From: Cohnella thermotolerans DSM 17683
GTDB taxonomy: Bacteria > Bacillota > Bacilli > Paenibacillales > Paenibacillaceae
DNA length: 64,000 bases
Reading direction: 5' to 3'
Assembly: GCF_000429825.1 (NCBI RefSeq)
Contig: NZ_AUCP01000001.1
Coordinates: forward strand, 372,001-436,000
Shown here: in pieces, positions 1-64,000 of the stretch
Layout: the number at the start of each line of letters is the position of its first letter
How positions within the stretch are numbered: the first letter of the stretch is position 1
Made by a program: the position numbers and the translations under genes
The notes under the pieces: model-generated
Database searches by the model: none
What the model was told of the DNA's origin: nothing
What the model saw: only the letters and a program-made list of their open reading frames with translations

Positions 1-1113
1 AAATACAAGATGGATGAGCTGAAGGCTTATTTCGCCAAATGGAATCCTGTCTACGTCGAACCTCACTACCTGTATTTGACCAACGACACGACAGCGGGAA
101 GTTATAAAGCGAAAGCCGATGGTGGCAATGCCCAGGTTATCGTTCCGAACGACACGCTGTACGGCAAATACCAATGGAACTTGCCGGAGATCGCGACCGA
201 GCGCGGCTGGAACGTGACGCGGGGCAGAGACGACGTCATCGTCGCGATCGTCGACACCGGCGTTCAGTCCGACCACCCCGATCTTAAAGGCCGGCTCGTT
301 CAAGGAACGAACATTATCGACCCGTCGAAGCCCCCCGACGACGATGTCGGCCACGGCACCCATGTCGCCGGCATTATCGCCGCCGAAGTGAACAACAACG
401 AAGGCATTGCCGGGATGACGTGGTATACGAAAATTATGCCGGTCAAGGCGCTGGACAGCTCGGGGGCGGGCACGACGTATTCGGTGGCGGAAGGCATCAT
501 TTGGGCGACCGACCACGGCGCCGACGTCATCAATATGAGCCTGGGCAACTATGCCGAAGCGCAGTTTCTGCACGACGCGATCAAATATGCTTACGATCAC
601 GGGGTCGTCCTGGTTGCGGCCAGCGGCAACGATAACACCGACCGTCCGGGCTATCCGGCGGCTTACCCGGAAGTGTTCGCCGTGGCGGCCACCAATTCGG
701 ACGAGTCCAAGGCCGAATATTCCAATTACGGCGATTATATCGACGTCGCCGCTCCCGGAACGTCCATCGCGAGCACGTACCCGGGCAGCCGGTATGCGGC
801 GTTGTCCGGCACTTCGATGGCAAGCCCGCACGTAGCCGCGCTCGCCTCCCTCGTGCGGTCGGCGAATCCGAATCTCGGCAACGCCGACGTCATGGAGCTG
901 CTGCGGCGGACGGCCAAAGATTTAGGCGCGAGAGGTAAGGATAACGACTTCGGCTACGGCCAAATCGACGTGAACGCGGCCGTCGAAGCGGCGAGCGGCA
1001 GAAGGACGGCGGAGTCGTCGCAGAAGGAAGCAACCCCGCCGACGCTGGAGACGGGCGAAACGCTCGCCGACTATATCCGCCGCGAGATCTCATGGCTGTT
1101 CGGCGGCGGCTGA
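1..1113 (+). CDS. S8 family serine peptidase (subtilisin-like), 5' end outside window
   Basis: Subtilisin-type endopeptidase. The frame is open from base 1, so the gene begins upstream; numbering here is from the ATG at base 10. The catalytic triad is complete: Asp82 in VDTG, His115 in GHGTHVAG and Ser269 in GTSMASPH, with the oxyanion Asn207 in ASGN. The peptidase core runs from about residue 55 to 325 and is followed by a short polar tail ending in a Gly run. The first 40 residues look like the end of a propeptide or linker. Secretion is likely for the family, but the signal peptide is not in view. An intrinsic terminator follows at 1182. Family assignment is certain; substrate is unknown. 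Confidence 0.93.
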   Translation, partial: KYKMDELKAYFAKWNPVYVEPHYLYLTNDTTAGSYKAKADGGNAQVIVPNDTLYGKYQWNLPEIATERGWNVTRGRDDVIVAIVDTGVQSDHPDLKGRLVQGTNIIDPSKPPDDDVGHGTHVAGIIAAEVNNNEGIAGMTWYTKIMPVKALDSSGAGTTYSVAEGIIWATDHGADVINMSLGNYAEAQFLHDAIKYAYDHGVVLVAASGNDNTDRPGYPAAYPEVFAVAATNSDESKAEYSNYGDYIDVAAPGTSIASTYPGSRYAALSGTSMASPHVAALASLVRSANPNLGNADVMELLRRTAKDLGARGKDNDFGYGQIDVNAAVEAASGRRTAESSQKEATPPTLETGETLADYIRREISWLFGGG

Positions 1114-1181
1114 GGCGGATCGATTGGTCGATCCCTGGGCTTGGACTTCGGCCCCGCGATTCGCAATTAGCTCGCGCAAGA

Positions 1182-1217
1182 ACCGGAAAGGAACGCAAGC
1201 TCCTTTTCGGTTTTTTT
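1182..1217 (+). terminator. Intrinsic terminator after the S8 peptidase gene
   Basis: An 11-bp stem, ACCGGAAAGGA against TCCTTTTCGGT with one G-U pair, closes an 8-nt loop and is followed by a run of seven T. It lies 69 bases after the peptidase stop and before the bdbD-like gene. Confidence 0.9.
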
Positions 1218-1323
1218 GTGAAAAAATGGGCCCGTCTCATGTATTTTTAAGGTTTTGCATGTACAATAAAAACTGGGCAATTACGCTCTCATCGGTTCCG
1301 AAGGGAAGAAAGGAAGAAGACCA

Positions 1324-2037
1324 TTGCAGAAAGCGCAGCGCAAAGCGCAAAATAAGCAGCTTAGACAAAAACAGCAGCAGCAAAAACAAAAGCGCAACCG
1401 CATTCTCATTTGGGCGACCGCCGTCGTAGTCGTCGCCTTGATCGTCGTTGCGTTCGCGCTCAAGCCGAAGGAAGCGCCCATCGCCATCGATTACGATCAG
1501 GTGCCGACGCTGGGCTCCGCCGATGCCAAAGTCAAGCTTGCCGAATTCGGCGATTTCCAATGCCCGACGTGCCGGCTTTTCAGCTTGAGTGTACTGCCCG
1601 AGATCAAGAAGAACTACATTGACAAAGGGCTCGTCTCGATCTCGTTCCTGAACTATACGATCATCGGTCCGGACTCCTACACCGCGGCGCTGGCCGCCCA
1701 ATCGGTCTACCATCAGAACAAAGACGAATTCTGGAAATATTACGACGTGCTGTACAAAAACCAGCAGGACGAAAACAGCGGGTGGGCTACGACCGACCGC
1801 CTGGTCGAATTGGCGCGGAACAACGGCATCCAGGTCGATTACGACAAGCTGCGGTCGGATATCGAGAACAAGACGTATGCCGACGAAGTGGACAAGCAGA
1901 ACAATCTGGCGGAGCGCAAGCGGTTCCCCGGCACGCCGACCGTTCTTCTGAACGGAACGAGGCTGACTGACAATCAGGCCCTGCAGGCAGACCATCTCAA
2001 GGCCGAGATCGACAAGGCGCTTGCCAAGGCCAAATAG
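1324..2037 (+). CDS. bdbD: DsbA/BdbD-type thiol-disulfide oxidoreductase, membrane anchored
   Basis: Thioredoxin-fold protein expected to introduce disulfides into exported proteins on the outer face of the membrane. A Gln/Lys/Arg-rich cytoplasmic N terminus (residues 1-26) precedes one hydrophobic anchor (about 27-46). The DsbA-like domain holds a CPTC active site at Cys80/Cys83 and a cis-Pro loop, GTPTVLLNG, near the C terminus. The start is TTG, chosen because AGGAAG lies 7 nt upstream and no better start is near. The next gene, 25 bp downstream, encodes the expected quinone-linked reoxidising partner, so the two form a BdbC/BdbD-type pair. The symbol is by family and context. Confidence 0.85.
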   Translation: MQKAQRKAQNKQLRQKQQQQKQKRNRILIWATAVVVVALIVVAFALKPKEAPIAIDYDQVPTLGSADAKVKLAEFGDFQCPTCRLFSLSVLPEIKKNYIDKGLVSISFLNYTIIGPDSYTAALAAQSVYHQNKDEFWKYYDVLYKNQQDENSGWATTDRLVELARNNGIQVDYDKLRSDIENKTYADEVDKQNNLAERKRFPGTPTVLLNGTRLTDNQALQADHLKAEIDKALAKAK

Positions 2038-2062
2038 ACTCTAGTAACGGAGGAAAAGCGGC

Positions 2063-2503
2063 GTGGCTGCATGGTTACGGAATTACGGCCTCTATTCGGC
2101 CTGGCTCGTCTCGCTGGTCGCTACCGGGGGCAGTCTTTTTCTGAGCGAAGTGATGCATTACATCCCTTGCAATTTGTGCTGGTTTCAAAGAATTTTTATG
2201 TACCCCTTGGTGCTTCTGCTCGGCAGAGCGGCGCTGCGGGACGACCGCGGCATCGTCGGCTACGCCTTGCCGCTCAGCGTCATCGGCGGCTTATTCTCGC
2301 TCTATCACTATATGGAGCAGAAAGTGCCCGGAATGGCCGGCATTGCGCCCTGCCGCACAGGCGTTCCTTGCAACAAGGACTATCTGGACTGGTTCGGATT
2401 CATTACCATTCCTTTTCTGGCGCTGATCGCTTTCGCGCTCATTACCGCCATTCTGCTGCTGATCCGGCGGACGCCGGAGGAAGCGGAGGAAGTCGAGGCG
2501 TAA
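2063..2503 (+). CDS. bdbC: Disulfide oxidoreductase, DsbB/BdbC family
   Basis: Membrane protein of 146 residues that reoxidises a BdbD-type partner and passes electrons to quinone. Four hydrophobic segments are visible. The two redox pairs are Cys36/Cys39 in PCNLCW after the first segment and Cys97/Cys103 in the loop before the last, matching the short BdbC family. The start is GTG with AGGAGG-like ACGGAGGAAA upstream. It is co-transcribed with the bdbD-like gene. No clear terminator follows; the spacer downstream holds repeat elements. Confidence 0.9.
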   Translation: MAAWLRNYGLYSAWLVSLVATGGSLFLSEVMHYIPCNLCWFQRIFMYPLVLLLGRAALRDDRGIVGYALPLSVIGGLFSLYHYMEQKVPGMAGIAPCRTGVPCNKDYLDWFGFITIPFLALIAFALITAILLLIRRTPEEAEEVEA

Positions 2504-2531
2504 AGGGATATGTGCCTGAGGCGCGAATGAC

Positions 2532-2611
2532 CGCTCTAAGAGCGAAAATCAATCTTACAGGCTCCGCTCGTGCGCCACGGGCCGCTCTAAGATCGAAAAT
2601 CGATCTTGCAC
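2532..2611. repeat. Doublet of 27-nt hairpins (REP-like), cluster 1
   Basis: Two related 27-nt palindromic units lie at 2532-2558 and 2585-2611. Each starts CTCTAAG and has an AAA-centred loop. The second holds a perfect 8-bp stem, AAGATCGA / TCGATCTT; the first is imperfect and ends CTTACAG. They are separated by a GC-rich spacer of 26 nt. The same architecture recurs at 33551-33628. Naming it a family is inference. Confidence 0.6.
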
Positions 2612-2680
2612 GCACCGCCGGACGCTCGCCGGCTTCCGGTCGCGTTCACAAACTGGGATTGAGCTATCCCCATCGCCTAG

Positions 2681-2865
2681 CTAACGAACCGTGTTGTTCT
2701 TATCGACCGTGCAAATGGTGTTTTACGAGACTAACGAACTTCAGACACGCTAATGGGTCGAAAAATCGAGTGAATGCCTCCGATTGATGGGTATAGCGAT
2801 GCTAGAGTTCGTTACAATTTCAAAACCCGTGGTTTTGACCGAATAACGTTCATTGGATTCGTTAG
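2681..2865 (+). repeat. 185-bp intergenic repeat element, copy A
   Basis: This copy is matched by an element of exactly the same length at 14625-14809. A hand alignment without gaps gives about 131 of 185 identical positions. Its ends are inverted, CTAACGAA and TTCGTTAG. A second inner inverted pair is TAACGAAC at 2732-2739 and GTTCGTTA at 2808-2815. A short hairpin, CAAAACC/GGTTTTG, lies at 2821-2837. No coding potential was seen. Confidence 0.8.
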
Positions 2866-2927
2866 CAACGAAATGCCTGTTTTTTCAAGGCTTCGCCTCA
2901 CATACGAATCCGTCATTCTCTAAATTT

Positions 2928-2957
2928 AAACCCCCAAGGCCAACGCCTTGGGGGTTT
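2928..2957 (-). terminator. Intrinsic terminator of rnpB
   Basis: A 13-bp stem, AAACCCCCAAGGC against GCCTTGGGGGTTT, has a 4-nt loop. On the minus strand it is followed by AAATTT, a modest U-rich tail. It sits about 10 bases after the predicted 3' end of the RNase P RNA. It is nearly symmetric and could act on both strands. Confidence 0.75.
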
Positions 2958-2966
2958 AATGAACAT

Positions 2967-3450
2967 GCCGGAAAGTTTGCCGTAAGCCGGGTTCTGTACT
3001 TCCGGTGGTATCGCGGACCGGGCGGTCCTCCCACGGATGGAAGCGACAATCATCTATCTAGGCTTGCCGTTGCCGACAAGCTCAAGCGACCAACCCGAAC
3101 GCGCCCCGGGCAAGGGCCGCGGCCTCGAAAGCCGCTGCGTTCCTCTCGGTCTTGCTCCAGATGGGGTTTACCAGGAACAGGGTCGCCCGTGTTCCTCGTG
3201 GTCTCTTACACCACGGTTCCATCCTTGCCTGTGCCCATCTCCCAGTGGGGCCCCCGCAAAGTAATCGGAATCCGCTTCGAAAGCGACACGTCACTTTGTG
3301 GAGTTTTCATAGGCCATCGGCGGTCCATTTCTGTGGCACTATCCTTCGGCTCGCGCCGACTGGACGTTATCCAGCATCCTGCCCTGTGGAGCCCGGACTT
3401 TCCTCTCGCGGCACGAAGCCGCCAGCGATTGTCTGTCAAACTTTCCGATG
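2967..3450 (-). ncRNA. rnpB: RNase P RNA, class A-like
   Basis: Catalytic RNA of ribonuclease P, which matures tRNA 5' ends. On the minus strand the conserved core blocks appear in order: GAGGAAAGTCCGGGCTCC, ACAGGGCAGGATGCTGG, GGTAAACCCCATCTGGAGC, AGATAGATGATTGTC and ACAGAACCCGGCTTA. Helix P1 forms between CGGAAAGTTTG near 3447 and CAAACTTTCCG near 2969, which sets both ends to within a few bases. The P7-P9 region and the 3' ACAGAACCCGGCTTA resemble class A RNA (E. coli type) rather than the class B RNA of B. subtilis. Candidate ORFs on either strand here are spurious. Confidence 0.95.
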
Positions 3451-3460
3451 TGCAACGTCT

Positions 3461-3489
3461 AGTATAACGCGAATCGGCTTCCGACACAA
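3461..3489 (-). promoter_or_regulatory. Probable sigma-A promoter of rnpB
   Basis: On the minus strand a -10 box TATACT (3461-3466) lies about 10-15 bases upstream of the RNA 5' end. A weak -35 TTGTGT (3484-3489) is 17 nt further upstream. The -10 is convincing and the -35 is not. Confidence 0.55.
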
Positions 3490-3548
3490 CGGCAATGATT
3501 AGCGGGACTGGAACTTGACTGTGACGTTGGCCAAAAAAACTGCCAGAA

Positions 3549-4664
3549 TTAACGCAGCTTGAACGGCTCCGTATTGACTTTGGACGCGATCGCCTCGGTC
3601 GCGTATCCTTTCTCCCGCAGCCTCTCCTGCAGCCATTCGGCCGTTTTCGGCTTCATGATTTTCTCCGCGTTGTGCCCGGGGTCCACGATCGCGAGACCCA
3701 TCGCGTCGGCGTCGTGAGCGGTGTGATAATCGATGTCGCCGGTCACGAGCACATCCGCTCCCGCGAACTTGGCGTGCCGGATATATTTCCCCCCGGAGCC
3801 GCCGAGCACGGCCACTTTGCGCACGGAGCGCGAGCCGTCCCCGACGATGCGGACGAACGGCACGTCGAACGCCTTCTTGACGCGCTCGGCGAACGCGTCC
3901 AGGGTTTCCGGCTGCGGCAAACTCCCAACGCGGCCGAGCCCGAACGAGCGGCCCTTCAAATCCATCGGATACAGATCGTAAGCGACCTCTTCGTAAGGAT
4001 GCGCCTTCAGCATCGCCTGGATAACCGCTTTGTGCACGCTGTGCGGCACGACGGTCTCGATCCGCACCTCCCGCGCCCGCTCCAGCTTCCCTTGCTGCCC
4101 GATAAAAGGATGGGTTCCTTCGCGCGGCAAAAACGTCCCCGTTCCTTCGACGTTAAAGCTGCAATGGCTGTATTGGCCGATCCAGCCGGCGCCCGCGCGA
4201 AATATCGCGTCGCGAACGATATCCTGGTGATCGATAGGGACGAACACCGCAAGCTTGAACAGCTTGTCGGTATGAACCTCCTCCAGCACGTCGCGGCCTT
4301 CCAGTCCGAGCGCCTCGGCCATCCAATCGTTCATGCCGCCCTCGGCGGTGTCCAGGTTCGTATGCGCCACGTACACTGCGATGTCGCGGCGCAGCAGCGA
4401 AGCCATGAGCGACCCCTCCGGCGTATCCGTCTGCAGATGCTTCAAGGGCCGATATAGCGGCGCATGGTGCGCGATAATGAGCTCGGCGCCCAGCTCCGCC
4501 GCTTCGTCCGCGACCGCCTGGGTGACGTCCAGCGCCACCAGCACCCGCTTGACCTCCTTGCGCAGCGATCCGATCTGCAGGCCGATCCGGTCGTCCGGCA
4601 CCGCGTAATGCTTCGGCGCCAGCTTCTCCATCAATTGAACGATCGTCTCTCCCCGGGCCAGCAT
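3549..4664 (-). CDS. yqfO: Nif3-like dinuclear metal centre protein
   Basis: Member of the Nif3/YqfO family, 371 residues, the long Firmicute form with a PII-like domain inserted between the two halves of the metal-binding core. Visible ligand motifs are His66-His67 in AHHAPLY, Asp105 in NLDTAEGG, and PGHNAEK near the C terminus. The biochemical role is not settled for the family; a GTP cyclohydrolase 1 type 2 label is often attached without proof. The ATG has AAGGAGG upstream and overlaps the 3' end of trmK by about 34 bases, as expected for the conserved trmK-yqfO pair. No obvious terminator was seen after it. Confidence 0.92.
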   Translation of the reverse strand: MLARGETIVQLMEKLAPKHYAVPDDRIGLQIGSLRKEVKRVLVALDVTQAVADEAAELGAELIIAHHAPLYRPLKHLQTDTPEGSLMASLLRRDIAVYVAHTNLDTAEGGMNDWMAEALGLEGRDVLEEVHTDKLFKLAVFVPIDHQDIVRDAIFRAGAGWIGQYSHCSFNVEGTGTFLPREGTHPFIGQQGKLERAREVRIETVVPHSVHKAVIQAMLKAHPYEEVAYDLYPMDLKGRSFGLGRVGSLPQPETLDAFAERVKKAFDVPFVRIVGDGSRSVRKVAVLGGSGGKYIRHAKFAGADVLVTGDIDYHTAHDADAMGLAIVDPGHNAEKIMKPKTAEWLQERLREKGYATEAIASKVNTEPFKLR

Positions 4665-5437
4665 GCGAGCACCTCCTTAATTTTTCTGTTCGTCTCTTCC
4701 CAGTCCCGCGCCTTGGCGGCGGCCTCTTCGGCCGCGGACAACCGAAGCCGGCCGACGATGGCCTCCCGCTTGGCCAGCTCCGCTTCCCACTTCCGTCGGA
4801 ACGCTTCGTCCGAGCCGCGCAGCAAGAGCGGGCCCATGTCGTAGATTAGCGCTTGCGGAATTTCCGGACAGCCGGGGCCCAGCAATCGCTCGTCGTAAAG
4901 CTCGGCATTGCGCTTTGCCGCCTCCGCTTCATCCTTCCGGACGGCCTTGAGCAGCGTGTACGTCTCGCCGTCCTCTTCCACCAGCCGCTCGCCCTCCAGC
5001 ACGTACGCGTGCTGGACGAGCCAGCGGCGCACCTGATCCTCCGCCACGTGAGGCGACAAAATGAGCGTGCCGACGCCATCCAGCCGGCTCCCTGCCGCAT
5101 CGAGCAGGCGCACGATCAGGCTGCCGCCCATGCCGGCGATGCACACCGTATCCGCTTCGTCCGGCTCCAGCACCGTCAGGCCGTCTCCTTGCCGCACCGA
5201 CACGACGTCCGCGAGCCCCGCCGCCGACACTTGGCGGCGCGCCGTCTCGACCGGCCCGCGATGCACGTCCCCGGCCACCGCGGACGCAACTTTGCCCGTC
5301 GCCGCCAAAAAAACCGGAAGCAGCGCGTGATCCGTCCCGATATCCGCGAAGCGGGCGCCTGCCGGCACCCACTCCGCCAACGCCGCGAGCCGATCGGACA
5401 GCTTCACGCCCGCTCCGCTTTGTTTCGCTTCCGTCAT
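4631..5437 (-). CDS. trmK: tRNA (adenine(22)-N(1))-methyltransferase
   Basis: SAM-dependent methyltransferase of the TrmK/YqfN family, which makes m1A22 in tRNA. Motif I reads FADIGTDHALLP, followed by VAGDVHRGP and CIAGMGGSLI. The product is about 268 residues, against roughly 237 in B. subtilis. The open frame extends far upstream without family similarity. The ATG at 5437 was chosen because it forms an ATGA overlap with the stop of the preceding gene and is close to the conserved region. An in-frame ATG 15 bases earlier (MGCGRM) is also possible. It is followed directly by yqfO in the conserved order. Confidence 0.9.
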   Translation of the reverse strand: MTEAKQSGAGVKLSDRLAALAEWVPAGARFADIGTDHALLPVFLAATGKVASAVAGDVHRGPVETARRQVSAAGLADVVSVRQGDGLTVLEPDEADTVCIAGMGGSLIVRLLDAAGSRLDGVGTLILSPHVAEDQVRRWLVQHAYVLEGERLVEEDGETYTLLKAVRKDEAEAAKRNAELYDERLLGPGCPEIPQALIYDMGPLLLRGSDEAFRRKWEAELAKREAIVGRLRLSAAEEAAAKARDWEETNRKIKEVLACWPGERRSFN

Positions 5438-6273
5438 CCTTCCACAACCCATTCCATCCATTGTTTTCTGAACCGGTACATTCCGAATCCGAGCAGCGCC
5501 GTCTTGATCAGCAATTCGATTTGAATCCATTCCGGACTGATTCGATACACCGCGGAATAGAGCTCCGGCATAAACCAGAGCACGAGCGCGTTCGCGAACA
5601 GCACCGTCCCCGCCGAACGGAACTTGACGTGCACGAACCAGCTCAACCACCCGAACAGCAGCGAAGCGGGCAGCCAGAACAGCTGCACTTCGATCCACGA
5701 AGGATGCGGCACCTGCCGCGCCAGCATCCAGGCGTACAGCACGATGATCGCGAGCCAGCCGAACCAGTGGAGCAGACCGAACCGCACCGCGATGCCGCAA
5801 CCGATCCAGACGAGCGCGCACACCATGAGCAGCACGACGGGCCCCGCACCGGTCAGCCAGCCGTGCAGATGCAGCAGCCGGGCGCCCGCTCCAAACAGGA
5901 ACAACATCCCGGCGCCGAGAAGCAGGAACGAGCGAAGCGGCAGCTTATCCCGCCACCAGGCTCCGCCGGCGACGAATCCCGCCGTAACGAGGCCGATCAG
6001 GCCGATTTGCAATGCGAGGGGAAACGCGCTAAAATGGAGTACAACCAAGCAAATGACGGCAAATATTCCAAATGCAAACAGCCAATGTTTGCCCTTGGCT
6101 TGCCCGATTTTTTGCACCGCCGCTCCCACAATATTTTTCGGGCGATCGGCCGGATCGTCCAAATATAAATTTTGCAGAAAGTCGCAATATTGCTCGGGCA
6201 GCATTTTGCCCCGTCGCCATGATTCGATCTCTTTGACGATCAGCTTCTTCTTCTCATCTTCCGATAACGGCAT
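5434..6273 (-). CDS. Uncharacterised multi-pass membrane protein
   Basis: No family was recognised with confidence. The product is 279 residues. The first 65 are soluble and acidic/basic, with an EIESWRRGKMLPEQY segment reminiscent of the N termini of DUF2157-like proteins. The rest holds about eight hydrophobic segments rich in Trp, Leu and Gly, which predicts an integral membrane protein. The start is the ATG at 6273, with GAGAGGAG about 10 nt upstream; the frame extends further but without signals. It is separated from rpoD by an intrinsic terminator and coupled to trmK by an ATGA overlap, so it probably heads the trmK-yqfO unit. Confidence 0.75.
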   Translation of the reverse strand: MPLSEDEKKKLIVKEIESWRRGKMLPEQYCDFLQNLYLDDPADRPKNIVGAAVQKIGQAKGKHWLFAFGIFAVICLVVLHFSAFPLALQIGLIGLVTAGFVAGGAWWRDKLPLRSFLLLGAGMLFLFGAGARLLHLHGWLTGAGPVVLLMVCALVWIGCGIAVRFGLLHWFGWLAIIVLYAWMLARQVPHPSWIEVQLFWLPASLLFGWLSWFVHVKFRSAGTVLFANALVLWFMPELYSAVYRISPEWIQIELLIKTALLGFGMYRFRKQWMEWVVEG

Positions 6274-6305
6274 CCGATTCCGCTCCTCTCGCCGACCGTT
6301 CTGGA

Positions 6306-6340
6306 ACAAAAAGACCTTCAACCGTCTCGGCAGAAGGTCT
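6306..6340 (-). terminator. Intrinsic terminator after rpoD
   Basis: On the minus strand an 8-bp stem AGACCTTC/GAAGGTCT contains an inner CCG/CGG stem and is followed by TTTTTG. It lies 28 bases after the rpoD stop and isolates the downstream membrane-protein/trmK unit. Confidence 0.85.
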
Positions 6341-6367
6341 CCCAACCAGGCTAATACCTGTATCGGC

Positions 6368-7492
6368 TTATTCGAGGAAATCTTTTAGCCGTTTGCTGCG
6401 GCTCGGGTGGCGAAGCTTGCGCAACGCCTTCGCTTCGATCTGGCGAATCCGCTCGCGCGTAACGCCAAATACTTTGCCCACTTCTTCCAGCGTGCGGGTT
6501 CGGCCGTCATCCAGGCCGAAGCGCAGACGCAGAACGTTCTCTTCCCTTTCGGTAAGCGTATCGAGCACGTCTTCCAGCTGTTCCTTGAGCAGCTCGTAAG
6601 CCGCCGCGTCGGCCGGGGCCAGCGCTTCCTGGTCCTCGATGAAGTCGCCCAGATGCGAGTCGTCTTCTTCCCCGATCGGCGTCTCTAGCGATACCGGCTC
6701 CTGCGCGATTTTCATAATTTCGCGGACTTTGTCCACGCTGAGCTCCATCTGTTCGGCGATCTCTTCCGGCGTCGGCTCGCGGCCCAGTTCCTGCAGCAAT
6801 TGCCGGGAGACGCGAATGAGCTTGTTGATCGTCTCCACCATGTGAACCGGAATCCGGATCGTGCGGGCTTGGTCGGCGATCGCGCGGGTAATCGCTTGCC
6901 GAATCCACCAGGTGGCGTAGGTGCTGAATTTGAAGCCCTTGAGGTGATCGAATTTCTCGACCGCCTTGAGCAGTCCCATATTGCCCTCTTGAATCAGATC
7001 GAGGAACAGCATGCCTCGTCCCACGTAGCGCTTGGCGATGCTGACGACCAGACGAAGGTTGGCTTCCGCCAGCCTTTTCTTCGCTTCTTCGGCCTCCTGG
7101 CCTCCGAGCTCGATCTTCTTGGCCAGCTCGACTTCGTCGTCCGCCCCAAGCAGCGGGACTCGTCCGATCTCCTTCAAGTACATCCGGACCGGATCGTTGA
7201 TCTTGATGCCCGGCGGCAGCGACAGATCGTCGTCGAAGTTAAAGTCGTCGTGCCCTTCCTCGTCGCTTCCGCGTCCAAGTTCGTCGTGATCGTTGACGAC
7301 TTCGATGCCGAGATCGGCCAGCTGCTCGAAGAAATCGTCGATCTGATCCGCGTCCTGATCGTAGGGCGAGAGCTTCTCCATGATATCTTTATAGGTCAGG
7401 GCGCCTTTTTTCTTGCCCTGTTCAATCAGTTGGGCCTTGACTTGCTCAAGCGACATTTCCGTCTCCAAACCGGTATGTTGATCGTTCGCCAT
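6368..7492 (-). CDS. rpoD: RNA polymerase primary sigma factor (sigma-A)
   Basis: Housekeeping sigma factor, 374 residues, close in length to B. subtilis SigA. The N-terminal 1.1-like region is acidic ([12 protein letters not shown]). Region 1.2 begins [16 protein letters not shown]. Region 2 contains [20 protein letters not shown] and [13 protein letters not shown]. Region 3 follows, and region 4.2 ends with the [18 protein letters not shown] helix-turn-helix. The ATG has GGAGGAGGGAG upstream. It lies 33 bases downstream of dnaG, the classical macromolecular synthesis operon arrangement, and is closed by a terminator at 6306. Confidence 0.98.
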
Positions 7493-7525
7493 TTCCGACT
7501 CCCTCCTCCCCGGACATGCAGCGGG

Positions 7526-9355
7526 TCAACCCTCTTTCCGCTGCTTCTCCAGGGCGATAATCTTTGTTAAAATTTGCGCGGCGCGCAAAGGATCGCCTTG
7601 TTTCTCTGCACGATGCATTTCCTCGTACATCTGCTCGATTGTCGAAGCCGCATCCACGGATTCGATCGTGCGCAGGCAATCCTCCAGTTCCCGTTCGCCG
7701 AAGGGGACTTCGATCAGCGCGATGGCGCTGGCCGCCCGCTCCAGGCGATCGTCCTGCAAATATGCGATGAACCGGCCGAAATCCGGATCGTTGCCTTGCG
7801 AATAATAGCTATATAAATAAGCGGCGATGGCCGCGTGATCCTCGACATGAAAACGATCCCCCAGCCGGTTCTGGACGAGGAACGCCGTCTGCGCATCCTG
7901 CATCATCCAGGAGATGAGCTGCCGTTCCGCTTGCACGAACGCCGGCTCGAGAGGAGGGTGTTTGGTTGAAAATCGGTATTTATTCCATACATTATTCCAC
8001 GTTCCGTCCGGAATATCCCCAGACGTTCCCAATTTCTCTTGTCTGCGGATGTCCGCGACTTCCTGCTTCAGCGAATCGACCGATACGCCGAATTCCTGCG
8101 ACAGCTCCTTCAGAATCAATTCCCGTTCCGTCGGGGAATCCCGGCGGGCGACGAGCCGGACCGCGTCCCGCAGATACCGGATCTTCCCATCTTCCTCTAG
8201 GAGTATATGGGATTTCCTTAAATAGATGAGCTGAAATTTGACCGCCGATACGGCGCCTTCCACGATCTCCCGGACGAAAGCTTCCGGACCGTGCGTTCCG
8301 ATGTATTCGTCGGGATCCATCCCTTGCGGCAGCAAGCCGACCCGAACCCGGAAGCCCGCGTTCTCCAGCAGCGGCAAGCTCTTGTAAGCTGCGGCTTGTC
8401 CGGCGTTGTCGCCGTCGTAGCAGACGATCGCTTCGTCCGCGAACCTTCGCAGCAGGGCCGCATGCTCGGCGGTTAACGCCGTCCCCATCGTGGCGACCCC
8501 GTTCTCGACGCCCGCGGACCAGGCCTTGATGACGTCGACGTAGCCTTCGAACAGGACGACCTGACGCGTCTTGCGAATGGCGCTGCGCGCTTCGTATAGC
8601 CGGTACAGCGTCCGGCTCTTGGCGAACAGCGGCGTCTCCGGCGAGTTCAGATACTTCGGCTGCCCGTCCGACATCAGCCTTCCCGCGAACGCGATGACGC
8701 GCCCTTCGTTGCCGTGGATCGGGAACATGACCCGGTCGCGGAAGCGGTCGACGTAGCCGTCGCCGTCGTGCTTGGCCGACAGCAGCCCGCCCTTCTCCAT
8801 CTCCGGCAGTTCGAAGCCGTTCCGCTGGAGCGCCTGCGCGAGCGTATCCCAGCGGGAAGGCGCGTAGCCGAGGCCGAATTCCTCGATCAGCTTGTCTGTA
8901 AAGCCGCGGGACCGCAAGTAATCCATCGCGGGCTTGCCGGCCGCGGTATTGCGCAGCACGTAATGGTAAAGCTTCTTCGCGAAGCCGTTCGCCTCAAGAA
9001 GCTTCTCCCTCTCCTTCTGCCGCGGGGACGGTTCCTCCCCTTCCTTGGCCGCCGACCAAGAGACGGGAATGCCGGCCTCCTCGGCCAGCCGCTTGACGGC
9101 TTCGGGAAACGTCTCGTTCTCCATCTCCATGACGAACTTGATGACGTTGCCGCCTTTGCCGCAGCCGTAGCAGTGAAAAATTTGCTTCTCCGGGGTAACC
9201 GTAAACGAAGGCGTCTTCTCGGAGTGGAACGGGCAAAGTCCCTTCAGATACTTGCCCTGCTTGGTCAGGTGGACGTAACGCCCAACCGTCTCCGCGATGT
9301 CGAAACGGCGCAAAATCTCGTCGATGGTCGCTTGTGGAATCATGCCGTTGTTCAT
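7526..9355 (-). CDS. dnaG: DNA primase
   Basis: Makes RNA primers for the replication fork. The product is 609 residues. The N-terminal CHC2 zinc finger has Cys41, His44, Cys62 and Cys65 (LCPFH and CYGCG). The Toprim core contains LFEGYVDVI and CYDGDNAG. The C-terminal part is the helicase-binding region. The open frame extends to 9472, but the ATG at 9355 was chosen because GAAGGTGG lies 9 nt upstream and family similarity begins just after. An ATG four codons later is an alternative. It is followed directly by rpoD. Confidence 0.97.
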   Translation of the reverse strand: MNNGMIPQATIDEILRRFDIAETVGRYVHLTKQGKYLKGLCPFHSEKTPSFTVTPEKQIFHCYGCGKGGNVIKFVMEMENETFPEAVKRLAEEAGIPVSWSAAKEGEEPSPRQKEREKLLEANGFAKKLYHYVLRNTAAGKPAMDYLRSRGFTDKLIEEFGLGYAPSRWDTLAQALQRNGFELPEMEKGGLLSAKHDGDGYVDRFRDRVMFPIHGNEGRVIAFAGRLMSDGQPKYLNSPETPLFAKSRTLYRLYEARSAIRKTRQVVLFEGYVDVIKAWSAGVENGVATMGTALTAEHAALLRRFADEAIVCYDGDNAGQAAAYKSLPLLENAGFRVRVGLLPQGMDPDEYIGTHGPEAFVREIVEGAVSAVKFQLIYLRKSHILLEEDGKIRYLRDAVRLVARRDSPTERELILKELSQEFGVSVDSLKQEVADIRRQEKLGTSGDIPDGTWNNVWNKYRFSTKHPPLEPAFVQAERQLISWMMQDAQTAFLVQNRLGDRFHVEDHAAIAAYLYSYYSQGNDPDFGRFIAYLQDDRLERAASAIALIEVPFGERELEDCLRTIESVDAASTIEQMYEEMHRAEKQGDPLRAAQILTKIIALEKQRKEG

Positions 9356-9490
9356 ACTTTGAGTCCACCTTCTCTTACGCGATTCGTCCAAGACACCAAA
9401 AGCCGATCTCTTCGGAATCTTTCGCCCGACGGTTCCGCCCGGACCGTTCGCCCGAGCGGAACCATTAGACACGGCACGTAATACAATTCG

Positions 9491-9961
9491 CTAAGGTTGC
9501 CGATTCTCCTGCATCCCCCGCAATAGAAAAGTCAGTTTTTGTTGGAATCTGGCGCGGTCTTCGTCGGTGAAAGGCGGCGGACCCTTGGTGCGCTTGCCTC
9601 CGCGGCGCATCCGGGCCGAATGGTGCCGCTGCGCGAGCAGTCCGTCGATATCGGACTCCCCGATCTGGCGTCCGCGCGGCGTCAGCACCGCTGCGCCCCG
9701 GGCCAGCCCGAGCGCGGCCAATCCGTAGTCGCCGGTGACGAGCACGTCCGACGGCTTGATCGCGTTCGCGATATACAGGTCGGCCGCCTGATCGGAAGCG
9801 TCCACCGTAACGACTTCGACGCCGGGCTCGGCTTCGAGCCGATGGGCGTGCGACGACACCATCAGCGCCGTTGCGCCGCAGCTTCGGACCGTTCGGGCGA
9901 TTTCCGGCTTGACCGGACAAGCGTCGCCGTCGACCACTACCCGATTTTTCAACGGGATCAT
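9491..9961 (-). CDS. yqxD: YaiI/YqxD family (DUF188) protein
   Basis: Small protein of 156 residues with the family signature VDGDACPVKPEI at the N terminus and VTGDYGLAALGL and TPRGRQIGE further on, which give it a PIN/NYN-like, putative nuclease fold. The function is not established. The C-terminal 40 residues are basic. It sits between yqfL and dnaG as in B. subtilis. The ATG start has only a weak GTGGTGATG upstream, so the start is moderately sure. Confidence 0.88.
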   Translation of the reverse strand: MIPLKNRVVVDGDACPVKPEIARTVRSCGATALMVSSHAHRLEAEPGVEVVTVDASDQAADLYIANAIKPSDVLVTGDYGLAALGLARGAAVLTPRGRQIGESDIDGLLAQRHHSARMRRGGKRTKGPPPFTDEDRARFQQKLTFLLRGMQENRQP

Positions 9962-10000
9962 CCGACATCACCACATATCCCGTCCAATGTTTGCCGTATT

Positions 10001-10006
10001 ATTATA
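10001..10006 (-). promoter_or_regulatory. Possible -10 box upstream of yqxD/dnaG
   Basis: TATAAT on the minus strand, about 40 bases upstream of the yqxD start, in the only AT-rich part of this gap. No convincing -35 box is at the right distance, so the call is tentative. The rest of the 9962-10222 gap holds only the yqfL terminator. Confidence 0.35.
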
Positions 10007-10145
10007 TACGCTAAACGGGCGCAAAATCCTGCCTGCGCCCCATTAAATTTTAAAATGATATACCTTGCGCCCGACGATGTCAAGACCTCAGCCTTAATTC
10101 TGTGGATTTTTTGTCAAAAGTTCCCTTCGAGCCTCTTCATGCAAC

Positions 10146-10176
10146 AACCAGCCGAACCGCGAACGGCAGGCTGGTT
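10146..10176 (-). terminator. Probable terminator after yqfL
   Basis: An 8-bp stem AACCAGCC/GGCTGGTT with a 15-nt loop, followed on the minus strand by GTTGC. The U-tract is poor, so efficiency is uncertain. Confidence 0.45.
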
Positions 10177-10222
10177 GAAGGTTGAAGCGCTTGTCGAAAA
10201 ATCGGATCGGCCGCGGCCGACG

Positions 10223-11032
10223 TTATTCCTTCTCCAGATACTCGATGATCAGACTGGCCGTCTCCTCGACCGCCTTGTTCGACACGTCGATGACGAAGCA
10301 CCCGATCTTCTTCATAATCTGGCTCGCGTATTCGAGCTCCTGCTCGATTCGGGCCGTCGTCGCATAGGAGGCGGAATCCGGCAGGCCGAGCGCCTTGAGC
10401 CGTTCCTTGCGGATGGCGTTCAGGGCGTCGGTGCGGATCGTCAGCCCGATGACCTTGCGCGGGTTGACGAGGAACAGCTCCCGCGGAGGAACGAGCTCCG
10501 GCACGAGCGGAACGTTCGCGACCTTGTACGTTTTGTGTGCGAGCACCATGGACAGGGGCGTCTTCGACGTGCGCGACACGCCCGTCAGCACGAGGTCCGC
10601 CTTCATGATGCCGGTCACGTCCCGGGCGTCGTCGTAGCGGACCGCGAATTCGACCGCCTCCACCTTGCGGAAGTAGCTCGCGTCCAGCACGTGGTTCAAG
10701 CCGGGCTCATGACGCGAAGGGCGGCCGAACATCCGCTCCATGTTGTCGATCAGCGGTCCGAGCAAGTCGATCGTGACGATTCCGCGCGCCGCCGCCCGCT
10801 CGTTCATATATTCGCGCAAGCGCGGAATCACGAGCGTGTACAACAGAATGCCGTGGTCGCTTGCGGCCATATCCAGCACGGCGTCGATCGCTTCGATCGT
10901 CTGAATGAAGCCGACTCTCCGGATATGAACGTGAAGCGGATGGAACTGCGCCGCCGCCGCCCGCACGGCCAATTCGCCGGTATCGCCGGCGGAGTCGGAG
11001 ACGACGTACACCGTTACGTTTTCGGACGACAT
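10223..11032 (-). CDS. yqfL: PPDK regulatory protein family kinase/pyrophosphorylase
   Basis: DUF299/PPSR family protein of 269 residues, a bifunctional ADP-dependent kinase and phosphate-dependent pyrophosphorylase. In relatives it controls pyruvate phosphate dikinase or PEP synthetase; in B. subtilis YqfL is linked to gluconeogenesis. The P-loop-like motif GVSRTSKTPLS lies near residue 150, and VVSDSAGDTGE marks the N terminus. The ATG at 11032 was preferred over the GTG at 11041, which would overlap the GGAGG ribosome binding site. It lies 21 bases downstream of glyS. Confidence 0.9.
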   Translation of the reverse strand: MSSENVTVYVVSDSAGDTGELAVRAAAAQFHPLHVHIRRVGFIQTIEAIDAVLDMAASDHGILLYTLVIPRLREYMNERAAARGIVTIDLLGPLIDNMERMFGRPSRHEPGLNHVLDASYFRKVEAVEFAVRYDDARDVTGIMKADLVLTGVSRTSKTPLSMVLAHKTYKVANVPLVPELVPPRELFLVNPRKVIGLTIRTDALNAIRKERLKALGLPDSASYATTARIEQELEYASQIMKKIGCFVIDVSNKAVEETASLIIEYLEKE

Positions 11033-11053
11033 CGGCCTCACCTCCCTAACGGA

Positions 11054-13141
11054 TTAACCGACCCACTTGGAGAAATCCGCGAACGACTTCACGTCGTCCG
11101 CAATGCTGGCGAGCAGCGCCAGACGGTTGCGGCGGACGGCTTCGTCTTCGGCCATGACCATGACCGCGTCGAAAAATGCGCCTACGGCATTCGTCAGCGA
11201 ACGCAGCGCTTCGAGCGCATCCGCCATCCGCGCTTCGACAAGCGCCTTGGCGAATTGGCCGTGCGCGTTCTGCCAAGCCTCGTACAGCGCCCCTTCGGCG
11301 GCGTCCTGGAACAAGCGGACGTCCACAAGACGGGATTCGTCGGCTTTCGCGGCGAGGTTGCAGACGCGGTTGAACGCCTCGACGGCCGGCCGGAACGCTT
11401 CCTTGCGGCTGTCTGCGGTCTCGGCCTGCAGCGCCTGCGCCCGCAGCAAGGTGCGGCGGACGTCGTCGCAGCCCGCGCTGAGCACCGCGTCGATCACGTC
11501 GTAGCGAATTTGCTGCTCGGTCAGCACGTTCTTGACCCGGAGAGAGAAGAATTCGTTCAGATCCTTCACAATATCGTACGCTTCGCGCTTCAGCGGACGG
11601 GCTGCGGCTTGCGCATCGAGTCCGATCTGGAACAACTCCGGCAGCGGCAGCTCCAGCTCGTGCGCCAACAGCGTGGAGACGATGCCCGCCGCCTGGCGGC
11701 GCAGCGCGTAAGGGTCCTGCGAGCCGGTCGGCACGATGCCGATCGAGAAGCAGCCGACGATCGTATCGAGCTTGTCGGCGATGCCGACGATCGCGCCGAC
11801 GAGCGAAGCCGGCGGCGTGTCGCCCGCGTTGCGCGGCGAATAGTGCTCGTTGATCGCCCGGGCTACGGCGTCCTTCTCCCCGGCCTTGCGGGCGTAATCT
11901 TCGCCCATGATTCCTTGCAGCTCGGGGAATTCGTACACCATTTGGGTGACCAGGTCGAATTTGCACAGCTCGGCCGTGCGGTCGACTTCGGCCCGAACCG
12001 CATCGTCCACGCGGAGCCGCTGGGCCAACCGGTCGGAAATGGCCCGAACGCGTCGAACTTTGTCAGCGACCGTACCCAATTCCTCGTGGTAGACGATGTT
12101 TTCCAGCTTCGCAAGGAATTCCGGAATTTTGACCTTCTGGTCTTCCTCGTAGAAAAACTTCGCGTCCGACAGACGCGCCCGCAGCACCTTCTCGTTCCCT
12201 TTCGCCACGACGTCAAGCGACAGCGCGTCGCCGTTGCGAACGGTGACGAAATGCGGCTGCAGCTTGCCTTCCGCGTTCAGCACCGGGAAGTAGCGCTGAT
12301 GCTCGCGCATCGACGTGATGAGCACTTCCTGCGGGATGTTCAGGAACGAAGGGTCGAACGAACCGGTCAGCACGGTCGGCGTCTCGACGAGGAACAGCAC
12401 TTCCTCCAGCAGATCGTCCTTCACCGCGATGTGCCAGCCGCGTTCCTTCGCCAGCTGCTCGATGCCGGCGACGATGGCCGCCTGGCGCTCCTCGACGTCC
12501 GCGATGACGTGCTGCTCGCGCAGCTTCGCCAAATATTGCGAAGGCTCGCCGATGACGGCGTCGCTGCCGAGGAATCGGTGCCCGCGGGAAACGTTGCCGG
12601 TCGCAACGCCGGCGATCTCGAACGGCACGACTTCGGAACCGAACAGCGCCACCAGCCAGCGTATCGGCCGGACGTAACGCAGCTCGTAGGAGCCCCAGCG
12701 CATGTTCTTCGGGAACGTCAGCGATGTGGCCAGCGCGGGCAGCGCCTCCGGCAGCAGCGCCGCGGTCTCGACGCCGACGCTCGACTTGTTGGCGTATACG
12801 TACTCCACGCCGCCGAGCTCCTTGAAGAACAGCGCTTCCGGCTCCACGCCCTGGCTGCGCGCGAAGCCGAGCGCAGCCTTCGTCCAGGCGCCGGACTCGT
12901 CTAGCGCGATTTTGCGGGCCGGTCCCTTGACTTCCTCGCTGACGTCCGCCTGCTTCTCCGACAGCTCCGTCACGAGGACGGCGAGACGGCGGGGCGTCGC
13001 GTAGGCCTTCACTTCTTTGTACCCCAAACGGCTGCTTTCGAGCCATTTCTCCGTTTTATCCTTCAACTGGTCCATCGCGGCCCGCACGAAGCGCGCCGGC
13101 ACCTCTTCCAGCCCGATCTCGAGCAGCAGGTCCTTAGCCAT
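11054..13141 (-). CDS. glyS: Glycine--tRNA ligase beta subunit
   Basis: Beta chain of the alpha2-beta2 bacterial glycyl-tRNA synthetase, 695 residues, which carries tRNA recognition and the C-terminal anticodon-binding domain. The start [19 protein letters not shown] is typical, as are the internal [10 protein letters not shown] and [13 protein letters not shown] blocks. The ATG overlaps the glyQ stop by 8 bases, so the two subunits are translationally coupled. Expression should follow the glycyl T-box upstream of glyQ. Confidence 0.97.
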
Positions 13142-14030
13142 CGATCTCCACTCCTTTCTTCAGCAGCGGGAAGCCGAGCCGTTCGCGCTCCTGCAGGAAA
13201 GTCGCGGCCACCTGCCGCGCCAGATTGCGGACCCGTCCGATATAGCCTGTGCGCTCCGTGACGCTGATCGCGCCGCGCGCGTCCAGCAGGTTGAACGTAT
13301 GCGAGCATTTGAGCACGTAGTCGTAGGCCGGGAAAACGAGGTTCTCGTCCATCGCCCGCTTCGCTTCGGCTTCATACGTCGAGAACAGCTGGAACAGCAT
13401 CGGAACGTCGGACACCTCGAACGTATATTTGGAATGCTCGTATTCCGGATGCTTGAAGACGTCGCCGTAGGTGACGCCGTCCACCCATTCCAGGTCGAAT
13501 ACGTTTTCCTTCTCCTGAATGTAGGAGGCGAGACGCTCCATGCCGTAGGTGATCTCTACGGCCACGGGATGGCAGTCGATGCCGCCGACCTGCTGGAAGT
13601 AGGTAAACTGGGTCACTTCCATGCCGTCCAGCCACACTTCCCAACCGAGCCCCCACGCGCCGAGCGTCGGCGATTCCCAGTTGTCTTCGACGAACCGGAT
13701 GTCGTGGTGGCGCGGATCGATGCCGAGCCGGCTCAGGCTTTCCAGGTACAGCTCCTGGATGTTGTCCGGGGACGGCTTCATGATGACCTGGAACTGATGA
13801 TGCTGGTACAGGCGGTTCGGGTTCTCCCCGTAGCGGCCGTCCGCCGGCCGGCGGGAAGGCTCCACGTAAGCGACGTTCCACGGCTCCGGACCGATCGCGC
13901 GCAGGAACGTCATCGGGTTCATCGTTCCGGCGCCCTTCTCCACGTCGTACGGCTGCACGACGATGCAGTTCTGTTCCGCCCAGAACTGCTGCAGCGTCAG
14001 CGTCATTTGCTGAAAATTCATGTCTGGCAC
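13134..14030 (-). CDS. glyQ: Glycine--tRNA ligase alpha subunit
   Basis: Catalytic alpha chain of glycyl-tRNA synthetase, 298 residues. It begins [19 protein letters not shown] and contains [18 protein letters not shown] and [18 protein letters not shown], all diagnostic of the family. AAAAGGAG lies about 11 nt upstream of the ATG. Transcription is controlled by the T-box leader at 14094-14382: uncharged tRNA-Gly should prevent termination. glyS follows with an 8-nt overlap. Confidence 0.98.
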
Positions 14031-14093
14031 TCGCTCCTTTTATATTCCCTCAAGCGGGCTGAATTCGGGCGTTCGCGGGAATCGTCGGAATGC

Positions 14094-14382
14094 AAAAAAC
14101 CCCCGTCCCACGTCTGCCCGTTGCAGACGTAGGGACGGGAGCGTATGTCCCGCGGTTCCACCCTACTTGGCTTCCGGCCTTAAGTTCGCGCGAACCTTCC
14201 GCATCCCGGGGACGCTTCGGTCCGGCGCGCGCCGAAAACCCGCTCTTTCACGCCTAGCGGCCATCTCTCCGGAGCGCCATGTTCGCCGGTTCGTCGCGCC
14301 GGGCTCGCACCTTCCCCGGCTCGCTGCGGTTGCCGACGGGCAACCGGCTACTTTCTCCTTCATCGAGAGCATATCCGTTTGT
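14094..14382 (-). promoter_or_regulatory. T-box leader controlling glyQS
   Basis: On the minus strand the leader begins with a stem I 5' strand (AAGGAGAAAGTAG) and has the AGGTGCGAGCC distal element. The invariant AGGGTGGAACCGCGGG T-box lies near 14150-14165. It ends in a strong terminator, CCCGTCCC stems around an ACGTCTG/CAGACGT arm followed by TTTTTTG, at 14094-14141. A GGC triplet near 14276-14278 could be the glycine specifier, but that position is inferred. The downstream gene makes the glycyl assignment secure. Confidence 0.92.
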
Positions 14383-14388
14383 AGGCTC

Positions 14389-14418
14389 ATTCTATCTTAT
14401 CGGGGCGCCGCGTGTCAA
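14389..14418 (-). promoter_or_regulatory. Sigma-A promoter of the glyQS T-box transcript
   Basis: A perfect -35 TTGACA (14413-14418), an 18-nt spacer and a -10 TAGAAT (14389-14394) on the minus strand place the start about 7 bases before the T-box leader. Confidence 0.88.
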
Positions 14419-14541
14419 ACGTCCGGCTCGTCGATTGATGTGGCAGCAAGGCGTCTCCATCTACCATTGCGGTATGCGTCGTTATAACGGCGTTCAACGC
14501 CTCACGCCGGGAAAGTGCTGCCGTCCCGCGCTGGCGCTCTC

Positions 14542-14626
14542 AAGCTTGCCCTTCCTAAGCTTGCCTCCCTAAGCTCATCTTATTAAGCCTGCCTCCCTAA
14601 GCTTGCCTCCCTAAGCTTGCCTCCCT
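14542..14626. repeat. 14-bp tandem repeat array
   Basis: Six head-to-tail units of consensus AAGCTTGCCTCCCT. Three are exact, at 14557, 14599 and 14613. One has a single change, and those at 14542 and 14571 are degenerate. The array ends where the 185-bp element copy B begins, sharing its first two bases. Confidence 0.85.
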
Positions 14627-14809
14627 AACGAACCGTAGCGTTCTTATGAGCGTCTAAATTGTTCTTTTGAAGTTTTAACGAACCGAAAACACGTTAATGA
14701 GGACCAAATTCGAGAAAATGCCGCCCAATGTATGGAATAGCGACGCTGGAGTTCGTTACAATTTCAAAACACGTGATTTTGTGCAAATAAGGTGTACTGA
14801 GTTCGTTAG
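14625..14809 (+). repeat. 185-bp intergenic repeat element, copy B
   Basis: The same length and orientation as copy A at 2681-2865, with about 71% identical positions by hand count and no gaps needed. It has CTAACGAA at the left end, TTCGTTAG at the right, and an inner pair TAACGAAC (14676-14683) / GTTCGTTA (14751-14758) at the same offset as in copy A. The right half is best conserved, including an identical run from GGAGTTCGTTA into ACAATTTCAAAAC. It occupies most of the glyQS-recO gap. Confidence 0.8.
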
Positions 14810-14866
14810 GCATCGGTTCGTTAACGCGGTTCGCAATGAACGCATTCTAATTGCAACGCCGGCATG

Positions 14867-15814
14867 TTAGGAATCCGCATCCCGCCGCGGCTCCGCTTGC
14901 GGCGTCGGCAGCCCGCCAAGCGCATCCGCTGGCCGATCGGTCGCCGTTTCCGCCGACCTTCCGTGCGACGCTTCCGATGCCCGTTCAGTCGCCGCTTCCG
15001 CCGGCGGCTCCAGTTCCGCCTCCGCTTGCGCCGCAGCGTTCCGCGCCGCGCGAGGCTCCGGCGAAGCCAGCTCGGCCATCTTCTCCCATTGATCGAGAAA
15101 ATGCTGCGACTTCAGCTTCAGCCCGAGATGATGATCCAGCCATTTGCGCATCGCCCGGCGAAGCTGCTTCTTGTAAACGTCCTTGACGCTAATCTGCCCG
15201 AGCCTGCGAAGGTCTAGCGCCGCGAACAGCCGCAGCAGCTTCCACACCGTCTCGCCAAGCTCCATCGCCGTCGGGTCCTTGTGCCTGCATCGGCCGCAGA
15301 GCGCTCCGCCAGCGGCCGGACTGAACCGGAACGGCGCGTCGGTCCTCCCGCAGCTTGCGCACTCGTTCAACACGGGCGCGTAGCCGACGACGGCGAATAT
15401 TTTCATCTCGAAGGCGCGGATGACGATCTCGGCGTCCTTCCCCTCCGCCAACGCGGTCAAGCAAGCTTTAAACTGGTGAAAGAGGAAGCTTCCTGCGTCC
15501 TCTTCCCCGACCGCCCGGTCGCACAGCTCCGCGGCATAGGCGGCGTAAGCGGCCGCTTCAAGCCCTTCCCGAAGCTCCCGGAACGATTCGATGATCTCGC
15601 CGCTGTTCAGCGTTCCGAGCTGACCGGATTTGTAGAAAGAGAAGTCCCCGTATGTAAACGGCTGGGCGAGCGAGGAATAGCGGCTTTTGAGCTTGCGCGC
15701 TCCCCTTACCACAATGCCCACCTTGCCGTGCGTCGGGGTCAAAATCGTAATGATTTTGTTGCCTTCCCCGTAATCCGTGCCGCGTATGACGATTCCTTCC
15801 ATCCGATAGAGCAT
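14867..15814 (-). CDS. recO: DNA repair protein RecO
   Basis: Recombination mediator that, with RecR, loads RecA on SSB-coated DNA. It begins MLYRMEGIVIRGTDYGEGNK (OB-fold). A zinc-binding CASCGR...CGRCR segment lies near residues 151-178. The product is 315 residues against about 255 in B. subtilis. The extra 60 or so C-terminal residues are Ala/Glu/Pro/Arg-rich and low in complexity, and are not part of the known fold. A frame-preserving, GC-rich extension of the 3' end is the simplest reading. It follows yqzL and era in the conserved order. Confidence 0.94.
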   Translation of the reverse strand: MLYRMEGIVIRGTDYGEGNKIITILTPTHGKVGIVVRGARKLKSRYSSLAQPFTYGDFSFYKSGQLGTLNSGEIIESFRELREGLEAAAYAAYAAELCDRAVGEEDAGSFLFHQFKACLTALAEGKDAEIVIRAFEMKIFAVVGYAPVLNECASCGRTDAPFRFSPAAGGALCGRCRHKDPTAMELGETVWKLLRLFAALDLRRLGQISVKDVYKKQLRRAMRKWLDHHLGLKLKSQHFLDQWEKMAELASPEPRAARNAAAQAEAELEPPAEAATERASEASHGRSAETATDRPADALGGLPTPQAEPRRDADS

Positions 15815-15871
15815 CGGACTCTCCTCCGTATCTGCATCCGCGCAAAGTGCGGATAAGCCGGCCGGCGCCCG

Positions 15872-16030
15872 TCAGGACGAGGCCGGCTCGGCGGCTGCTT
15901 CGCCGCCTTGCAGCTCGGCAGCCGGCTCCGGTGCGGAGCCTTCCGTTCCGAGCTCGCTCATTTCTTTGTACAGCAAGTAAGCTTCGATATCGCCGGTTCT
16001 CGTAAAAACGTGCCACGTGAAATCTCGCAC
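15872..16030 (-). CDS. yqzL: YqzL family small protein
   Basis: A 52-residue protein between era and recO, the place where B. subtilis carries yqzL. The sequence from a GTG start is MRDFTWHVFTRTGDIEAYLL, then YKEM, which fits the family pattern MxDFTWxVFxxTGxIxxYLLxKE. The GTG has GAGAGG and GAGG upstream. The remaining 28 residues are an Ala/Glu-rich tail that is probably unstructured. The function is unknown. Confidence 0.85.
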   Translation of the reverse strand: MRDFTWHVFTRTGDIEAYLLYKEMSELGTEGSAPEPAAELQGGEAAAEPASS

Positions 16031-16123
16031 GGCGCCTCATCCTCTCCCGACGGAAATGAATTGCCCGAATTCCGTCTTTAGGATGCCTCCCGAGGTCCGG
16101 CGGTATGCCTGACAATGTCTAGA

Positions 16124-17020
16124 CTATTCGTGGCGGAAGCCGAGCGATTTGAGCACCGACTCGCGGTTGCGCCAATCTTCCTTCACTTTGACCCATAGCT
16201 CGAGAAAAATTTTGGAACCCAACAACCGTTCCATGTCTTCCCGCGCGAGCTTGCCGACTTCCTTCAACATCGCCCCGTTTTTGCCGATCACGATGCCCTT
16301 CTGCGACGGCCGCTCGACGTAAATGACGGCCCCGATCCGGACGACGCCGTTGTCCTGAACGCCCATGCTCTCGATTTCGACCGCGATCGAATGAGGCACT
16401 TCTTCTCGCGTAAGCTGCAAAATTTTCTCCCGAATGAGCTCGGCGCAGACGAATTGCTCCGGATGGTCCGTCACCTGGTCGGCGGGATAATACATCGGCC
16501 CTTCCGGCAAATATTTGGCCACCTGCGCCAGCAGCGTCGAGACGTTGTTGCCGTGCATCGCCGACACCGGAACGATCTCGGTGAAGTCGTGCAGCTTGGC
16601 GTATTTCTCGATGACCGGCAGCAGCGCTTCCGGATGCACCTTGTCGATTTTGTTCAGCACGAGGAAGACGGGCGTGTCGACTTTTTTCAACTGTTCGATA
16701 ATAAACCGGTCGCCGCCGCCCAACTCCTCGGAGACGTCCGTCAGGAACAGGACGGCGTCCACCTCTTCGAGCGCGCTCGTCGCCGACTTGACCATGAAGT
16801 CCCCCAGCTTCGAGTTGGGCTTGTGAATGCCCGGCGTATCGAGGAAAACGATCTGCATCTCGTCCGTCGTGTACACGCCGTGAATTTTGTTGCGGGTCGT
16901 CTGCGGCTTATCCGACATGATCGCGATCTTCTGCCCGATCACCTGGTTCATCAGCGTCGATTTGCCGACGTTCGGACGGCCGACGATGGCTACGAACCCG
17001 GACTTGAATTTCTCCTTCAC
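16124..17020 (-). CDS. era: GTPase Era
   Basis: Ribosome-associated GTPase needed for 30S maturation, 298 residues. G-motifs are visible: GRPNVGKS (G1), DTPG (G3) and NKID (G4), with SAMHG as G5. The C-terminal KH domain contains [20 protein letters not shown], which binds the 3' end of 16S rRNA. The start lies one base from the stop of cdd, so the pair is coupled. Confidence 0.97.
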
Positions 17021-17021
17021 G

Positions 17022-17456
17022 TTAAGCGTCCTTCTTTCCGTAATTCAAATCTCGCGGCGTGAAAGCTCCCGGCAGCAGCTCCGCGGCCGTGCTCACGCGC
17101 ACGTCCCCCTTCAGGTTGCCCATAATGACCGGCATGTCGGGCGCGCACAGCTCCGAGATCACTTGCCGGCAAATGCCGCAAGGCGTAATCGGCCCCGGCG
17201 TGTCGCCGATGACGGCGATCGCCTGGAACGAGCCGGCCGCGTGCCCGTCGGCGACGGCCCGGAACAGAGCGGTCCGCTCCGCGCAATTGGACGGCCCGTA
17301 GGCTGCGTTCTCCACATTGCACCCGTAATGCACGTTCCCTTCGGAATCCAGCAGGGCGGCTCCGACCTTGAATTTCGAATAAGGCACGTAAGCGCGCTCC
17401 ATCGCTTCGGCCGCAGCTTCGAGCAGCCGCTCCTTCGTCCAGCCGTTCCAGTTCAT
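17022..17456 (-). CDS. cdd: Cytidine deaminase
   Basis: Pyrimidine salvage enzyme that deaminates cytidine and deoxycytidine, 144 residues. The zinc site is complete: Cys58-Ala-Glu60 and Cys93/Cys96 in TPCGIC, with the substrate loop VGAALL near residue 31. It sits between dgkA and era as in B. subtilis. Confidence 0.96.
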
Positions 17457-17510
17457 CGTCTCCCGCTCCCCTATAAAAAATGGATGATAGCTTCGCGCGC
17501 CGCTCCCGCT

Positions 17511-17900
17511 CTACCCGAGCAGCCGGCTCCAGAGCGGCGGTCCCAGCACGATGACGCCGACCGCGATCGCGTAGACCGAGGCGGCGAGCACCGCTCCGGC
17601 CGCCGTATCCTTGGCGACTTTGGCCAGCTCGTGCGAATCCGGCGAAACCAGGTCGACCGCCCGTTCGACAGCGGTGTTCAGCAGCTCCGTCACCCAGACG
17701 GCGGCCACCGCGGACAGCAACCACAGCCAGTCTTCGGCCGGAAGCTCCAGCCAGGCGGCGGCCGCCAGCACGACGACGGAAGCGGCGAAATGGATCCGCA
17801 TGTGCGGCTCGTTCTTCATAGCGTACAGAACGCCTTCGATAGCATGCCGGAAAGACTCCCTTTCCGTTCGGTTCCAGTGCCGATTGCCTCTCCCGTTCAA
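17511..17900 (-). CDS. dgkA: Diacylglycerol/undecaprenol kinase family protein
   Basis: Small membrane kinase of 129 residues; the Gram-positive members phosphorylate undecaprenol. It has three hydrophobic segments, and the signature [16 protein letters not shown] lies near residue 70, before [11 protein letters not shown]. The start is a TTG that overlaps the ybeY stop in a TTGA arrangement. Family similarity begins a few residues in (SFRHAIEG), so this start is plausible but not proven. Confidence 0.9.
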
Positions 17901-18421
17901 CGGGACAACCCCGCTTTCGACAGAACCGCTTCCTGCTTCGCGAACATTTCCTTCTCCCCGTTCTCGTCTTCGTGATCGTAGCCGAGCAGGTGCAGGAATC
18001 CGTGCACGAACAGAAAACCGAGCTCGCGCTCCACGCTGTGGCCATATTCCTCCGCTTGCGCCAGCGCGCGGGGCACGGAGATGACGATGTCCCCGAGCAG
18101 TTCCGCGAACGGATCGCCGTCCGCTTCCTCCGGGTTCTCGTCCTCAAGCGTCTCAAATTCGTCCTCGTAATGAATTTCCGGGTCCTCGCCGCCGCGCATC
18201 GGGAACGACAGCACGTCCGTCGGCTTGTCGAGGCCGCGGTACTCCCTGTTCAATTCGCGGATGCCTTCGTCGTCCGTCAACGTCAGCGTGACGACGCCGT
18301 CTTCGATGCCTTCCATCTCCCCGGCCGCGTTCAAAAGCTTCTCCAGAAGCGCCGGCCAGCCGCTCTCCGCCGCCTCGTCCGCTTCGCTTCTCTCGTCAAT
18401 CCATTCCAGCGCCAGTGTCAT
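17897..18421 (-). CDS. ybeY: Endoribonuclease YbeY (rRNA maturation factor)
   Basis: Zinc-dependent endoribonuclease involved in 16S rRNA maturation and ribosome quality control, 174 residues. The metal site [12 protein letters not shown] is intact near residues 141-152, preceded by the [19 protein letters not shown] segment. An acidic insertion of about 20 residues ([18 protein letters not shown]) follows that segment. It overlaps pgpH by 4 bases upstream and dgkA by 4 bases downstream. Confidence 0.96.
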
Positions 18422-20688
18422 GCTTGCTGCTCCTTTGTCTCTTTCCGATTTTTCAATTCCTTGTCGTCAGGATACTCGATTCGCGAGTGGAACATGCCGA
18501 TGACCGTCTCCTTGAGTGTCTGGGCGATCTTATCCATCTCGCGCAGCGTCAGGTCGCATTCGTTGAACTGCTGGTCGTCCAGCCGATCCTTGATGATCTT
18601 CCCGATGATGTTCTCCACCTGCTCGACCGTCGGATGATCCAGGGAACGGACCGCGGCTTCGACGCTGTCCGCGATGCCGACGATGGCCGCTTCCTTCGAC
18701 TGGGCTTTGGGCCCCGGATAGCGGAAGTCGTCTTCCTGCCACTCGTTCTCCTTCCCTTGCTGCTCGGCCTGCTTCACCGCTTTATAATAGAAAAATTTCA
18801 GAAACGTCGTTCCGTGGTGCTGCTCCGCGATGTCGCGGATTTGCTTCGGCAGCTTATACTGCTTCAGCATCTCCGCCCCGTCCCGCGCGTGGGCGATAAT
18901 GATCGACGCGCTCACCTTCGGGTCGAGCTTGTCGTGCGGATTGACGCCGCCGTTCTGGTTCTCGATAAAATACGACGGCCGCTTCGTCTTGCCGACGTCG
19001 TGATAGAACGAGCCGACCCGGCAGAGCAGACCGTTGGCCCCGACCGCCTCCGCCGCCGCTTCCGACAAATTGCCGACCATCAGGCTGTGATGGTACGTGC
19101 CCGGCGTCTCCGTCAGCAGCTTGCGCAGCAGCGGGTGGTTCGGGTTGGACAGCTCCACGAGCTTCAGCGCGGACAAAATGCCGAACGTCGCTTCGAAGAA
19201 CGGCATAATGCCGATGACAAGCACCGCGGTCAGAAGACCGCTCGCGAACATGAAGGCGACCGACTGCAGCAATCCGAACCGGTCGATGTCGGTTTCGACG
19301 AGCATCAGGGCCACGACCGCGACCGAGCCGAACAGGCTGACCATGATGCCCGCTTTAAGGATGGACGACCGCTGGCTGGCGCGATGAATGGCGAGCACGG
19401 ACGTGAACGAGACGACGGCGGCGATGAAGCCGTACCGGAAGTCGAACACCGACTGCTGCCCGACGTTCAGAATGATGCTCGCGAACATGGTGAACAGCAG
19501 GGAGCTGACCAGTCCCAGATGCATGTCCAGAAGCAGGGTGACCAGCATGCTGCCCATGGCGATCGGCGCGAGGAAGCCGATGTTCGGCCATCTCTCGCTG
19601 TGCGCCAGCGCGACAAGATGCATCATCAGCAGATTAATGGCGAAAATGATCAGCAGCATGAGCAGGTGCACGTTGCTGCGCTTGCCGGCCGATTTCGCCG
19701 ATTCCCCTCCGTTCGTCAGCTCTCCGTAGACATAGAACGACAGAACGAACAAAATCGACAGCAGCAGCGTGCCGAGCTGCGGCCAGTAGTTTTTCTTCTC
19801 CTTGAGCAGGCCCATGCTGTCCAGCCGGTCGTACAGGTCCTGCGTAATCGTCTGTCCCGCCTTGACGATGACGTCGCCCTGCTTGATGACGACGGCCGGC
19901 GTATTCTGCTTCGCCTGCACCTTCGCTTCTTCGGTGGCTTCCTTGTCGTAGAACTTGTTCGGCGTCACGACGAACTTCGCCAACTCCTGCACCGTCTCGC
20001 GCTGCACCCGCTTGGACAGCGAGCTGCCGTTGACGAGCTCCGCCACCTTGATGCGGGCGGTCTCCGCGTCGGCCAGCGACTCGCTCACCAGCTTGCGGAC
20101 GATTTCCTTCGCGACAGGCCGCATCTCCGCGATCTCCTCCGACGTCAGCTGCGGAAGCTTGTAAAACGTCTCCTGCGGGATGCTGTATTTCTGGTCCTTG
20201 ATGACCTTCTGCATTTCCTCCAGAAGGCTCGCGGAATATGTCTCCGAACCGGTGTTGGCCAGCACGAACGAGGAGATGAAATTGTCGAGCCGCTCGGGAA
20301 TTTCCCCGCGGTAAATCTCGACTTTGTCCGCCGTCGTCACCTGGTCGTCCTGGTTCAATTGATCGATCCGCACGAGAATTTCGTCGATGAGCAATTCGTT
20401 GTGCAGCGCCACGTTGGAGTAGACGGGGCCCACCTTGTCCGCCGCCTTCTCCTGCGCCTCCAGCGTCGCTTTCTCGTCCACGACCTGATGGGGGGCTTTG
20501 ATGTCGTGCGCGCTCTTGGCGTTCAACGTAATATCGTACGTCTCCGGCACGAGCCGGGAAGCGAGACTGAAATAAAAAAGCAGCACAAACACAAGCAGCA
20601 ACAAACCCTTTACTGCTCCGCTGTGCTTCCATCCCCCTGCTGAAAAGGATGACGATACACTCGCCGGGCCTCTTCGTTTCCGATTCAT
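18418..20688 (-). CDS. pgpH: 7TM receptor-HD domain cyclic-di-AMP phosphodiesterase, PgpH type
   Basis: Membrane phosphodiesterase of the YqfF/PgpH family, 756 residues. After a first membrane helix (about 26-46) comes a large extracellular 7TMR-HDED domain (about 50-310). Seven membrane helices follow (about 315-520), then a cytoplasmic HD domain with [12 protein letters not shown] and SFYHDVGKT metal-binding motifs. Hydrolysis of c-di-AMP is the known activity of the family. It lies between phoH and ybeY, with 24 bases to phoH and a 4-base overlap to ybeY. Confidence 0.94.
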
Positions 20689-20712
20689 CCGGCGCCCTCT
20701 CCTTTACGTTGG

Positions 20713-21678
20713 TTATTCTTGCTGATCGTTGTTATAAGCAAGGATAATCTTCTGAACGAGCGGATGCCGGACGACATCCTGCTCCGAGAAGGTGACGATG
20801 CCGATCTCCGGAATCGATCCCAAAATGCGCCGGGCTTCGATCAGACCGGACTTCTTGCCCTTGGGCAAATCGATCTGCGTGACATCGCCGGTAATGACCA
20901 TGCGGGAGCCGAATCCGAGCCGCGTCAGAAACATTTTCATTTGCTCTCCCGTCGTATTCTGGGCCTCGTCCAAGATGACGAACGAATCGTCCAGCGTGCG
21001 GCCGCGCATATAGGCGAGCGGCGCGATCTCGATCAGCCCCCGCTCCTGCGCCTTGGCGACGCCGTCGGGGCCAAGCACGTCGTTCAGCGCGTCGTAGAGC
21101 GGCCGCAAGTAAGGGTCGACCTTCTCCTGCAGATCGCCGGGCAGAAAGCCGAGGTTCTCGCCCGCTTCGACCGCGGGGCGGGTGAGCAGAATTCGCTTGA
21201 CCTTGCCTTCCTTCAGCGCCGCGACCGCGGTCACGACGGCCAAATACGTCTTGCCCGTGCCGGCCGGGCCGATGCCGAATACGATGTCCTTCTTGCGGAT
21301 CGTCGTGACGTAATGCCGCTGTCCGAGCGTCTTGGGGACGATCGGCTTGCCGCGGAACGTCGTCGTAATCTCGCCGTGGAACAGGGAGAGCAGCTGGTCC
21401 GCCTTAAGCTCCCGGGCCAATTCGTGGGCGTAACGGATGTCCCGCTCGCCCAGCGTCAGTCCGCTGCGAATCAACTGGAGCAACGTCTCGAACAATTGCT
21501 GCAGGGAGCGAACTTCCGCTTCGGGTCCTTCCACGACAATTTCCGCATCGCGGGAATGAATCGCCGCATTCGCCTCCTCCTGAATGAGCCGAAGGTACCT
21601 GTCCTGCGGACCGAATAACGCAAGCCCTTCCGCCGCGTTGCGGAGCGGTATCGCGATGATTTGCTTGGTTTCCGACAA
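20713..21678 (-). CDS. phoH: PhoH family ATPase
   Basis: Cytoplasmic P-loop ATPase of the PhoH family, 321 residues, with an N-terminal KH-like region and a Rad3-related ATPase core. Walker A is GPAGTGKTYLAV and Walker B is FVILDEAQNTT. A role in RNA metabolism is proposed for the family. The start is TTG with GAGG 5-8 nt upstream. Order yqfD-phoH-pgpH-ybeY is as in B. subtilis. Confidence 0.95.
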   Translation of the reverse strand: MSETKQIIAIPLRNAAEGLALFGPQDRYLRLIQEEANAAIHSRDAEIVVEGPEAEVRSLQQLFETLLQLIRSGLTLGERDIRYAHELARELKADQLLSLFHGEITTTFRGKPIVPKTLGQRHYVTTIRKKDIVFGIGPAGTGKTYLAVVTAVAALKEGKVKRILLTRPAVEAGENLGFLPGDLQEKVDPYLRPLYDALNDVLGPDGVAKAQERGLIEIAPLAYMRGRTLDDSFVILDEAQNTTGEQMKMFLTRLGFGSRMVITGDVTQIDLPKGKKSGLIEARRILGSIPEIGIVTFSEQDVVRHPLVQKIILAYNNDQQE

Positions 21679-21739
21679 AAAGCCTCATTCCCCCTGATCG
21701 ATCATGCTAGCGATGAATGCGCCCGCGAAACGGGCCGCT

Positions 21740-22927
21740 TCACGGGACACTTTGAACGATTGGACGTTCGACCGCGATGGATTGCTCCACCTCGAATAGA
21801 ACATTTAAGATCACTTTACCATTCTCCGTATGTTCATGCAAAAGTTTTTCGGCTTTGATGACGGCCCCCTTGCCGCTTGCCGCGAGCAATTCCTTGCGCG
21901 CCTGGGCTAGGCCCGCCGCCTTCGCCTCCGCTTCGGTCAGCTTCCGTTCCTCGAAGACGACTTCTTTCTCCTCTTCGATATATTTACCCAGCGGCAGCGT
22001 CCAGTTCCCGATCCGGAACCGCTTCAGATCGGACAGCACTTCGGATTGGGCGAACGGTTCGTGCCCGTAGCCGGAAATTTGCAGAGCCCGGTTCCCGATG
22101 AGCAAATAGCTGCGGTTGTGCGCTTCGCCCGTAAACCCCTTCGTCTTCGTCGTCAAGGGGGAGACGATCCGATATTCGTGCCAGACGAGCCCCCGCACTT
22201 CCCCTTTGGAGACGACCATTTTCGTCCGGTCGCCTTCGCCCACGATGCCCGAGATGAGCACGTCTCCCTTGCGCACCCGGTCGTTGCGCTGCACCTTGGG
22301 CCGCCCGTTCTCCGCAACGATCCGGGTGACGACCGCGTCCGTCTTCGCGATCAGGTCGCGCGGACTTTCCAGCGGCTTCTCCTCCGGCTTGGTCGACTCC
22401 ACGACGGTTATCGTAATGCGCGTTCCCGTCTTCACCACGCCTACCCAGGAGGCGCCCGGAAGCCGTAGGGCGAGCTTCTCTGCCAGCTGCGACGGGTCCT
22501 GCAGGCGGAACGACCATTGGAACGGGTAAATGCCCTCCGCTCTGGCCGCCTGGCGGATTTGCTCCGCCGGTATCCGCTCGGTCCCCTCCACCTGCACGTC
22601 CCAAACGAGGGTGGACAAAAGGAACAGCATGAAGACGAAGCCGAGCATGCCGGCGGCGAACGTCTTGCGGCGGGACAAGCGCGCCATCTGGAAAGGCAGG
22701 CCGCTGCGCTCCATAATGCGCGTGCGCGCCCGGGCCCGGCGAAGAATGGGGCGCATGCGGAAAAAATCCGCGAGCGACACCCGGAACACGAGCTTGCCGT
22801 CCCTGGCGTAGGAGATGTCCCACAGCTCCAGCTTCGAGACCGCCTCGGCCAGGAAAGCGTCGGCGTCGCCGGACACCAGCTTGACCGTTACGAATCCGCG
22901 TGCGTATTGAAACCAGTTTCCTTTCAT
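21740..22927 (-). CDS. yqfD: Sporulation protein YqfD
   Basis: Stage IV sporulation protein family, 395 residues. It begins MKGNWFQYARGFVTVKLVSG and has one strong membrane helix near residues 90-110 (MLGFVFMLFLLSTLVWDV). A POTRA/FtsQ-like extracellular part follows with GTERIPAEQIRQAARAEGIY. The family is restricted to spore formers and made in the mother cell. GATGAGG lies 6 nt before the ATG. It follows yqfC. Confidence 0.93.
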   Translation of the reverse strand: MKGNWFQYARGFVTVKLVSGDADAFLAEAVSKLELWDISYARDGKLVFRVSLADFFRMRPILRRARARTRIMERSGLPFQMARLSRRKTFAAGMLGFVFMLFLLSTLVWDVQVEGTERIPAEQIRQAARAEGIYPFQWSFRLQDPSQLAEKLALRLPGASWVGVVKTGTRITITVVESTKPEEKPLESPRDLIAKTDAVVTRIVAENGRPKVQRNDRVRKGDVLISGIVGEGDRTKMVVSKGEVRGLVWHEYRIVSPLTTKTKGFTGEAHNRSYLLIGNRALQISGYGHEPFAQSEVLSDLKRFRIGNWTLPLGKYIEEEKEVVFEERKLTEAEAKAAGLAQARKELLAASGKGAVIKAEKLLHEHTENGKVILNVLFEVEQSIAVERPIVQSVP

Positions 22928-23046
22928 CGAGACCTCATCCTTCCCGGACCGGACCCGCAGGCGCCTGCGCGCATCGGGCTTGTCCGCCGCTTATCCGTCC
23001 GTCGCGCCTCTACCGCCTCCGAATGCCTGGCTTCGGGGCGGAGAGG

Positions 23047-23325
23047 TCAACGCTTCAGCAGTACTCCCGTAATTGTGCCTTCCACCAGCACCTCTTCGGC
23101 GCCGATGTTGCGGATCGTCAAATCTTGTCCCGTCACTTCCAGCTCGCCCTTCTCCATCGCAAGACGAAGCGATTCGGGCGAGAAATGGAGAACGCCGCGG
23201 TGGTTCTCCACCGTCAGCTGTATGCCTCCGATCATCGTCACCCGCGGAAGGTCGAGCACGACGTCCTGCGGCAAGTCGAGGATGCGAGCGGTCCAGTTGC
23301 GGAGCTTGCGGACGACTCGTGGCAT
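23047..23325 (-). CDS. yqfC: Sporulation protein YqfC
   Basis: Small spore-specific protein of 92 residues, beta-rich, with DVVLDLPRVTMIGGIQLTVEN and repeated hydrophobic strands in the C-terminal half. The ATG at 23325 was chosen over the longer frame because AAAGGAGGGGAGG lies just upstream and similarity starts there. It is the usual partner of yqfD, 119 bases downstream. Confidence 0.9.
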   Translation of the reverse strand: MPRVVRKLRNWTARILDLPQDVVLDLPRVTMIGGIQLTVENHRGVLHFSPESLRLAMEKGELEVTGQDLTIRNIGAEEVLVEGTITGVLLKR

Positions 23326-23590
23326 GACGCGCCTCCCCTCCTTTACGGTAAAACATATGCAGCGGGGACGCGGAAAATGATTTGGGGAGGGAGCTGCCAA
23401 GCAACAGGAGTGCGCGGGGATGAGCGATGGGGGTGCGCGGGGCGGCGGGAGAGAGCGGAGGCGGGCACCGCCACCCCAGCTCGCGGGGACCGGTGCGCCG
23501 GAGCAGCCACACTGGGGGGCGGCAGGGTCCGGTAGGATGCGGGCAGCGGCGGCGGGTGGGGGCGCTGTAAGCTACCGTCTGTGCTAGCGA
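23326..23590. other. Non-coding GC-rich gap with strand-biased G tracts
   Basis: No gene was found between the yqfC start and the next terminator. The plus strand is strongly G-rich, with a run of four G tracts at 23416-23449 separated by 9, 5 and 4 bases, and further tracts around 23513-23545. Frames open here read as low-complexity Arg/Gly/Pro and are not supported as genes. Confidence 0.6.
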
Positions 23591-23642
23591 AAACAAAAAT
23601 GCTATCCCCCGGCCGGCGCTTCTGACCGGAAGGGATAGCATG
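23591..23642 (-). terminator. Intrinsic terminator after the floA-linked membrane protein
   Basis: On the minus strand a 10-bp stem ATGCTATCCC/GGGATAGCAT encloses CCGG/CCGG inner pairing and is followed by TTTTGTTTTC. It separates the floA operon from yqfC-yqfD. Confidence 0.88.
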
Positions 23643-23652
23643 CAGGCTCGCG

Positions 23653-24315
23653 CTAGCGTCTATAAGGCTTGCGGGCGCGCGGCGGGCCGAGAATTTCGGC
23701 CAAGACGACGGCGCGGCTCCATTCGTCGCGCGGCAGCCTTATACCCGGAGCCTCGGCCGCGGAAGCCGGCAATTCGCCGATCGAGCGCGCGGGCGATTCC
23801 CGCGTCCGCTCGGCTTCCTCCAACCGGGCGGCGACGCCAAGCCCATCGGCAGGCCGGCTCACAGTCGTCGCCGGCGCGTCCGAAGGCGCAGCCGCGCTCC
23901 GGCTTGGGCGCTGCTCGGCCTCCGTCCGCTGCGGCGGAAGCTCCGCGGGCCGGGCTTCCAGCCATCCCGGACGCGGACGAGACTCCGGCGAACGCTCGCT
24001 TCGCGGGAGCGTCCGTTCGCGCTCGCTCCGCCCTAGCGGCAGCGGTTCGCCCTCCGGGCCGGGGCTGCGCTCCGGACCAGGGGCGGCCGGGCGCGCCGTC
24101 TCCTCGGCCGCTCGCTTGCGGGCGCTTCCGCCGGGCGGAGCCTGCCTCGGGCGCCGCAATTCGCCGCCGCCGCCGAAATCGGGCATCCGACGGTTCGGAT
24201 TCGGCTTTTCCAACGGGGATTTGCGGAAAAACATCCCGTAGACAAGCCCGACGACGACGATGACGACGTAATAGTGCCGGATAAGAAACTCGATGATCGC
24301 CTCCATCGCAATCAA
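23653..24315 (-). CDS. Uncharacterised membrane-anchored protein downstream of floA
   Basis: No named family was recognised. The product is 220 residues. A single N-terminal hydrophobic helix ([24 protein letters not shown]) is followed by about 150 residues of Arg/Pro/Glu/Ala-rich low-complexity sequence and a distinct C-terminal block, [20 protein letters not shown]. The position matches yqfB of B. subtilis but the sequence is unlike it. TTG at 24315 overlaps the floA stop (TTGA) with GAGGAA just upstream; the ATG at 24306 is an alternative start. A role with FloA at membrane microdomains is only inferred from position. Confidence 0.72.
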
Positions 24316-25304
24316 CGTTCCTCTTTGCCGTTACCCGGGGATGCGTCGGACCGGCCGATCGAGCTGCGCATTTGCGTGTCGGCTTCGAGATTTTTCAAAT
24401 TCATATAATCCATGACGCCGAGCTTGCCGCCCTTCAGCGCTTCGGCCATTGCCAGCGGCACTTCGGATTCGGCCTCGACGACCTTCGCCCGCATCTCGAC
24501 GACGCGCGCCTTCATCTCCTGCTCCTGTGCGACGGCCATCGCCCGGCGCTCCTCCGCCTTCGCCTGCGCGATCCGCTTGTCGGCTTCCGCCTGCTCCGTC
24601 TGCAGATGCGCCCCGATGTTTTTGCCGACGTCCACGTCCGCGATATCGATCGACAAAATTTCGAACGCGGTCCCGGCGTCCAGCCCTTTGTTCAGGACGG
24701 TGCGCGAGATGGAATCCGGATTTTCCAACACATCCTTATGGGAGTTCGAAGAACCGACCGTCGTGACGATCCCTTCGCCGACGCGGGCGATGATCGTCTC
24801 CTCCCCGGCGCCGCCGACGAGCCGGTCGATATTCGCGCGCACCGTAACGCGGGCTTTGACCTTCACCTCGATGCCGTCCTTGGCGACGGCCGAGACGATC
24901 GGCGTCTCGATGACGCGCGGATTGACGCTCATTTGAACCGCCTGCAGCACGTCGCGCCCGGCCAGGTCGATCGCCGCCGCCCGTTCGAACACGAGCGGAA
25001 TGTTCGCCCGCTGGGCCGCGATCAGCGCGTTGACGACACGGTCGACGTTGCCGCCCGCCAGAAAATGGCTCTCGAGCTGGTTGATCGTCAGGCCGAGTCC
25101 GGCCTTCGTCGCTTTGATCATCGGGTTGACGATCCGGCTCGGGATGACCCGCCGCAAGCGCATGGCCACGAGCGTAATGATGCTGATGCGCACGCCCGAA
25201 GCCCAGGCCGAAATCCACAGCATAAACGGGAAAAAGCTGAAAAACACTGCAAGCACGATGACGACGACAGCGATCAAAATGAGCAATTCAACGTTCCAGT
25301 CCAT
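24312..25304 (-). CDS. floA: Flotillin-like protein FloA
   Basis: Scaffold of functional membrane microdomains, 330 residues (YqfA). The N-terminal re-entrant membrane hairpin (about 5-35) leads into the conserved [30 protein letters not shown] segment, a PHB domain, and an Ala/Glu-rich coiled coil ([19 protein letters not shown]). It lies downstream of the NfeD-type protease gene, the usual partner, and upstream of the membrane protein at 23653. Confidence 0.96.
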
Positions 25305-25408
25305 AGAACCCCTCCGCTACCTTAATAATATCGGCTTCACCGTTCACCATCGGCTAACGCCGCCGATTCCAGTCCCTTGAGCCGCACGTTACGACCGTGA
25401 GCCGTACG

Positions 25409-26833
25409 TCACGACGACGCGCCGCCGGCATTCGCGTTCCCCCGGCCGATCTCCTTCACCACAATCCGGGTTCCGTCCGCCGCCGTCACCCGAACGGACC
25501 GGCCGGCTTCCACGAATTCGCCGGACGTCACGACATCCACCCGCTGTCCGTCCAACTCCGCCACACCCGCAGGCCGCAGCGCCGAGAGTGCAACGCCTTC
25601 CTTGCCGATCCAGCTCTCCCGCGAAGCCTGGGGAATGTATCCTTGCTCCGCCGTCAGCCGTTCGCTGAGCACAAACCGGTTCCACACGCCCCGCTTCCGC
25701 AACGCGTAGACGACAATCGCGACGAGGACGAGCGCCGTCAGCGAGGCGATGCCGAGCGACCGGAGCGCGTCGCCGGTATCGAAGGCGGCCATCCCGATTC
25801 CTGCGGCCACGCCGGCGATGCCGAGAATCCCCAAAATGCCGAAGCTCGGCACGAACATCTCCAGAACGAGCAGCGCGATCCCCAGCAGGAACAGCACGAT
25901 CGATTCGGCCCCGGCAAACCCTGCGATAAACTGCCCGAAGAAATAGAGCCCGAACGCCAACAGTCCGACGATTCCCGGTACGCCGAAGCCCGGCACGAGC
26001 AGCTCGATCAAAATGCCGGCGATGCCGGCGATCAGCAGAACCGTCGTCATGCCGTCTGCGGTCAGCGCGTGCGACACGCGTTCGAACAGCGTCGGCGTCA
26101 CGTTGACGGTCGTCCAGGCGTTCATGCCGCGCCACTTGATCGCATCCTCCACCGACCCGGCGACGGTGTCCGCATAGCCGACTTTCAACGCTTCTTCGGC
26201 GGTAAGCGAAATGATTTGCCCCTTTTCCTTCGTCTTGCCGAGCGGCTTCATCTCCACGACGAGACCCGGATCAACCATGCCCGCCGCAATCGCTTCGTCG
26301 CGTCCGTGCAGCTCTGCGGCCGACCGCATCTCGCTCGTCCAGAAGGAGACGGTCTTCGGATTGTCCACGGCCTCCCCTTCGGCGTTCACCACCATCGCCG
26401 CGCCGATCGTCGAGCCGGGCGCCATCGCGATGCTGCCGGCGTTTAGAGCCAAGTATGCGCCGGCGGAAGCCGCCTTGCCGTTCACGAAGGCGAGCGTCGG
26501 AACGGACGAAGAGCGAATGCGGCTCGCGATCTCGTCGGCGCTCCGCAAGCTTCCTCCCGGCGTGTCGATCTCCAGAACGATCAGAGCGGCGCGCGCTTGC
26601 TCGGCTTCGGCGATCGCCCGATCCAGGAACGAAGCGAGCCCCCGCTCCACTTCCATTTTGACCGGAATGACATAGACCGTTCCTTGCGCGGGCACGGCCG
26701 GAGCCGCTTGCACCTCCGCACGCGCCGATTCCGCCGCCGGCCAGCCAAGGAAGAGCGAAGCGGCCAGCACAAGCAGCATCGCGAGCGGTCCGAGTCGGCT
26801 GCGGCCGGTTCTGTCCGATAGAAGCAACGGCAT
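25409..26833 (-). CDS. NfeD family membrane protease
   Basis: Corresponds to yqeZ. The product is 474 residues from the ATG at 26833. A signal-like helix (about 19-32) is followed by a ClpP-class serine protease domain: EIDTPGGSL, then the catalytic serine in NGKAASAGAYLAL. Several membrane helices (about 255-390) and a C-terminal NfeD OB-fold domain with GKEGVALSALRPAGVAELDG follow. It pairs with FloA in membrane microdomains. The ribosome binding site GGGAGGG directly abuts the ATG, so the exact start is uncertain; the frame is open upstream but has no good start. Confidence 0.9.
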   Translation of the reverse strand: MPLLLSDRTGRSRLGPLAMLLVLAASLFLGWPAAESARAEVQAAPAVPAQGTVYVIPVKMEVERGLASFLDRAIAEAEQARAALIVLEIDTPGGSLRSADEIASRIRSSSVPTLAFVNGKAASAGAYLALNAGSIAMAPGSTIGAAMVVNAEGEAVDNPKTVSFWTSEMRSAAELHGRDEAIAAGMVDPGLVVEMKPLGKTKEKGQIISLTAEEALKVGYADTVAGSVEDAIKWRGMNAWTTVNVTPTLFERVSHALTADGMTTVLLIAGIAGILIELLVPGFGVPGIVGLLAFGLYFFGQFIAGFAGAESIVLFLLGIALLVLEMFVPSFGILGILGIAGVAAGIGMAAFDTGDALRSLGIASLTALVLVAIVVYALRKRGVWNRFVLSERLTAEQGYIPQASRESWIGKEGVALSALRPAGVAELDGQRVDVVTSGEFVEAGRSVRVTAADGTRIVVKEIGRGNANAGGASS

Positions 26834-26971
26834 CCCTCCCGATTCGTATGGGTTCCCCCGGCCGCAAGCCGCGATCCGGGAGCTTCCCCTTATGATTTTC
26901 CAAATTACGCTTTCATACGTCCTTCGTGTGCATCCGGTTGCAAAAATCGTCAAAAACCGTCCCTCTCACGC

Positions 26972-27003
26972 AAAAAGCACTCCCGCTCTCGGGAGTGCTT
27001 TGC
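26972..27003 (-). terminator. Intrinsic terminator after yqeY
   Basis: An 11-bp stem AAAGCACTCCC/GGGAGTGCTTT with a 6-nt loop and a TTTTTG tail on the minus strand. It separates rpsU-yqeY from nfeD-floA. Confidence 0.9.
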
Positions 27004-27020
27004 TTGTTGTCTCGGGAAAA

Positions 27021-27464
27021 TCATTGCAATTGTTGCTGGACGATTTGGTTGACGAGCTTGCCGTCGGCGCGTCCCTTCACCTTCGGCATCAACGCTCCCA
27101 TCAACTTCCCCATATCCGCTTTGGAAGAAGCACCGGTCTCTTGAATGGTCTGCGTAACAATTGCTTTGATTTCTTCTTCGGTCAGCTGTTGAGGAAGGTA
27201 TTGGGCGATGATATCGATTTCCGCTTGCAAATCCTTAGCCAGATCGTCCCGGCCCGCCTTCGTAAATTCCTGGAGGGAATCTTTGCGTTGTTTGACTTCG
27301 CGGCTCAGAATATCGAGCACTTCGTTATCCTCAAGCGGTCGGCGCAATTCTATTTCTTGATTCTTGACCGACGCACGAACCATTCGAATCGCGGAAAGCC
27401 GGAACTTGTCCTGTGCCTTCATCGCTTGCTTCATGTCTTCGTTCAAACGTTCCGCGAGGCTCAT
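27021..27464 (-). CDS. yqeY: GatB/YqeY domain protein
   Basis: A 147-residue helical protein homologous to the C-terminal tRNA-binding domain of GatB. It begins MSLAERLNEDMKQAMKAQDK and has the QYLPQQLTEEEI and MGKLMGALMPKVKGRADGK blocks of the family. The exact function is unknown. It follows rpsU by 15 bases, the universal Bacillales arrangement, and shares its strong promoter. Confidence 0.94.
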   Translation of the reverse strand: MSLAERLNEDMKQAMKAQDKFRLSAIRMVRASVKNQEIELRRPLEDNEVLDILSREVKQRKDSLQEFTKAGRDDLAKDLQAEIDIIAQYLPQQLTEEEIKAIVTQTIQETGASSKADMGKLMGALMPKVKGRADGKLVNQIVQQQLQ

Positions 27465-27479
27465 GTAGCGAAACTCCTC

Positions 27480-27653
27480 CTAGAACTTCCGTTTACGAGC
27501 AGCCTCGGATTTCTTCTTCCGTTTGACGCTCGGTTTCTCGTAGTGCTTACGTTTTTTCAGTTCCGCGAGAACGCCGTCTTTTGCGATAGACTTCTTGAAG
27601 CGGCGGAGTGCAGCGTCGAGTGATTCATTTTTGCGAACTTTCGTTTCGGACAC
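27480..27653 (-). CDS. rpsU: 30S ribosomal protein S21
   Basis: Ribosomal protein bS21, 57 residues, basic, ending [18 protein letters not shown] as in B. subtilis. The start is GTG ([10 protein letters not shown] follows) with GGAGGGAGGG 7 nt upstream, giving exactly the usual length. It is transcribed from the strong promoter at 27704. Confidence 0.98.
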
Positions 27654-27703
27654 CAGTTTTCCCTCCCTCCGGAACAGACCACAACACACGGTTATCAAAC
27701 CTC

Positions 27704-27733
27704 ATTATAGGTGATCGGGAAAGGGGGTGTCAA
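27704..27733 (-). promoter_or_regulatory. Sigma-A promoter of rpsU-yqeY
   Basis: Consensus -35 TTGACA (27728-27733) and -10 TATAAT (27704-27709), 18 nt apart, on the minus strand. They lie about 50 bases upstream of the rpsU GTG. Confidence 0.92.
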
Positions 27734-27827
27734 CTTTCGCCCAACCGTTTCCTCCGATTTTCGGTCTTGGGGAGCCCACGGCCGCCGGCGAGCTCCTGCC
27801 GCGGCTTCCCGCAGCCGTGCCAAACCG

Positions 27828-28175
27828 TCAGTTCTTCGCGTTTAACGGCCCCAGTTTCTCCCCGCCCAGCACGTGAAAATGGATGTGGAAGACGACTTGT
27901 CCGGCATCCTTGCCGACGTTGTTGATCACCCGGTAGCCGCTGTCGCCAAGGCCCGCCTCGCGCGCCACCCTCTGCGCCGCGAGCGCGACGCGTCCGAGCA
28001 GTTCGGCGTCCTCCGGCGCCGCTTCGTTCAGGGAAGCGATATGCTTCTTCGGAACGACGAGCAGATGAACGGGCGCTTGCGGCTGAATGTCCTCGAACGC
28101 GTAGACGTATTCGTCCTCGTAAACTTTGCGGGAAGGGATCGAACCTTCGACGATTTTGCAGAAAAGACAGTCCAT
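27828..28175 (-). CDS. hinT: HIT family protein (HinT-like hydrolase)
   Basis: Histidine-triad nucleotide-binding protein of 115 residues, expected to hydrolyse AMP-conjugated substrates. The triad HIHFH is at residues 97-101; Cys3 and Cys6 with the N-terminal DCLFCKIVEG suggest the zinc-binding subgroup. The ATG at 28175 has GGAGG 10 nt upstream; the earlier ATG at 28184 is too close to that site. It stands between rpsU and the repair-nuclease genes. Confidence 0.93.
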   Translation of the reverse strand: MDCLFCKIVEGSIPSRKVYEDEYVYAFEDIQPQAPVHLLVVPKKHIASLNEAAPEDAELLGRVALAAQRVAREAGLGDSGYRVINNVGKDAGQVVFHIHFHVLGGEKLGPLNAKN

Positions 28176-28250
28176 CCGTTGCATACCTCCACAAGTGGTC
28201 AATAGTTCCATCTTACCTCAAAGGGTCGGGCGCGTCCAACGCCCGTCACG

Positions 28251-28844
28251 CTACTTGAGCGCGTCGGCCAGCTGCCGAAGCTGCTCAAGCGCCTTCTGCG
28301 CCGAGTCGGGCCACTCGTCTCCCGCGGCCATCTGACGGTAACGGTCGCCGCTTGTCGGAACGGTATAGGCTTGCAGCGTCTGCTCCAGCTCGGCGCCCGC
28401 TTCCTGCACGAGCTTCAATATGTTTTGTTCATTGCTTGTCAACGGACCGTCGTGGTTGCCGATCGGCTCCAGCTTCGTCCAGAGCGTCTGGAGCGGGCCG
28501 GAGGCGGCTTCCGCCGCCTGCTCCTTCGTCTGGCCGTTCAGAAGGGCGGACTTGTACAGAACGTTCACGCATTCGCCCGACAACCCCTGGGCCTGGCCGA
28601 GACGCTGCTTGATCGGCAGCCGTTCGGCCGCGTCCGCGGACTGCGCCAAATTGCCGACTTCTTCATTAAGCAAGCTGGCCATCGTCAAGCAGCCATTGTA
28701 CTCGGAGGCCAACTGCATGCCCCGGTCCGTCTTGGACGACTGGTCGTCGAGCAGCCATTTCGAATAGAGCGCCACGATAAGAACCGCCAGCACAGTAATG
28801 ACGAGCAGCAGCACCGGGACGGTGTACGTTTTTTTACCGGACAT
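28251..28844 (-). CDS. Uncharacterised membrane-anchored extracytoplasmic protein
   Basis: No family was recognised. The product is 197 residues with a single N-terminal membrane helix (about 8-26, VPVLLLVITVLAVLIVALY). The remaining 170 residues are hydrophilic and mainly helical, predicted outside the cell, with two Cys (in NGCLTMAS and SGECVNVLY) about 45 residues apart. AGAGGAGA lies upstream of the ATG at 28844, which is chosen over a longer frame without signals. It starts 25 bases after the sbcC stop and may be transcribed with sbcDC. Confidence 0.75.
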   Translation of the reverse strand: MSGKKTYTVPVLLLVITVLAVLIVALYSKWLLDDQSSKTDRGMQLASEYNGCLTMASLLNEEVGNLAQSADAAERLPIKQRLGQAQGLSGECVNVLYKSALLNGQTKEQAAEAASGPLQTLWTKLEPIGNHDGPLTSNEQNILKLVQEAGAELEQTLQAYTVPTSGDRYRQMAAGDEWPDSAQKALEQLRQLADALK

Positions 28845-28869
28845 GGAATCTCCTCTTTGCGTTGGAAAA

Positions 28870-31800
28870 TTAGATCGTGTCGTACGCGATGCGGCTCCCC
28901 CGGCCGCCCGGCTCCGCGGGAATGACGAGCAATCGCCGCGGCAGCCGCGCCTGCAGCTCGGGAACGTGGCTGATGATGCCGACCGCAAGGTCGTCCTGCT
29001 GCAGCTTCTCGAGCGAGGTCACGACCGTGTCGAGCAGCTCGGGATCGAGTGTGCCAAACCCTTCGTCGAGGAAAAAGAACTGCAGCGGATACCGGCCCCG
29101 CAGTTGAATTTGGGCCGACAGGGCGAGCGCGAGCGCAAGGGAAGTGAGGAACGTCTCGCCTCCCGACAGCGTGGACACCGGACGGCGGAGCCCGCCGTTG
29201 GCGTCGTCGCGGATGACGAACCCCCCGCCCGCATCCACTTCAAGCGCGTACCGCCGCCGCGTTAAATAGCCGAGCCGCTCGGAGGCGGCGCGGCACACTT
29301 GCTCGAGCTGCTCCTCCGCCACATATTCCACGAACGCGTTGCCGCGGAATACCGCTTGCAGCTGCGCCATTCGGGCGCCCTCTTCGGCCAGTGCGGTCCG
29401 GCGCGCTTCCAGCCGTTCCCACCGCTCGCGCCTTGCCGACAGATCTTCGGCGTCGCGCTCCGATTTGGCCGCAGCCGCCATCGCGAGCTCCAGGTTTTCT
29501 TTGAGCGACCGGACCTTGGCCGCGCTCGCCGCCCAAGCCTCTTCCCCGACCGGTTCGCCCGGCATCGATTCCCGCAGCAGCTTCGCCTGGCCGTTCAACT
29601 GCTGCAGCAGACGGCGGTGCGTCTCGATCTCTTCCGCGATCGCCGGCATTTCGGGCAGACGCGCGGCGAGCGGCCGCACCTCTTCGGCCGAGGCGAAGCC
29701 GGACGCCTGCAGCGACTCCGCCAACCGCAACCTCGCGCGTTCGCGCTGGACGGCGGCTGCGCTTTGGCGTTCGGCGGCCGCCGTCCGCTGCGCTTCCGCC
29801 ACTTGCAGCTCCCGCTGCGCGGACTCGCGCCTCCGTTTGGCCTCCGCCAGCGCTGTCTGCAGCTCGCGGCGCTCGCGCTCGGCTTCCGCCAGCAGCCTCG
29901 CCGCCGGAAGCCCGTTCGTCCACTCCCGCAGCTTCGCCGCCACGCCGTCCGCGGAAGCGGCGACCGCTTCCGCCCGGGCGCGGAGCTCCGCCGTCCGCAG
30001 AGCCAGCGCATGCCGGTCCCGTTCGAGCGTCCGCACCTGCTGCTCCAATCCTCCCACGAAATCGACGCTTTTGTCCAGCCGTTCCCTGAGCGCCCTCGCT
30101 TCCTTCTCCGCAGCGGACGCGCTTTGGGCCAGCGCCTCCGCGCTATCATACGGAACGTCCGGGAAATCCAGGTTCCAAGCGCCTCGCAAAGCTTCGGCCT
30201 GCGCCTTCAGCCGGTCGCGCTTCTCGCGGCTTTGCGAGACGGTCGATGCGAGGGCGGAAGCCCCTTCCGACGCCAACGCCCATTCGCGGAGCGCCGCCGT
30301 CAAGCCGGACTCCCACCGTTCCTGGTCGGCAACGGCATTCCCCGACTGGGTCCGCAAGCCGTCCAGAAGCCGATCGATCCGCTCCAGTTCCATTTGCCAC
30401 TCCTCCGGAAGCGACGGAAGCGCGGGCTGGGGCAGCCGTTCCGCTTCCGCAGCGGCAGCGGCTTCCTGCGCCGCAAGATCGCCGGGCGCCTCCGCACCGA
30501 ATGCTTCCTGGGCTCGAAAGGACGACTCGGCTTCGTCCAGCCGCGCCCGAAGCCGCTCGGCGTGCCAAGCCGACTTGTCGCGCAACGCGGCGAGGTCCCG
30601 GGCTCTCTCCTCCAGCTCCCGGACGATGGCCGGCCACGGGACCGAACCGTCTCCCGTCCGTTCCGCCGCGGCGGGATGGGGGTGCGTGAGGGAGCCGCAT
30701 ACGGGGCACGGCTCTCCGGCATGCAGGCCGGCGGCCAGCAGAGCGGCCGAGCGGGCGTGCGCCTCCGCGTCGGCCGCATCCGCCGCCGCTGCGGACAGCT
30801 CCGCGAGCCGCGCGGCCAATGCGGCCGATTGTCCGGCGATCGCAACATGGTTCAGCCGAAGCAGGCGGCCCTTGCGGAGCGAAGTCTGTAACGCTTCCCG
30901 GGCGGCGGACGTTCTGGCCTGCGCCGCTTGGTGCCGGCCGAGCCAGTCGTCGGCTTCGCGGCCGGCTTCGTCCGCCTGCCGCTCCGCCGCCAAAACCTGC
31001 TCCTTGCGGGCCGCGGCCTGCAGCAGGCGGCCGCCCGCTTCCGCTTGGGGGCTCAGCTCCTCCCACTGGGCGCGCAATTGAGCTTGCTTGGCTTTGGCGC
31101 GCTGCAACCGGTCCGCGGCTTCCGCATAGGCGTTTTCGGCCGCCGCGTTCTGCGTTTCCGTATGTACGAGCTCCATGGCGAGGGCGGTCCGCTTCGCGTT
31201 CCATTCCTCCGCCTCTTCTTCAAGCTTGACCGCCTGCGACATCCTTTCGCATTGCAGGATGAGCTCCGGCTCCCGTCTGGCGGCCGTTTCCTGGGACGCC
31301 AGCCATGCCGCTTCCGCCGTCTCCGCTTCCTTCGCGCTTTCGGCGCAGCGGGCTTCCGCCGCTCCGAGCTCGTTCGCGCGGACGAGCGCTTCGCGTTCGG
31401 CTTCGTCCGCGTCGCGAATGGCGGGGAACAGGCGCTCCGCCTGCTTCAGCCGCTCCAGCAGCTTCTCCCGCTCCTCCATGCGGGGAGCTTCCGCATCCAG
31501 CGCGGCCAATCGTTCTTCGACGCGCCGCAGCTCGAGCTGCCGCTCCCGCATCCGGGTTAGCGACTCGTGCTCCGTTTCGGCGCGCAGTAGCTCCTCGCGC
31601 AGCTTGCGCGCCGTTTCCTTCGCCTCGGCGAGCCGTTCGAGCGCGGCTTGCAGCGCCTCCGGCGAAGCGTCGCCGAGCCCTTGCTGCTCGGCTTCCGTCT
31701 CTCGCAGCGCCGCCCGGACGGATTCTGCGCGCGCGCTTAAGCGGGCCGCGAGTTTGTCTCCGTAACGCTCCAGGCGGAACAGCCGCTGCAGCATTTGACG

Positions 31801-32301
31801 CCTGTCCTTGCCGGTCAGCGTCAGGAATTCGGCGAATTTGCCCTGAGGCAGAACGACCGCCCGAGTGAAGTCGGGCATCGTCAGCCCGATCAGCCGCTCG
31901 ACGGCGGCATCGACTTCGCCCTGCTTGTCGGCAAGAACGCGGTCGCCGTCCGGTCCGGTCTCGATGAGCCGGCAGAGCGAGCTGTGAACGCCCGACTCGC
32001 CGGCGCGCTTGTATTGCCGCTCGACCCGGTAGCGGGCGCGCTCTCCCCCTCCGGACAGCTCGAACGTAAACGCGACGGACAGCTTGTTTTCCGCCCCGTT
32101 CATGATGCCCTGCGTGCCTTTGGCCGCGCGCTCCACCCGGCCGTACAGCGCGAGCGTCATCGCGTCGAGAATCGACGATTTGCCGCTGCCGGTCGGGCCG
32201 AAAATCCCGAAAACGCCGCCGCCGCACAGCCGTTCGAAATCGACGGTCATTTTCTCCCGGTAGCTTTGCAACCCGGCCAGCTCCAGCTGAATCGGCTTCA
32301 T
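28870..32301 (-). CDS. sbcC: Nuclease SbcCD subunit C (SMC-like ATPase)
   Basis: ATPase subunit of the SbcCD (Rad50/Mre11-type) nuclease that cleaves hairpins and processes DNA ends, 1143 residues. Walker A GPTGSGKS is at residues 35-42. Two long Glu/Ala/Arg-rich coiled-coil arms flank a zinc hook Cys532-Pro-Val-Cys535. The signature STLSGGETFLTSLALALALS and Walker B FFLDEGFGTLD lie near the C terminus. The frame continues upstream into sbcD, but the ATG at 32301 overlaps the sbcD stop by 4 bases (ATGA), the usual coupling. Ala and Arg are very abundant for the family, in keeping with the GC content. Confidence 0.96.
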   Translation of the reverse strand: MKPIQLELAGLQSYREKMTVDFERLCGGGVFGIFGPTGSGKSSILDAMTLALYGRVERAAKGTQGIMNGAENKLSVAFTFELSGGGERARYRVERQYKRAGESGVHSSLCRLIETGPDGDRVLADKQGEVDAAVERLIGLTMPDFTRAVVLPQGKFAEFLTLTGKDRRQMLQRLFRLERYGDKLAARLSARAESVRAALRETEAEQQGLGDASPEALQAALERLAEAKETARKLREELLRAETEHESLTRMRERQLELRRVEERLAALDAEAPRMEEREKLLERLKQAERLFPAIRDADEAEREALVRANELGAAEARCAESAKEAETAEAAWLASQETAARREPELILQCERMSQAVKLEEEAEEWNAKRTALAMELVHTETQNAAAENAYAEAADRLQRAKAKQAQLRAQWEELSPQAEAGGRLLQAAARKEQVLAAERQADEAGREADDWLGRHQAAQARTSAAREALQTSLRKGRLLRLNHVAIAGQSAALAARLAELSAAAADAADAEAHARSAALLAAGLHAGEPCPVCGSLTHPHPAAAERTGDGSVPWPAIVRELEERARDLAALRDKSAWHAERLRARLDEAESSFRAQEAFGAEAPGDLAAQEAAAAAEAERLPQPALPSLPEEWQMELERIDRLLDGLRTQSGNAVADQERWESGLTAALREWALASEGASALASTVSQSREKRDRLKAQAEALRGAWNLDFPDVPYDSAEALAQSASAAEKEARALRERLDKSVDFVGGLEQQVRTLERDRHALALRTAELRARAEAVAASADGVAAKLREWTNGLPAARLLAEAERERRELQTALAEAKRRRESAQRELQVAEAQRTAAAERQSAAAVQRERARLRLAESLQASGFASAEEVRPLAARLPEMPAIAEEIETHRRLLQQLNGQAKLLRESMPGEPVGEEAWAASAAKVRSLKENLELAMAAAAKSERDAEDLSARRERWERLEARRTALAEEGARMAQLQAVFRGNAFVEYVAEEQLEQVCRAASERLGYLTRRRYALEVDAGGGFVIRDDANGGLRRPVSTLSGGETFLTSLALALALSAQIQLRGRYPLQFFFLDEGFGTLDPELLDTVVTSLEKLQQDDLAVGIISHVPELQARLPRRLLVIPAEPGGRGSRIAYDTI

Positions 32302-33500
32302 GAGGCGCTCTCCTCTCTCTCGTCCTCGTCGGCTTCGGCGCCGCCCGCCAGCTCGAGGAACAGGGCGACGAGCGCGTCGTCCGCCTCCGCTCCGCCCGTC
32401 TGTCTCCGGTAGAAGCGGCGGAACAGCTCTTCCGGCGGCAGCGAGCCGCGGAGCGCTTTCTCGTCCCGTTCTTCCGCATCCGCCTCCGGCGAAGCGTATA
32501 CCGGCCGGATTTGGACGATGCCTTCCCGGCTTGCGCGGAGCGCGCCGATCTGCTCGAGCGTCAGCGCCTCCGTCAGCCACAGCTCCAGCTCGATCCAGGC
32601 GAGCGGATCCCGACCTTCGTCCAGCCAGCGGTGTACTTCCGCGAGGCCGCCCCGCGCTTCCCAGCGAACGAGCGGGCGGCCGCTCGAGAGCAGCAGCTCC
32701 TGAGGCCGGGCTTCCGCGCCCGGAGAGAGATCGAGCAGCGTGACCGACTTCGCCTGGCCGGCTTCCGAGAAGCTGTACGCGAGCGGCGATCCGCTGTAGC
32801 GGATCGTCTCGTCGCCCGCCACCCGCTGCGGCCGGTGCAAATGGCCGAGCGCCGTATATTGCTGTCCCGCGCGCAGAGATGCGGGATCGACCGTGTAGGC
32901 GCCGCCCACCTGAATCGGCCGTTCGGAGTCGGACTCGTAACCGCCGAGCGCGTAAATGTGGCTCATCGCCAGATTGACGGTATCCTGGCGAAACGCAGCG
33001 CCCATCGTCCGCATGAGAAGGCCTACCCTGTCGGAGTAGGCCGAACGGAGCGCTTCCTCGTCCATGGCGGCATGAAGCAGCTCGTTCAGCCTCGCTTCGG
33101 AAGGATAGGGCAACGCGGCAATGACCGCGGTCTCTCCCGTGCGGGCGACGTTGATCGTCACGGCCTCCGCTTGCGGCAAGCCGATGAGGCGGACGCCGTG
33201 ACGGGCCGCCAGCGGGGTCGCCGCCGCTACGCGGTCGGGGTGGTCGTGATTGCCCGCAATGACGGCCACTTGCCGGCTCCCGCCTTCGGAAAGCCGGGCC
33301 AGCGCGTCGTAGTAAAGCCCTTCCGCGGCCGCCGGCGGGTTGACGGAATCGTAGACGTCGCCCGCCAGCAGGATCAGGTCGATCCGTTCGTCGCGAACGA
33401 TCGAGACAAGCTCGTCCACGAAAGCCTCCTGCTCAGGCAAGCGGCTTCGTCCCTCCAGCGTGCGGCCGAAATGCCAATCGGCCGTATGCAGCACCCTCAC
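32298..33500 (-). CDS. sbcD: Nuclease SbcCD subunit D (Mre11-like)
   Basis: Metallophosphoesterase nuclease subunit, 400 residues. Phosphoesterase motifs are intact: VLHTADWHFGR (Asp8, His10), LLAGDVYDSVNPP, IAGNHDHPDRV and ALGHLHRPQ. The start is GTG at 33500 with AAGGAG 8 nt upstream; the track upstream has no better signal. It overlaps sbcC by 4 bases. The spacer before addA, on the upstream side, carries two hairpin repeats. Confidence 0.96.
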   Translation of the reverse strand: MRVLHTADWHFGRTLEGRSRLPEQEAFVDELVSIVRDERIDLILLAGDVYDSVNPPAAAEGLYYDALARLSEGGSRQVAVIAGNHDHPDRVAAATPLAARHGVRLIGLPQAEAVTINVARTGETAVIAALPYPSEARLNELLHAAMDEEALRSAYSDRVGLLMRTMGAAFRQDTVNLAMSHIYALGGYESDSERPIQVGGAYTVDPASLRAGQQYTALGHLHRPQRVAGDETIRYSGSPLAYSFSEAGQAKSVTLLDLSPGAEARPQELLLSSGRPLVRWEARGGLAEVHRWLDEGRDPLAWIELELWLTEALTLEQIGALRASREGIVQIRPVYASPEADAEERDEKALRGSLPPEELFRRFYRRQTGGAEADDALVALFLELAGGAEADEDEREESAS

Positions 33501-33550
33501 ATCAACAACTCCTTTTTGCAATTTCGCACGATGCGCTCACGGGGCGGCCT

Positions 33551-33656
33551 CTGTAAGCCGACTTTGTCGGCTTACAGCTCTGCCGGCGCGCGGTTTCGCC
33601 TCTGTAAGCCGACTTTAGCGGCTTGTAGCTCCGCCGACGGGCTGCTCGCCTTACAG
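33551..33656. repeat. Doublet of 27-nt hairpins (REP-like), cluster 2
   Basis: Two 27-nt units lie at 33551-33577 and 33602-33628, starting 51 bases apart. The first is a perfect stem, CTGTAAGCCGAC/GTCGGCTTACAG, around TTT. The second has the same left arm and a slightly changed right arm. A third half-site CTTACAG lies at 33650-33656. On the minus strand the loop is AAA, as in cluster 1 at 2532-2611. They fill the addA-sbcD gap. Confidence 0.7.
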
Positions 33657-33678
33657 TTCACCCGCCGTTCGCCATTTT

Positions 33679-36600
33679 TTACAAAAGCCGCACCGCCTGC
33701 CCGCCGTCCACGAAATAGACGTAGCCTTCCTTGACCTTGCGCCCCAGAATGTCGCCGATCGCTTCGGCATAGCGCTCGATCTGGAACCGGTGCTTCTCCG
33801 CCGCCTCCGTCCACGACCCGCCGATGACGCGGTCCGTCTTGTAATCGATCAGAACGAACCCATCCCCTTCCGGGAACAAGCAGTCGATGATGCCTTGTAT
33901 AAGCACGGGCTCGTCCGCGGCGGACCCCGCCGCTGCGCCGGGATAGACATCGCGGGCGGGAATGCCGTAGCTGAACGGAACCTCTCGCCAAATCTTCGGC
34001 GCGAGACACATCCGGCGATAGAGCTCCGTCCGGCAAAAAGCGGCGATGGTCTCCGCGTCGACGGCATTGCGCTGCTCGGTTGTCAAAATCCGGCGCTCGA
34101 CCAGCCGCTCCAGCAGCTCGGACACGCCTGCCGCGTCCGTTCCCGGCGCAAGCGGCAAATGCTGCATGACCAGGTGGATGACCGTGCCGCGTTCGGCCGG
34201 GGTCAGCCGCTTGGCGGACAGGAAGCGCGGCCGCCGCAGCCGGAACGTCAGCGCCGCCGTATCGGGCAGTTCGTCCGTTTGATCGCCCGCGGCAATCCGC
34301 TCTTCCTCGCTCCACACCTCATCTTGCGCTTCGTCATCCGCCGTCGCGAAGCCCCCGGCGTCCGCACGCTGCCGCTTGAGCGCGGTGATGGACGTTTTGG
34401 CCGACAAGCGAGACGCTTCGGCGTTCGGATCGGTCCAGGACAGCGCTTCGTACGCGCGTTTGCCGGCCGGCGTCTCCTCTATCGACACCGGCTCCAGCGC
34501 CAGCACCCGGTTCCAGACCGTATCCCCGTCTCCTGCATCCGGCAGCGCCGCCGGCGTTCCGCGAGTGAAAACCGCCGCATGAACGATCCGGCACACCCAA
34601 AGCGGCGTTTTCGGCGCCAAACTTCCGGTCCGACCCCCAATACCGTCCCCGCCTATAATGTCGCTCGCACTGTCAGAACCGCCCATACTGCCGCTGCTAC
34701 CACTGATATCGCTCGCAGTGCCAGTGCCGCCTGTGCTGCCAATGCCCGTACTGTCGTTGCCGCCACCGCCGCCGGCACCACTCTCGCCGCCAACACCGCT
34801 CCTGCCGCCTCCCCCGCCAACGCCGCTACCGCCGTCAACGCCCCCCGGCGCCGCCGCGGAAACGGCCGCTTCCAGCCACGCGCTTCCGTCCCCGTCCGCG
34901 CGGTCGCCGGCCGTCCGCAGTTCCCATCCTGAGCTGGCGAGCATGGCCGCCGGCCCCAGCCAGTCCAGATAGCGGTTCGCAGCCGCGACCGCATAGTCGG
35001 GCAGGCCGTCCGCCGAGGCGGCCGCCAGCTCCCGCCATTTGGCGAGCTCCTTCTCGGCGTCCTTCGTCGTGCCGATGAGAATCAGCTTCTCCTTCGGGCG
35101 CGTCAGCGCGACGTACAGGACGCGCATCTCTTCCGCGAGCATCTCCGCCTTGAGCCTCCGGCGAATCGCCAGGTGAGGCAGCGTCGGATAGGCGACCCGC
35201 GTGTCGGGATCGACCATCTTCGGACCGAAGCCGAGCTTCTTATGTTTGAGAAACAACCCGTTCAAATCCTGTTTATTGAACCCGCGCCCGAGTCCCGCCA
35301 CGAACACGACGGGAAACTCGAGTCCCTTGCTCTTGTGAATCGAGACGACGCGCACGACGTCCTCCTGCTCGCCTAGCGCCCGCGCGGCGCCGAGGTCGGC
35401 CCCGGTGTCCCGCATCCGGCCGAGAAAACGGAGGAAGCGGAACAGCCCGCGCGAGCTGGAGCTCCGCTCGAACTGCCGGGCCCGGTCGACGAGCGCGCGC
35501 AGATTGGCCTGCCGCTGCACGCCTCCGGGAAGCCCCCCGACAAAGTCGTAATAGCCCGTCTCGCGGTAAAGCGTCTCCAGCAGCTCGCCGAGCGGCTCGC
35601 GCCGGGCCAACGTCCGCCACGAATCCAGAGAAGCCAGAAACGACCGCAGCCGGCCGCCGAGCTCCCCTTCGTCCTGCGAAGCGGCGGTGCGGAGAGCGCT
35701 CCAATACGAGCTTCTCCGATCGTGCAGCCGGATTCGGGCAAGCTCTTCCGCCGTCAGCCCCACTATCGGCGAACGAAGCACGCCGGCAAGCGGAATGTCC
35801 TGATCGGGATTGTCGATCAGATGCAGCAGCGACAGCATGACGTCCACTTCCGTCGCCGCGAAATAGCCGGTCGCCAAATCCGCATAGGCGGGAATACCGG
35901 CGGCCTTCAGCTCTTCCAGCACGGCCGGGGCGAGCGAAGTCGCCGCCCGCAGCAAAATGACGATGTCCCGGTAGGCAAGCGGCCGGTACAGCTTCGTTTT
36001 GCCGTCGTAAACGACAAACGGCTCGGCCCCGCCGTCCGCGCTCATCAGCCGCTTGATCTCGGCCGCGATGCAGCGCGCTTCGAGCTGCACCGTCTCCAGC
36101 TCTTCTTCCGCCGCGCCCTCGGCTGCCGATTCGGCCGCGGTCTCCGCCGGGGACGCATTCGCCGGCGCTTCCCCGCTCCCGTCCGCCTCCGTGCCCGCCG
36201 CCGCACCGCTTCCGGCCTGCAGCAAAATCATCTCGACGGCATACGGCGAAGGCCGTCCGCCCGTCAAGCCGCCCGTGTCCTCCGCGGGATAGCCCTGCCC
36301 GTAGACGAGCTCGGCCCGGCGGTCGTAATCCATCTCGCCGACTTTCTCGCGCATGACGAGGCGGAACACGTGGTTGACCGCTTCCACCACCCGGGGACGG
36401 CTGCGGAAGTTGCGCGCCAGGTCGATGCGCAAGCCCCGGCTCTCCCCGTCTTCCCCGGACGAGGCGGGAAGCGGACCGGTTTCCCCGGCGGCCGCAGCAA
36501 CTTCCCCCGCAGGCTTCCCTCCATCCCCGCCATTGCCGCCACCGCCCGCCGTCCAGACGTCGTATGACTTGTACTTGGCCAGGAACAGTCCCGGCTCCGC

Positions 36601-37974
36601 GAGGCGGAACCGGTAAATGCTCTGCTTCACGTCGCCGACCATGAACACGTTGCCCGGCGACGGCCTCGCGATCAGCGAGACGATCGCTTCCTGCACCTCG
36701 TTCGTATCCTGGTATTCGTCGAGCAAAATTTCCGCGAACCGGCTGCGGTAATCCAGCGCGGCCGCCGAGGGGAGCGTCCGCTCCGGCGTCGACGCCGGGT
36801 CGCGGAGAATGCGCAGCGCGTAATGCTCCAGGTCGCCGAAGTCGAGCAGCCCTTTCTCCCGTTTGGCCGCCTCGTAACGCTGGCCGAACGCGACGACGAG
36901 CTCCGCAAGCGCGGCCATATCCGGCGCGAGGGCGCGCAGCTCGTCCGCATATTGTTCGGGCGAGCGGACGAACCATTCCTCCGCCAGCTTCGCAGCCGTC
37001 TTCTTGGCGTCGTCCCGCAGCCCCTTGACCCGCTCCTGCAGCTCCGGGTCGTATTCGCCGCCGCGGCAAGGCTTGAGCCGGCCGAACGAGCACGCGGCGA
37101 ACGCTTCGCTCCACCGTTCCCACGGCTCGTCCGACACCGCCTGCAGCAGCGCCCCGACGACGTTCATGTCCTCGGCCAGCGTGTCGGCGTACGGCAGCGG
37201 CCCTCCCGGGCTTTCTGCGATTCCCTTCGCCGTCTGGAGCAGCTGCCGCGCGCCTTCCAGCGCCAGCGTCACGTCCTGGCGCATGCTGTCGACCCATTCG
37301 GTGTCCGCCAGTTCGGCGGCGCTCTCCACCCGGAAGCGGGCGGCCGTCTCGCGCAGCCACCATTCCGGCCAAGGATGGCTGCGGGCGAAATCGTACAGCT
37401 CCAGCACGAGCCTGTGCAGCGGCTCGTCGCTCCGCTCCCCGCCGAACAGATCGGCGAGCCGCGCCAGCGTCCCCCGTTCGCCTTCCTCCTCGTAGCGCTC
37501 TTCGAACAGCGCGTCGAGCGTGTCCATGCGCAGCAGTTCCGCCTCCGTCTCGTTCGCGATCCGGAAGCCCGGGTCGAGCCCGATGAGCGGCGCGTACTTC
37601 TCGATGACCTCCATGCAGAACGAATGGAGCGTCGTCACCGACGCCCGCGGCAGCAGCGCCAACTGGCGCCTCAGATGCGCGGACTCCGGACTGCGCTCCA
37701 GGGCGTCCTCGAGGGCGAGGCGGATCCGCTCCTTCATCTCGGCCGCCGCCGCCTTCGTAAACGTGGCGACGAGCAGCGCGTCGACGTCGAGCGGCCGGGC
37801 CTCGTCGGCGATGCGGGAGATGATCCGTTCGACGAGCACGGCCGTCTTGCCGGAGCCCGCCGCCGCCGCGACGAGCAGGTTCGAGCCTTCGGCCGCGATG
37901 GCGGCCCACTGCTCGTCCGTCCATTTGCTGCCCGAAGGCTTGGCGTATGTCGCTTCCAGACCGGACCACGTCAT
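33679..37974 (-). CDS. addA: ATP-dependent helicase/nuclease subunit A
   Basis: Helicase-nuclease subunit of AddAB, the RecBCD counterpart that resects double-strand breaks to Chi. The product is 1431 residues, longer than the about 1230 of B. subtilis. The UvrD-type core has Walker A AAAAGSGKT (37-44), LLDEYQDTNEVQ and VVSIHKSKGLEFPVVF. The RecB-type nuclease domain is at the C terminus (LIQGIIDC...LIDYKTD). Part of the extra length is an Ala/Glu-rich segment and a Gly/Ser-rich insertion at about residues 1043-1115. The start overlaps the addB stop by 4 bases. Confidence 0.95.
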   Translation of the reverse strand: MTWSGLEATYAKPSGSKWTDEQWAAIAAEGSNLLVAAAAGSGKTAVLVERIISRIADEARPLDVDALLVATFTKAAAAEMKERIRLALEDALERSPESAHLRRQLALLPRASVTTLHSFCMEVIEKYAPLIGLDPGFRIANETEAELLRMDTLDALFEERYEEEGERGTLARLADLFGGERSDEPLHRLVLELYDFARSHPWPEWWLRETAARFRVESAAELADTEWVDSMRQDVTLALEGARQLLQTAKGIAESPGGPLPYADTLAEDMNVVGALLQAVSDEPWERWSEAFAACSFGRLKPCRGGEYDPELQERVKGLRDDAKKTAAKLAEEWFVRSPEQYADELRALAPDMAALAELVVAFGQRYEAAKREKGLLDFGDLEHYALRILRDPASTPERTLPSAAALDYRSRFAEILLDEYQDTNEVQEAIVSLIARPSPGNVFMVGDVKQSIYRFRLAEPGLFLAKYKSYDVWTAGGGGNGGDGGKPAGEVAAAAGETGPLPASSGEDGESRGLRIDLARNFRSRPRVVEAVNHVFRLVMREKVGEMDYDRRAELVYGQGYPAEDTGGLTGGRPSPYAVEMILLQAGSGAAAGTEADGSGEAPANASPAETAAESAAEGAAEEELETVQLEARCIAAEIKRLMSADGGAEPFVVYDGKTKLYRPLAYRDIVILLRAATSLAPAVLEELKAAGIPAYADLATGYFAATEVDVMLSLLHLIDNPDQDIPLAGVLRSPIVGLTAEELARIRLHDRRSSYWSALRTAASQDEGELGGRLRSFLASLDSWRTLARREPLGELLETLYRETGYYDFVGGLPGGVQRQANLRALVDRARQFERSSSSRGLFRFLRFLGRMRDTGADLGAARALGEQEDVVRVVSIHKSKGLEFPVVFVAGLGRGFNKQDLNGLFLKHKKLGFGPKMVDPDTRVAYPTLPHLAIRRRLKAEMLAEEMRVLYVALTRPKEKLILIGTTKDAEKELAKWRELAAASADGLPDYAVAAANRYLDWLGPAAMLASSGWELRTAGDRADGDGSAWLEAAVSAAAPGGVDGGSGVGGGGGRSGVGGESGAGGGGGNDSTGIGSTGGTGTASDISGSSGSMGGSDSASDIIGGDGIGGRTGSLAPKTPLWVCRIVHAAVFTRGTPAALPDAGDGDTVWNRVLALEPVSIEETPAGKRAYEALSWTDPNAEASRLSAKTSITALKRQRADAGGFATADDEAQDEVWSEEERIAAGDQTDELPDTAALTFRLRRPRFLSAKRLTPAERGTVIHLVMQHLPLAPGTDAAGVSELLERLVERRILTTEQRNAVDAETIAAFCRTELYRRMCLAPKIWREVPFSYGIPARDVYPGAAAGSAADEPVLIQGIIDCLFPEGDGFVLIDYKTDRVIGGSWTEAAEKHRFQIERYAEAIGDILGRKVKEGYVYFVDGGQAVRLL

Positions 37975-40900
37975 TCCGGATCCCCCCTTTCGCCTTGTTC
38001 GCGCAGCCATTGCCACACCTGTTCCTTGCCTTCCGCCTTGGGCAGCAGCTTAAAGCCGTTGCCCTCCAGCTGCCCGTCGAATTGGCACACCGGCCGGAAC
38101 TCGCACACGCTGCAAGGGCTGCGCTTGTCCAGCCGGTAAGGCGCGATTGCGACGTCTCCGCCCGCTATGCGCCTTCCGATCTTCTTCATGCTGCTTCGCA
38201 CCGACCGGCGCAGCGCTTCCCATTGCCCTTTGTCGGCGACCTGCGACCGGGACGAGAACGAGCCGTCCTTCTTGAACTCGACCGGCACGACGACCGATTT
38301 GCCCCCCGACGCCAGCGACTGGTCCATGAGCGCGACCGCCTCTCCGTCCGCCAGCACGAGCCCCTGCATCCGGAATTCCTTCATCATCGCCTGCTCCGCT
38401 TCGCGCCGCGACATCCCGTTGAGCGTGTGCAGCAGCGGATTGTGCACGTGAAAATAGAGCACGCCGGCCGGACTGGCCGGACGGCCCAGCCAATGGGGCG
38501 CGTGGGAGACGACGACGTCCAGGTACGCGAGCATTTGCAGCGACAGCCCATGGGCGACTTCGTCCAGCTTCAGCTTCACGTCGCCGGACTTGTAGTCCAT
38601 AATGCGCAGCAGCAGCCCTTCCGGCGTATCGGCGGCGTCCACCCGGTCGATCCGGCCGACGACGTCCATCCAGCGCCCGTTCCCCAGGTTCAGCGACAGC
38701 GGCGGAAGCGTTCCCGAAGGGCCGAAGTCGATCTCCAGCCCGACGGGACGGAACGCCGACAGCCGGGCATGCTCGCCCAGAATGGACGACGCGCGCGCGA
38801 CGATGTCCCGAAGCTTGCGCGCCATCGCCCGATGGCGGTGCGACGACAGCAAAATTTGCGACTGCACTTTCGGCATAAGCCGCTCGACGGCCGCCGCCGC
38901 TTCCGCTTGCCAGCGGGCGGCCTCCAGTCCCGCCGGCCCTTCCGCGAGCAGCTTCTCCGTCGTCTGCCGCAGCGCCGCGTGGAACAGCTGGCCGATGTCC
39001 GGCGCGTCCACCCGGTACAGCTTCCGCTCCTTCAGCCGCAGCCCGTGAGCGGAGAAATGGCGGAACGGACAGGCGACGAACCGCTCCATGCGGGACACGC
39101 TCGCCAGCAGCCGGTCTCCGTACAGCAGCAGGCTCGTCCGCTCGGTCAGCGGCGGCTCCTCGTTGCGGTATTGCAGCGAAGCGAGCAGCTTGCCCAGCCT
39201 GTCCCGCCATTCCGCGCGTTCCGTCAGCCAGCGGTACACCGACCACCAGCCCGGAGCGAGCGCCTCGCCCTGCCGCCAATGCCGCAGCCTGGCGACGAAC
39301 AACGTGAGCGCCCGTCCCGGGTGAACGGCGAAGGCGAGCTGCCTCTCGTCCGGATCGCCCGGAGCCGGCTCCGCCGCCAGCATATTTTCCCGGAGTCCGG
39401 GGAAGCGTCTCTTCACTCTCCGAATCAATTCCGAAGGCAGAAGCCCCTGGCCTTCCTCGTCGGCGAGCGGATAGCTGATCCACAAATGGCGCGAAGGCGT
39501 CGTCAGCGTCCAATACGACAGAAACCGCTCGTCCAGCAGCCGCCTCCGCGCCCCGGGCGCCATCGCGACGCCCGCCGCGGCGAGAGCCTCCCGCTCTTCC
39601 TCGGAGAGCAGGCCGTTCTCTCGGATGGCCATCGGCAGGACGCCGTCGTTCACGCCGAGCAGATAGAGCGCGGCGATCCGGTCGGACCGCGTCCGTTCCG
39701 GGCTGCCGACGAGCACGCCGTCCAGCGACGGCGGCACCGCGCCGAGCTTCAGCTCCTCCAGCCCCGCATCCACCATGCCCGCGAACAGCGGCACATCCGC
39801 CTTCTCGCCGCCCATCAACTCGACGAGCTGATCCAGCAGATCGAGCACGCCGTCCCACAGCGGGCGGTGCATCCGGGCTTTGCCGGGGCGGCCGGAGGTT
39901 TCGTCCTCCGCGCTCCACCGCTCCAGCCGGTCCGCGGCTCCCGTCTCTTCCAGCAGCCGGAACAGCGCCTCGCACAACTCTTTGAAGTCGGCCGACCGCT
40001 TGAACCGTTCCTCGAGCCGGCGCAGCGGGCCGATCAGCGCGGCGCGGGTGGCCATGATCCGCTCCATGGCGCGCGCTTCCCGTTCCGGGTCGTCCTCCGC
40101 CTCGAGGTCTCCCGCCCGCAGCGGCCGCCACGAACGCTCGTCCAGCCAGCGCCAGCCGTCGATGCCGGCGGCGAGAACGTAATTTTCCAATTCGTCGACT
40201 TCGTCCCGGGAGACTTCCCTGTCCTCCGGCTGCAGCAAATCGGTCTTGGCGCAGCGCAGCAGCGGATCCGACTTCCAGCCCGACACGACCGTCTCCAGCG
40301 CGGAGCGGACGAATTCCACCAAGGGATGGTGCGACACGGACGCTTTGCCGTCGAGAAAATAAGGAATGCCGTAATCGCCGAACACCCGGCCGAGCAAGTC
40401 GGCGTAATCGTCCAACCGCCGGACGAACACGGCCATTTCGCGCCAACGGCAGCCTTCGTCCCGGACGCGGCGGAGCATGTCCCGGGCGACGGCCTCCGCT
40501 TCGGCGCGCCGGTTCGCCGCCGCGTGAAGCGACAAGCCGCCCTGCGGCCCGAGCAGCGCCGAATCCCCTTGCCACGGAAGGCGGGCGTCGAACGCCATCT
40601 CGAGATGGGCCAGCGCCGGGCTGCCGGCGAACCGGGGCGGCACGGGCGGATCGAGCGCGACCGGCGCTTCGATGTCCGCGCCCGCGGCGATGGCCAGCTC
40701 GCACAGCCGGGCGGACGTCTCCGCCGTCGGATGGAACAGCTCCAGCTCGTGCGGGCGCTCGCCGGCGCCGTACGGGCGATCCAGGCAAAGCGCCGCCGAT
40801 ACGCGGGACGCTCGCTTCAGCAGCGCTTCGATGACGGCGTATTCGTTCGTCGTGAAGCCGTGAAAGCCGTCGAGCCAAACTTCCGCGCCGTCCAGCAGGG

Positions 40901-41486
40901 CGGAATGCGGAACGCCTTCCGCGAGGCGGGCGAGCGCGTCTTCGCCGTCCAGCCATTTTCCCGCCAGTTCCCGCTCCAGGTCGCCGAAGAGCAGCGTCAG
41001 GTCGTGCAGCTTGTCCTTCAGCAGCACGGACGTCCCGGACGCTTCGGCCGCGGCGCTTAAATCGGCGACTCGCTCGCTTCCCGAGCCGTACCGCTTCCAT
41101 TCCGTGAACAGCTCTACGAGCTTGGACGTCAGACCCGCAGCCGAAGAAGCGCCGCGGAACATTTTCAATTGGTCGCGCCGTCGAACCAGCGCTTTATGTA
41201 GGAGCATCGCCTTGCCGTTCTCGTCGATCGGGACGGCGGCCAGCCCGCCGGTTTCCTGCATAACGCGGTAAGCGAGGCGGCGGAAGCTGAGCACTTGCGC
41301 CCGAATAAAGCCGCCCAGGCCGGGCGTCGTCGCCATCGCGTATTCCGCCTGGAAGGTGGCTTGTTCCGGAACGAGCAAAATAAGCGGAGGCCCTTCGGGG
41401 TCTTCCTTGAGCTTGCGCCGGATTTCGTCGAGGCACAGCCGCGTTTTGCCGCTTCCGGAACGGCCGGTGATGAGACGCAGCGCCAT
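37971..41486 (-). CDS. addB: ATP-dependent helicase/deoxyribonuclease subunit B
   Basis: AddB subunit of 1171 residues, with a helicase-like fold used for Chi recognition and a RecB-type nuclease domain. Walker A GRSGSGKT is at residues 8-15. The four cysteines of the iron-sulfur staple are visible: one in FVACPFRHF and three in SPCSVCEFRPVCQF at the C terminus. The nuclease motif IMDYKSGDVKLKLDEV lies between. The ATG at 41486 has AGGAGG 10 nt upstream. A -10-like TACAAT at 41524-41529 is a possible promoter, without a good -35. Confidence 0.96.
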   Translation of the reverse strand: MALRLITGRSGSGKTRLCLDEIRRKLKEDPEGPPLILLVPEQATFQAEYAMATTPGLGGFIRAQVLSFRRLAYRVMQETGGLAAVPIDENGKAMLLHKALVRRRDQLKMFRGASSAAGLTSKLVELFTEWKRYGSGSERVADLSAAAEASGTSVLLKDKLHDLTLLFGDLERELAGKWLDGEDALARLAEGVPHSALLDGAEVWLDGFHGFTTNEYAVIEALLKRASRVSAALCLDRPYGAGERPHELELFHPTAETSARLCELAIAAGADIEAPVALDPPVPPRFAGSPALAHLEMAFDARLPWQGDSALLGPQGGLSLHAAANRRAEAEAVARDMLRRVRDEGCRWREMAVFVRRLDDYADLLGRVFGDYGIPYFLDGKASVSHHPLVEFVRSALETVVSGWKSDPLLRCAKTDLLQPEDREVSRDEVDELENYVLAAGIDGWRWLDERSWRPLRAGDLEAEDDPEREARAMERIMATRAALIGPLRRLEERFKRSADFKELCEALFRLLEETGAADRLERWSAEDETSGRPGKARMHRPLWDGVLDLLDQLVELMGGEKADVPLFAGMVDAGLEELKLGAVPPSLDGVLVGSPERTRSDRIAALYLLGVNDGVLPMAIRENGLLSEEEREALAAAGVAMAPGARRRLLDERFLSYWTLTTPSRHLWISYPLADEEGQGLLPSELIRRVKRRFPGLRENMLAAEPAPGDPDERQLAFAVHPGRALTLFVARLRHWRQGEALAPGWWSVYRWLTERAEWRDRLGKLLASLQYRNEEPPLTERTSLLLYGDRLLASVSRMERFVACPFRHFSAHGLRLKERKLYRVDAPDIGQLFHAALRQTTEKLLAEGPAGLEAARWQAEAAAAVERLMPKVQSQILLSSHRHRAMARKLRDIVARASSILGEHARLSAFRPVGLEIDFGPSGTLPPLSLNLGNGRWMDVVGRIDRVDAADTPEGLLLRIMDYKSGDVKLKLDEVAHGLSLQMLAYLDVVVSHAPHWLGRPASPAGVLYFHVHNPLLHTLNGMSRREAEQAMMKEFRMQGLVLADGEAVALMDQSLASGGKSVVVPVEFKKDGSFSSRSQVADKGQWEALRRSVRSSMKKIGRRIAGGDVAIAPYRLDKRSPCSVCEFRPVCQFDGQLEGNGFKLLPKAEGKEQVWQWLREQGERGDPE

Positions 41487-41597
41487 AGGCAGCGAACCTC
41501 CTGTCCGTTCTTCTGATTCTCTCATTGTACCATATCCCCGCAGGAGCACACACGTTCGATTTGCAGCCGGCAGAAGTTGGCATACCGTCCGCTGCAG

Positions 41598-41626
41598 TTG
41601 ATTGCGTCTTCATAACCGATTATATT
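41598..41626 (+). promoter_or_regulatory. Sigma-A-type promoter of the ArsR-like gene
   Basis: TTGATT (41598-41603), 17 nt, TATATT (41621-41626), about 50 bases upstream of the ATG, in a local AT-rich stretch between the divergent addB and regulator genes. Confidence 0.7.
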
Positions 41627-41681
41627 ATTAACATATTGATTAACTTTTCGCCCATCCCCAATCCAAGCTCGGAGGCTCTCT

Positions 41682-42617
41682 ATGAATCTGGACGTGACCG
41701 AGAAATCGCTCCCCTTTTACGAGGCTATGGCCAGCAGCGTGCGGCTGGAGATGATCCGCCTGCTCGCCAAGCAGCCGATGAACGTGCGCGAATTGGCCGA
41801 AGCCGTCGGCCTGAGCAGCGCAATTATGACGATGCATGTCAAGAAACTGGAAAAAGGCGGCATCATCCGCACCGACATGCAATCCGGCAAGGGCGGCCTG
41901 CGGAAAGTGTGCTCCTTGGCCGTCGAGCAGGCCGAGATCATTTTCCCGAACAAGATGGAGCACATCCGCGAATATCACCAAAGCTTCATCCCGGTCGGCC
42001 ATTACACCGACTTCGACGTGGAGCCGACCTGCGGGCTCGCCACGAGCGAGAAAATCATCGGCGAGTTGGACGATCCGCGCTATTTTCTCGACGCGGAACG
42101 GTTTCAGGCGAAGATTTTATGGTTCAGCGAAGGCTTCGTCGAGTACAAAATTCCGAACTTCCTGCTGTCCACGGAGAACCCGATCGAACTGGTCATCTCG
42201 ATGGAGATCGCCTCCGAAGCGCCGCTGACCGACAACAATTGGCCGTCCGACATTACGTTTTATTTGAACCAGGTCAAATTGGGCACGTGGACGAGCCCGG
42301 GCGACTACGGGGACAAGCGCGGCAAGTACAATCCTCCCTGGTGGCCGGACGACGTCAACCAATACGGGCTGCTCAAGCACCTGACCGTGACGAACCACGG
42401 CACGCGGATGGACGGCATGCCGATGTCGGACGTCACGCTGGACCAGGTCAACGTCCGGGACAAGCAATGGACGTTCCGCATCGCCTGCGAGAAAGGTTCG
42501 CCGCATGTCGGCGGCGTTACGCTGTTCGGCAAAAACTTCGGCAACTACAATCAGGACATTCTGCTCAGACTGTATTACGAAAAAGTCGTTCCCGCCGCCG
42601 AGGCGATCCGCGAATAG
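41682..42617 (+). CDS. ArsR-type winged-helix regulator with a large C-terminal domain
   Basis: Probable transcription factor of 311 residues. Residues 10-90 form an ArsR-like winged helix (ASSVRLEMIRLLAKQPMNVRELAEAVGLSSAIMTMHVKKLEKGGII). The remaining 200 residues form a Trp/Pro/Asp-rich domain that is probably beta-rich (TFYLNQVKLGTWTSPGDYGD, NPPWWPDDVNQYGLLK). This part resembles a ligand-binding module but was not recognised. CGGAGG precedes the ATG. It faces the sugar ABC transporter gene cluster across a shared terminator, so it may control sugar uptake genes. No operator could be assigned. Confidence 0.82.
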   Translation: MNLDVTEKSLPFYEAMASSVRLEMIRLLAKQPMNVRELAEAVGLSSAIMTMHVKKLEKGGIIRTDMQSGKGGLRKVCSLAVEQAEIIFPNKMEHIREYHQSFIPVGHYTDFDVEPTCGLATSEKIIGELDDPRYFLDAERFQAKILWFSEGFVEYKIPNFLLSTENPIELVISMEIASEAPLTDNNWPSDITFYLNQVKLGTWTSPGDYGDKRGKYNPPWWPDDVNQYGLLKHLTVTNHGTRMDGMPMSDVTLDQVNVRDKQWTFRIACEKGSPHVGGVTLFGKNFGNYNQDILLRLYYEKVVPAAEAIRE

Positions 42618-42627
42618 CGCAAGCCAA

Positions 42628-42661
42628 ACAAGACCGCCCTTGTCCGGCGGTCTTGTTGTTT
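42628..42661. terminator. Bidirectional intrinsic terminator
   Basis: A stem ACAAGACCGCC/GGCGGTCTTGT with a 7-nt loop, followed by TGTTT on the plus strand and TTTGG on the minus. It lies between the convergent regulator and sugar permease genes. Confidence 0.82.
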
Positions 42662-42768
42662 CTGCGGCGTCTGTTTGCGGAAATCTGTTTGCGGCCGTCT
42701 GTTCCGCGCCGTTCCGCTCTGCTGCGTCCTCCTTGTTTCCCCTTTGCCTACCGTCCCGATTGTCCTTC

Positions 42769-43671
42769 TCATCCTTTGACCGAGCCGATCAGGACGCCTT
42801 TCTCGAAATATTTCTGGATGAACGGATAGACCAGCAGCACCGGCAGCGTCGAGACGATAATGACCCCGTACTTGACCTGATCCGCGTATCGTTGCGCATA
42901 GCCGCCCGCCGCTCCCCCCGCGCCGGCGCCTTCGGCGAACACCTGGTTCGACAGCAGGATGTCCCTCAGCACGATTTGCAGCGGCTGCAAGCCGTTCGAC
43001 CGAATATAGACGAGTCCCGTGAAAAAATCGTTCCAATGCGCCACCAAATAATAAAGCCCGATAACGGATACGACGGCTCTGGACAAGGGCAGGGCGACCT
43101 TCAGGAAATAGCTGAAATGCGAGCATCCGTCCATGGCGGCCGCCTCGTAAAGCTCCTTGGGAAGCGAGGTTTCGAAGAACGTCCGGGTGATGATGAGATT
43201 GTACACGTTGACGGAGAACGGCAGAATGAACACCCACATGCTGTTCGTCAAATGCAGGTCCTTCATCAGAATGTAGGTCGGAATCAAGCCGCCGTTGAAG
43301 AACATCGTGAAGACAAAAAAGAACAGGAGAAAGCGCCGGGCCCGGAACTCCCGCCGGGACAGCACGTAGGCGGCCGGCAACGTGAACAGCAGGTTCACGA
43401 AGGTGCCGAGGAACGTGTACACGACGGTGTTGCGGTAGCCGACCCATATGCGGGCGTCCCGGAAAATTTCTTCGTAGCCGAACGTGCTGAACCCTCGCGG
43501 AAAGAGCGTCACCTTCCCCGTCGCGACGAGCGTCGAATCGCTGACGGACGCGATGACGACGAAATACAGCGGATAGGCGACGATCAAAAAAACGAATGCG
43601 CAAACAAGAATAAGAAAGAGGTCGAATAGCCTTTCGCCCGGGCTTTTGACCTTCTGGACCGGCAACCCCAT
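42769..43671 (-). CDS. Carbohydrate ABC transporter permease, LplC/YtcP type
   Basis: Inner-membrane permease of 300 residues with six hydrophobic segments. The EAA loop LPKELYEAAAMDGCSHFSYFLKVALPL contacts the ATPase. The LplC/YtcP subgroup imports oligosaccharides, often uronide- or rhamnose-containing in Paenibacillaceae, but the substrate is not readable here. A Gly/Ala-rich insertion (EGAGAGGAAGGYAQ) lies in the last external loop. It is the last gene of the SBP-permease-permease operon. No ATPase gene is present; a shared MsmX-like ATPase elsewhere is expected. Confidence 0.92.
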   Translation of the reverse strand: MGLPVQKVKSPGERLFDLFLILVCAFVFLIVAYPLYFVVIASVSDSTLVATGKVTLFPRGFSTFGYEEIFRDARIWVGYRNTVVYTFLGTFVNLLFTLPAAYVLSRREFRARRFLLFFFVFTMFFNGGLIPTYILMKDLHLTNSMWVFILPFSVNVYNLIITRTFFETSLPKELYEAAAMDGCSHFSYFLKVALPLSRAVVSVIGLYYLVAHWNDFFTGLVYIRSNGLQPLQIVLRDILLSNQVFAEGAGAGGAAGGYAQRYADQVKYGVIIVSTLPVLLVYPFIQKYFEKGVLIGSVKG

Positions 43672-43687
43672 GCTCGCCCCTCCCCGA

Positions 43688-44677
43688 TTACCACAGGCTG
43701 ATGTTCGAGAACCGTCGCGCCAGCACGTTCACCGCGTACAAGAAGGCGAAATTGATGACGGTATTGAACAAGCCGATCGCGGCCGAATAGCTGAACTGAT
43801 TGGATACGATGCCGATTTTGTAGACGTAGGTAGCAATGACCTCGGAGACGGGCAGATTGAGCGTGTTCTGCATCAGGAACACCTTCTCGAAGCCGGTGGC
43901 GAGCACGCCTCCCATGCTCAAAATAAACAGGATGACGATCGTCGGAACGAGGGCGGGAATGTCCACGTTGCGGATCGTTTGCCAGCGGCTCGCTCCGTCC
44001 ATTTTGGCGGCGTCGTACAATTGCGGGTCGACGGCGGAGAGCGCCGCCAGGTAGACGATGCTGTTCCATCCGCAATGCTGCCAGACGTCGGACAGGATGT
44101 AAACGGGCACGAACGCTTTGGTCGAGGCGAGCAGATTCACGTCCCCGTACCCGAGCGCGTCCATCAGATGGCCGACGATTCCGGTGTTGGGCGAGAGCAG
44201 CACGTTCAGCAGGCCGACCATGACGACGACAGAGATGAAATGCGGCAAATAGACGGTCGTCTGCAGCGTTTTTTTCGCCCGCTTCCATTTGACCTGGTTC
44301 AAAATAAGCGCCAGCGCGATCGGCGCCGGAAACCCGAAGACGATCGTCGCGAGACTGATGAACAGCGTGTTCCTCATCAAATCCGCGAACATGTAGCTGT
44401 GGACGAATTGCGAAAAATAATGCATCCCCCGCCATTCGCCGCCGGTCAGCCCTTTGGTGAAATCGAAGTCGCGGAAAGCGAGCTGGATTCCGTACATGGG
44501 CACGTAGTTGAAAATGAAAATAACGGCGACGGCCGGCGCAATCATCAGCCATAACGGATAGTCCCGCGCGAAGGCCTTCCGATAATTCGCGGTTCTCGGG
44601 GGCCTCGCCGCCGTTCCGCTTCCTTTTGCCGGGACGCCGGACGCGCCGATCGGGGCTTTGCCGGATTGAAGGGCCAT
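43688..44677 (-). CDS. Carbohydrate ABC transporter permease, LplB/YteP type
   Basis: Partner permease of 329 residues. A 38-residue cytoplasmic N terminus precedes six membrane helices. The EAA-like loop reads DPQLYDAAKMDGASRWQTIRNVDIPAL. Typical motifs PMYGIQLAFRDFDFTKG and NTLFISLATIVFGFPAPIALALILN identify the LplB/YteP subgroup. It lies between the binding-protein gene and the second permease. Confidence 0.93.
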   Translation of the reverse strand: MALQSGKAPIGASGVPAKGSGTAARPPRTANYRKAFARDYPLWLMIAPAVAVIFIFNYVPMYGIQLAFRDFDFTKGLTGGEWRGMHYFSQFVHSYMFADLMRNTLFISLATIVFGFPAPIALALILNQVKWKRAKKTLQTTVYLPHFISVVVMVGLLNVLLSPNTGIVGHLMDALGYGDVNLLASTKAFVPVYILSDVWQHCGWNSIVYLAALSAVDPQLYDAAKMDGASRWQTIRNVDIPALVPTIVILFILSMGGVLATGFEKVFLMQNTLNLPVSEVIATYVYKIGIVSNQFSYSAAIGLFNTVINFAFLYAVNVLARRFSNISLW

Positions 44678-44745
44678 GAGAAGCTCTCCCTCGCTTCGGC
44701 AGCGGCCGGACCCGGATCGGGCGCAGCCGCTGCCGGCTTCTTGTT

Positions 44746-46404
44746 TTATTTCGTTTTGCTCTTATAGTCGTCGTAGTATTTCTGCATCATTTCCAGATTT
44801 TGCGGCAGGCCGATTTTGTTCGCGTTTTGTACGTAGCTGTCCCATTCGTTGTCGATGCCGCCCTTGGTAACCCATTGCGAAAATTTCGCCATCGCCAGAT
44901 TCATCAGATTCGTGTTGACCAGGCTCATCGCGTTGTTGTCGTCCTTGCTGTATTTGATGAACATGCCCGGCAGCACGTCGTTGTCCTTGTCGATCGCGTC
45001 GATCGAAGGCATGAGCGGTTCGGTCTGCTTTCCGACGGACTGCATGTCGGTGCCGAGCGTCAGCTTCAGGTCGTCGGCAATGTACATCGGCCCGTTGTCC
45101 GCCCACGTCGACGTCCATTTCCACGTGCCGGGGTCCATCGAAGCGTCCGCGGGAGGCAGCACTTTGTACGAGCCGTCGCCGTTGTCCGCGATGTTCGTGC
45201 CCAGCGAGCCGAACAGCACCTGCATGCTCACCTTCGGATCGTACAGCTCGTTGACGAACTTCATGGCCGCGTCCTTATGTTTGGATTTGGCGGACATGGT
45301 CGCCATATTAACGCCGTAATTGAGCGAGTTGTAATCGTAGTCCCACGACGTTTGGACGGTCGAGTCGGCGGACGCTTTGAGCGGCGGCATCGACGCGTAC
45401 TGAGGAGCGAGCGCGTTGCCGAACCGGTCCGTCACCTCCCAGCCCCAGCTGAACCCGACTTTAGCCGTCTCCCCTGTGCCGCGGGCGACCGACTGGAACT
45501 TCGTATAATCCTGCGTGAACGCTTCCGGATTGATGAGCCCCGCGGCGAAGCATCTGTTCAGGAACTCGACGACCTGCTTGTAGCGTTCGTCAACCAGGAA
45601 ATTTTTGACCTTGCCGTCTTCGGCGAAATACCCTTGCCCGCTGCCGTCGGACAGCGTAATGCCCAGGCTGCCCAGCAGCACCGTCGGCTGGAAGTAGCCG
45701 AAGCCGAGCGTCCCGACGGGCGCAAAGTCCATCGGAATTTCGTCGTTCGCGTCGCCGTTGCCGTTGGCGTCTTTCTCTTTAAAAGCGACCAGCACGTCGT
45801 ACAACTCGTCCCAGGTCGTCGGCATTTTCAGGCCCAGGTTGTCCAGCCATTTCTGGTTGATGAATTGCCTTGTCGCGGTGGCGGGCCAGAAGCGTTGATA
45901 TTTCGGCAACCCGTAAATTTTACCGTCCGTTTGGGTGGCGATCACCTTCGTCTCCGGCTTCGCTTCGAACATCTTCTGCACGTTCGGGGCGTCCTTGGCG
46001 ATCAGCTCCGTCAAGTCCTGGAACAGTCCCGGGAACTGCGCGTAATCGGCGTCGGTAATCGCGTTGGGCCCGATGATCAAATCCGGAATGTCGCCGCTCG
46101 CCAGCAGCGTTCCTTTTTTCTGACCCCAGTCGGCCGTCACCTCCTGCCACTCGATATCGACGCCCGCCCGCTCCTCCGCCTGCCGGAGCCATTCCATCTT
46201 CGACAGCTCCTGCGTCAGCGGGTGCTTCGTGATGATCGCCTTCAACTTTACCTTCGCCGCGCCCGAGCTACCGCCGCTCGCTTCGGCCGGGCTACCGCCC
46301 GCGTTCCCGCCCGCATTTCCGCCGCCTCCATCGTTGCCGCTGCACCCCGCCAATAAAGCCGCCCCCATGCTTAGCGCCAGCAAAACGGCTGTTCCCCTCT
46401 TCAT
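44746..46404 (-). CDS. Extracellular solute-binding lipoprotein (sugar ABC importer)
   Basis: Family 1-type binding protein of 552 residues. It has a lipoprotein signal with lipobox LLAGC (Cys21) and a Gly/Ser-rich linker, then the two-lobed binding fold. Length and sequence fit the LplA/YtcQ-like long binding proteins. It is the first gene of the importer operon. AAGGAGG lies upstream of the ATG, and a cre-like box sits 31 bases in front of the start. The substrate is probably an oligosaccharide, not further defined. Confidence 0.92.
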   Translation of the reverse strand: MKRGTAVLLALSMGAALLAGCSGNDGGGGNAGGNAGGSPAEASGGSSGAAKVKLKAIITKHPLTQELSKMEWLRQAEERAGVDIEWQEVTADWGQKKGTLLASGDIPDLIIGPNAITDADYAQFPGLFQDLTELIAKDAPNVQKMFEAKPETKVIATQTDGKIYGLPKYQRFWPATATRQFINQKWLDNLGLKMPTTWDELYDVLVAFKEKDANGNGDANDEIPMDFAPVGTLGFGYFQPTVLLGSLGITLSDGSGQGYFAEDGKVKNFLVDERYKQVVEFLNRCFAAGLINPEAFTQDYTKFQSVARGTGETAKVGFSWGWEVTDRFGNALAPQYASMPPLKASADSTVQTSWDYDYNSLNYGVNMATMSAKSKHKDAAMKFVNELYDPKVSMQVLFGSLGTNIADNGDGSYKVLPPADASMDPGTWKWTSTWADNGPMYIADDLKLTLGTDMQSVGKQTEPLMPSIDAIDKDNDVLPGMFIKYSKDDNNAMSLVNTNLMNLAMAKFSQWVTKGGIDNEWDSYVQNANKIGLPQNLEMMQKYYDDYKSKTK

Positions 46405-46434
46405 CGGCCGACCTCCTTATCATCGAAAAAAGAG

Positions 46435-46448
46435 ATAAAACGCTTTCA
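46435..46448 (-). promoter_or_regulatory. cre-like box in the leader of the sugar importer operon
   Basis: TGAAAGCGTTTTAT on the minus strand matches 12 of 14 positions of the CcpA operator consensus TGWAANCGNTNWCA. It lies between an AT-rich promoter-like stretch (46455-46490) and the ribosome binding site of the binding-protein gene, where catabolite repression would block transcription. The last two bases deviate. Confidence 0.5.
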
Positions 46449-47150
46449 AATCTTCCGATATATATTTATAAATCGATTATCGTTTTTATTACTTCTCTTT
46501 GCAGAGGATCGTCATTTCAATCCACCAAACACGAAGATGACCGGAATTTCCGGCGGAAGACACGGTTAACCTCATCGAAAAACGTTTGAATGAACTCATT
46601 TCCCATTGAATTAGCAATCGGGTTACGATTATGGACGTTCTTGCACGGTGAATTCTTCCCCGTCAACGCCCCCTGTCCTTGCACCCTCGCTGACAGTTTC
46701 ACAGCGATTTGCCCTCACACTTTTCTATTTGAATCCTTATTGAAGACAGATCTCATGTGATTACCTACCCTCAGCTTACCCGCAAGGCCGCTTAATCGCC
46801 TTGATCTTGGCTTATCCACTTGATCTTGGCTTATCCATTGGAATAGCTTTATTGTCGCCGGAATGCATTGGGGGCGTGGGTTGTTTTCGGCAGCCGGGGC
46901 TTTGCTGTATTGCGTCAGAAAATTAGCGAGCAGCATAAAATATGCATCTGAGCAGAGGGGATGAGACTCAAAATCGAAATAAGAGAGTAGTGCAGCATCG
47001 CAGAGATCCCGGAAATTGGAGGCTAGGCTGGAGGAGCTGGGACGGGGACAGAGGGCATGATGTTGGGAGGACGATATGTTGGGAAGGTCAAGGTGTCTGT
47101 CGAGGGGCGAGCAGATTGGAATAGGGAAATGGGCAACCGGATGCTGCCGA
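46449..47150. other. Gene-poor spacer with a 19-bp tandem duplication
   Basis: About 700 bases without a recognisable gene. A direct repeat TTGATCTTGGCTTATCCA(C/T) occurs twice, at 46801-46819 and 46820-46838. A 61-codon minus-strand frame at 46517-46702 (ending VFRRKFRSSSCLVD) has no ribosome binding site and no recognised family, and could be a remnant. The composition is less GC-rich than the neighbours. Other frames look random. Confidence 0.6.
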
Positions 47151-47191
47151 CATAAAAGCCGGGAAGCGCAAAATCGCGCGTCTCCGGCTTT
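47151..47191 (-). terminator. Terminator after the 71-aa gene
   Basis: An AAAGCCGG/CCGGCTTT stem with a GC-rich interior, followed by TTAT on the minus strand, about 20 bases after the stop of the small gene. Confidence 0.65.
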
Positions 47192-47211
47192 CGCATCTCT
47201 GACCGCAGCGG

Positions 47212-47427
47212 TCAGGAAATATTCAAATAAAGTTTCGTGCCGTCGGAAAATTTGAAGATCGCCGCATCCGACCACAGCTCCACGTTCGTAACTTTTTTCC
47301 ATTTCCGCCTGAATTCGAGATCCAATGCCATCTCCTTCATGCGTTCGTTCAATAATCTGCGGCTTTCCAGCCGGTTTGCCTTGTTTTGGAGCGGAACGGT
47401 TCGCCGCCCGAAACTAAGGACATCCAT
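47212..47427 (-). CDS. Uncharacterised 71-residue protein
   Basis: No family was recognised. The product is basic and hydrophilic in its first two thirds (NKANRLESRRLLNERMKEMALDL, predicted helix), followed by KKVTNVELWSDAAIFKFSDG, a probable beta-hairpin. It is a well-formed gene: GGAGGGAG lies 9 nt before the ATG, an ECF-type promoter-like pair is at 47477-47504, and a terminator follows. A TTG at 47448 would overlap the ribosome binding site. It stands alone between two gene-poor stretches. Confidence 0.7.
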   Translation of the reverse strand: MDVLSFGRRTVPLQNKANRLESRRLLNERMKEMALDLEFRRKWKKVTNVELWSDAAIFKFSDGTKLYLNIS

Positions 47428-47476
47428 GATCAACAGCTCCCTCCGCAATTTGGAATCTCTCTGCTCTCTTCCAAAT

Positions 47477-47504
47477 GTATCGGAAAGACATTAAAAAAGT
47501 TACA
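47477..47504 (-). promoter_or_regulatory. Candidate ECF-sigma promoter of the 71-aa gene
   Basis: On the minus strand TGTAAC (47499-47504), a 16-nt spacer starting with six T, and CGATAC (47477-47482). The spacing and the AAC-type -35 with a CGAT-type -10 resemble ECF sigma promoters of Bacillales. The start codon is about 50 bases downstream. Confidence 0.45.
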
Positions 47505-47553
47505 GGTTTCGACACTCATACTTTCTTAACAATTCGATTTTTGTCGATTGTTG

Positions 47554-48948
47554 TCACAATTCTTTGCGGCTTCTCACTTCGAATATGCCGAATTTTAGGT
47601 AATGGCCTTCCTCGACGCCGCCGAGCTGAGGATGGTCTTTGCCGGCCCCTTGCCAGACGATGCGGCGAAGCGTCTTGCCGGCGTCGGCTGCGGCCTCGAG
47701 CAGCGTCTCCATGAACAGGTCGGGACGAACGTGATAGGAGCAGCTTGCCGTAACGAGGTAGCCGCCTTCGTTGATCAGCTTCATCGCCTGAAGGTTAATC
47801 TCCTTGTATCCTCTGATCGCGCCGGGAACCGCCCGCTTCGTCTTGGCGAACGCCGGCGGATCGAGAATGACGACGTCCCAGGTGCGCCCCTCTGCGGCGA
47901 GAGGCTTTGACGTGTCGATCTTCGCGCCCTGGACGTTGCCGCCGCGCGCCGCGCGCTCTTCCCGCCCGCGCACCTGCTGGCGCAAATATTCGAACGCGTC
48001 CGCCGTCACGAATTCGACCCGGTCTGCGAACCCGTTCCGCTCGACGTTGCGCCGGGCTGTCTCGATCGCATGGGCGGAGACGTCGAGGCAGGTGACTTTT
48101 TTGGCGCCGTACCGGCAGGCGTGCAGCGTGAAGCTGCCCGTATGGGCGAAGCATTCGAGCACCGTCGCGCCGTCCCAATACGGGAACGTCACCGGATTGC
48201 CCTTGGCGTTGACGGGAATGAGTTTGCGTCCTTCTTCCGTCTCGCGTTCCTCCAGCCTAATGCCGCTGCGCGCTCCCCAGCCGGTCATAAGCTGCTCGAT
48301 GGCGGCGCGGTTTTCCCGCTGATCGAAGAAGTAGCCCGTTTTTTGCCCGCCTTCGATGTCCACTTCGATCTTCAGCCCGTTCTCTTCGATCACGATAAAA
48401 CGGGGGCATTCGCCGTACAGAACGCCCGTCCTCTCTTCGAGCCCTTCCAGCGTCCGGACGCCGACGTCGCTGCGCTCGTAAATGCCGCGCGGCGAGAACA
48501 CGTCGATCATGGCCTGCAGCCATTGCTCTCTGGCACGGTCCATGCCGAGCGTCAGCACCTGCACGACGAGCACGTCCTCGAACCGGTCGACGACGAGGCC
48601 CGGAAGAAAGTCCGCCTCGCCGAAAACGACCCGGCACGATTTCTCCTCGCCGACGAACCGCCGGCGGAATGCCGCGCATTGCCGAAATCGGCCGCGGAAC
48701 CATTCTACGTCCATCGCTTCAAGAGGCTGATAGGACACGATGCGTACGGTAATTTGCGAGGCCGGATTCCAGTAGCCCGTCCCGAGATAGTGTCCTTTGT
48801 GGTCGCGGACTTCGACAAGATCGCCCGGCTGCGCTTCTCCCTCCATTCGTTCGATCTCGCTCGAATAAACCCAAGGATGTCCCTGCTCCAGGCGGGGACG
48901 GCGGGAGCGGTTCAGCACAATAACCGCTTGATTGGGGGTCGTCGTCAT
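47554..48948 (-). CDS. Class I SAM-dependent rRNA methyltransferase, RlmI/YwbD family
   Basis: Probable 23S rRNA (cytosine-C5) methyltransferase of 464 residues. The N-terminal PUA domain has RLEQGHPWVYSSEIERMEG and GDLVEVRDHKG. The EEHE-like middle domain includes VDIEGGQKTGYFFDQRENR. The Rossmann core has VLECFAHTGSFTLHA (motif I), VILDPPAFAK and TASCSYHV. Two insertions lengthen it compared with about 396 in E. coli RlmI: one before motif I (GIRLEERETEEGRKLIPV) and one before the DPPAF motif. The ATG at 48948 was chosen; a GTG at 48960 lies too close to its GGAAAGG. Confidence 0.9.
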   Translation of the reverse strand: MTTTPNQAVIVLNRSRRPRLEQGHPWVYSSEIERMEGEAQPGDLVEVRDHKGHYLGTGYWNPASQITVRIVSYQPLEAMDVEWFRGRFRQCAAFRRRFVGEEKSCRVVFGEADFLPGLVVDRFEDVLVVQVLTLGMDRAREQWLQAMIDVFSPRGIYERSDVGVRTLEGLEERTGVLYGECPRFIVIEENGLKIEVDIEGGQKTGYFFDQRENRAAIEQLMTGWGARSGIRLEERETEEGRKLIPVNAKGNPVTFPYWDGATVLECFAHTGSFTLHACRYGAKKVTCLDVSAHAIETARRNVERNGFADRVEFVTADAFEYLRQQVRGREERAARGGNVQGAKIDTSKPLAAEGRTWDVVILDPPAFAKTKRAVPGAIRGYKEINLQAMKLINEGGYLVTASCSYHVRPDLFMETLLEAAADAGKTLRRIVWQGAGKDHPQLGGVEEGHYLKFGIFEVRSRKEL

Positions 48949-49035
48949 GGCTTTGATCACGCCTTTCCGGACATGTCCTGTCCGATTCTCGCATAAATTT
49001 GGGATTGGAGCTTATTGATGAAAGGAGCGCTGCGA

Positions 49036-50037
49036 ATGTTCGCCACCATCGCGGCGGCGTCCGTCTTCGGACTCGCCCTCTTGTTGTCCGGCATGAAGCT
49101 GATGGAGTCCGCGCTCCGGCAATGGGCGGGAAGCCGCTTGCCCGCGGCGCTGCAGAGAACGACCTCCACGCCGCTGAAAGGCTTCTTGACCGGCACGCTC
49201 TCGTCCGCTTTGCTGCAAAGCGGCACCGCCATTACGGTGCTGACGATCGGCCTCGTCAATTCGCGGCTGCTGCCGCTTGCAAGCAGCTTCGGCATCATTC
49301 TCGGCACGAACGTCGGCACCTGCCTGACAACCGAGCTGATGAGCCTTCACATCCATCGCTACGGTTTTCCGCTTCTGGCCGTCGCGTTCGCCGTCTGGCT
49401 GTGGACGGCGCTCTCCGGCGAGATGCGGGCGCTGCCCGGTCTTCCGGGGCGGATGGCGCATCCGCTGCGCTACGGCTCCGCCGCGCTCGCCGGCTTCGGG
49501 CTGCTGCTGGTCGGCTTCGCCGTTCTCCAAACGATCGGGCCGACGCTGCTGGGAAGCGGCACGTTCATGAACCTGATGGCGCACGCGGAGAGCCGTCCGA
49601 TCTGGGGGGTGCTGGGCGGAGCCGCGATTACCGCGGCCGTGCATTCGAGCGCTGCGGTCATCGGCATGTCGATGGGTCTTGCCGCCGCCGGCGCGTTATC
49701 GCCGGTGACCGGCATCGCCGTTATGCTCGGAGCGAACGTCGGCACCTGCTTCACCGGGCTGCTCGCCTCGCTGAGCGGAGGCCGAGGAGGCCGGTTTGTC
49801 GCCCTCGCGCAAATCGCTCTGAACGTATCGGGTGCGCTGCTTTTCTATCCTCTGAAAGGTTGGCTGCTCGCCGCTTCGGCCTGGCTCTCGCCAGGCGAAC
49901 CTGCCGCGCAAATCGCCCATGCCCAAACGATTTTCAACATCGCTTGTTCGCTGCTGGCGCTGCCGTTCGCTTATCTCTGGATGAGCGGCAAAGGGATCGA
50001 ATCCGGCGGCAAACGCTTCAGGCCGCCTGCGGCCTGA
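49036..50037 (+). CDS. yqeW: Na/Pi cotransporter family protein
   Basis: Membrane transporter of the NptA/PNaS family, 333 residues from the ATG at 49036. The two inverted halves each carry the signature: LLQSGTAITVLTIG with ILGTNVGTCLTTE, and AVHSSAAVIGMSMG with MLGANVGTCFTGL. About eight hydrophobic segments are visible, and the C-terminal PhoU-like domain of larger members is absent. AAAGGAG lies 8 nt before this ATG; an ATG at 49018 with GGAG 7 nt upstream is an alternative. B. subtilis has yqeW at the same place, next to mtaB. It is convergent with the Nudix-deoC gene. Confidence 0.88.
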   Translation: MFATIAAASVFGLALLLSGMKLMESALRQWAGSRLPAALQRTTSTPLKGFLTGTLSSALLQSGTAITVLTIGLVNSRLLPLASSFGIILGTNVGTCLTTELMSLHIHRYGFPLLAVAFAVWLWTALSGEMRALPGLPGRMAHPLRYGSAALAGFGLLLVGFAVLQTIGPTLLGSGTFMNLMAHAESRPIWGVLGGAAITAAVHSSAAVIGMSMGLAAAGALSPVTGIAVMLGANVGTCFTGLLASLSGGRGGRFVALAQIALNVSGALLFYPLKGWLLAASAWLSPGEPAAQIAHAQTIFNIACSLLALPFAYLWMSGKGIESGGKRFRPPAA

Positions 50038-50041
50038 AGCG
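50014..50041. terminator. Perfect hairpin over the yqeW stop codon
   Basis: CGCTTCAGGCCGC and GCGGCCTGAAGCG, a 13-bp inverted repeat with a 2-base centre, include the TGA stop at 50035-50037. It has no T-tract on either side. It lies between convergent genes, so it may limit readthrough in both directions. Confidence 0.5.
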
Positions 50042-50091
50042 ACGGGATCGGCCGGCTCGAATGCGAGCGCTGAATGCCTTCGCTGGCGAAC

Positions 50092-51237
50092 TTAATAGGC
50101 GTCGTTCGATGCTGCGCCTCCGCTCGCGATGACGACGCCCGAGCTCGTGCCGATCCGGTTGGCGCCGGCGAGGAGCAGCCGGACGGCCGTCTGCGCATCG
50201 CGGATGCCGCCGGACGCCTTCACGCCGATTCGCGGGGAGACGCTTGCCCGCATGAGGCGAATGTGCGCTTCCGTGGCGCTGCCCGGTCCGAACCCGGTGG
50301 ACGTCTTGACGTAGTCCGCTCCGGCCGCTTCCGCCAGCCGGCAAGCTTCGCGGATGAGGGCGTCCGTAAGCGCCCCCGTCTCCAGAATAACTTTGACGAG
50401 CGCTCCGCCTTGGACCGACTGGACGACGGAAGAGATATCTTTCTCTACAGCCGTGTAATCCTCGTCCAGCAGCTTGCCGATCGGCAGCACCATATCGATC
50501 TCCGCCGCTCCGTCCTCGACGGCCGCCGCCGCCTCGAACGCCTTCGCCCGGGTCGCCCCCGCCCCGAGCGGAAATCCGACGACCGCGCACACCTTCACAT
50601 TCGTTCCGCTGAGCTGCTCGCGGCATTGGCGAACCCATTTGCCGTTGACGCAAACGCTGTAAAATCCGTGCTCAAGCGCTTCCTCGCACAGCCTGGCGAA
50701 ATCCGCAGACCGCGCTTCCGCCTTCACCAGCGTATGGTCGATAAACGGGGCGATCGGTTGCCCGGGCCGCCAGATCGGGAATTTCCCCCGATAATCGGAC
50801 GTCTCGTCCGGTCCGACCTCGCAGCCCAGCCGCCGGAGCGCCTGGCGAAGCACCTCGTCGTTGGTGTCGTAGCCTTCGGCAAGCTGCAGCCGCCAGCTCT
50901 CTCCGGGCTCGTGCCAGGCGACGCCGGCGATCTCGCTCTCCTGCGCGCGGAGCGTGCCCCGATCCGCTTCGACCAGATAGTAATGCACTTCCTTCTGCAC
51001 GGTCACTTGCTCCGCGGATTCGTATTCGTAGCGAACGACCGACAACGGTGCGACGATCGTGCCGGAGATGCCCGTCTCTTCCCGGATTTCCCGGAGAGCC
51101 GTCTGCTCGATCGTCTCTCCCGGCTCCGCTTTGCCTTTGGCCAGCGTCATTTTCCCGAAACGGTCCCGGATCAGTTGAATTTCCAGCCTGCCGTCCCTGT
51201 TCCGGTATACGACGCCGCCCGCCGAAATCTCCTTCAT
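50092..51237 (-). CDS. deoC: Nudix hydrolase-deoxyribose-phosphate aldolase fusion
   Basis: A single open frame of 381 residues joins two enzymes. Residues 1-140 are a Nudix hydrolase with a complete 23-residue Nudix box at 35-57 (GKAEPGETIEQ...REETGI). Residues 163-381 are deoxyribose-phosphate aldolase (DeoC), which splits deoxyribose-5-phosphate. The Schiff-base lysine is Lys311 in VKTSTGFGPGS, with Lys340 in VKASGG and Asp248 in EIDMV. The linker holds WRPGQPIAPFIDHTL. The ATG at 51237 has GGGGG 8 nt upstream. It follows mtaB after a terminator. The Nudix substrate is unknown; nucleotide clean-up linked to deoxynucleoside catabolism is an inference. Confidence 0.9.
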   Translation of the reverse strand: MKEISAGGVVYRNRDGRLEIQLIRDRFGKMTLAKGKAEPGETIEQTALREIREETGISGTIVAPLSVVRYEYESAEQVTVQKEVHYYLVEADRGTLRAQESEIAGVAWHEPGESWRLQLAEGYDTNDEVLRQALRRLGCEVGPDETSDYRGKFPIWRPGQPIAPFIDHTLVKAEARSADFARLCEEALEHGFYSVCVNGKWVRQCREQLSGTNVKVCAVVGFPLGAGATRAKAFEAAAAVEDGAAEIDMVLPIGKLLDEDYTAVEKDISSVVQSVQGGALVKVILETGALTDALIREACRLAEAAGADYVKTSTGFGPGSATEAHIRLMRASVSPRIGVKASGGIRDAQTAVRLLLAGANRIGTSSGVVIASGGAASNDAY

Positions 51238-51266
51238 CGCGACATCCCCCTTGCCCTCTATGTACA

Positions 51267-51322
51267 GCAAAAGATTTCATCCCGCAGGCGACTTGCTTTC
51301 GTCTTCCGCGTTATGAAATCTT
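51267..51322 (-). terminator. Probable terminator after mtaB
   Basis: A perfect 10-bp stem AAGATTTCAT/ATGAAATCTT encloses a 32-nt GC-rich loop and is followed on the minus strand by TTTG. It lies between the mtaB stop and the Nudix-deoC start. Confidence 0.55.
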
Positions 51323-51354
51323 CCGCCCTTCTCCTCTTGCCGTGCAATGGCCGT

Positions 51355-52704
51355 TTACGCCTGCAGAGCCGCCGGACGAACGTCCTCCAGCATCTCGAGC
51401 AGCACGCCGCGGTTCTCGTTCACGCCGCTCTCGGTCAGACGAACGCGGCAATGCTTGCGGTACATGCTCTCCTCGCCTTCGAATTCGATCAGCAAATAGT
51501 TGTCCGAATACCCGGCCAGTCTTACTTTGCCGTCCTCTCCCTTGATGACGCGCTCGGTGATGACGTCCAGCTCGCGGCCTTCCCAGCCTTTGCTGTACGC
51601 AGCCTGCAGCTTCTCCGACAGGTCGATCAGCTTGTGCACGCGTTCGTGCTTCACTTCCTCGTCCACCTGATCTTCCATGCGCGCCGCCGGCGTGCCGGTA
51701 CGCTTGGAATACGGGAACACGTGCATCTCGGCGAAGCCGATCCGCTCCATGAACCGGTAGCCGTTCTCGAACTGCTCCTCGGTCTCGCCGGGGAACCCGA
51801 CGATGACGTCGGTCGTAATGGCGACGCCCGGCATCGCCCGCTTGATCCGCTCGATCTTGTCCGCGAACTCGGCCGTCGTATACTTGCGGCGCATCCGCTT
51901 CAAGATGGCGTCGTCGCCGGCTTGCAGCGGGATGTGCAAATGGCGGCACATCTTCCTCGAGCTGTTCAGGACGGCGATCATCTCGTCGTCGATCTGGCTC
52001 GCTTCGATCGAGCTGATCCGAATCCGCTCAAGCCCGTCGATCTTGTCGAGATCGACCAGCAGGTTAGACAGCTTGTAATTTTCCAGATCGTCGCCGTAGC
52101 CGCCCGTATGGATGCCCGTCAGGACGATCTCCTTGTAGCCGGAGGCGACGAGCTGGCGCGCCTGGTTCAGCACGCTTTGCGGGTCGCGGCTGCGCGACAG
52201 GCCGCGCGACCACGGAATGATGCAGAAGGTGCAGAAGTTGTTGCAGCCTTCTTGGATTTTCAGGAACGCGCGCGTCCGGTCCGCGAATGCGGGAACGTCC
52301 AATTCCTCGAATTCGCGCGTCTTCATAATGTTGCGGACAGCGTTGACCGGCTTGCGCTCCCGCTGGATGTCCGCAATATACGTCATCAGCTTGTCGCGGT
52401 CCTGCGTGCCGACGACGAGGTCGACGCCTTCGATGGCCATAATCTCCGCCGGGGACGTCTGCGCGTAGCAGCCCGTAACCGCGATGACGGCGTCCGGATT
52501 GCGGCGCACGGCGCGGCGAATGATCTGGCGGCTTTTCTTGTCGCCGGTGTTCGTCACGGTACAGGTGTTGATCACGTAAACGTCGGCCGTCGCCGTCTCG
52601 AAATCGACCTGCTCGTAGCCTTCTTTTTTGAACAGCTGCCACATCGCTTCCGTATCGTAGAAATTGACCTTGCAGCCCAATGTATAAAATGCCACGGACG
52701 GCAT
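51355..52704 (-). CDS. mtaB: tRNA (N6-L-threonylcarbamoyladenosine(37)-C2)-methylthiotransferase
   Basis: Radical-SAM methylthiotransferase (YqeV) that converts t6A37 to ms2t6A37, 449 residues. The N-terminal UPF0004 domain has Cys11 in TLGCKVN, Cys48 in INTCTVT and a further Cys in VTGCYAQ, which bind one 4Fe-4S cluster. The radical SAM CxxxCxxC reads EGCNNFCTFCIIPWSRG. A C-terminal TRAM domain is present. The ATG at 52704 has GGAGG 9 nt upstream; the TTG at 52713 overlaps that site. Confidence 0.96.
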   Translation of the reverse strand: MPSVAFYTLGCKVNFYDTEAMWQLFKKEGYEQVDFETATADVYVINTCTVTNTGDKKSRQIIRRAVRRNPDAVIAVTGCYAQTSPAEIMAIEGVDLVVGTQDRDKLMTYIADIQRERKPVNAVRNIMKTREFEELDVPAFADRTRAFLKIQEGCNNFCTFCIIPWSRGLSRSRDPQSVLNQARQLVASGYKEIVLTGIHTGGYGDDLENYKLSNLLVDLDKIDGLERIRISSIEASQIDDEMIAVLNSSRKMCRHLHIPLQAGDDAILKRMRRKYTTAEFADKIERIKRAMPGVAITTDVIVGFPGETEEQFENGYRFMERIGFAEMHVFPYSKRTGTPAARMEDQVDEEVKHERVHKLIDLSEKLQAAYSKGWEGRELDVITERVIKGEDGKVRLAGYSDNYLLIEFEGEESMYRKHCRVRLTESGVNENRGVLLEMLEDVRPAALQA

Positions 52705-52709
52705 CCTTT

Positions 52710-53477
52710 TCAACCTCCCAGCTCTCCGGATTCGTAAGCGATGCAGGCGAGGGCGACTAGCGCCGCCGTCTCCGTCCGCAAAATGCGGCGGCCCAGCCCG
52801 ACCGGCACCGCTCCCGCCGCCTTGGCCTGCTCCGCCTCCTGCGGAGCGAAGCCGCCTTCGGGTCCGACGAGCAGCAGCAAACGGGGGGCCCGCCCTCCGG
52901 CGAATCCGTTCCTAAAATCGGCAAGCGCGGGCTTCAGTCCGGCTCCGCGCCTCCCCTCTTCTTCATAGCAAAGCAATGTCAAATCGTATTCGCCAAGCGA
53001 ACCGATCAGCGTCTTCCATGTGCAGACCGAAGCGACGTCCGGCACGATGCCGCGATGCGCCTGTTCGGCCGCTTCCTTGGCGATTTTGCGCCAGCGCTCC
53101 AGCCGCTTGGCTTCCTTGCGCTCGTCGTACTGGACGATCGTGCGCTGCGACAGGAACGGCCGGAAGGCGAACGCCCCCGCTTCCGTTCCCTTCTGGATGA
53201 CCGTCTCCAGCTTGTCGCCTTTGGGCAAGCTCTGGGCGACGGTAATCTGCCACGCCATCTCGGCTTGCGACAGTCGGCGTTCGACGATGCGGGCCTCGAT
53301 CCGGCCGGGCTCGATCGATTCCGCCACGGCGAGCAGCTCGTACCCCGATCCGTCGCAAGCGACGAACTCGTCGCCGGGCCTCGCCCGCATGACCGTCGCC
53401 AGGTGGCGGGCGTCTTCTCCGAGCAGCGTCAAGGACGATTCGCCGATTTGCCCGGAAGGGACGAAATAACGTTGCAT
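52710..53477 (-). CDS. rsmE: 16S rRNA (uracil(1498)-N(3))-methyltransferase
   Basis: SPOUT-class methyltransferase of 255 residues. It begins MQRYFVPSGQIGESSLTL (PUA-like), and the knot is formed by LLLLVGPEGGFAPQEAEQA and LGRRILRTETAALVAL, both typical of RsmE. The ATG at 53477 has GGAGG 10 nt upstream. Order prmA, site-2 protease, rsmE, mtaB matches B. subtilis (yqeT-yqeU-yqeV) apart from the inserted protease gene. Confidence 0.96.
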   Translation of the reverse strand: MQRYFVPSGQIGESSLTLLGEDARHLATVMRARPGDEFVACDGSGYELLAVAESIEPGRIEARIVERRLSQAEMAWQITVAQSLPKGDKLETVIQKGTEAGAFAFRPFLSQRTIVQYDERKEAKRLERWRKIAKEAAEQAHRGIVPDVASVCTWKTLIGSLGEYDLTLLCYEEEGRRGAGLKPALADFRNGFAGGRAPRLLLLVGPEGGFAPQEAEQAKAAGAVPVGLGRRILRTETAALVALACIAYESGELGG

Positions 53478-53547
53478 GACGCGAATCCCTCCGTCTTTTT
53501 TCCCAACCTTCATCATACCTCGTTTGAGCGCGGCCCGCTACCGCCTG

Positions 53548-54261
53548 TTAGAATTTCCAGCCGATCAGACTCGGAAGAATCGGGGATTCGGGATGCGTCC
53601 CGAACATGGAGCCGACCAGTCCGTGCATGCCTTGCAGAATCGGCAGGCTTAGCGAGAACAGCGGCGAGATCGTCGCGGCGCTCAGCGGCGGGATGAAGAC
53701 GAGCAGAAGAAAGACGAAAACGCCCCATTGCTCGTTCTGCGCCATTCGGATCCGCCAGCTGAGCGGCGCGAACTCTTCGACGATGCGATAGCCGTCGAGC
53801 GGCGGAAGCGGGATCAGGTTGAATAAGAACAGGATGACGTTAATATGTAGCCAATAATTCATAAAGGTGGAGATCGTCGCCGTCGCCGCAACCGACGGGC
53901 GGTCGATGACGCCCAGGGCGACCAGCGCGTAAACGACGAGCAGGCCGACGAAGGCGAGCAGCAAGTTGCTGACGGGCCCTGCGGCGGTCACGAGAACGCT
54001 CATGAGCCGCGGCCGCTTGAACCGGCTGCTGCGGACGGGGACCGGCTTCGCCCAGCCGAAGCCGGCCACGAGCAGGAAGAGCATCCCGAACAGATCGAGA
54101 TGCGCCATCGGATTGAGCGTCACGCGCCCCTGCTCGTAAGCGGTCGTATCCCCGAATTTCCAGGCCGTCCACGCATGCGCGAATTCGTGCACCGTAAAGG
54201 CGATAAGCATCGTCAGGATGACGAAAGGCAGCTCGCTGAGGGGATACGCGAAAAAGTTCAT
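53548..54261 (-). CDS. Site-2 protease family protein
   Basis: Intramembrane metalloprotease of 237 residues, M50B type, without a PDZ domain. The zinc-binding HEFAH lies at residues 25-29 in the first membrane helix. The third ligand motif is NLIPLPPLDGY. About six hydrophobic segments are visible. The substrate is unknown. The start ATG overlaps the prmA stop by 4 bases with GGGGGAGG upstream, so it is translated together with prmA. It interrupts the usual prmA-rsmE adjacency. Confidence 0.92.
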   Translation of the reverse strand: MNFFAYPLSELPFVILTMLIAFTVHEFAHAWTAWKFGDTTAYEQGRVTLNPMAHLDLFGMLFLLVAGFGWAKPVPVRSSRFKRPRLMSVLVTAAGPVSNLLLAFVGLLVVYALVALGVIDRPSVAATATISTFMNYWLHINVILFLFNLIPLPPLDGYRIVEEFAPLSWRIRMAQNEQWGVFVFLLLVFIPPLSAATISPLFSLSLPILQGMHGLVGSMFGTHPESPILPSLIGWKF

Positions 54262-55247
54262 TCGTCCTCCCCCTTCGGCTTGCCGGCCACGAACGCGATC
54301 CAGTCGTCCTGGCGGACGCGGTCGATGATCTCGAAGCCGGCGGCGAGCAGTCCCGCCTCTACATCTTCTTCCTTGTTCTTGTAAATGCCGCTGGCGATAT
54401 AAATGCCGCCCGGCTTCAGCACGTCCATCACGTCGGCGATGAACAAGAGAATGATCTCCGCCAGAATGTTGGCGACGACCAGATCGACCGGCGGTCGGAC
54501 GCCGCCCGGCGCCGCGGAGCCTTCGTCCGCTTCCCGCAGCACGCCCAGCAGGTCGCTGTGCTTCACTTCGATGACGTCCTGCAGGCCGTTCAGCTTGACG
54601 TTCTCCGTCGCGCTGGAGACGGCGACGGGATCGAGATCGAGCGCAAGCACGCGCTCCGCGCCCAGCTTGATCGCCCCGATGGCGAGAATGCCGGAGCCGG
54701 TGCCGACGTCGATGACCGTCTCGCCGCCGGAGATGGCCCCTTCCAGCGTGCGCAGACATAAGGCCGTGGTCGGATGGGTGCCCGTGCCGAACGCCATGCC
54801 CGGATCGAGCTCGATGATCACTTCGCCTTCGCGTGGCTCATAATTTTCCCAGGTCGGCTTGATCGTCAGTTTCTCCGTAACGGGTAGCGGCTTGAAATAC
54901 TTTTTCCAGGCGTCCGCCCAGTCCTCTTCCTTCACCTCGGCGACGCTGACGGTGAATTCCCCGGCGTCGTAACCGAATTCCGGAAGGCCGCGCAGCAGCC
55001 GGGTCAGTTCCGCGACCGTCGCTTCCATATCCGTATCTTCCGAATAATACCCTTTGATATGCGCGTAACCTGCCGGTATATCGTTCAGCGGCTTGTCGTA
55101 CCATTGGCCGAGCGACGTATCCCTCGGCTTGTCCGGAGACCACGATTCCTCGATCGAGACGCCCCCGGCGCCAAGCTCGTGCATGTAATGGGCGACCATT
55201 TCCTGTGACTGTTCCGTCGCGAAGACGGTGACTTCGAACCAACGCAA
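54258..55247 (-). CDS. prmA: 50S ribosomal protein L11 methyltransferase
   Basis: Methylates ribosomal protein L11, 329 residues. The N-terminal substrate-binding domain starts LRWFEVTVFATEQSQEMV. The SAM-binding core has DPGMAFGTGTHPTT, VIDVGTGSGILAIGA and VVANILAEII. The start is TTG, chosen because GGGGAGG lies 7 nt upstream and similarity begins here, although the frame is open much further. A sigma-A-like promoter and a leader hairpin lie just upstream. Confidence 0.95.
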   Translation of the reverse strand: MRWFEVTVFATEQSQEMVAHYMHELGAGGVSIEESWSPDKPRDTSLGQWYDKPLNDIPAGYAHIKGYYSEDTDMEATVAELTRLLRGLPEFGYDAGEFTVSVAEVKEEDWADAWKKYFKPLPVTEKLTIKPTWENYEPREGEVIIELDPGMAFGTGTHPTTALCLRTLEGAISGGETVIDVGTGSGILAIGAIKLGAERVLALDLDPVAVSSATENVKLNGLQDVIEVKHSDLLGVLREADEGSAAPGGVRPPVDLVVANILAEIILLFIADVMDVLKPGGIYIASGIYKNKEEDVEAGLLAAGFEIIDRVRQDDWIAFVAGKPKGEDE

Positions 55248-55273
55248 TGGATTTCCTCCCCGATAAGCTCCCG

Positions 55274-55296
55274 GAAGCGCGGGGTTCCCGCGCTTC
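55274..55296 (-). other. Hairpin in the prmA leader
   Basis: A perfect 10-bp stem GAAGCGCGGG/CCCGCGCTTC with a 3-nt loop lies in the predicted 5' untranslated region, about 27 bases before the TTG start. It has no T-tract. Confidence 0.6.
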
Positions 55297-55308
55297 GATT
55301 CGAACACC

Positions 55309-55338
55309 ATTATACACGTTTCTTTTCCATGGACGCAA
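55309..55338 (-). promoter_or_regulatory. Probable promoter of the prmA operon
   Basis: -10 TATAAT (55309-55314) and a partial -35 TTGCGT (55333-55338) 18 nt upstream, on the minus strand. The -10 is perfect; the -35 matches three of six. Confidence 0.6.
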
Positions 55339-55382
55339 AAAAACGGCGCAGCGCAAGGAACGAACAAGCTCGTGCCGGGTAT

Positions 55383-55430
55383 AAAAAAGGATCGCTCCAT
55401 GAAGCCGACAAATCGGCTTAAGGGCGACCC
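55383..55430 (-). terminator. Intrinsic terminator of the 55508-56010 gene pair
   Basis: On the minus strand GGGTCGC pairs with GCGATCC around an inner AAGCCGA/TCGGCTT hairpin and is followed by TTTTTTAT. It cleanly separates this pair from prmA. Confidence 0.87.
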
Positions 55431-55507
55431 ATGCTCGTTTGCGAAAGCCTTTTGGAAGCGTCCACCCGAAATTCCGAAGCGGGCTCCTCGCCGAGCCGGC
55501 CGTTCGC

Positions 55508-55846
55508 TCAATGCACCCGGCCGCCGGCTTGCTCGATCACTTTGCGCGCCTGCTTCGCCGCCTCCGCCGGAATGTCGAGCGATAAGCTGAAAAGCGCGGC
55601 GGGCGGCTCGTGTCCGAGCTCCGCGCCGGCTTCGATGGAGGAGCCGGCCAGCAGCTCGCCTGCGAGCTCGTTCATCGTTCCGGCGGCGGGAGCGACGGCG
55701 GCTCCCGAGCCGAAATCGTCGCCGTGAACGGCCCGCTCCATGCGGAACCGGTTCCCTCGGAGCGAAGCCAGCTTGCGGATCGCCTCTTCCGCCTGGTCCT
55801 GGTCGTCGAAGCTGGCGTGCAGCGGCTGCATGTCCAAAGCCGTCAC
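55508..55846 (-). CDS. Uncharacterised small protein, YflT-like in outline
   Basis: A 112-residue protein. It has an N-terminal HASFDDQDQAEEAIRKLASL segment and a C-terminal FSLSLDIPAEAAKQARKVIEQAGG segment. The beta-alpha pattern at each end recalls general-stress YflT-like domains, but the match is too weak to name. The middle is Ala/Gly-rich. A GTG start at 55846 overlaps the stop of the preceding small gene (GTGA), although its ribosome binding site is very close; a TTG at 55837 or ATG at 55831 could serve instead. Confidence 0.72.
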   Translation of the reverse strand: MTALDMQPLHASFDDQDQAEEAIRKLASLRGNRFRMERAVHGDDFGSGAAVAPAAGTMNELAGELLAGSSIEAGAELGHEPPAALFSLSLDIPAEAAKQARKVIEQAGGRVH

Positions 55847-56010
55847 TCTCCTTCGTATTCGGCGGCTCTGCGGTCGGCTTCGGCCGCCCGGCGCTGCGCT
55901 TCGCGATCCTCTTCGTCCGCCAGCTCGCCCGCAAACTCCACATCTTCCGCTTTGGCCGTCGGTAAAGCCCCGGAAGCCAACGTTATCTCTCGCTCTTGTT
56001 CGCTCATCAT
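55843..56010 (-). CDS. YfhD-like small protein
   Basis: A 55-residue acidic protein. It carries ALPTAKAEDVEFAGELADEE followed by DREAQRRAAEADRRAAEY, which resembles the core of the Bacillales YfhD family (DVEFSxELAD...EAQxRAxxAD). YfhD-type proteins have no established function. AAGGAGG lies 5 nt upstream of the first ATG (8 nt before the second). Its stop overlaps the next gene. The family call is from memory of the motif. Confidence 0.72.
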   Translation of the reverse strand: MMSEQEREITLASGALPTAKAEDVEFAGELADEEDREAQRRAAEADRRAAEYEGE

Positions 56011-56115
56011 CGCAACCTCCTTCGGCCTCCGGCTAACGGCGGCCGTTCATTGCGGTAGTTTGCGTCCGGCTTCCGGCCCTTATTCGTTCGGCAAAGACTT
56101 TGAATCGCGAACAAG

Positions 56116-56165
56116 CGAAAACCGGCCGCCAGCGGATCGGAATCCGCCAGACAGCCGGTTTTTCG
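56116..56165 (-). terminator. Intrinsic terminator after dnaJ
   Basis: An ACCGGC/GCCGGT stem, extended by A/T pairs, encloses an inner GCGGAT/ATCCGC hairpin and is followed on the minus strand by TTTTCG. It closes the hrcA-grpE-dnaK-dnaJ operon. Confidence 0.78.
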
Positions 56166-56172
56166 TTTATCG

Positions 56173-57294
56173 TTATCCGTCGCCGAGAATCGCTTTTTTC
56201 ATCCGTTCGAACAGCGTCTGGTGCTGCTCGTTCGTCGATTCGCCGCTCTTCGCGGCAAATTCCCGAAGCAGCTCCTTCTGCTCCTCGGTCAGCTGCGTAG
56301 GCGTCACGACCGTCACTTTGACATGCTGGTCGCCTTGACCGTAGCCCCGCAGCTTGGGCACGCCCTTGCCTTTGAGCCGGAAATACGTTCCGGTCTGCGT
56401 GCCGCTCGGAATTTTCAGCTTGACCTTCTCGGTCAGCGTCGGAATTTCGATCTCGTCGCCCAAGGCCGCCTGCGTGAACGTCAGCGGCACTTCGCAATAA
56501 ATATCGTCGCCATCCCGCTCGAAAAAGTCGTGGGGCTTGACGCGCAGCACGAGGTACAGGTCGCCCGGAGGACCTCCGCGCAGCCCGCTCTCGCCTTCTC
56601 CGCTGATGCGAAGCTGCGAGCCGTCGTCGACGCCGGCCGGAATTTTGACGTGAATCTTCCGGTTGCGCTTCACCTGGCCGCTGCCGCTGCAAGTCGTGCA
56701 GCGCTCGCGGATGATTTTGCCCCGGCCTCCGCACGCCGAGCAGGTGCGCCGGTTAACGATCCGGCCGAACGGCGTGTTCTGGGCCACTTCCTGCTGGCCG
56801 GTGCCCCGGCAGACGGAACAATTCTCGATCCTCGTTCCCGGCTTGGCTCCGCTGCCGTGGCACGTATCGCACGTCTCGGTGCGGGGAATCGTAATGTCCG
56901 TCTCTTTGCCGAACACCGCTTCCTTGAACTCGATCGTCATCGTATATTGCAGGTCGTTGCCGCGCTGCGGCGCGTTCGGGTCGCGCCGGCCGCCGCCGCC
57001 GAAAAACATGTCGAAGATGTCCCCGAAGCCGCCGCCGAAGTCGGCGGCTCCTCCTCCGCCAAAGCCGGCCATCGGGTCCTCGTGCCCGTACTGGTCGTAG
57101 CGGGCGCGCTTCTGGTCGTCGCTCAGGACGTCATAGGCTTCCTTGACTTCCTTGAACTTCTGTTCCGCATCCGGCTCCTTGTTGACGTCCGGGTGGTATT
57201 TGCGCGCCAAATTGCGGTACGCCTTCTTGATCTCGTCCGCGGAGGCGTTCCGGCCAAGGCCCAGCACCTCATAGTAGTCTCTTTTGTCGGCCAC
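56173..57294 (-). CDS. dnaJ: Chaperone protein DnaJ
   Basis: Hsp40 co-chaperone of DnaK, 373 residues. The J domain has HPD at 34-36. A Gly/Phe-rich region follows (about 75-110). Four zinc-binding CxxCxGxG repeats are present ([32 protein letters not shown]), then the C-terminal peptide-binding domains. The start is GTG with GGAGGTGGAG just upstream. An extended inverted-repeat structure lies between dnaK and this gene. Confidence 0.98.
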
Positions 57295-57311
57295 TTCTCC
57301 ACCTCCATGAG

Positions 57312-57446
57312 GAAAGTCAAAGCCTGATCCGGTTGCCGGTATTGCGCTGCGTCAGATCTCTTCAAAGTGCCGCCGATGGACGGTTCGTAGTCGGCAGAAG
57401 AGACCATTCAGCGCAAAAAGCGGCAAAGGGACATGCTTTGACTTTC
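57312..57446 (-). other. Nested inverted-repeat structure between dnaK and dnaJ
   Basis: Several arms pair concentrically. Outer GAAAGTCAAAGC (57312-57323) pairs with GCTTTGACTTTC (57435-57446). Middle TTGCGCTG (57342-57349) pairs with CAGCGCAA (57409-57416). Inner CTCTTC (57358-57363) pairs with GAAGAG (57397-57402), and TGCCG (57368-57372) with CGGCA (57392-57396). In the transcript the outer arm ends about 6 bases before the dnaJ GGAGG. There is no T-tract directly after it, so it is not a simple terminator. Confidence 0.8.
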
Positions 57447-57465
57447 GGTTTTTCAATCAACCCGC

Positions 57466-59304
<1,839 letters not shown>

Positions 59305-59361
59305 AATGTATATTTCCTCCTCGTATCGTTAGACGCCGGTTAAGTATAGTCGCTGCTGCTA

Positions 59362-59997
59362 TTACCCGCTGACCTTGACCATGGCGGGGCGAATGACCTT
59401 GTCCTTGAGCCAGTAGCCCGGCTGCACCACTTCCACGACCGTCCCTTCCTCGTACTCGTCGGACTCCACCTGCATGATCGCTTGGTGAACTTCCGGATCG
59501 AACGGCTGGCCGACGGGATCCATCGCCTTCAGCCCTTCGTTCTCCAACACTTGCCACAACTGGCGGTAGATCATGTCCACGCCTTTGAGGAACGATTGGC
59601 TGTCCGTCTGTTCTCCGCTCGTCTGCAAGGCACGGCCGAAGTTGTCCACGACCGGCAGCAATTGGGTGATCAGCTTCAGGGAAGCGTATTGGGCCAACTC
59701 TTCCTTCTCTTTGAGCGTGCGGCGGCGGAAATTGTCGAAGTCCGCCTGCGCCCGGAGGATGCGGTTGTTGTACTCTTCAACCTTCTGCTGCAGCTCGGCG
59801 ATTCTCGGATCGTCCTGTGCGGGCGTCTCCTCCGTCGCTTCCGTCGCTTCCGTCGCTTCCGCCGCTTCCGCGGCTTCCGCAGCCTCGGCCGACGCTTCGG
59901 CCGTTCCGGCTTCGTTCGCCTCTTCTGCGGCGGCTTTCGCTTCTTCGCGTTGTTCTTCTTCCATCATTTCCTGCTCCTTCGTCTCTTGGCTGCTCAC
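59362..59997 (-). CDS. grpE: Nucleotide exchange factor GrpE
   Basis: Releases ADP from DnaK, 211 residues. The first 65 residues are an acidic Ala/Glu/Thr-rich tail encoded in part by six 9-nt repeats (59831-59884). The coiled coil (RIAELQQKVEEYNNRILRAQADFDNFRRR) and the C-terminal beta domain ending VVEVVQPGYWLKDKVIRPA are typical. The start is GTG with AAGGAGG upstream. It lies between hrcA and dnaK. Confidence 0.97.
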   Translation of the reverse strand: MSSQETKEQEMMEEEQREEAKAAAEEANEAGTAEASAEAAEAAEAAEATEATEATEETPAQDDPRIAELQQKVEEYNNRILRAQADFDNFRRRTLKEKEELAQYASLKLITQLLPVVDNFGRALQTSGEQTDSQSFLKGVDMIYRQLWQVLENEGLKAMDPVGQPFDPEVHQAIMQVESDEYEEGTVVEVVQPGYWLKDKVIRPAMVKVSG

Positions 59998-60049
59998 GCA
60001 GGATTCACCTCCTTACCGTGCCTCCGGGAGATGGAGGCTATACCCCGCC

Positions 60050-61075
60050 CTATTTGTACCAACGGGCCATGAAAAGGGCCAAGTCCTTGGACATGAAGTC
60101 CAAAAGGCTGATGACCTTGCCGTAATCCATTCGCGTCGGGCCCAGAATGCCGATCGTCCCGAGAGACTGTCCCTCATAGGAATAAGTGGCCGTAATCAAG
60201 CTGCATTGATTGATCGCTTCGACCGAGTTTTCCGTGCCGATCCGCACTTGTATGCCTTCCGGAAGGGCCTGGAACAGCTGCATCAGCTTCGAGGTCTCCT
60301 CCAGCGTGTCCAGAATGTTCTTGACTTTATCGACATCCTTGAATTCCGGCTGCGTCATAATGTTCGTGGCGCCGCTTAGGAAGATCTTCGGCTCCTGGTT
60401 TTCCGCGAGTGCGGTCTCCAGCACTTGAAGAATGTGCTCGCAACGGTCGACGAAGCGGCTCAGCTCCTTGCCGACCTCGCTGTGCAGCACCGACTTCACC
60501 TTGATGAAAGGCACGTTCGCCAGCTTGGCGTTCAGCAGGTTGACGATCTTCTGGATGTCGTCCATGCCGATTCCTTCCGGAATGGCGACGGTCCGATGCT
60601 CGACATGTCCGGTGCTCGTCACGATGATCGCGACGGCGGACGTCTCGTTGATCGGAACCAATTGGAAATGCTTCAAAGTGGTGTTGAACATCTCCGGACC
60701 GAGAACGATCGAAGTGTAGTTCGTCAATTGCGACAGAATGGTCGCGGCATGACCGACCACTTCCTCCCACATGTTCATCTTCTCGGCGAAGAAGCTGCGA
60801 ATCTTGAGCATGTCCTGCTCCCCGATGCCGCCAAGGCGAATCAGGTGATCCACGTAGTAGCGGTAGCCTTTATTGGAAGGGATTCGACCGGCGGACGTGT
60901 GCGGCTGCTCCAGCAGACCGAGTTCTTCCAGATCGGCCATCTCGTTGCGGATCGTGGCCGGACTGTACGCCACATCGCCCCGCTTGGATATACTGCGCGA
61001 ACCTACCGGTTCGGCGGACCGGATATAGTCGTCGACAATGGCGGTAAGGATCATTCTCTGGCGCTCGCTCAGCAT
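60050..61075 (-). CDS. hrcA: Heat-inducible transcription repressor HrcA
   Basis: Repressor of class I heat-shock genes, 341 residues, binding CIRCE. The N-terminal winged helix has MLSERQRMILTAIVDDYI and YSPATIRNEMADLEELGLLEQPHTSAGR. The GAF-like dimerisation domain follows. It is autoregulated through the CIRCE element just upstream and heads the hrcA-grpE-dnaK-dnaJ operon. Confidence 0.98.
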   Translation of the reverse strand: MLSERQRMILTAIVDDYIRSAEPVGSRSISKRGDVAYSPATIRNEMADLEELGLLEQPHTSAGRIPSNKGYRYYVDHLIRLGGIGEQDMLKIRSFFAEKMNMWEEVVGHAATILSQLTNYTSIVLGPEMFNTTLKHFQLVPINETSAVAIIVTSTGHVEHRTVAIPEGIGMDDIQKIVNLLNAKLANVPFIKVKSVLHSEVGKELSRFVDRCEHILQVLETALAENQEPKIFLSGATNIMTQPEFKDVDKVKNILDTLEETSKLMQLFQALPEGIQVRIGTENSVEAINQCSLITATYSYEGQSLGTIGILGPTRMDYGKVISLLDFMSKDLALFMARWYK

Positions 61076-61099
61076 GCCGCATCCCCCTTCCTGGTCTCG

Positions 61100-61126
61100 T
61101 TAGCACTCAGCTAGATCGAGTGCTAA
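61100..61126. promoter_or_regulatory. CIRCE operator
   Basis: The perfect inverted repeat TTAGCACTC-N9-GAGTGCTAA lies between the hrcA promoter and its start codon. It is the binding site of HrcA. Confidence 0.98.
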
Positions 61127-61137
61127 TCGCTACTACA

Positions 61138-61167
61138 AAAATACCAAACCGTTCCGGTCGTTGTCAA
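61138..61167 (-). promoter_or_regulatory. Sigma-A promoter of the hrcA operon
   Basis: -35 TTGACA (61162-61167), 18-nt spacer, -10 TATTTT (61138-61143) on the minus strand, immediately upstream of CIRCE. Confidence 0.8.
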
Positions 61168-61223
61168 GAACGAACGGTCGATTTGGCCTGATTGCGCAGT
61201 TAAAGCAAGCTTCGAATCGGCGC

Positions 61224-61691
61224 TCAGTCGAGCACCTTGACGACGGCGATCTCGTCGCAGCAATGCTGCTTGCTGCAATGAACGCAGTCGGTCCAAACTT
61301 TCTCGGGGAAAATTTCCTTCTCCACAACCTGGAACCCGTTTTTGACGAAAAAATCGACCGCGTACGTGAGCGCCATAATTTTCGGCACCCGCAGCGCTCT
61401 CGCTTCCTCGATCAGCGCATTCACGATCATCGTCCCGAGCCCTTTGCCCTTATAGCCTTCGGCCATACCCAAGGAACGAATCTCCACCAGATCGGCGCCA
61501 AGCCGGAAAAGGGAACCGCAGCCGATCAGTTTCCCCGCTTCTTCGGCGACGAAGAAAGAATCGATGTGGCGCAGCAGCGCCTCTCTGGACCGCGGAAGCA
61601 TGATTCCTTGTGCGGCGTACGCTTGAATAAGGTCGTGCAAAGCGTCGACGTCCGCAGGCAGCGCCTTGCGGCAGGCGATGGTCGAGTTCAC
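61224..61691 (-). CDS. GNAT acetyltransferase, short ArgA-like
   Basis: Acetyltransferase of 155 residues. The acetyl-CoA loop reads MAEGYKGKGLGTMIV. The C terminus KVWTDCVHCSKQHCCDE, with its cluster of Cys, is characteristic of stand-alone short N-acetylglutamate synthase-like proteins (S-ArgA), which would link it to arginine synthesis. That activity is inferred; no arginine genes are near. The GTG start has AAGGG upstream; the longer frame has no signal. It has its own promoter inside the 3' end of hemW. Confidence 0.82.
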   Translation of the reverse strand: MNSTIACRKALPADVDALHDLIQAYAAQGIMLPRSREALLRHIDSFFVAEEAGKLIGCGSLFRLGADLVEIRSLGMAEGYKGKGLGTMIVNALIEEARALRVPKIMALTYAVDFFVKNGFQVVEKEIFPEKVWTDCVHCSKQHCCDEIAVVKVLD

Positions 61692-61736
61692 GCGAGTCCC
61701 TTCTTTCCTCTCTCCGAATATCAATCGATGTGAATA

Positions 61737-61765
61737 AATATACAACAGAGCGAATGATAACTCAA
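61737..61765 (-). promoter_or_regulatory. Probable promoter of the GNAT gene
   Basis: TTGAGT (61760-61765), 17 nt, TATATT (61737-61742) on the minus strand, in the AT-rich gap after hemW. Confidence 0.65.
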
Positions 61766-61777
61766 GAGAGATTTTTA

Positions 61778-62983
61778 TTACAAGAACGCCCCGAACACCT
61801 CGTTGCCGAGCGGAATGCCTTTCTCCGTCAGCCGATAGCCGGCCGCCTCGCCTTCGCCGAAGCGCTCGAGCAGCCCCTGCTCCCGCAGCTTCGCCAGCAC
61901 CTCGCCGAAGACGTCCTCGCTCGCGGCGCCTCCGAACTGCCGGCGGAAATCCGCTTCCCGAACGCCGTCCAGCAGCCGAAGCCCGACCATCATAAAATCT
62001 TCCATCGCTTCCCGCACGGTGACGGTGTGCGTCTCCTTGCGGGGAAGCCCGATCGCGGCGGCGTCGATATAAGCCTGGACACCCTTCACGTTCATATGCC
62101 GCTCGCCCCGTGCGTAGCCGTGCGCTCCGGCTCCGAGCCCGTAATACGGCTCGTTGCGCCAATACGTGCCGTTGTGCCGGCTCTCGAAGCCCGGCTTCGC
62201 AAAATTGCTGACCTCGTACTGCTTGTAGCCGGCCCGGCCGAGACGTTCGCGCAAATGCTCGTACATCGCGACTTCCACATCTTCCTCCGGCAAAGGCAGC
62301 TCTCCCCGCTCGTACAGCCGGTGGAACAGCGTGTTCTCCTCCACTTTGAGGCTGTAGAGCGAATAGTGGGGCAAATCCAGCTCCAGCGCCTTCTCCACGC
62401 TATCCTTCAGCTGCTCCAGCGTCTGCCTCGGCAGGCCGAACATCAAGTCGATCGATAAATTCGTAAAACCCGCCCGGCGCGCGTTCTCTATGCTCCGCAC
62501 GACGTCGTCCGCTTCGTGAATGCGGCCGATCGCGGCGAGCAGCCCGTTGTCGAACGATTGCGCCCCGAAGCTGATCCGGTTGACGCCGCCCGCCCGCATC
62601 GCTTCCAGCTTGGCCGGATCCGTCGTGCCCGGATTCGCTTCCATCGTGAACTCCGCGCCCGGCGCCACCGGAAAATGCCGGGCGACGGAATCGAGGAAGC
62701 GCGTCATCTGCGCCGGCGTCAGCACGGTCGGCGTTCCGCCGCCGACGAACACCTTGCGGATCGTCTCGGGCGGAAGAGCGGCGACCGTCCGCTCCATCTC
62801 CCGCTCAAGCGCATCCAGATAGGCGTCGACCGGCTGCCCTTCGACGACGTAGGAGTTAAAGTCGCAGTAGAAGCATTTGTTCGTGCAGAAAGGAATGTGA
62901 ATATAGAGCGCGCGGGGCGTCCACCCGTGCAGCGGCGCGGGCGGAGCGTCTCCTTGCGGTTGAACCATGGGACCTATGGACAT
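61778..62983 (-). CDS. hemW: Radical SAM heme chaperone HemW
   Basis: Coproporphyrinogen dehydrogenase-like protein of 401 residues, now understood as a heme chaperone. The cluster motif is IPFCTNKCFYCDF (CxxxCxxC followed by a Cys-lacking position, the HemW pattern rather than the HemN one). GGGTPTVL, MEANPGT and GAQSF follow. A C-terminal HemN_C domain is present. The ATG at 62983 has GGAGG 7 nt upstream. It lies between lepA and the GNAT/hrcA genes as in Bacillales. Confidence 0.94.
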   Translation of the reverse strand: MSIGPMVQPQGDAPPAPLHGWTPRALYIHIPFCTNKCFYCDFNSYVVEGQPVDAYLDALEREMERTVAALPPETIRKVFVGGGTPTVLTPAQMTRFLDSVARHFPVAPGAEFTMEANPGTTDPAKLEAMRAGGVNRISFGAQSFDNGLLAAIGRIHEADDVVRSIENARRAGFTNLSIDLMFGLPRQTLEQLKDSVEKALELDLPHYSLYSLKVEENTLFHRLYERGELPLPEEDVEVAMYEHLRERLGRAGYKQYEVSNFAKPGFESRHNGTYWRNEPYYGLGAGAHGYARGERHMNVKGVQAYIDAAAIGLPRKETHTVTVREAMEDFMMVGLRLLDGVREADFRRQFGGAASEDVFGEVLAKLREQGLLERFGEGEAAGYRLTEKGIPLGNEVFGAFL

Positions 62984-63012
62984 GGATGAACCTCCTTTCC
63001 CTGCGGGAACAG

Positions 63013-63038
63013 GAATGAACCGGTCTCCCGGTTCATTC
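63013..63038. terminator. Hairpin between lepA and hemW
   Basis: A perfect 11-bp stem GAATGAACCGG/CCGGTTCATTC with a 4-nt loop lies just after the lepA stop. The T-tract is weak on both strands, so it may attenuate rather than terminate. Confidence 0.5.
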
Positions 63039-63062
63039 GCGATAACGGCTATACAATGGAAA

Positions 63063-64000
63063 CTACTCGTCGATTTTCAAGACGGCCATGAACGCTTCCT
63101 GCGGCACCTCGACGCTGCCGACCTGCTTCATCCGCTTCTTGCCTTCCTTCTGCTTCTCGAGCAGCTTGCGCTTCCGCGAGATGTCGCCGCCGTAGCACTT
63201 GGCGAGGACGTTTTTGCGCATCGCCTTGATCGTCTCGCGGGAGATGACCTTCTGCCCGATCGCGGCCTGGATCGGCACCTCGAACATCTGGCGCGGAATG
63301 AGTTCCTTCAGCTTCTCGCAAATGACCCGCCCGCGCTGATACGCCCGGTCGCGGTGCACGATGAACGACAGCGCGTCGACCTTCTCGCCGTTGAGCAGAA
63401 TGTCCATTTTGACCAGATTCGATTGCCGGTAGCCCGACAGTTCGTAGTCGAACGAAGCGTAGCCCTTCGTGCTCGATTTGAGCTGGTCGAAAAAGTCGTA
63501 AACGATCTCCGCCAGCGGAATGTCGTATTTGAGCGTCACCCGGTTCGTGTCGAGATACTGCATGTCGATGAACTCGCCGCGCTTGCTCTGGCACAGCTCC
63601 ATGATCGGCCCCACGAAATCCTTCGGGACGATGATGGACGCCTTCACGTATGGCTCTTCGACGAAGTCCAGCTTGCCCGCTTCCGGATATTCCGAAGGGT
63701 TGGAGATTTCGAGCTGCTGGCCGCTCGTCAGCGTCACTTTGTAAATAACGCTCGGCGCGGTCGTAATGAGCGGAATGTTGAATTCGCGCTCGATCCGCTC
63801 CTGAATAATCTCCATATGGAGCATGCCGAGGAAGCCGCAGCGGAAGCCGAAGCCGAGCGCCTGGGACGTCTCCGGCTCGAAGCGAAGCGATGCGTCGTTC
63901 AGCTCCAGCTTCTCGAGCGCGTCGCGCAGATCGTTGTAATCCGACGAATCGATCGGATACAGCCCGCAGAACACCATCGGATTGATCCGCTTGTAGCCCG
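63063..64000 (-). CDS. lepA: Elongation factor 4 (LepA), 5' part outside window
   Basis: C-terminal half of the ribosome-associated GTPase LepA (EF4); the frame runs off the window end. Visible are domain III-type [20 protein letters not shown], the LepA-specific [20 protein letters not shown], domain V with [21 protein letters not shown], and the LepA C-terminal domain ending [19 protein letters not shown]. The G domain lies beyond base 64000. Confidence 0.97.

Follow-up and report, generated by a model that had tools for sequence, protein, structure and literature searches.

Nudix hydrolases and deoxyribose-phosphate aldolases (DeoC, or DERA) are normally separate proteins, as the initial annotation remarked, and they are encoded by separate genes in many relatives of the strain considered here. 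The substrates of Nudix enzymes are hard to predict. The products of those that hydrolyse dinucleoside polyphosphates (ApnA hydrolases), like those of MutT1, are nucleotides, and contain no free deoxyribose-5-phosphate. A passage of PMC5389931 describes, for the ApnA hydrolases, a conserved X-loop tyrosine located after the Nudix box (Tyr87 in the human enzyme), and one in PMC10148737 reports crosslinks between Ap4A and the E. coli proteins DnaK and GroEL.

Analysis of a 64,000 nt stretch of the Cohnella thermotolerans DSM 17683 genome (hereafter, the window) revealed a gene in which the two enzymes are joined. A single uninterrupted frame of 381 codons, at positions 50092..51237 of the minus strand (ATG at 51237, TAA stop at 50092-50094), encodes a Nudix half followed by a DeoC half; the list of open reading frames starts this frame at an upstream TTG, which gives 392 aa, while the ATG gives 381 aa. 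The Nudix half (residues 1-138; 50824..51237, minus strand) matched Pfam PF00293 over residues 5-125 (E 1.1e-19; 71.2 bits for a cut-off of 21.1). Its Nudix box, GX5EX7REX2EEXG[ILV], was read from the sequence and is complete at residues 35-57 (G35-I57; 51067..51135, minus strand); positions G35, E38, E41, R49, E50, E53, E54, T55 and G56 were invariant in 34/34 aligned fusions. This alignment, used for the structure model, comprised the 36 fusions without the near-copies G012 and G036. The DeoC half (residues 161-381; 50095..50757, minus strand) was recognized as deoC at equivalog level (NCBIfam TIGR00126; residues 163-370, 255.8 bits for a cut-off of 117.3). Comparison with DeoC sequences placed the Schiff-base lysine at Lys311 (codon 50305..50307), the second active-site lysine at Lys340 (50218..50220) and the active-site aspartate at Asp248 (50494..50496), all on the minus strand; the roles are those of the corresponding residues of E. 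coli DeoC. The single frame, the box and these three residues are exactly where the initial annotation had placed them.

The predicted structure of the fusion had a mean pLDDT of 90.6 and a pTM of 0.62, values that suggest two domains, each well folded, in an uncertain orientation to one another. The only stretch of three or more residues with a pLDDT below 50 (residues 143-150) falls within the linker (residues 139-160; 50758..50823, minus strand). In a structure search with this model, the DeoC half matched the DERA 8qps (Z 36.8, rmsd 1.4, 220 residues) and the Nudix half the Ap4A hydrolase 3i7u (Z 22.4, rmsd 1.2, 129 residues, 33% identity); 3i7u was the only Nudix entry among the 50 structure matches listed, in a search that tested the Nudix half only lightly.

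The fused frame is not an indel artefact, since the same uninterrupted frame was present in 15 of the 36 other Cohnella genomes (73–83% identity; 16/37 when the window's genome is counted). A sequencing indel joining two genes was ruled out on these grounds and by the occurrence of fusions in other families. Neither a hidden indel between the domains nor separate genes in all close relatives, the two ways in which the initial annotation foresaw being mistaken, was thus found. The fusion occupies a slot that lies between mtaB and a Na/Pi transporter gene throughout Cohnella. In the 37 genomes of this genus, the slot contained the fusion in 16, both genes as separate units in 10, a lone Nudix gene in seven, a lone DeoC gene in two (G001 and G025) and neither in two. 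Fused members include C. xylanilytica, C. laeviribosi, C. nanjingensis and Cohnella sp. REN36, while the genes are separate in C. faecalis, C. luojiensis, Gorillibacterium timonense and Paenibacillus turpanensis. The search for the same architecture in relatives, which the initial annotation had recommended, found it in Cohnella, elsewhere in the order (G046, G067 and G137) and class-wide. When the Nudix half was searched by itself across the class, 154 of 398 genomes gave matches; at least 18 of the matches, among 150 places listed and with the window included, lay in a frame of at least 350 aa. All 17 of the other long frames fetched were Nudix-DeoC fusions, that of G744 having a DeoC half that is degraded; 23 of the 132 shorter frames among the matches listed were also fetched. 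A phylum-wide search of 398 genomes at E <= 1e-75 returned no fusion besides that of the window, a threshold strict enough for distant fusions in the phylum to have escaped it. No paper on a Nudix-DeoC fusion was found in the open-licence literature. Each domain belongs to a known family; the fusion is real and its joined form seemingly undescribed, though domain databases may list the architecture.

Upstream of the fusion, and on the same strand, lie mtaB, rsmE, prmA, dnaJ, dnaK and hrcA; downstream there is a convergent Na/Pi cotransporter gene (49015..50037, plus strand; Pfam PF02690). The neighbours were identified by Pfam, except dnaK, which was recognized from its sequence. The upstream neighbour mtaB, the same across the genus (51355..52713, minus strand), matched UPF0004 and Radical_SAM; the next gene, rsmE (52710..53516, minus strand), used with it as a control pair, matched RNA methyltransferase and PUA domains. 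In 40 class-wide loci, a DeoC gene followed the Nudix gene in 35 and the convergent Na/Pi transporter was found in 38, while mtaB was no more than 300 nt upstream of the Nudix gene in 21 loci, at a greater upstream distance in 13 and beyond the retrieved sequence in six. The Nudix-DeoC-transporter arrangement is thus the more constant part. The distance of 117 nt between mtaB and the fusion gene, and the presence of other sequence between mtaB and the Nudix gene in 13/40 loci, indicate that linkage to the dnaK cluster is no general feature. The Nudix and DeoC genes are long-standing neighbours, which in the window close the dnaK heat-shock cluster.

An Rfam scan of window positions 46000-62000 gave no match, and a promoter scan of 49900-51500 found no promoter. 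One terminator-like site was detected in the latter interval (plus strand, position 51284), which is no more than expected by chance. An inverted repeat with perfect 12-bp arms and a 4-nt loop is present at 50014-50041, where the Na/Pi transporter gene ends and just past the stop codon of the fusion; it has no T run, and is a possible two-way terminator. Farther upstream, a frame located between prmA and rsmE (53548-54759) bears an HEFAH motif in its second part, which resembles a site-2 (M50-type) membrane protease. At locus L120 (G034), mtaB falls into two frames with a break close to residue 254, reflecting either a frameshift or an assembly error.

Profile searches identified the Ap4A hydrolase aq_158 (E 7.5e-27), the Ap6A hydrolase Ndx1 (E 1.1e-21) and MutT1 (9cxx; E 6.7e-15) as the nearest solved relatives of the Nudix half. 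The first two scored highest and MutT1 followed, relatedness being a weaker tie than function. The curated MutT1 family NF052459 was matched by 12/12 Nudix rows, far below its cut-off (48 versus 475 bits), and the PHROGs matches comprised three Nudix families plus one weak match to a portal protein. Residue Y70 was invariant in 12/12 cases and Y72 nearly so; these are candidate equivalents of human Tyr87. Judging from the nearest solved relatives, the Nudix half would most likely hydrolyse dinucleoside polyphosphates and/or oxidized (d)NTPs; against this assignment stands the low identity, 33%, of the nearest solved structure on which it draws. The crosslinking of Ap4A to DnaK and GroEL would fit an ApnA hydrolase encoded in a dnaK cluster, although it proves nothing; no paper linking a Nudix hydrolase to a dnaK operon was found in the open-licence literature.

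The initial annotation had proposed that the Nudix half supplies DeoC with its substrate, by releasing a deoxynucleotide or a sugar phosphate in a salvage or sanitation channel. The repeated change in fusion state described below, about a dozen times on the trees, could be taken in its favour, as could the grouping of a nucleotide pyrophosphohydrolase with deoC and its neighbours in a table row for P. gingivalis (PMC10434189). Also in its favour, DeoB, which usually acts one step ahead of DeoC, was matched in 37/37 genus genomes (over cut-off in 36); this route into DeoC exists, but is several steps away. The proposal was not supported by the remaining evidence: the closest solved relatives of the Nudix half are ApnA hydrolases and MutT1, whose products include no free deoxyribose-5-phosphate; a dNMP could reach DeoC only after cleavage by an N-glycosidase, and no match to the nucleotide N-glycosidase family PF05014 was found in the window's genome at E <= 0.001, this family being over cut-off in 6/37 genus genomes (four fused, two paired); the slot holds Nudix without DeoC in 7/37 genomes and DeoC without Nudix in 2/37; and the slot DeoC is without its lysine in 13 genomes. 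A channel is accordingly improbable. Since ApnA- or MutT1-type chemistry yields no deoxyribose-5-phosphate, no N-glycosidase match was found in this genome and the DeoB route is distant, joint production of the two enzymes is favoured over channelling.

The DeoC half is probably active as an aldolase, because it is the only DeoC found in 5/37 genus genomes and in seven of the 12 other fused genomes queried, and the Schiff-base lysine is kept in all 12 genomes in which it is the sole DeoC found. In the fused clade the median dN/dS was 0.153 for DeoC, 0.162 for Nudix and 0.141 for mtaB. The window's genome carries a second deoC beside a gene coding for a regulator with a sugar-binding domain, which we read as deoR-type. 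In the 30 genomes from which the second deoC was fetched it always had the lysine, and a regulator match was found nearby in 27 of them, that of G001 being partial. In G004 the second deoC (G004:C1:73267-73931) is broken into two frames, and the fused DeoC may thus be the sole intact one there.

The 13 slot DeoCs without the Schiff-base lysine had Gln at this position in 11 cases and Arg in one, the fused G046; in the last, the fused G744, the motifs were gone. All 13 genomes carry another, lysine-bearing DeoC. The two fused cases are from outside Cohnella: in G046 (L125:3964-5175) the Lys-to-Arg change is accompanied by a changed phosphate-site motif, and in G744 (L172:3865-4986) both lysine motifs are lost and the DeoC half is damaged. 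The Gln form (VQTSTG or IQTSTG) was present in every slot DeoC (11/11) that occurs unfused in the Cohnella sister clade (L032, L033, L035, L036, L038, L039, L043, L044, L045, L047 and L049); 10 of them adjoin a Nudix gene, G025 having none. These proteins retain the second lysine (11/11), the aspartate (10/11) and, largely, the phosphate-site motif, and their median dN/dS of 0.157 (26/55 pairs usable, dS near saturation) indicates purifying selection. The separate DeoC of G418 was left out of the active-site comparison. The Gln-type proteins form a candidate pseudo-aldolase clade; no title on a DeoC pseudoenzyme was found in the open-licence literature.

The slot DeoC might then be viewed as a partner protein that assists the Nudix enzyme by binding a ligand or in a structural role, with the aldolase activity secondary and lost at least three times. 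The persistence of the Gln form beside a Nudix gene and under purifying selection, and the state of G046 and G744, would agree with such a role, as would the strict Nudix box, intact in 101/104 rows and differing in the other three at its last Gly only. Against it, the lysine is kept wherever the fused DeoC is the sole DeoC found, G001 and G025 keep the slot DeoC without a Nudix domain, and seven of the 37 genomes have Nudix without a slot DeoC; we regard this explanation as quite improbable. Hardly more probable is a narrower version, in which the slot DeoC would be evolving into a Nudix partner that, by binding a sugar phosphate, comes to tune the Nudix half or to act as its scaffold, having become in one Cohnella clade a dedicated Lys-to-Gln pseudo-aldolase with most of its active site and its fold kept.

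The fusion label required 12 changes on a tree of rsmE plus mtaB (103 rows), 12 of them forced by well-supported branches, and 11 changes on a tree of Nudix plus DeoC (92 rows), at least six of them forced; these counts cannot separate gain from loss of the fusion. Both trees were quick ones with long branches, made without a mixture model, and 6/109 rows with too little rsmE or mtaB sequence, the fused G569 and G539 among them, were dropped from the first. A single origin, considered in view of the 12 and 11 changes, is not favoured; Nudix and DeoC seem to have been joined many times in Bacilli. For Cohnella together with G046, a single fusion and a later split in the sister clade take as many changes as two fusions would. 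The fused rows of the genus plus G001 formed one clade (SH-aLRT 89; 90 on the rsmE plus mtaB tree), and were not drawn as one clade on the Nudix plus DeoC tree. In the 36 fusions, 27 to 76 residues separate the last GY motif of Nudix from the DeoC core, a length that varies by lineage. A Met is present at the would-be old start of DeoC in several fusions (for example G678, G472, G539 and G569), and is probably that old start. In the separate pairs of G002, G031, G051 and G057, the candidate DeoC start overlaps the end of Nudix by 8 bases in another frame, so that a small frame change could fuse the two genes.

The main rival explanation is that the fusion is simply tolerated: close or overlapping neighbours would fuse by chance, and the product would persist without a function of its own because both domain ends are exposed. 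The Met at the presumed old start is in line with it, as are the Nudix-only and DeoC-only states common in the sister clade and the tightness of the pair: the approximate Nudix-DeoC gap was below 60 nt in 96% of 92 loci. The control pair speaks against it. Nudix and DeoC were in one frame in 36/92 loci (approximate median gap -10 nt; fusions are over-represented in this set), whereas the equally tight rsmE and mtaB (approximate median gap -3 nt) were in one frame in 0/80. The pairs prmA-rsmE (0/24) and mtaB-Nudix (0/83) were likewise never in one frame, and a class-wide search with mtaB (324 genomes with a match) gave no frame longer than 564 aa among the matches listed, which cover roughly half of these genomes. 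Since rsmE and mtaB may tolerate fusion less well, this control is not decisive. The frequency of loss also speaks against chance fusion: one half was lost in 1/17 genomes of the fused clade versus 10/20 in the sister clade (Fisher p 0.004), a comparison confounded by the Gln change and by shared ancestry. Overall, we hold chance fusion without function to be rather unlikely.

That fusion protects against loss was considered and is not claimed, since the genomes are not independent of one another and the Lys-to-Gln change is a further difference of the sister clade. In G001 (L031), a close relative inside the fused clade, the start region, the linker and DeoC are kept and the Nudix domain is gone, probably through a deletion inside a fused gene; the two halves can thus be parted.

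Our preferred reading, held tentatively and at slightly less than an even chance, is that of a bifunctional stress or house-cleaning protein, an ApnA and/or oxidized (d)NTP hydrolase produced together with a DeoC aldolase without channelling between them. Two tightly linked, sometimes overlapping genes have become one frame, here at the end of the hrcA-dnaK-dnaJ-prmA-rsmE-mtaB cluster, as comparison with the relatives shows, by a mutation whose exact nature we can only infer. Given its active-site residues, the DeoC half would work as a class I aldolase, converting deoxyribose-5-phosphate into glyceraldehyde-3-phosphate and acetaldehyde. The gain from the fusion would most likely lie in the co-production, in equal amounts, of two enzymes dealing with nucleotide debris after stress, with no hand-over of a shared intermediate. 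About a dozen changes in fusion state beside an equally tight pair that was never found fused hint at a functional tie between this Nudix family and deoxyribose-phosphate catabolism in Bacilli. The fusion thereby offers a way to seek the substrate of a widespread Nudix family (154/398 class genomes), and the Lys-to-Gln clade provides a natural test of what the DeoC fold does without Schiff-base chemistry.

Compared with known systems, the DeoC half resembles class I DeoC/DERA (TIGR00126; PDB 8qps and 6d33) over its whole length (Z 36.8); it shares 54–55% identity with the Geobacillus DERA, and the lysines and the aspartate are common to both. Unlike known DeoC/DERA proteins, the fusion carries an N-terminal Nudix domain, and it sits after mtaB rather than beside a deoR-type regulator, where the second deoC of the same genome lies. 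The mycobacterial MutT1 (PDB 9cxx; NF052459) is likewise a Nudix domain within a longer protein, but the Nudix half of the fusion falls far below the cut-off of the MutT1 family. The C-terminal part of MutT1 is a phosphatase-type domain, not DeoC. The pyrophosphohydrolase grouped with deoC in P. gingivalis is presumably of the MazG type, not Nudix. In that organism, a nucleotide pyrophosphohydrolase and deoC appear in one table row (PMC10434189), but as separate genes. The Ap4A and Ap6A hydrolases (Aquifex aq_158, PDB 3i7u; Thermus Ndx1, PDB 1vc8) are like the Nudix half by profile, and 3i7u by structure as well (Z 22.4), but their chains, 134 and 126 residues long, have no second domain.
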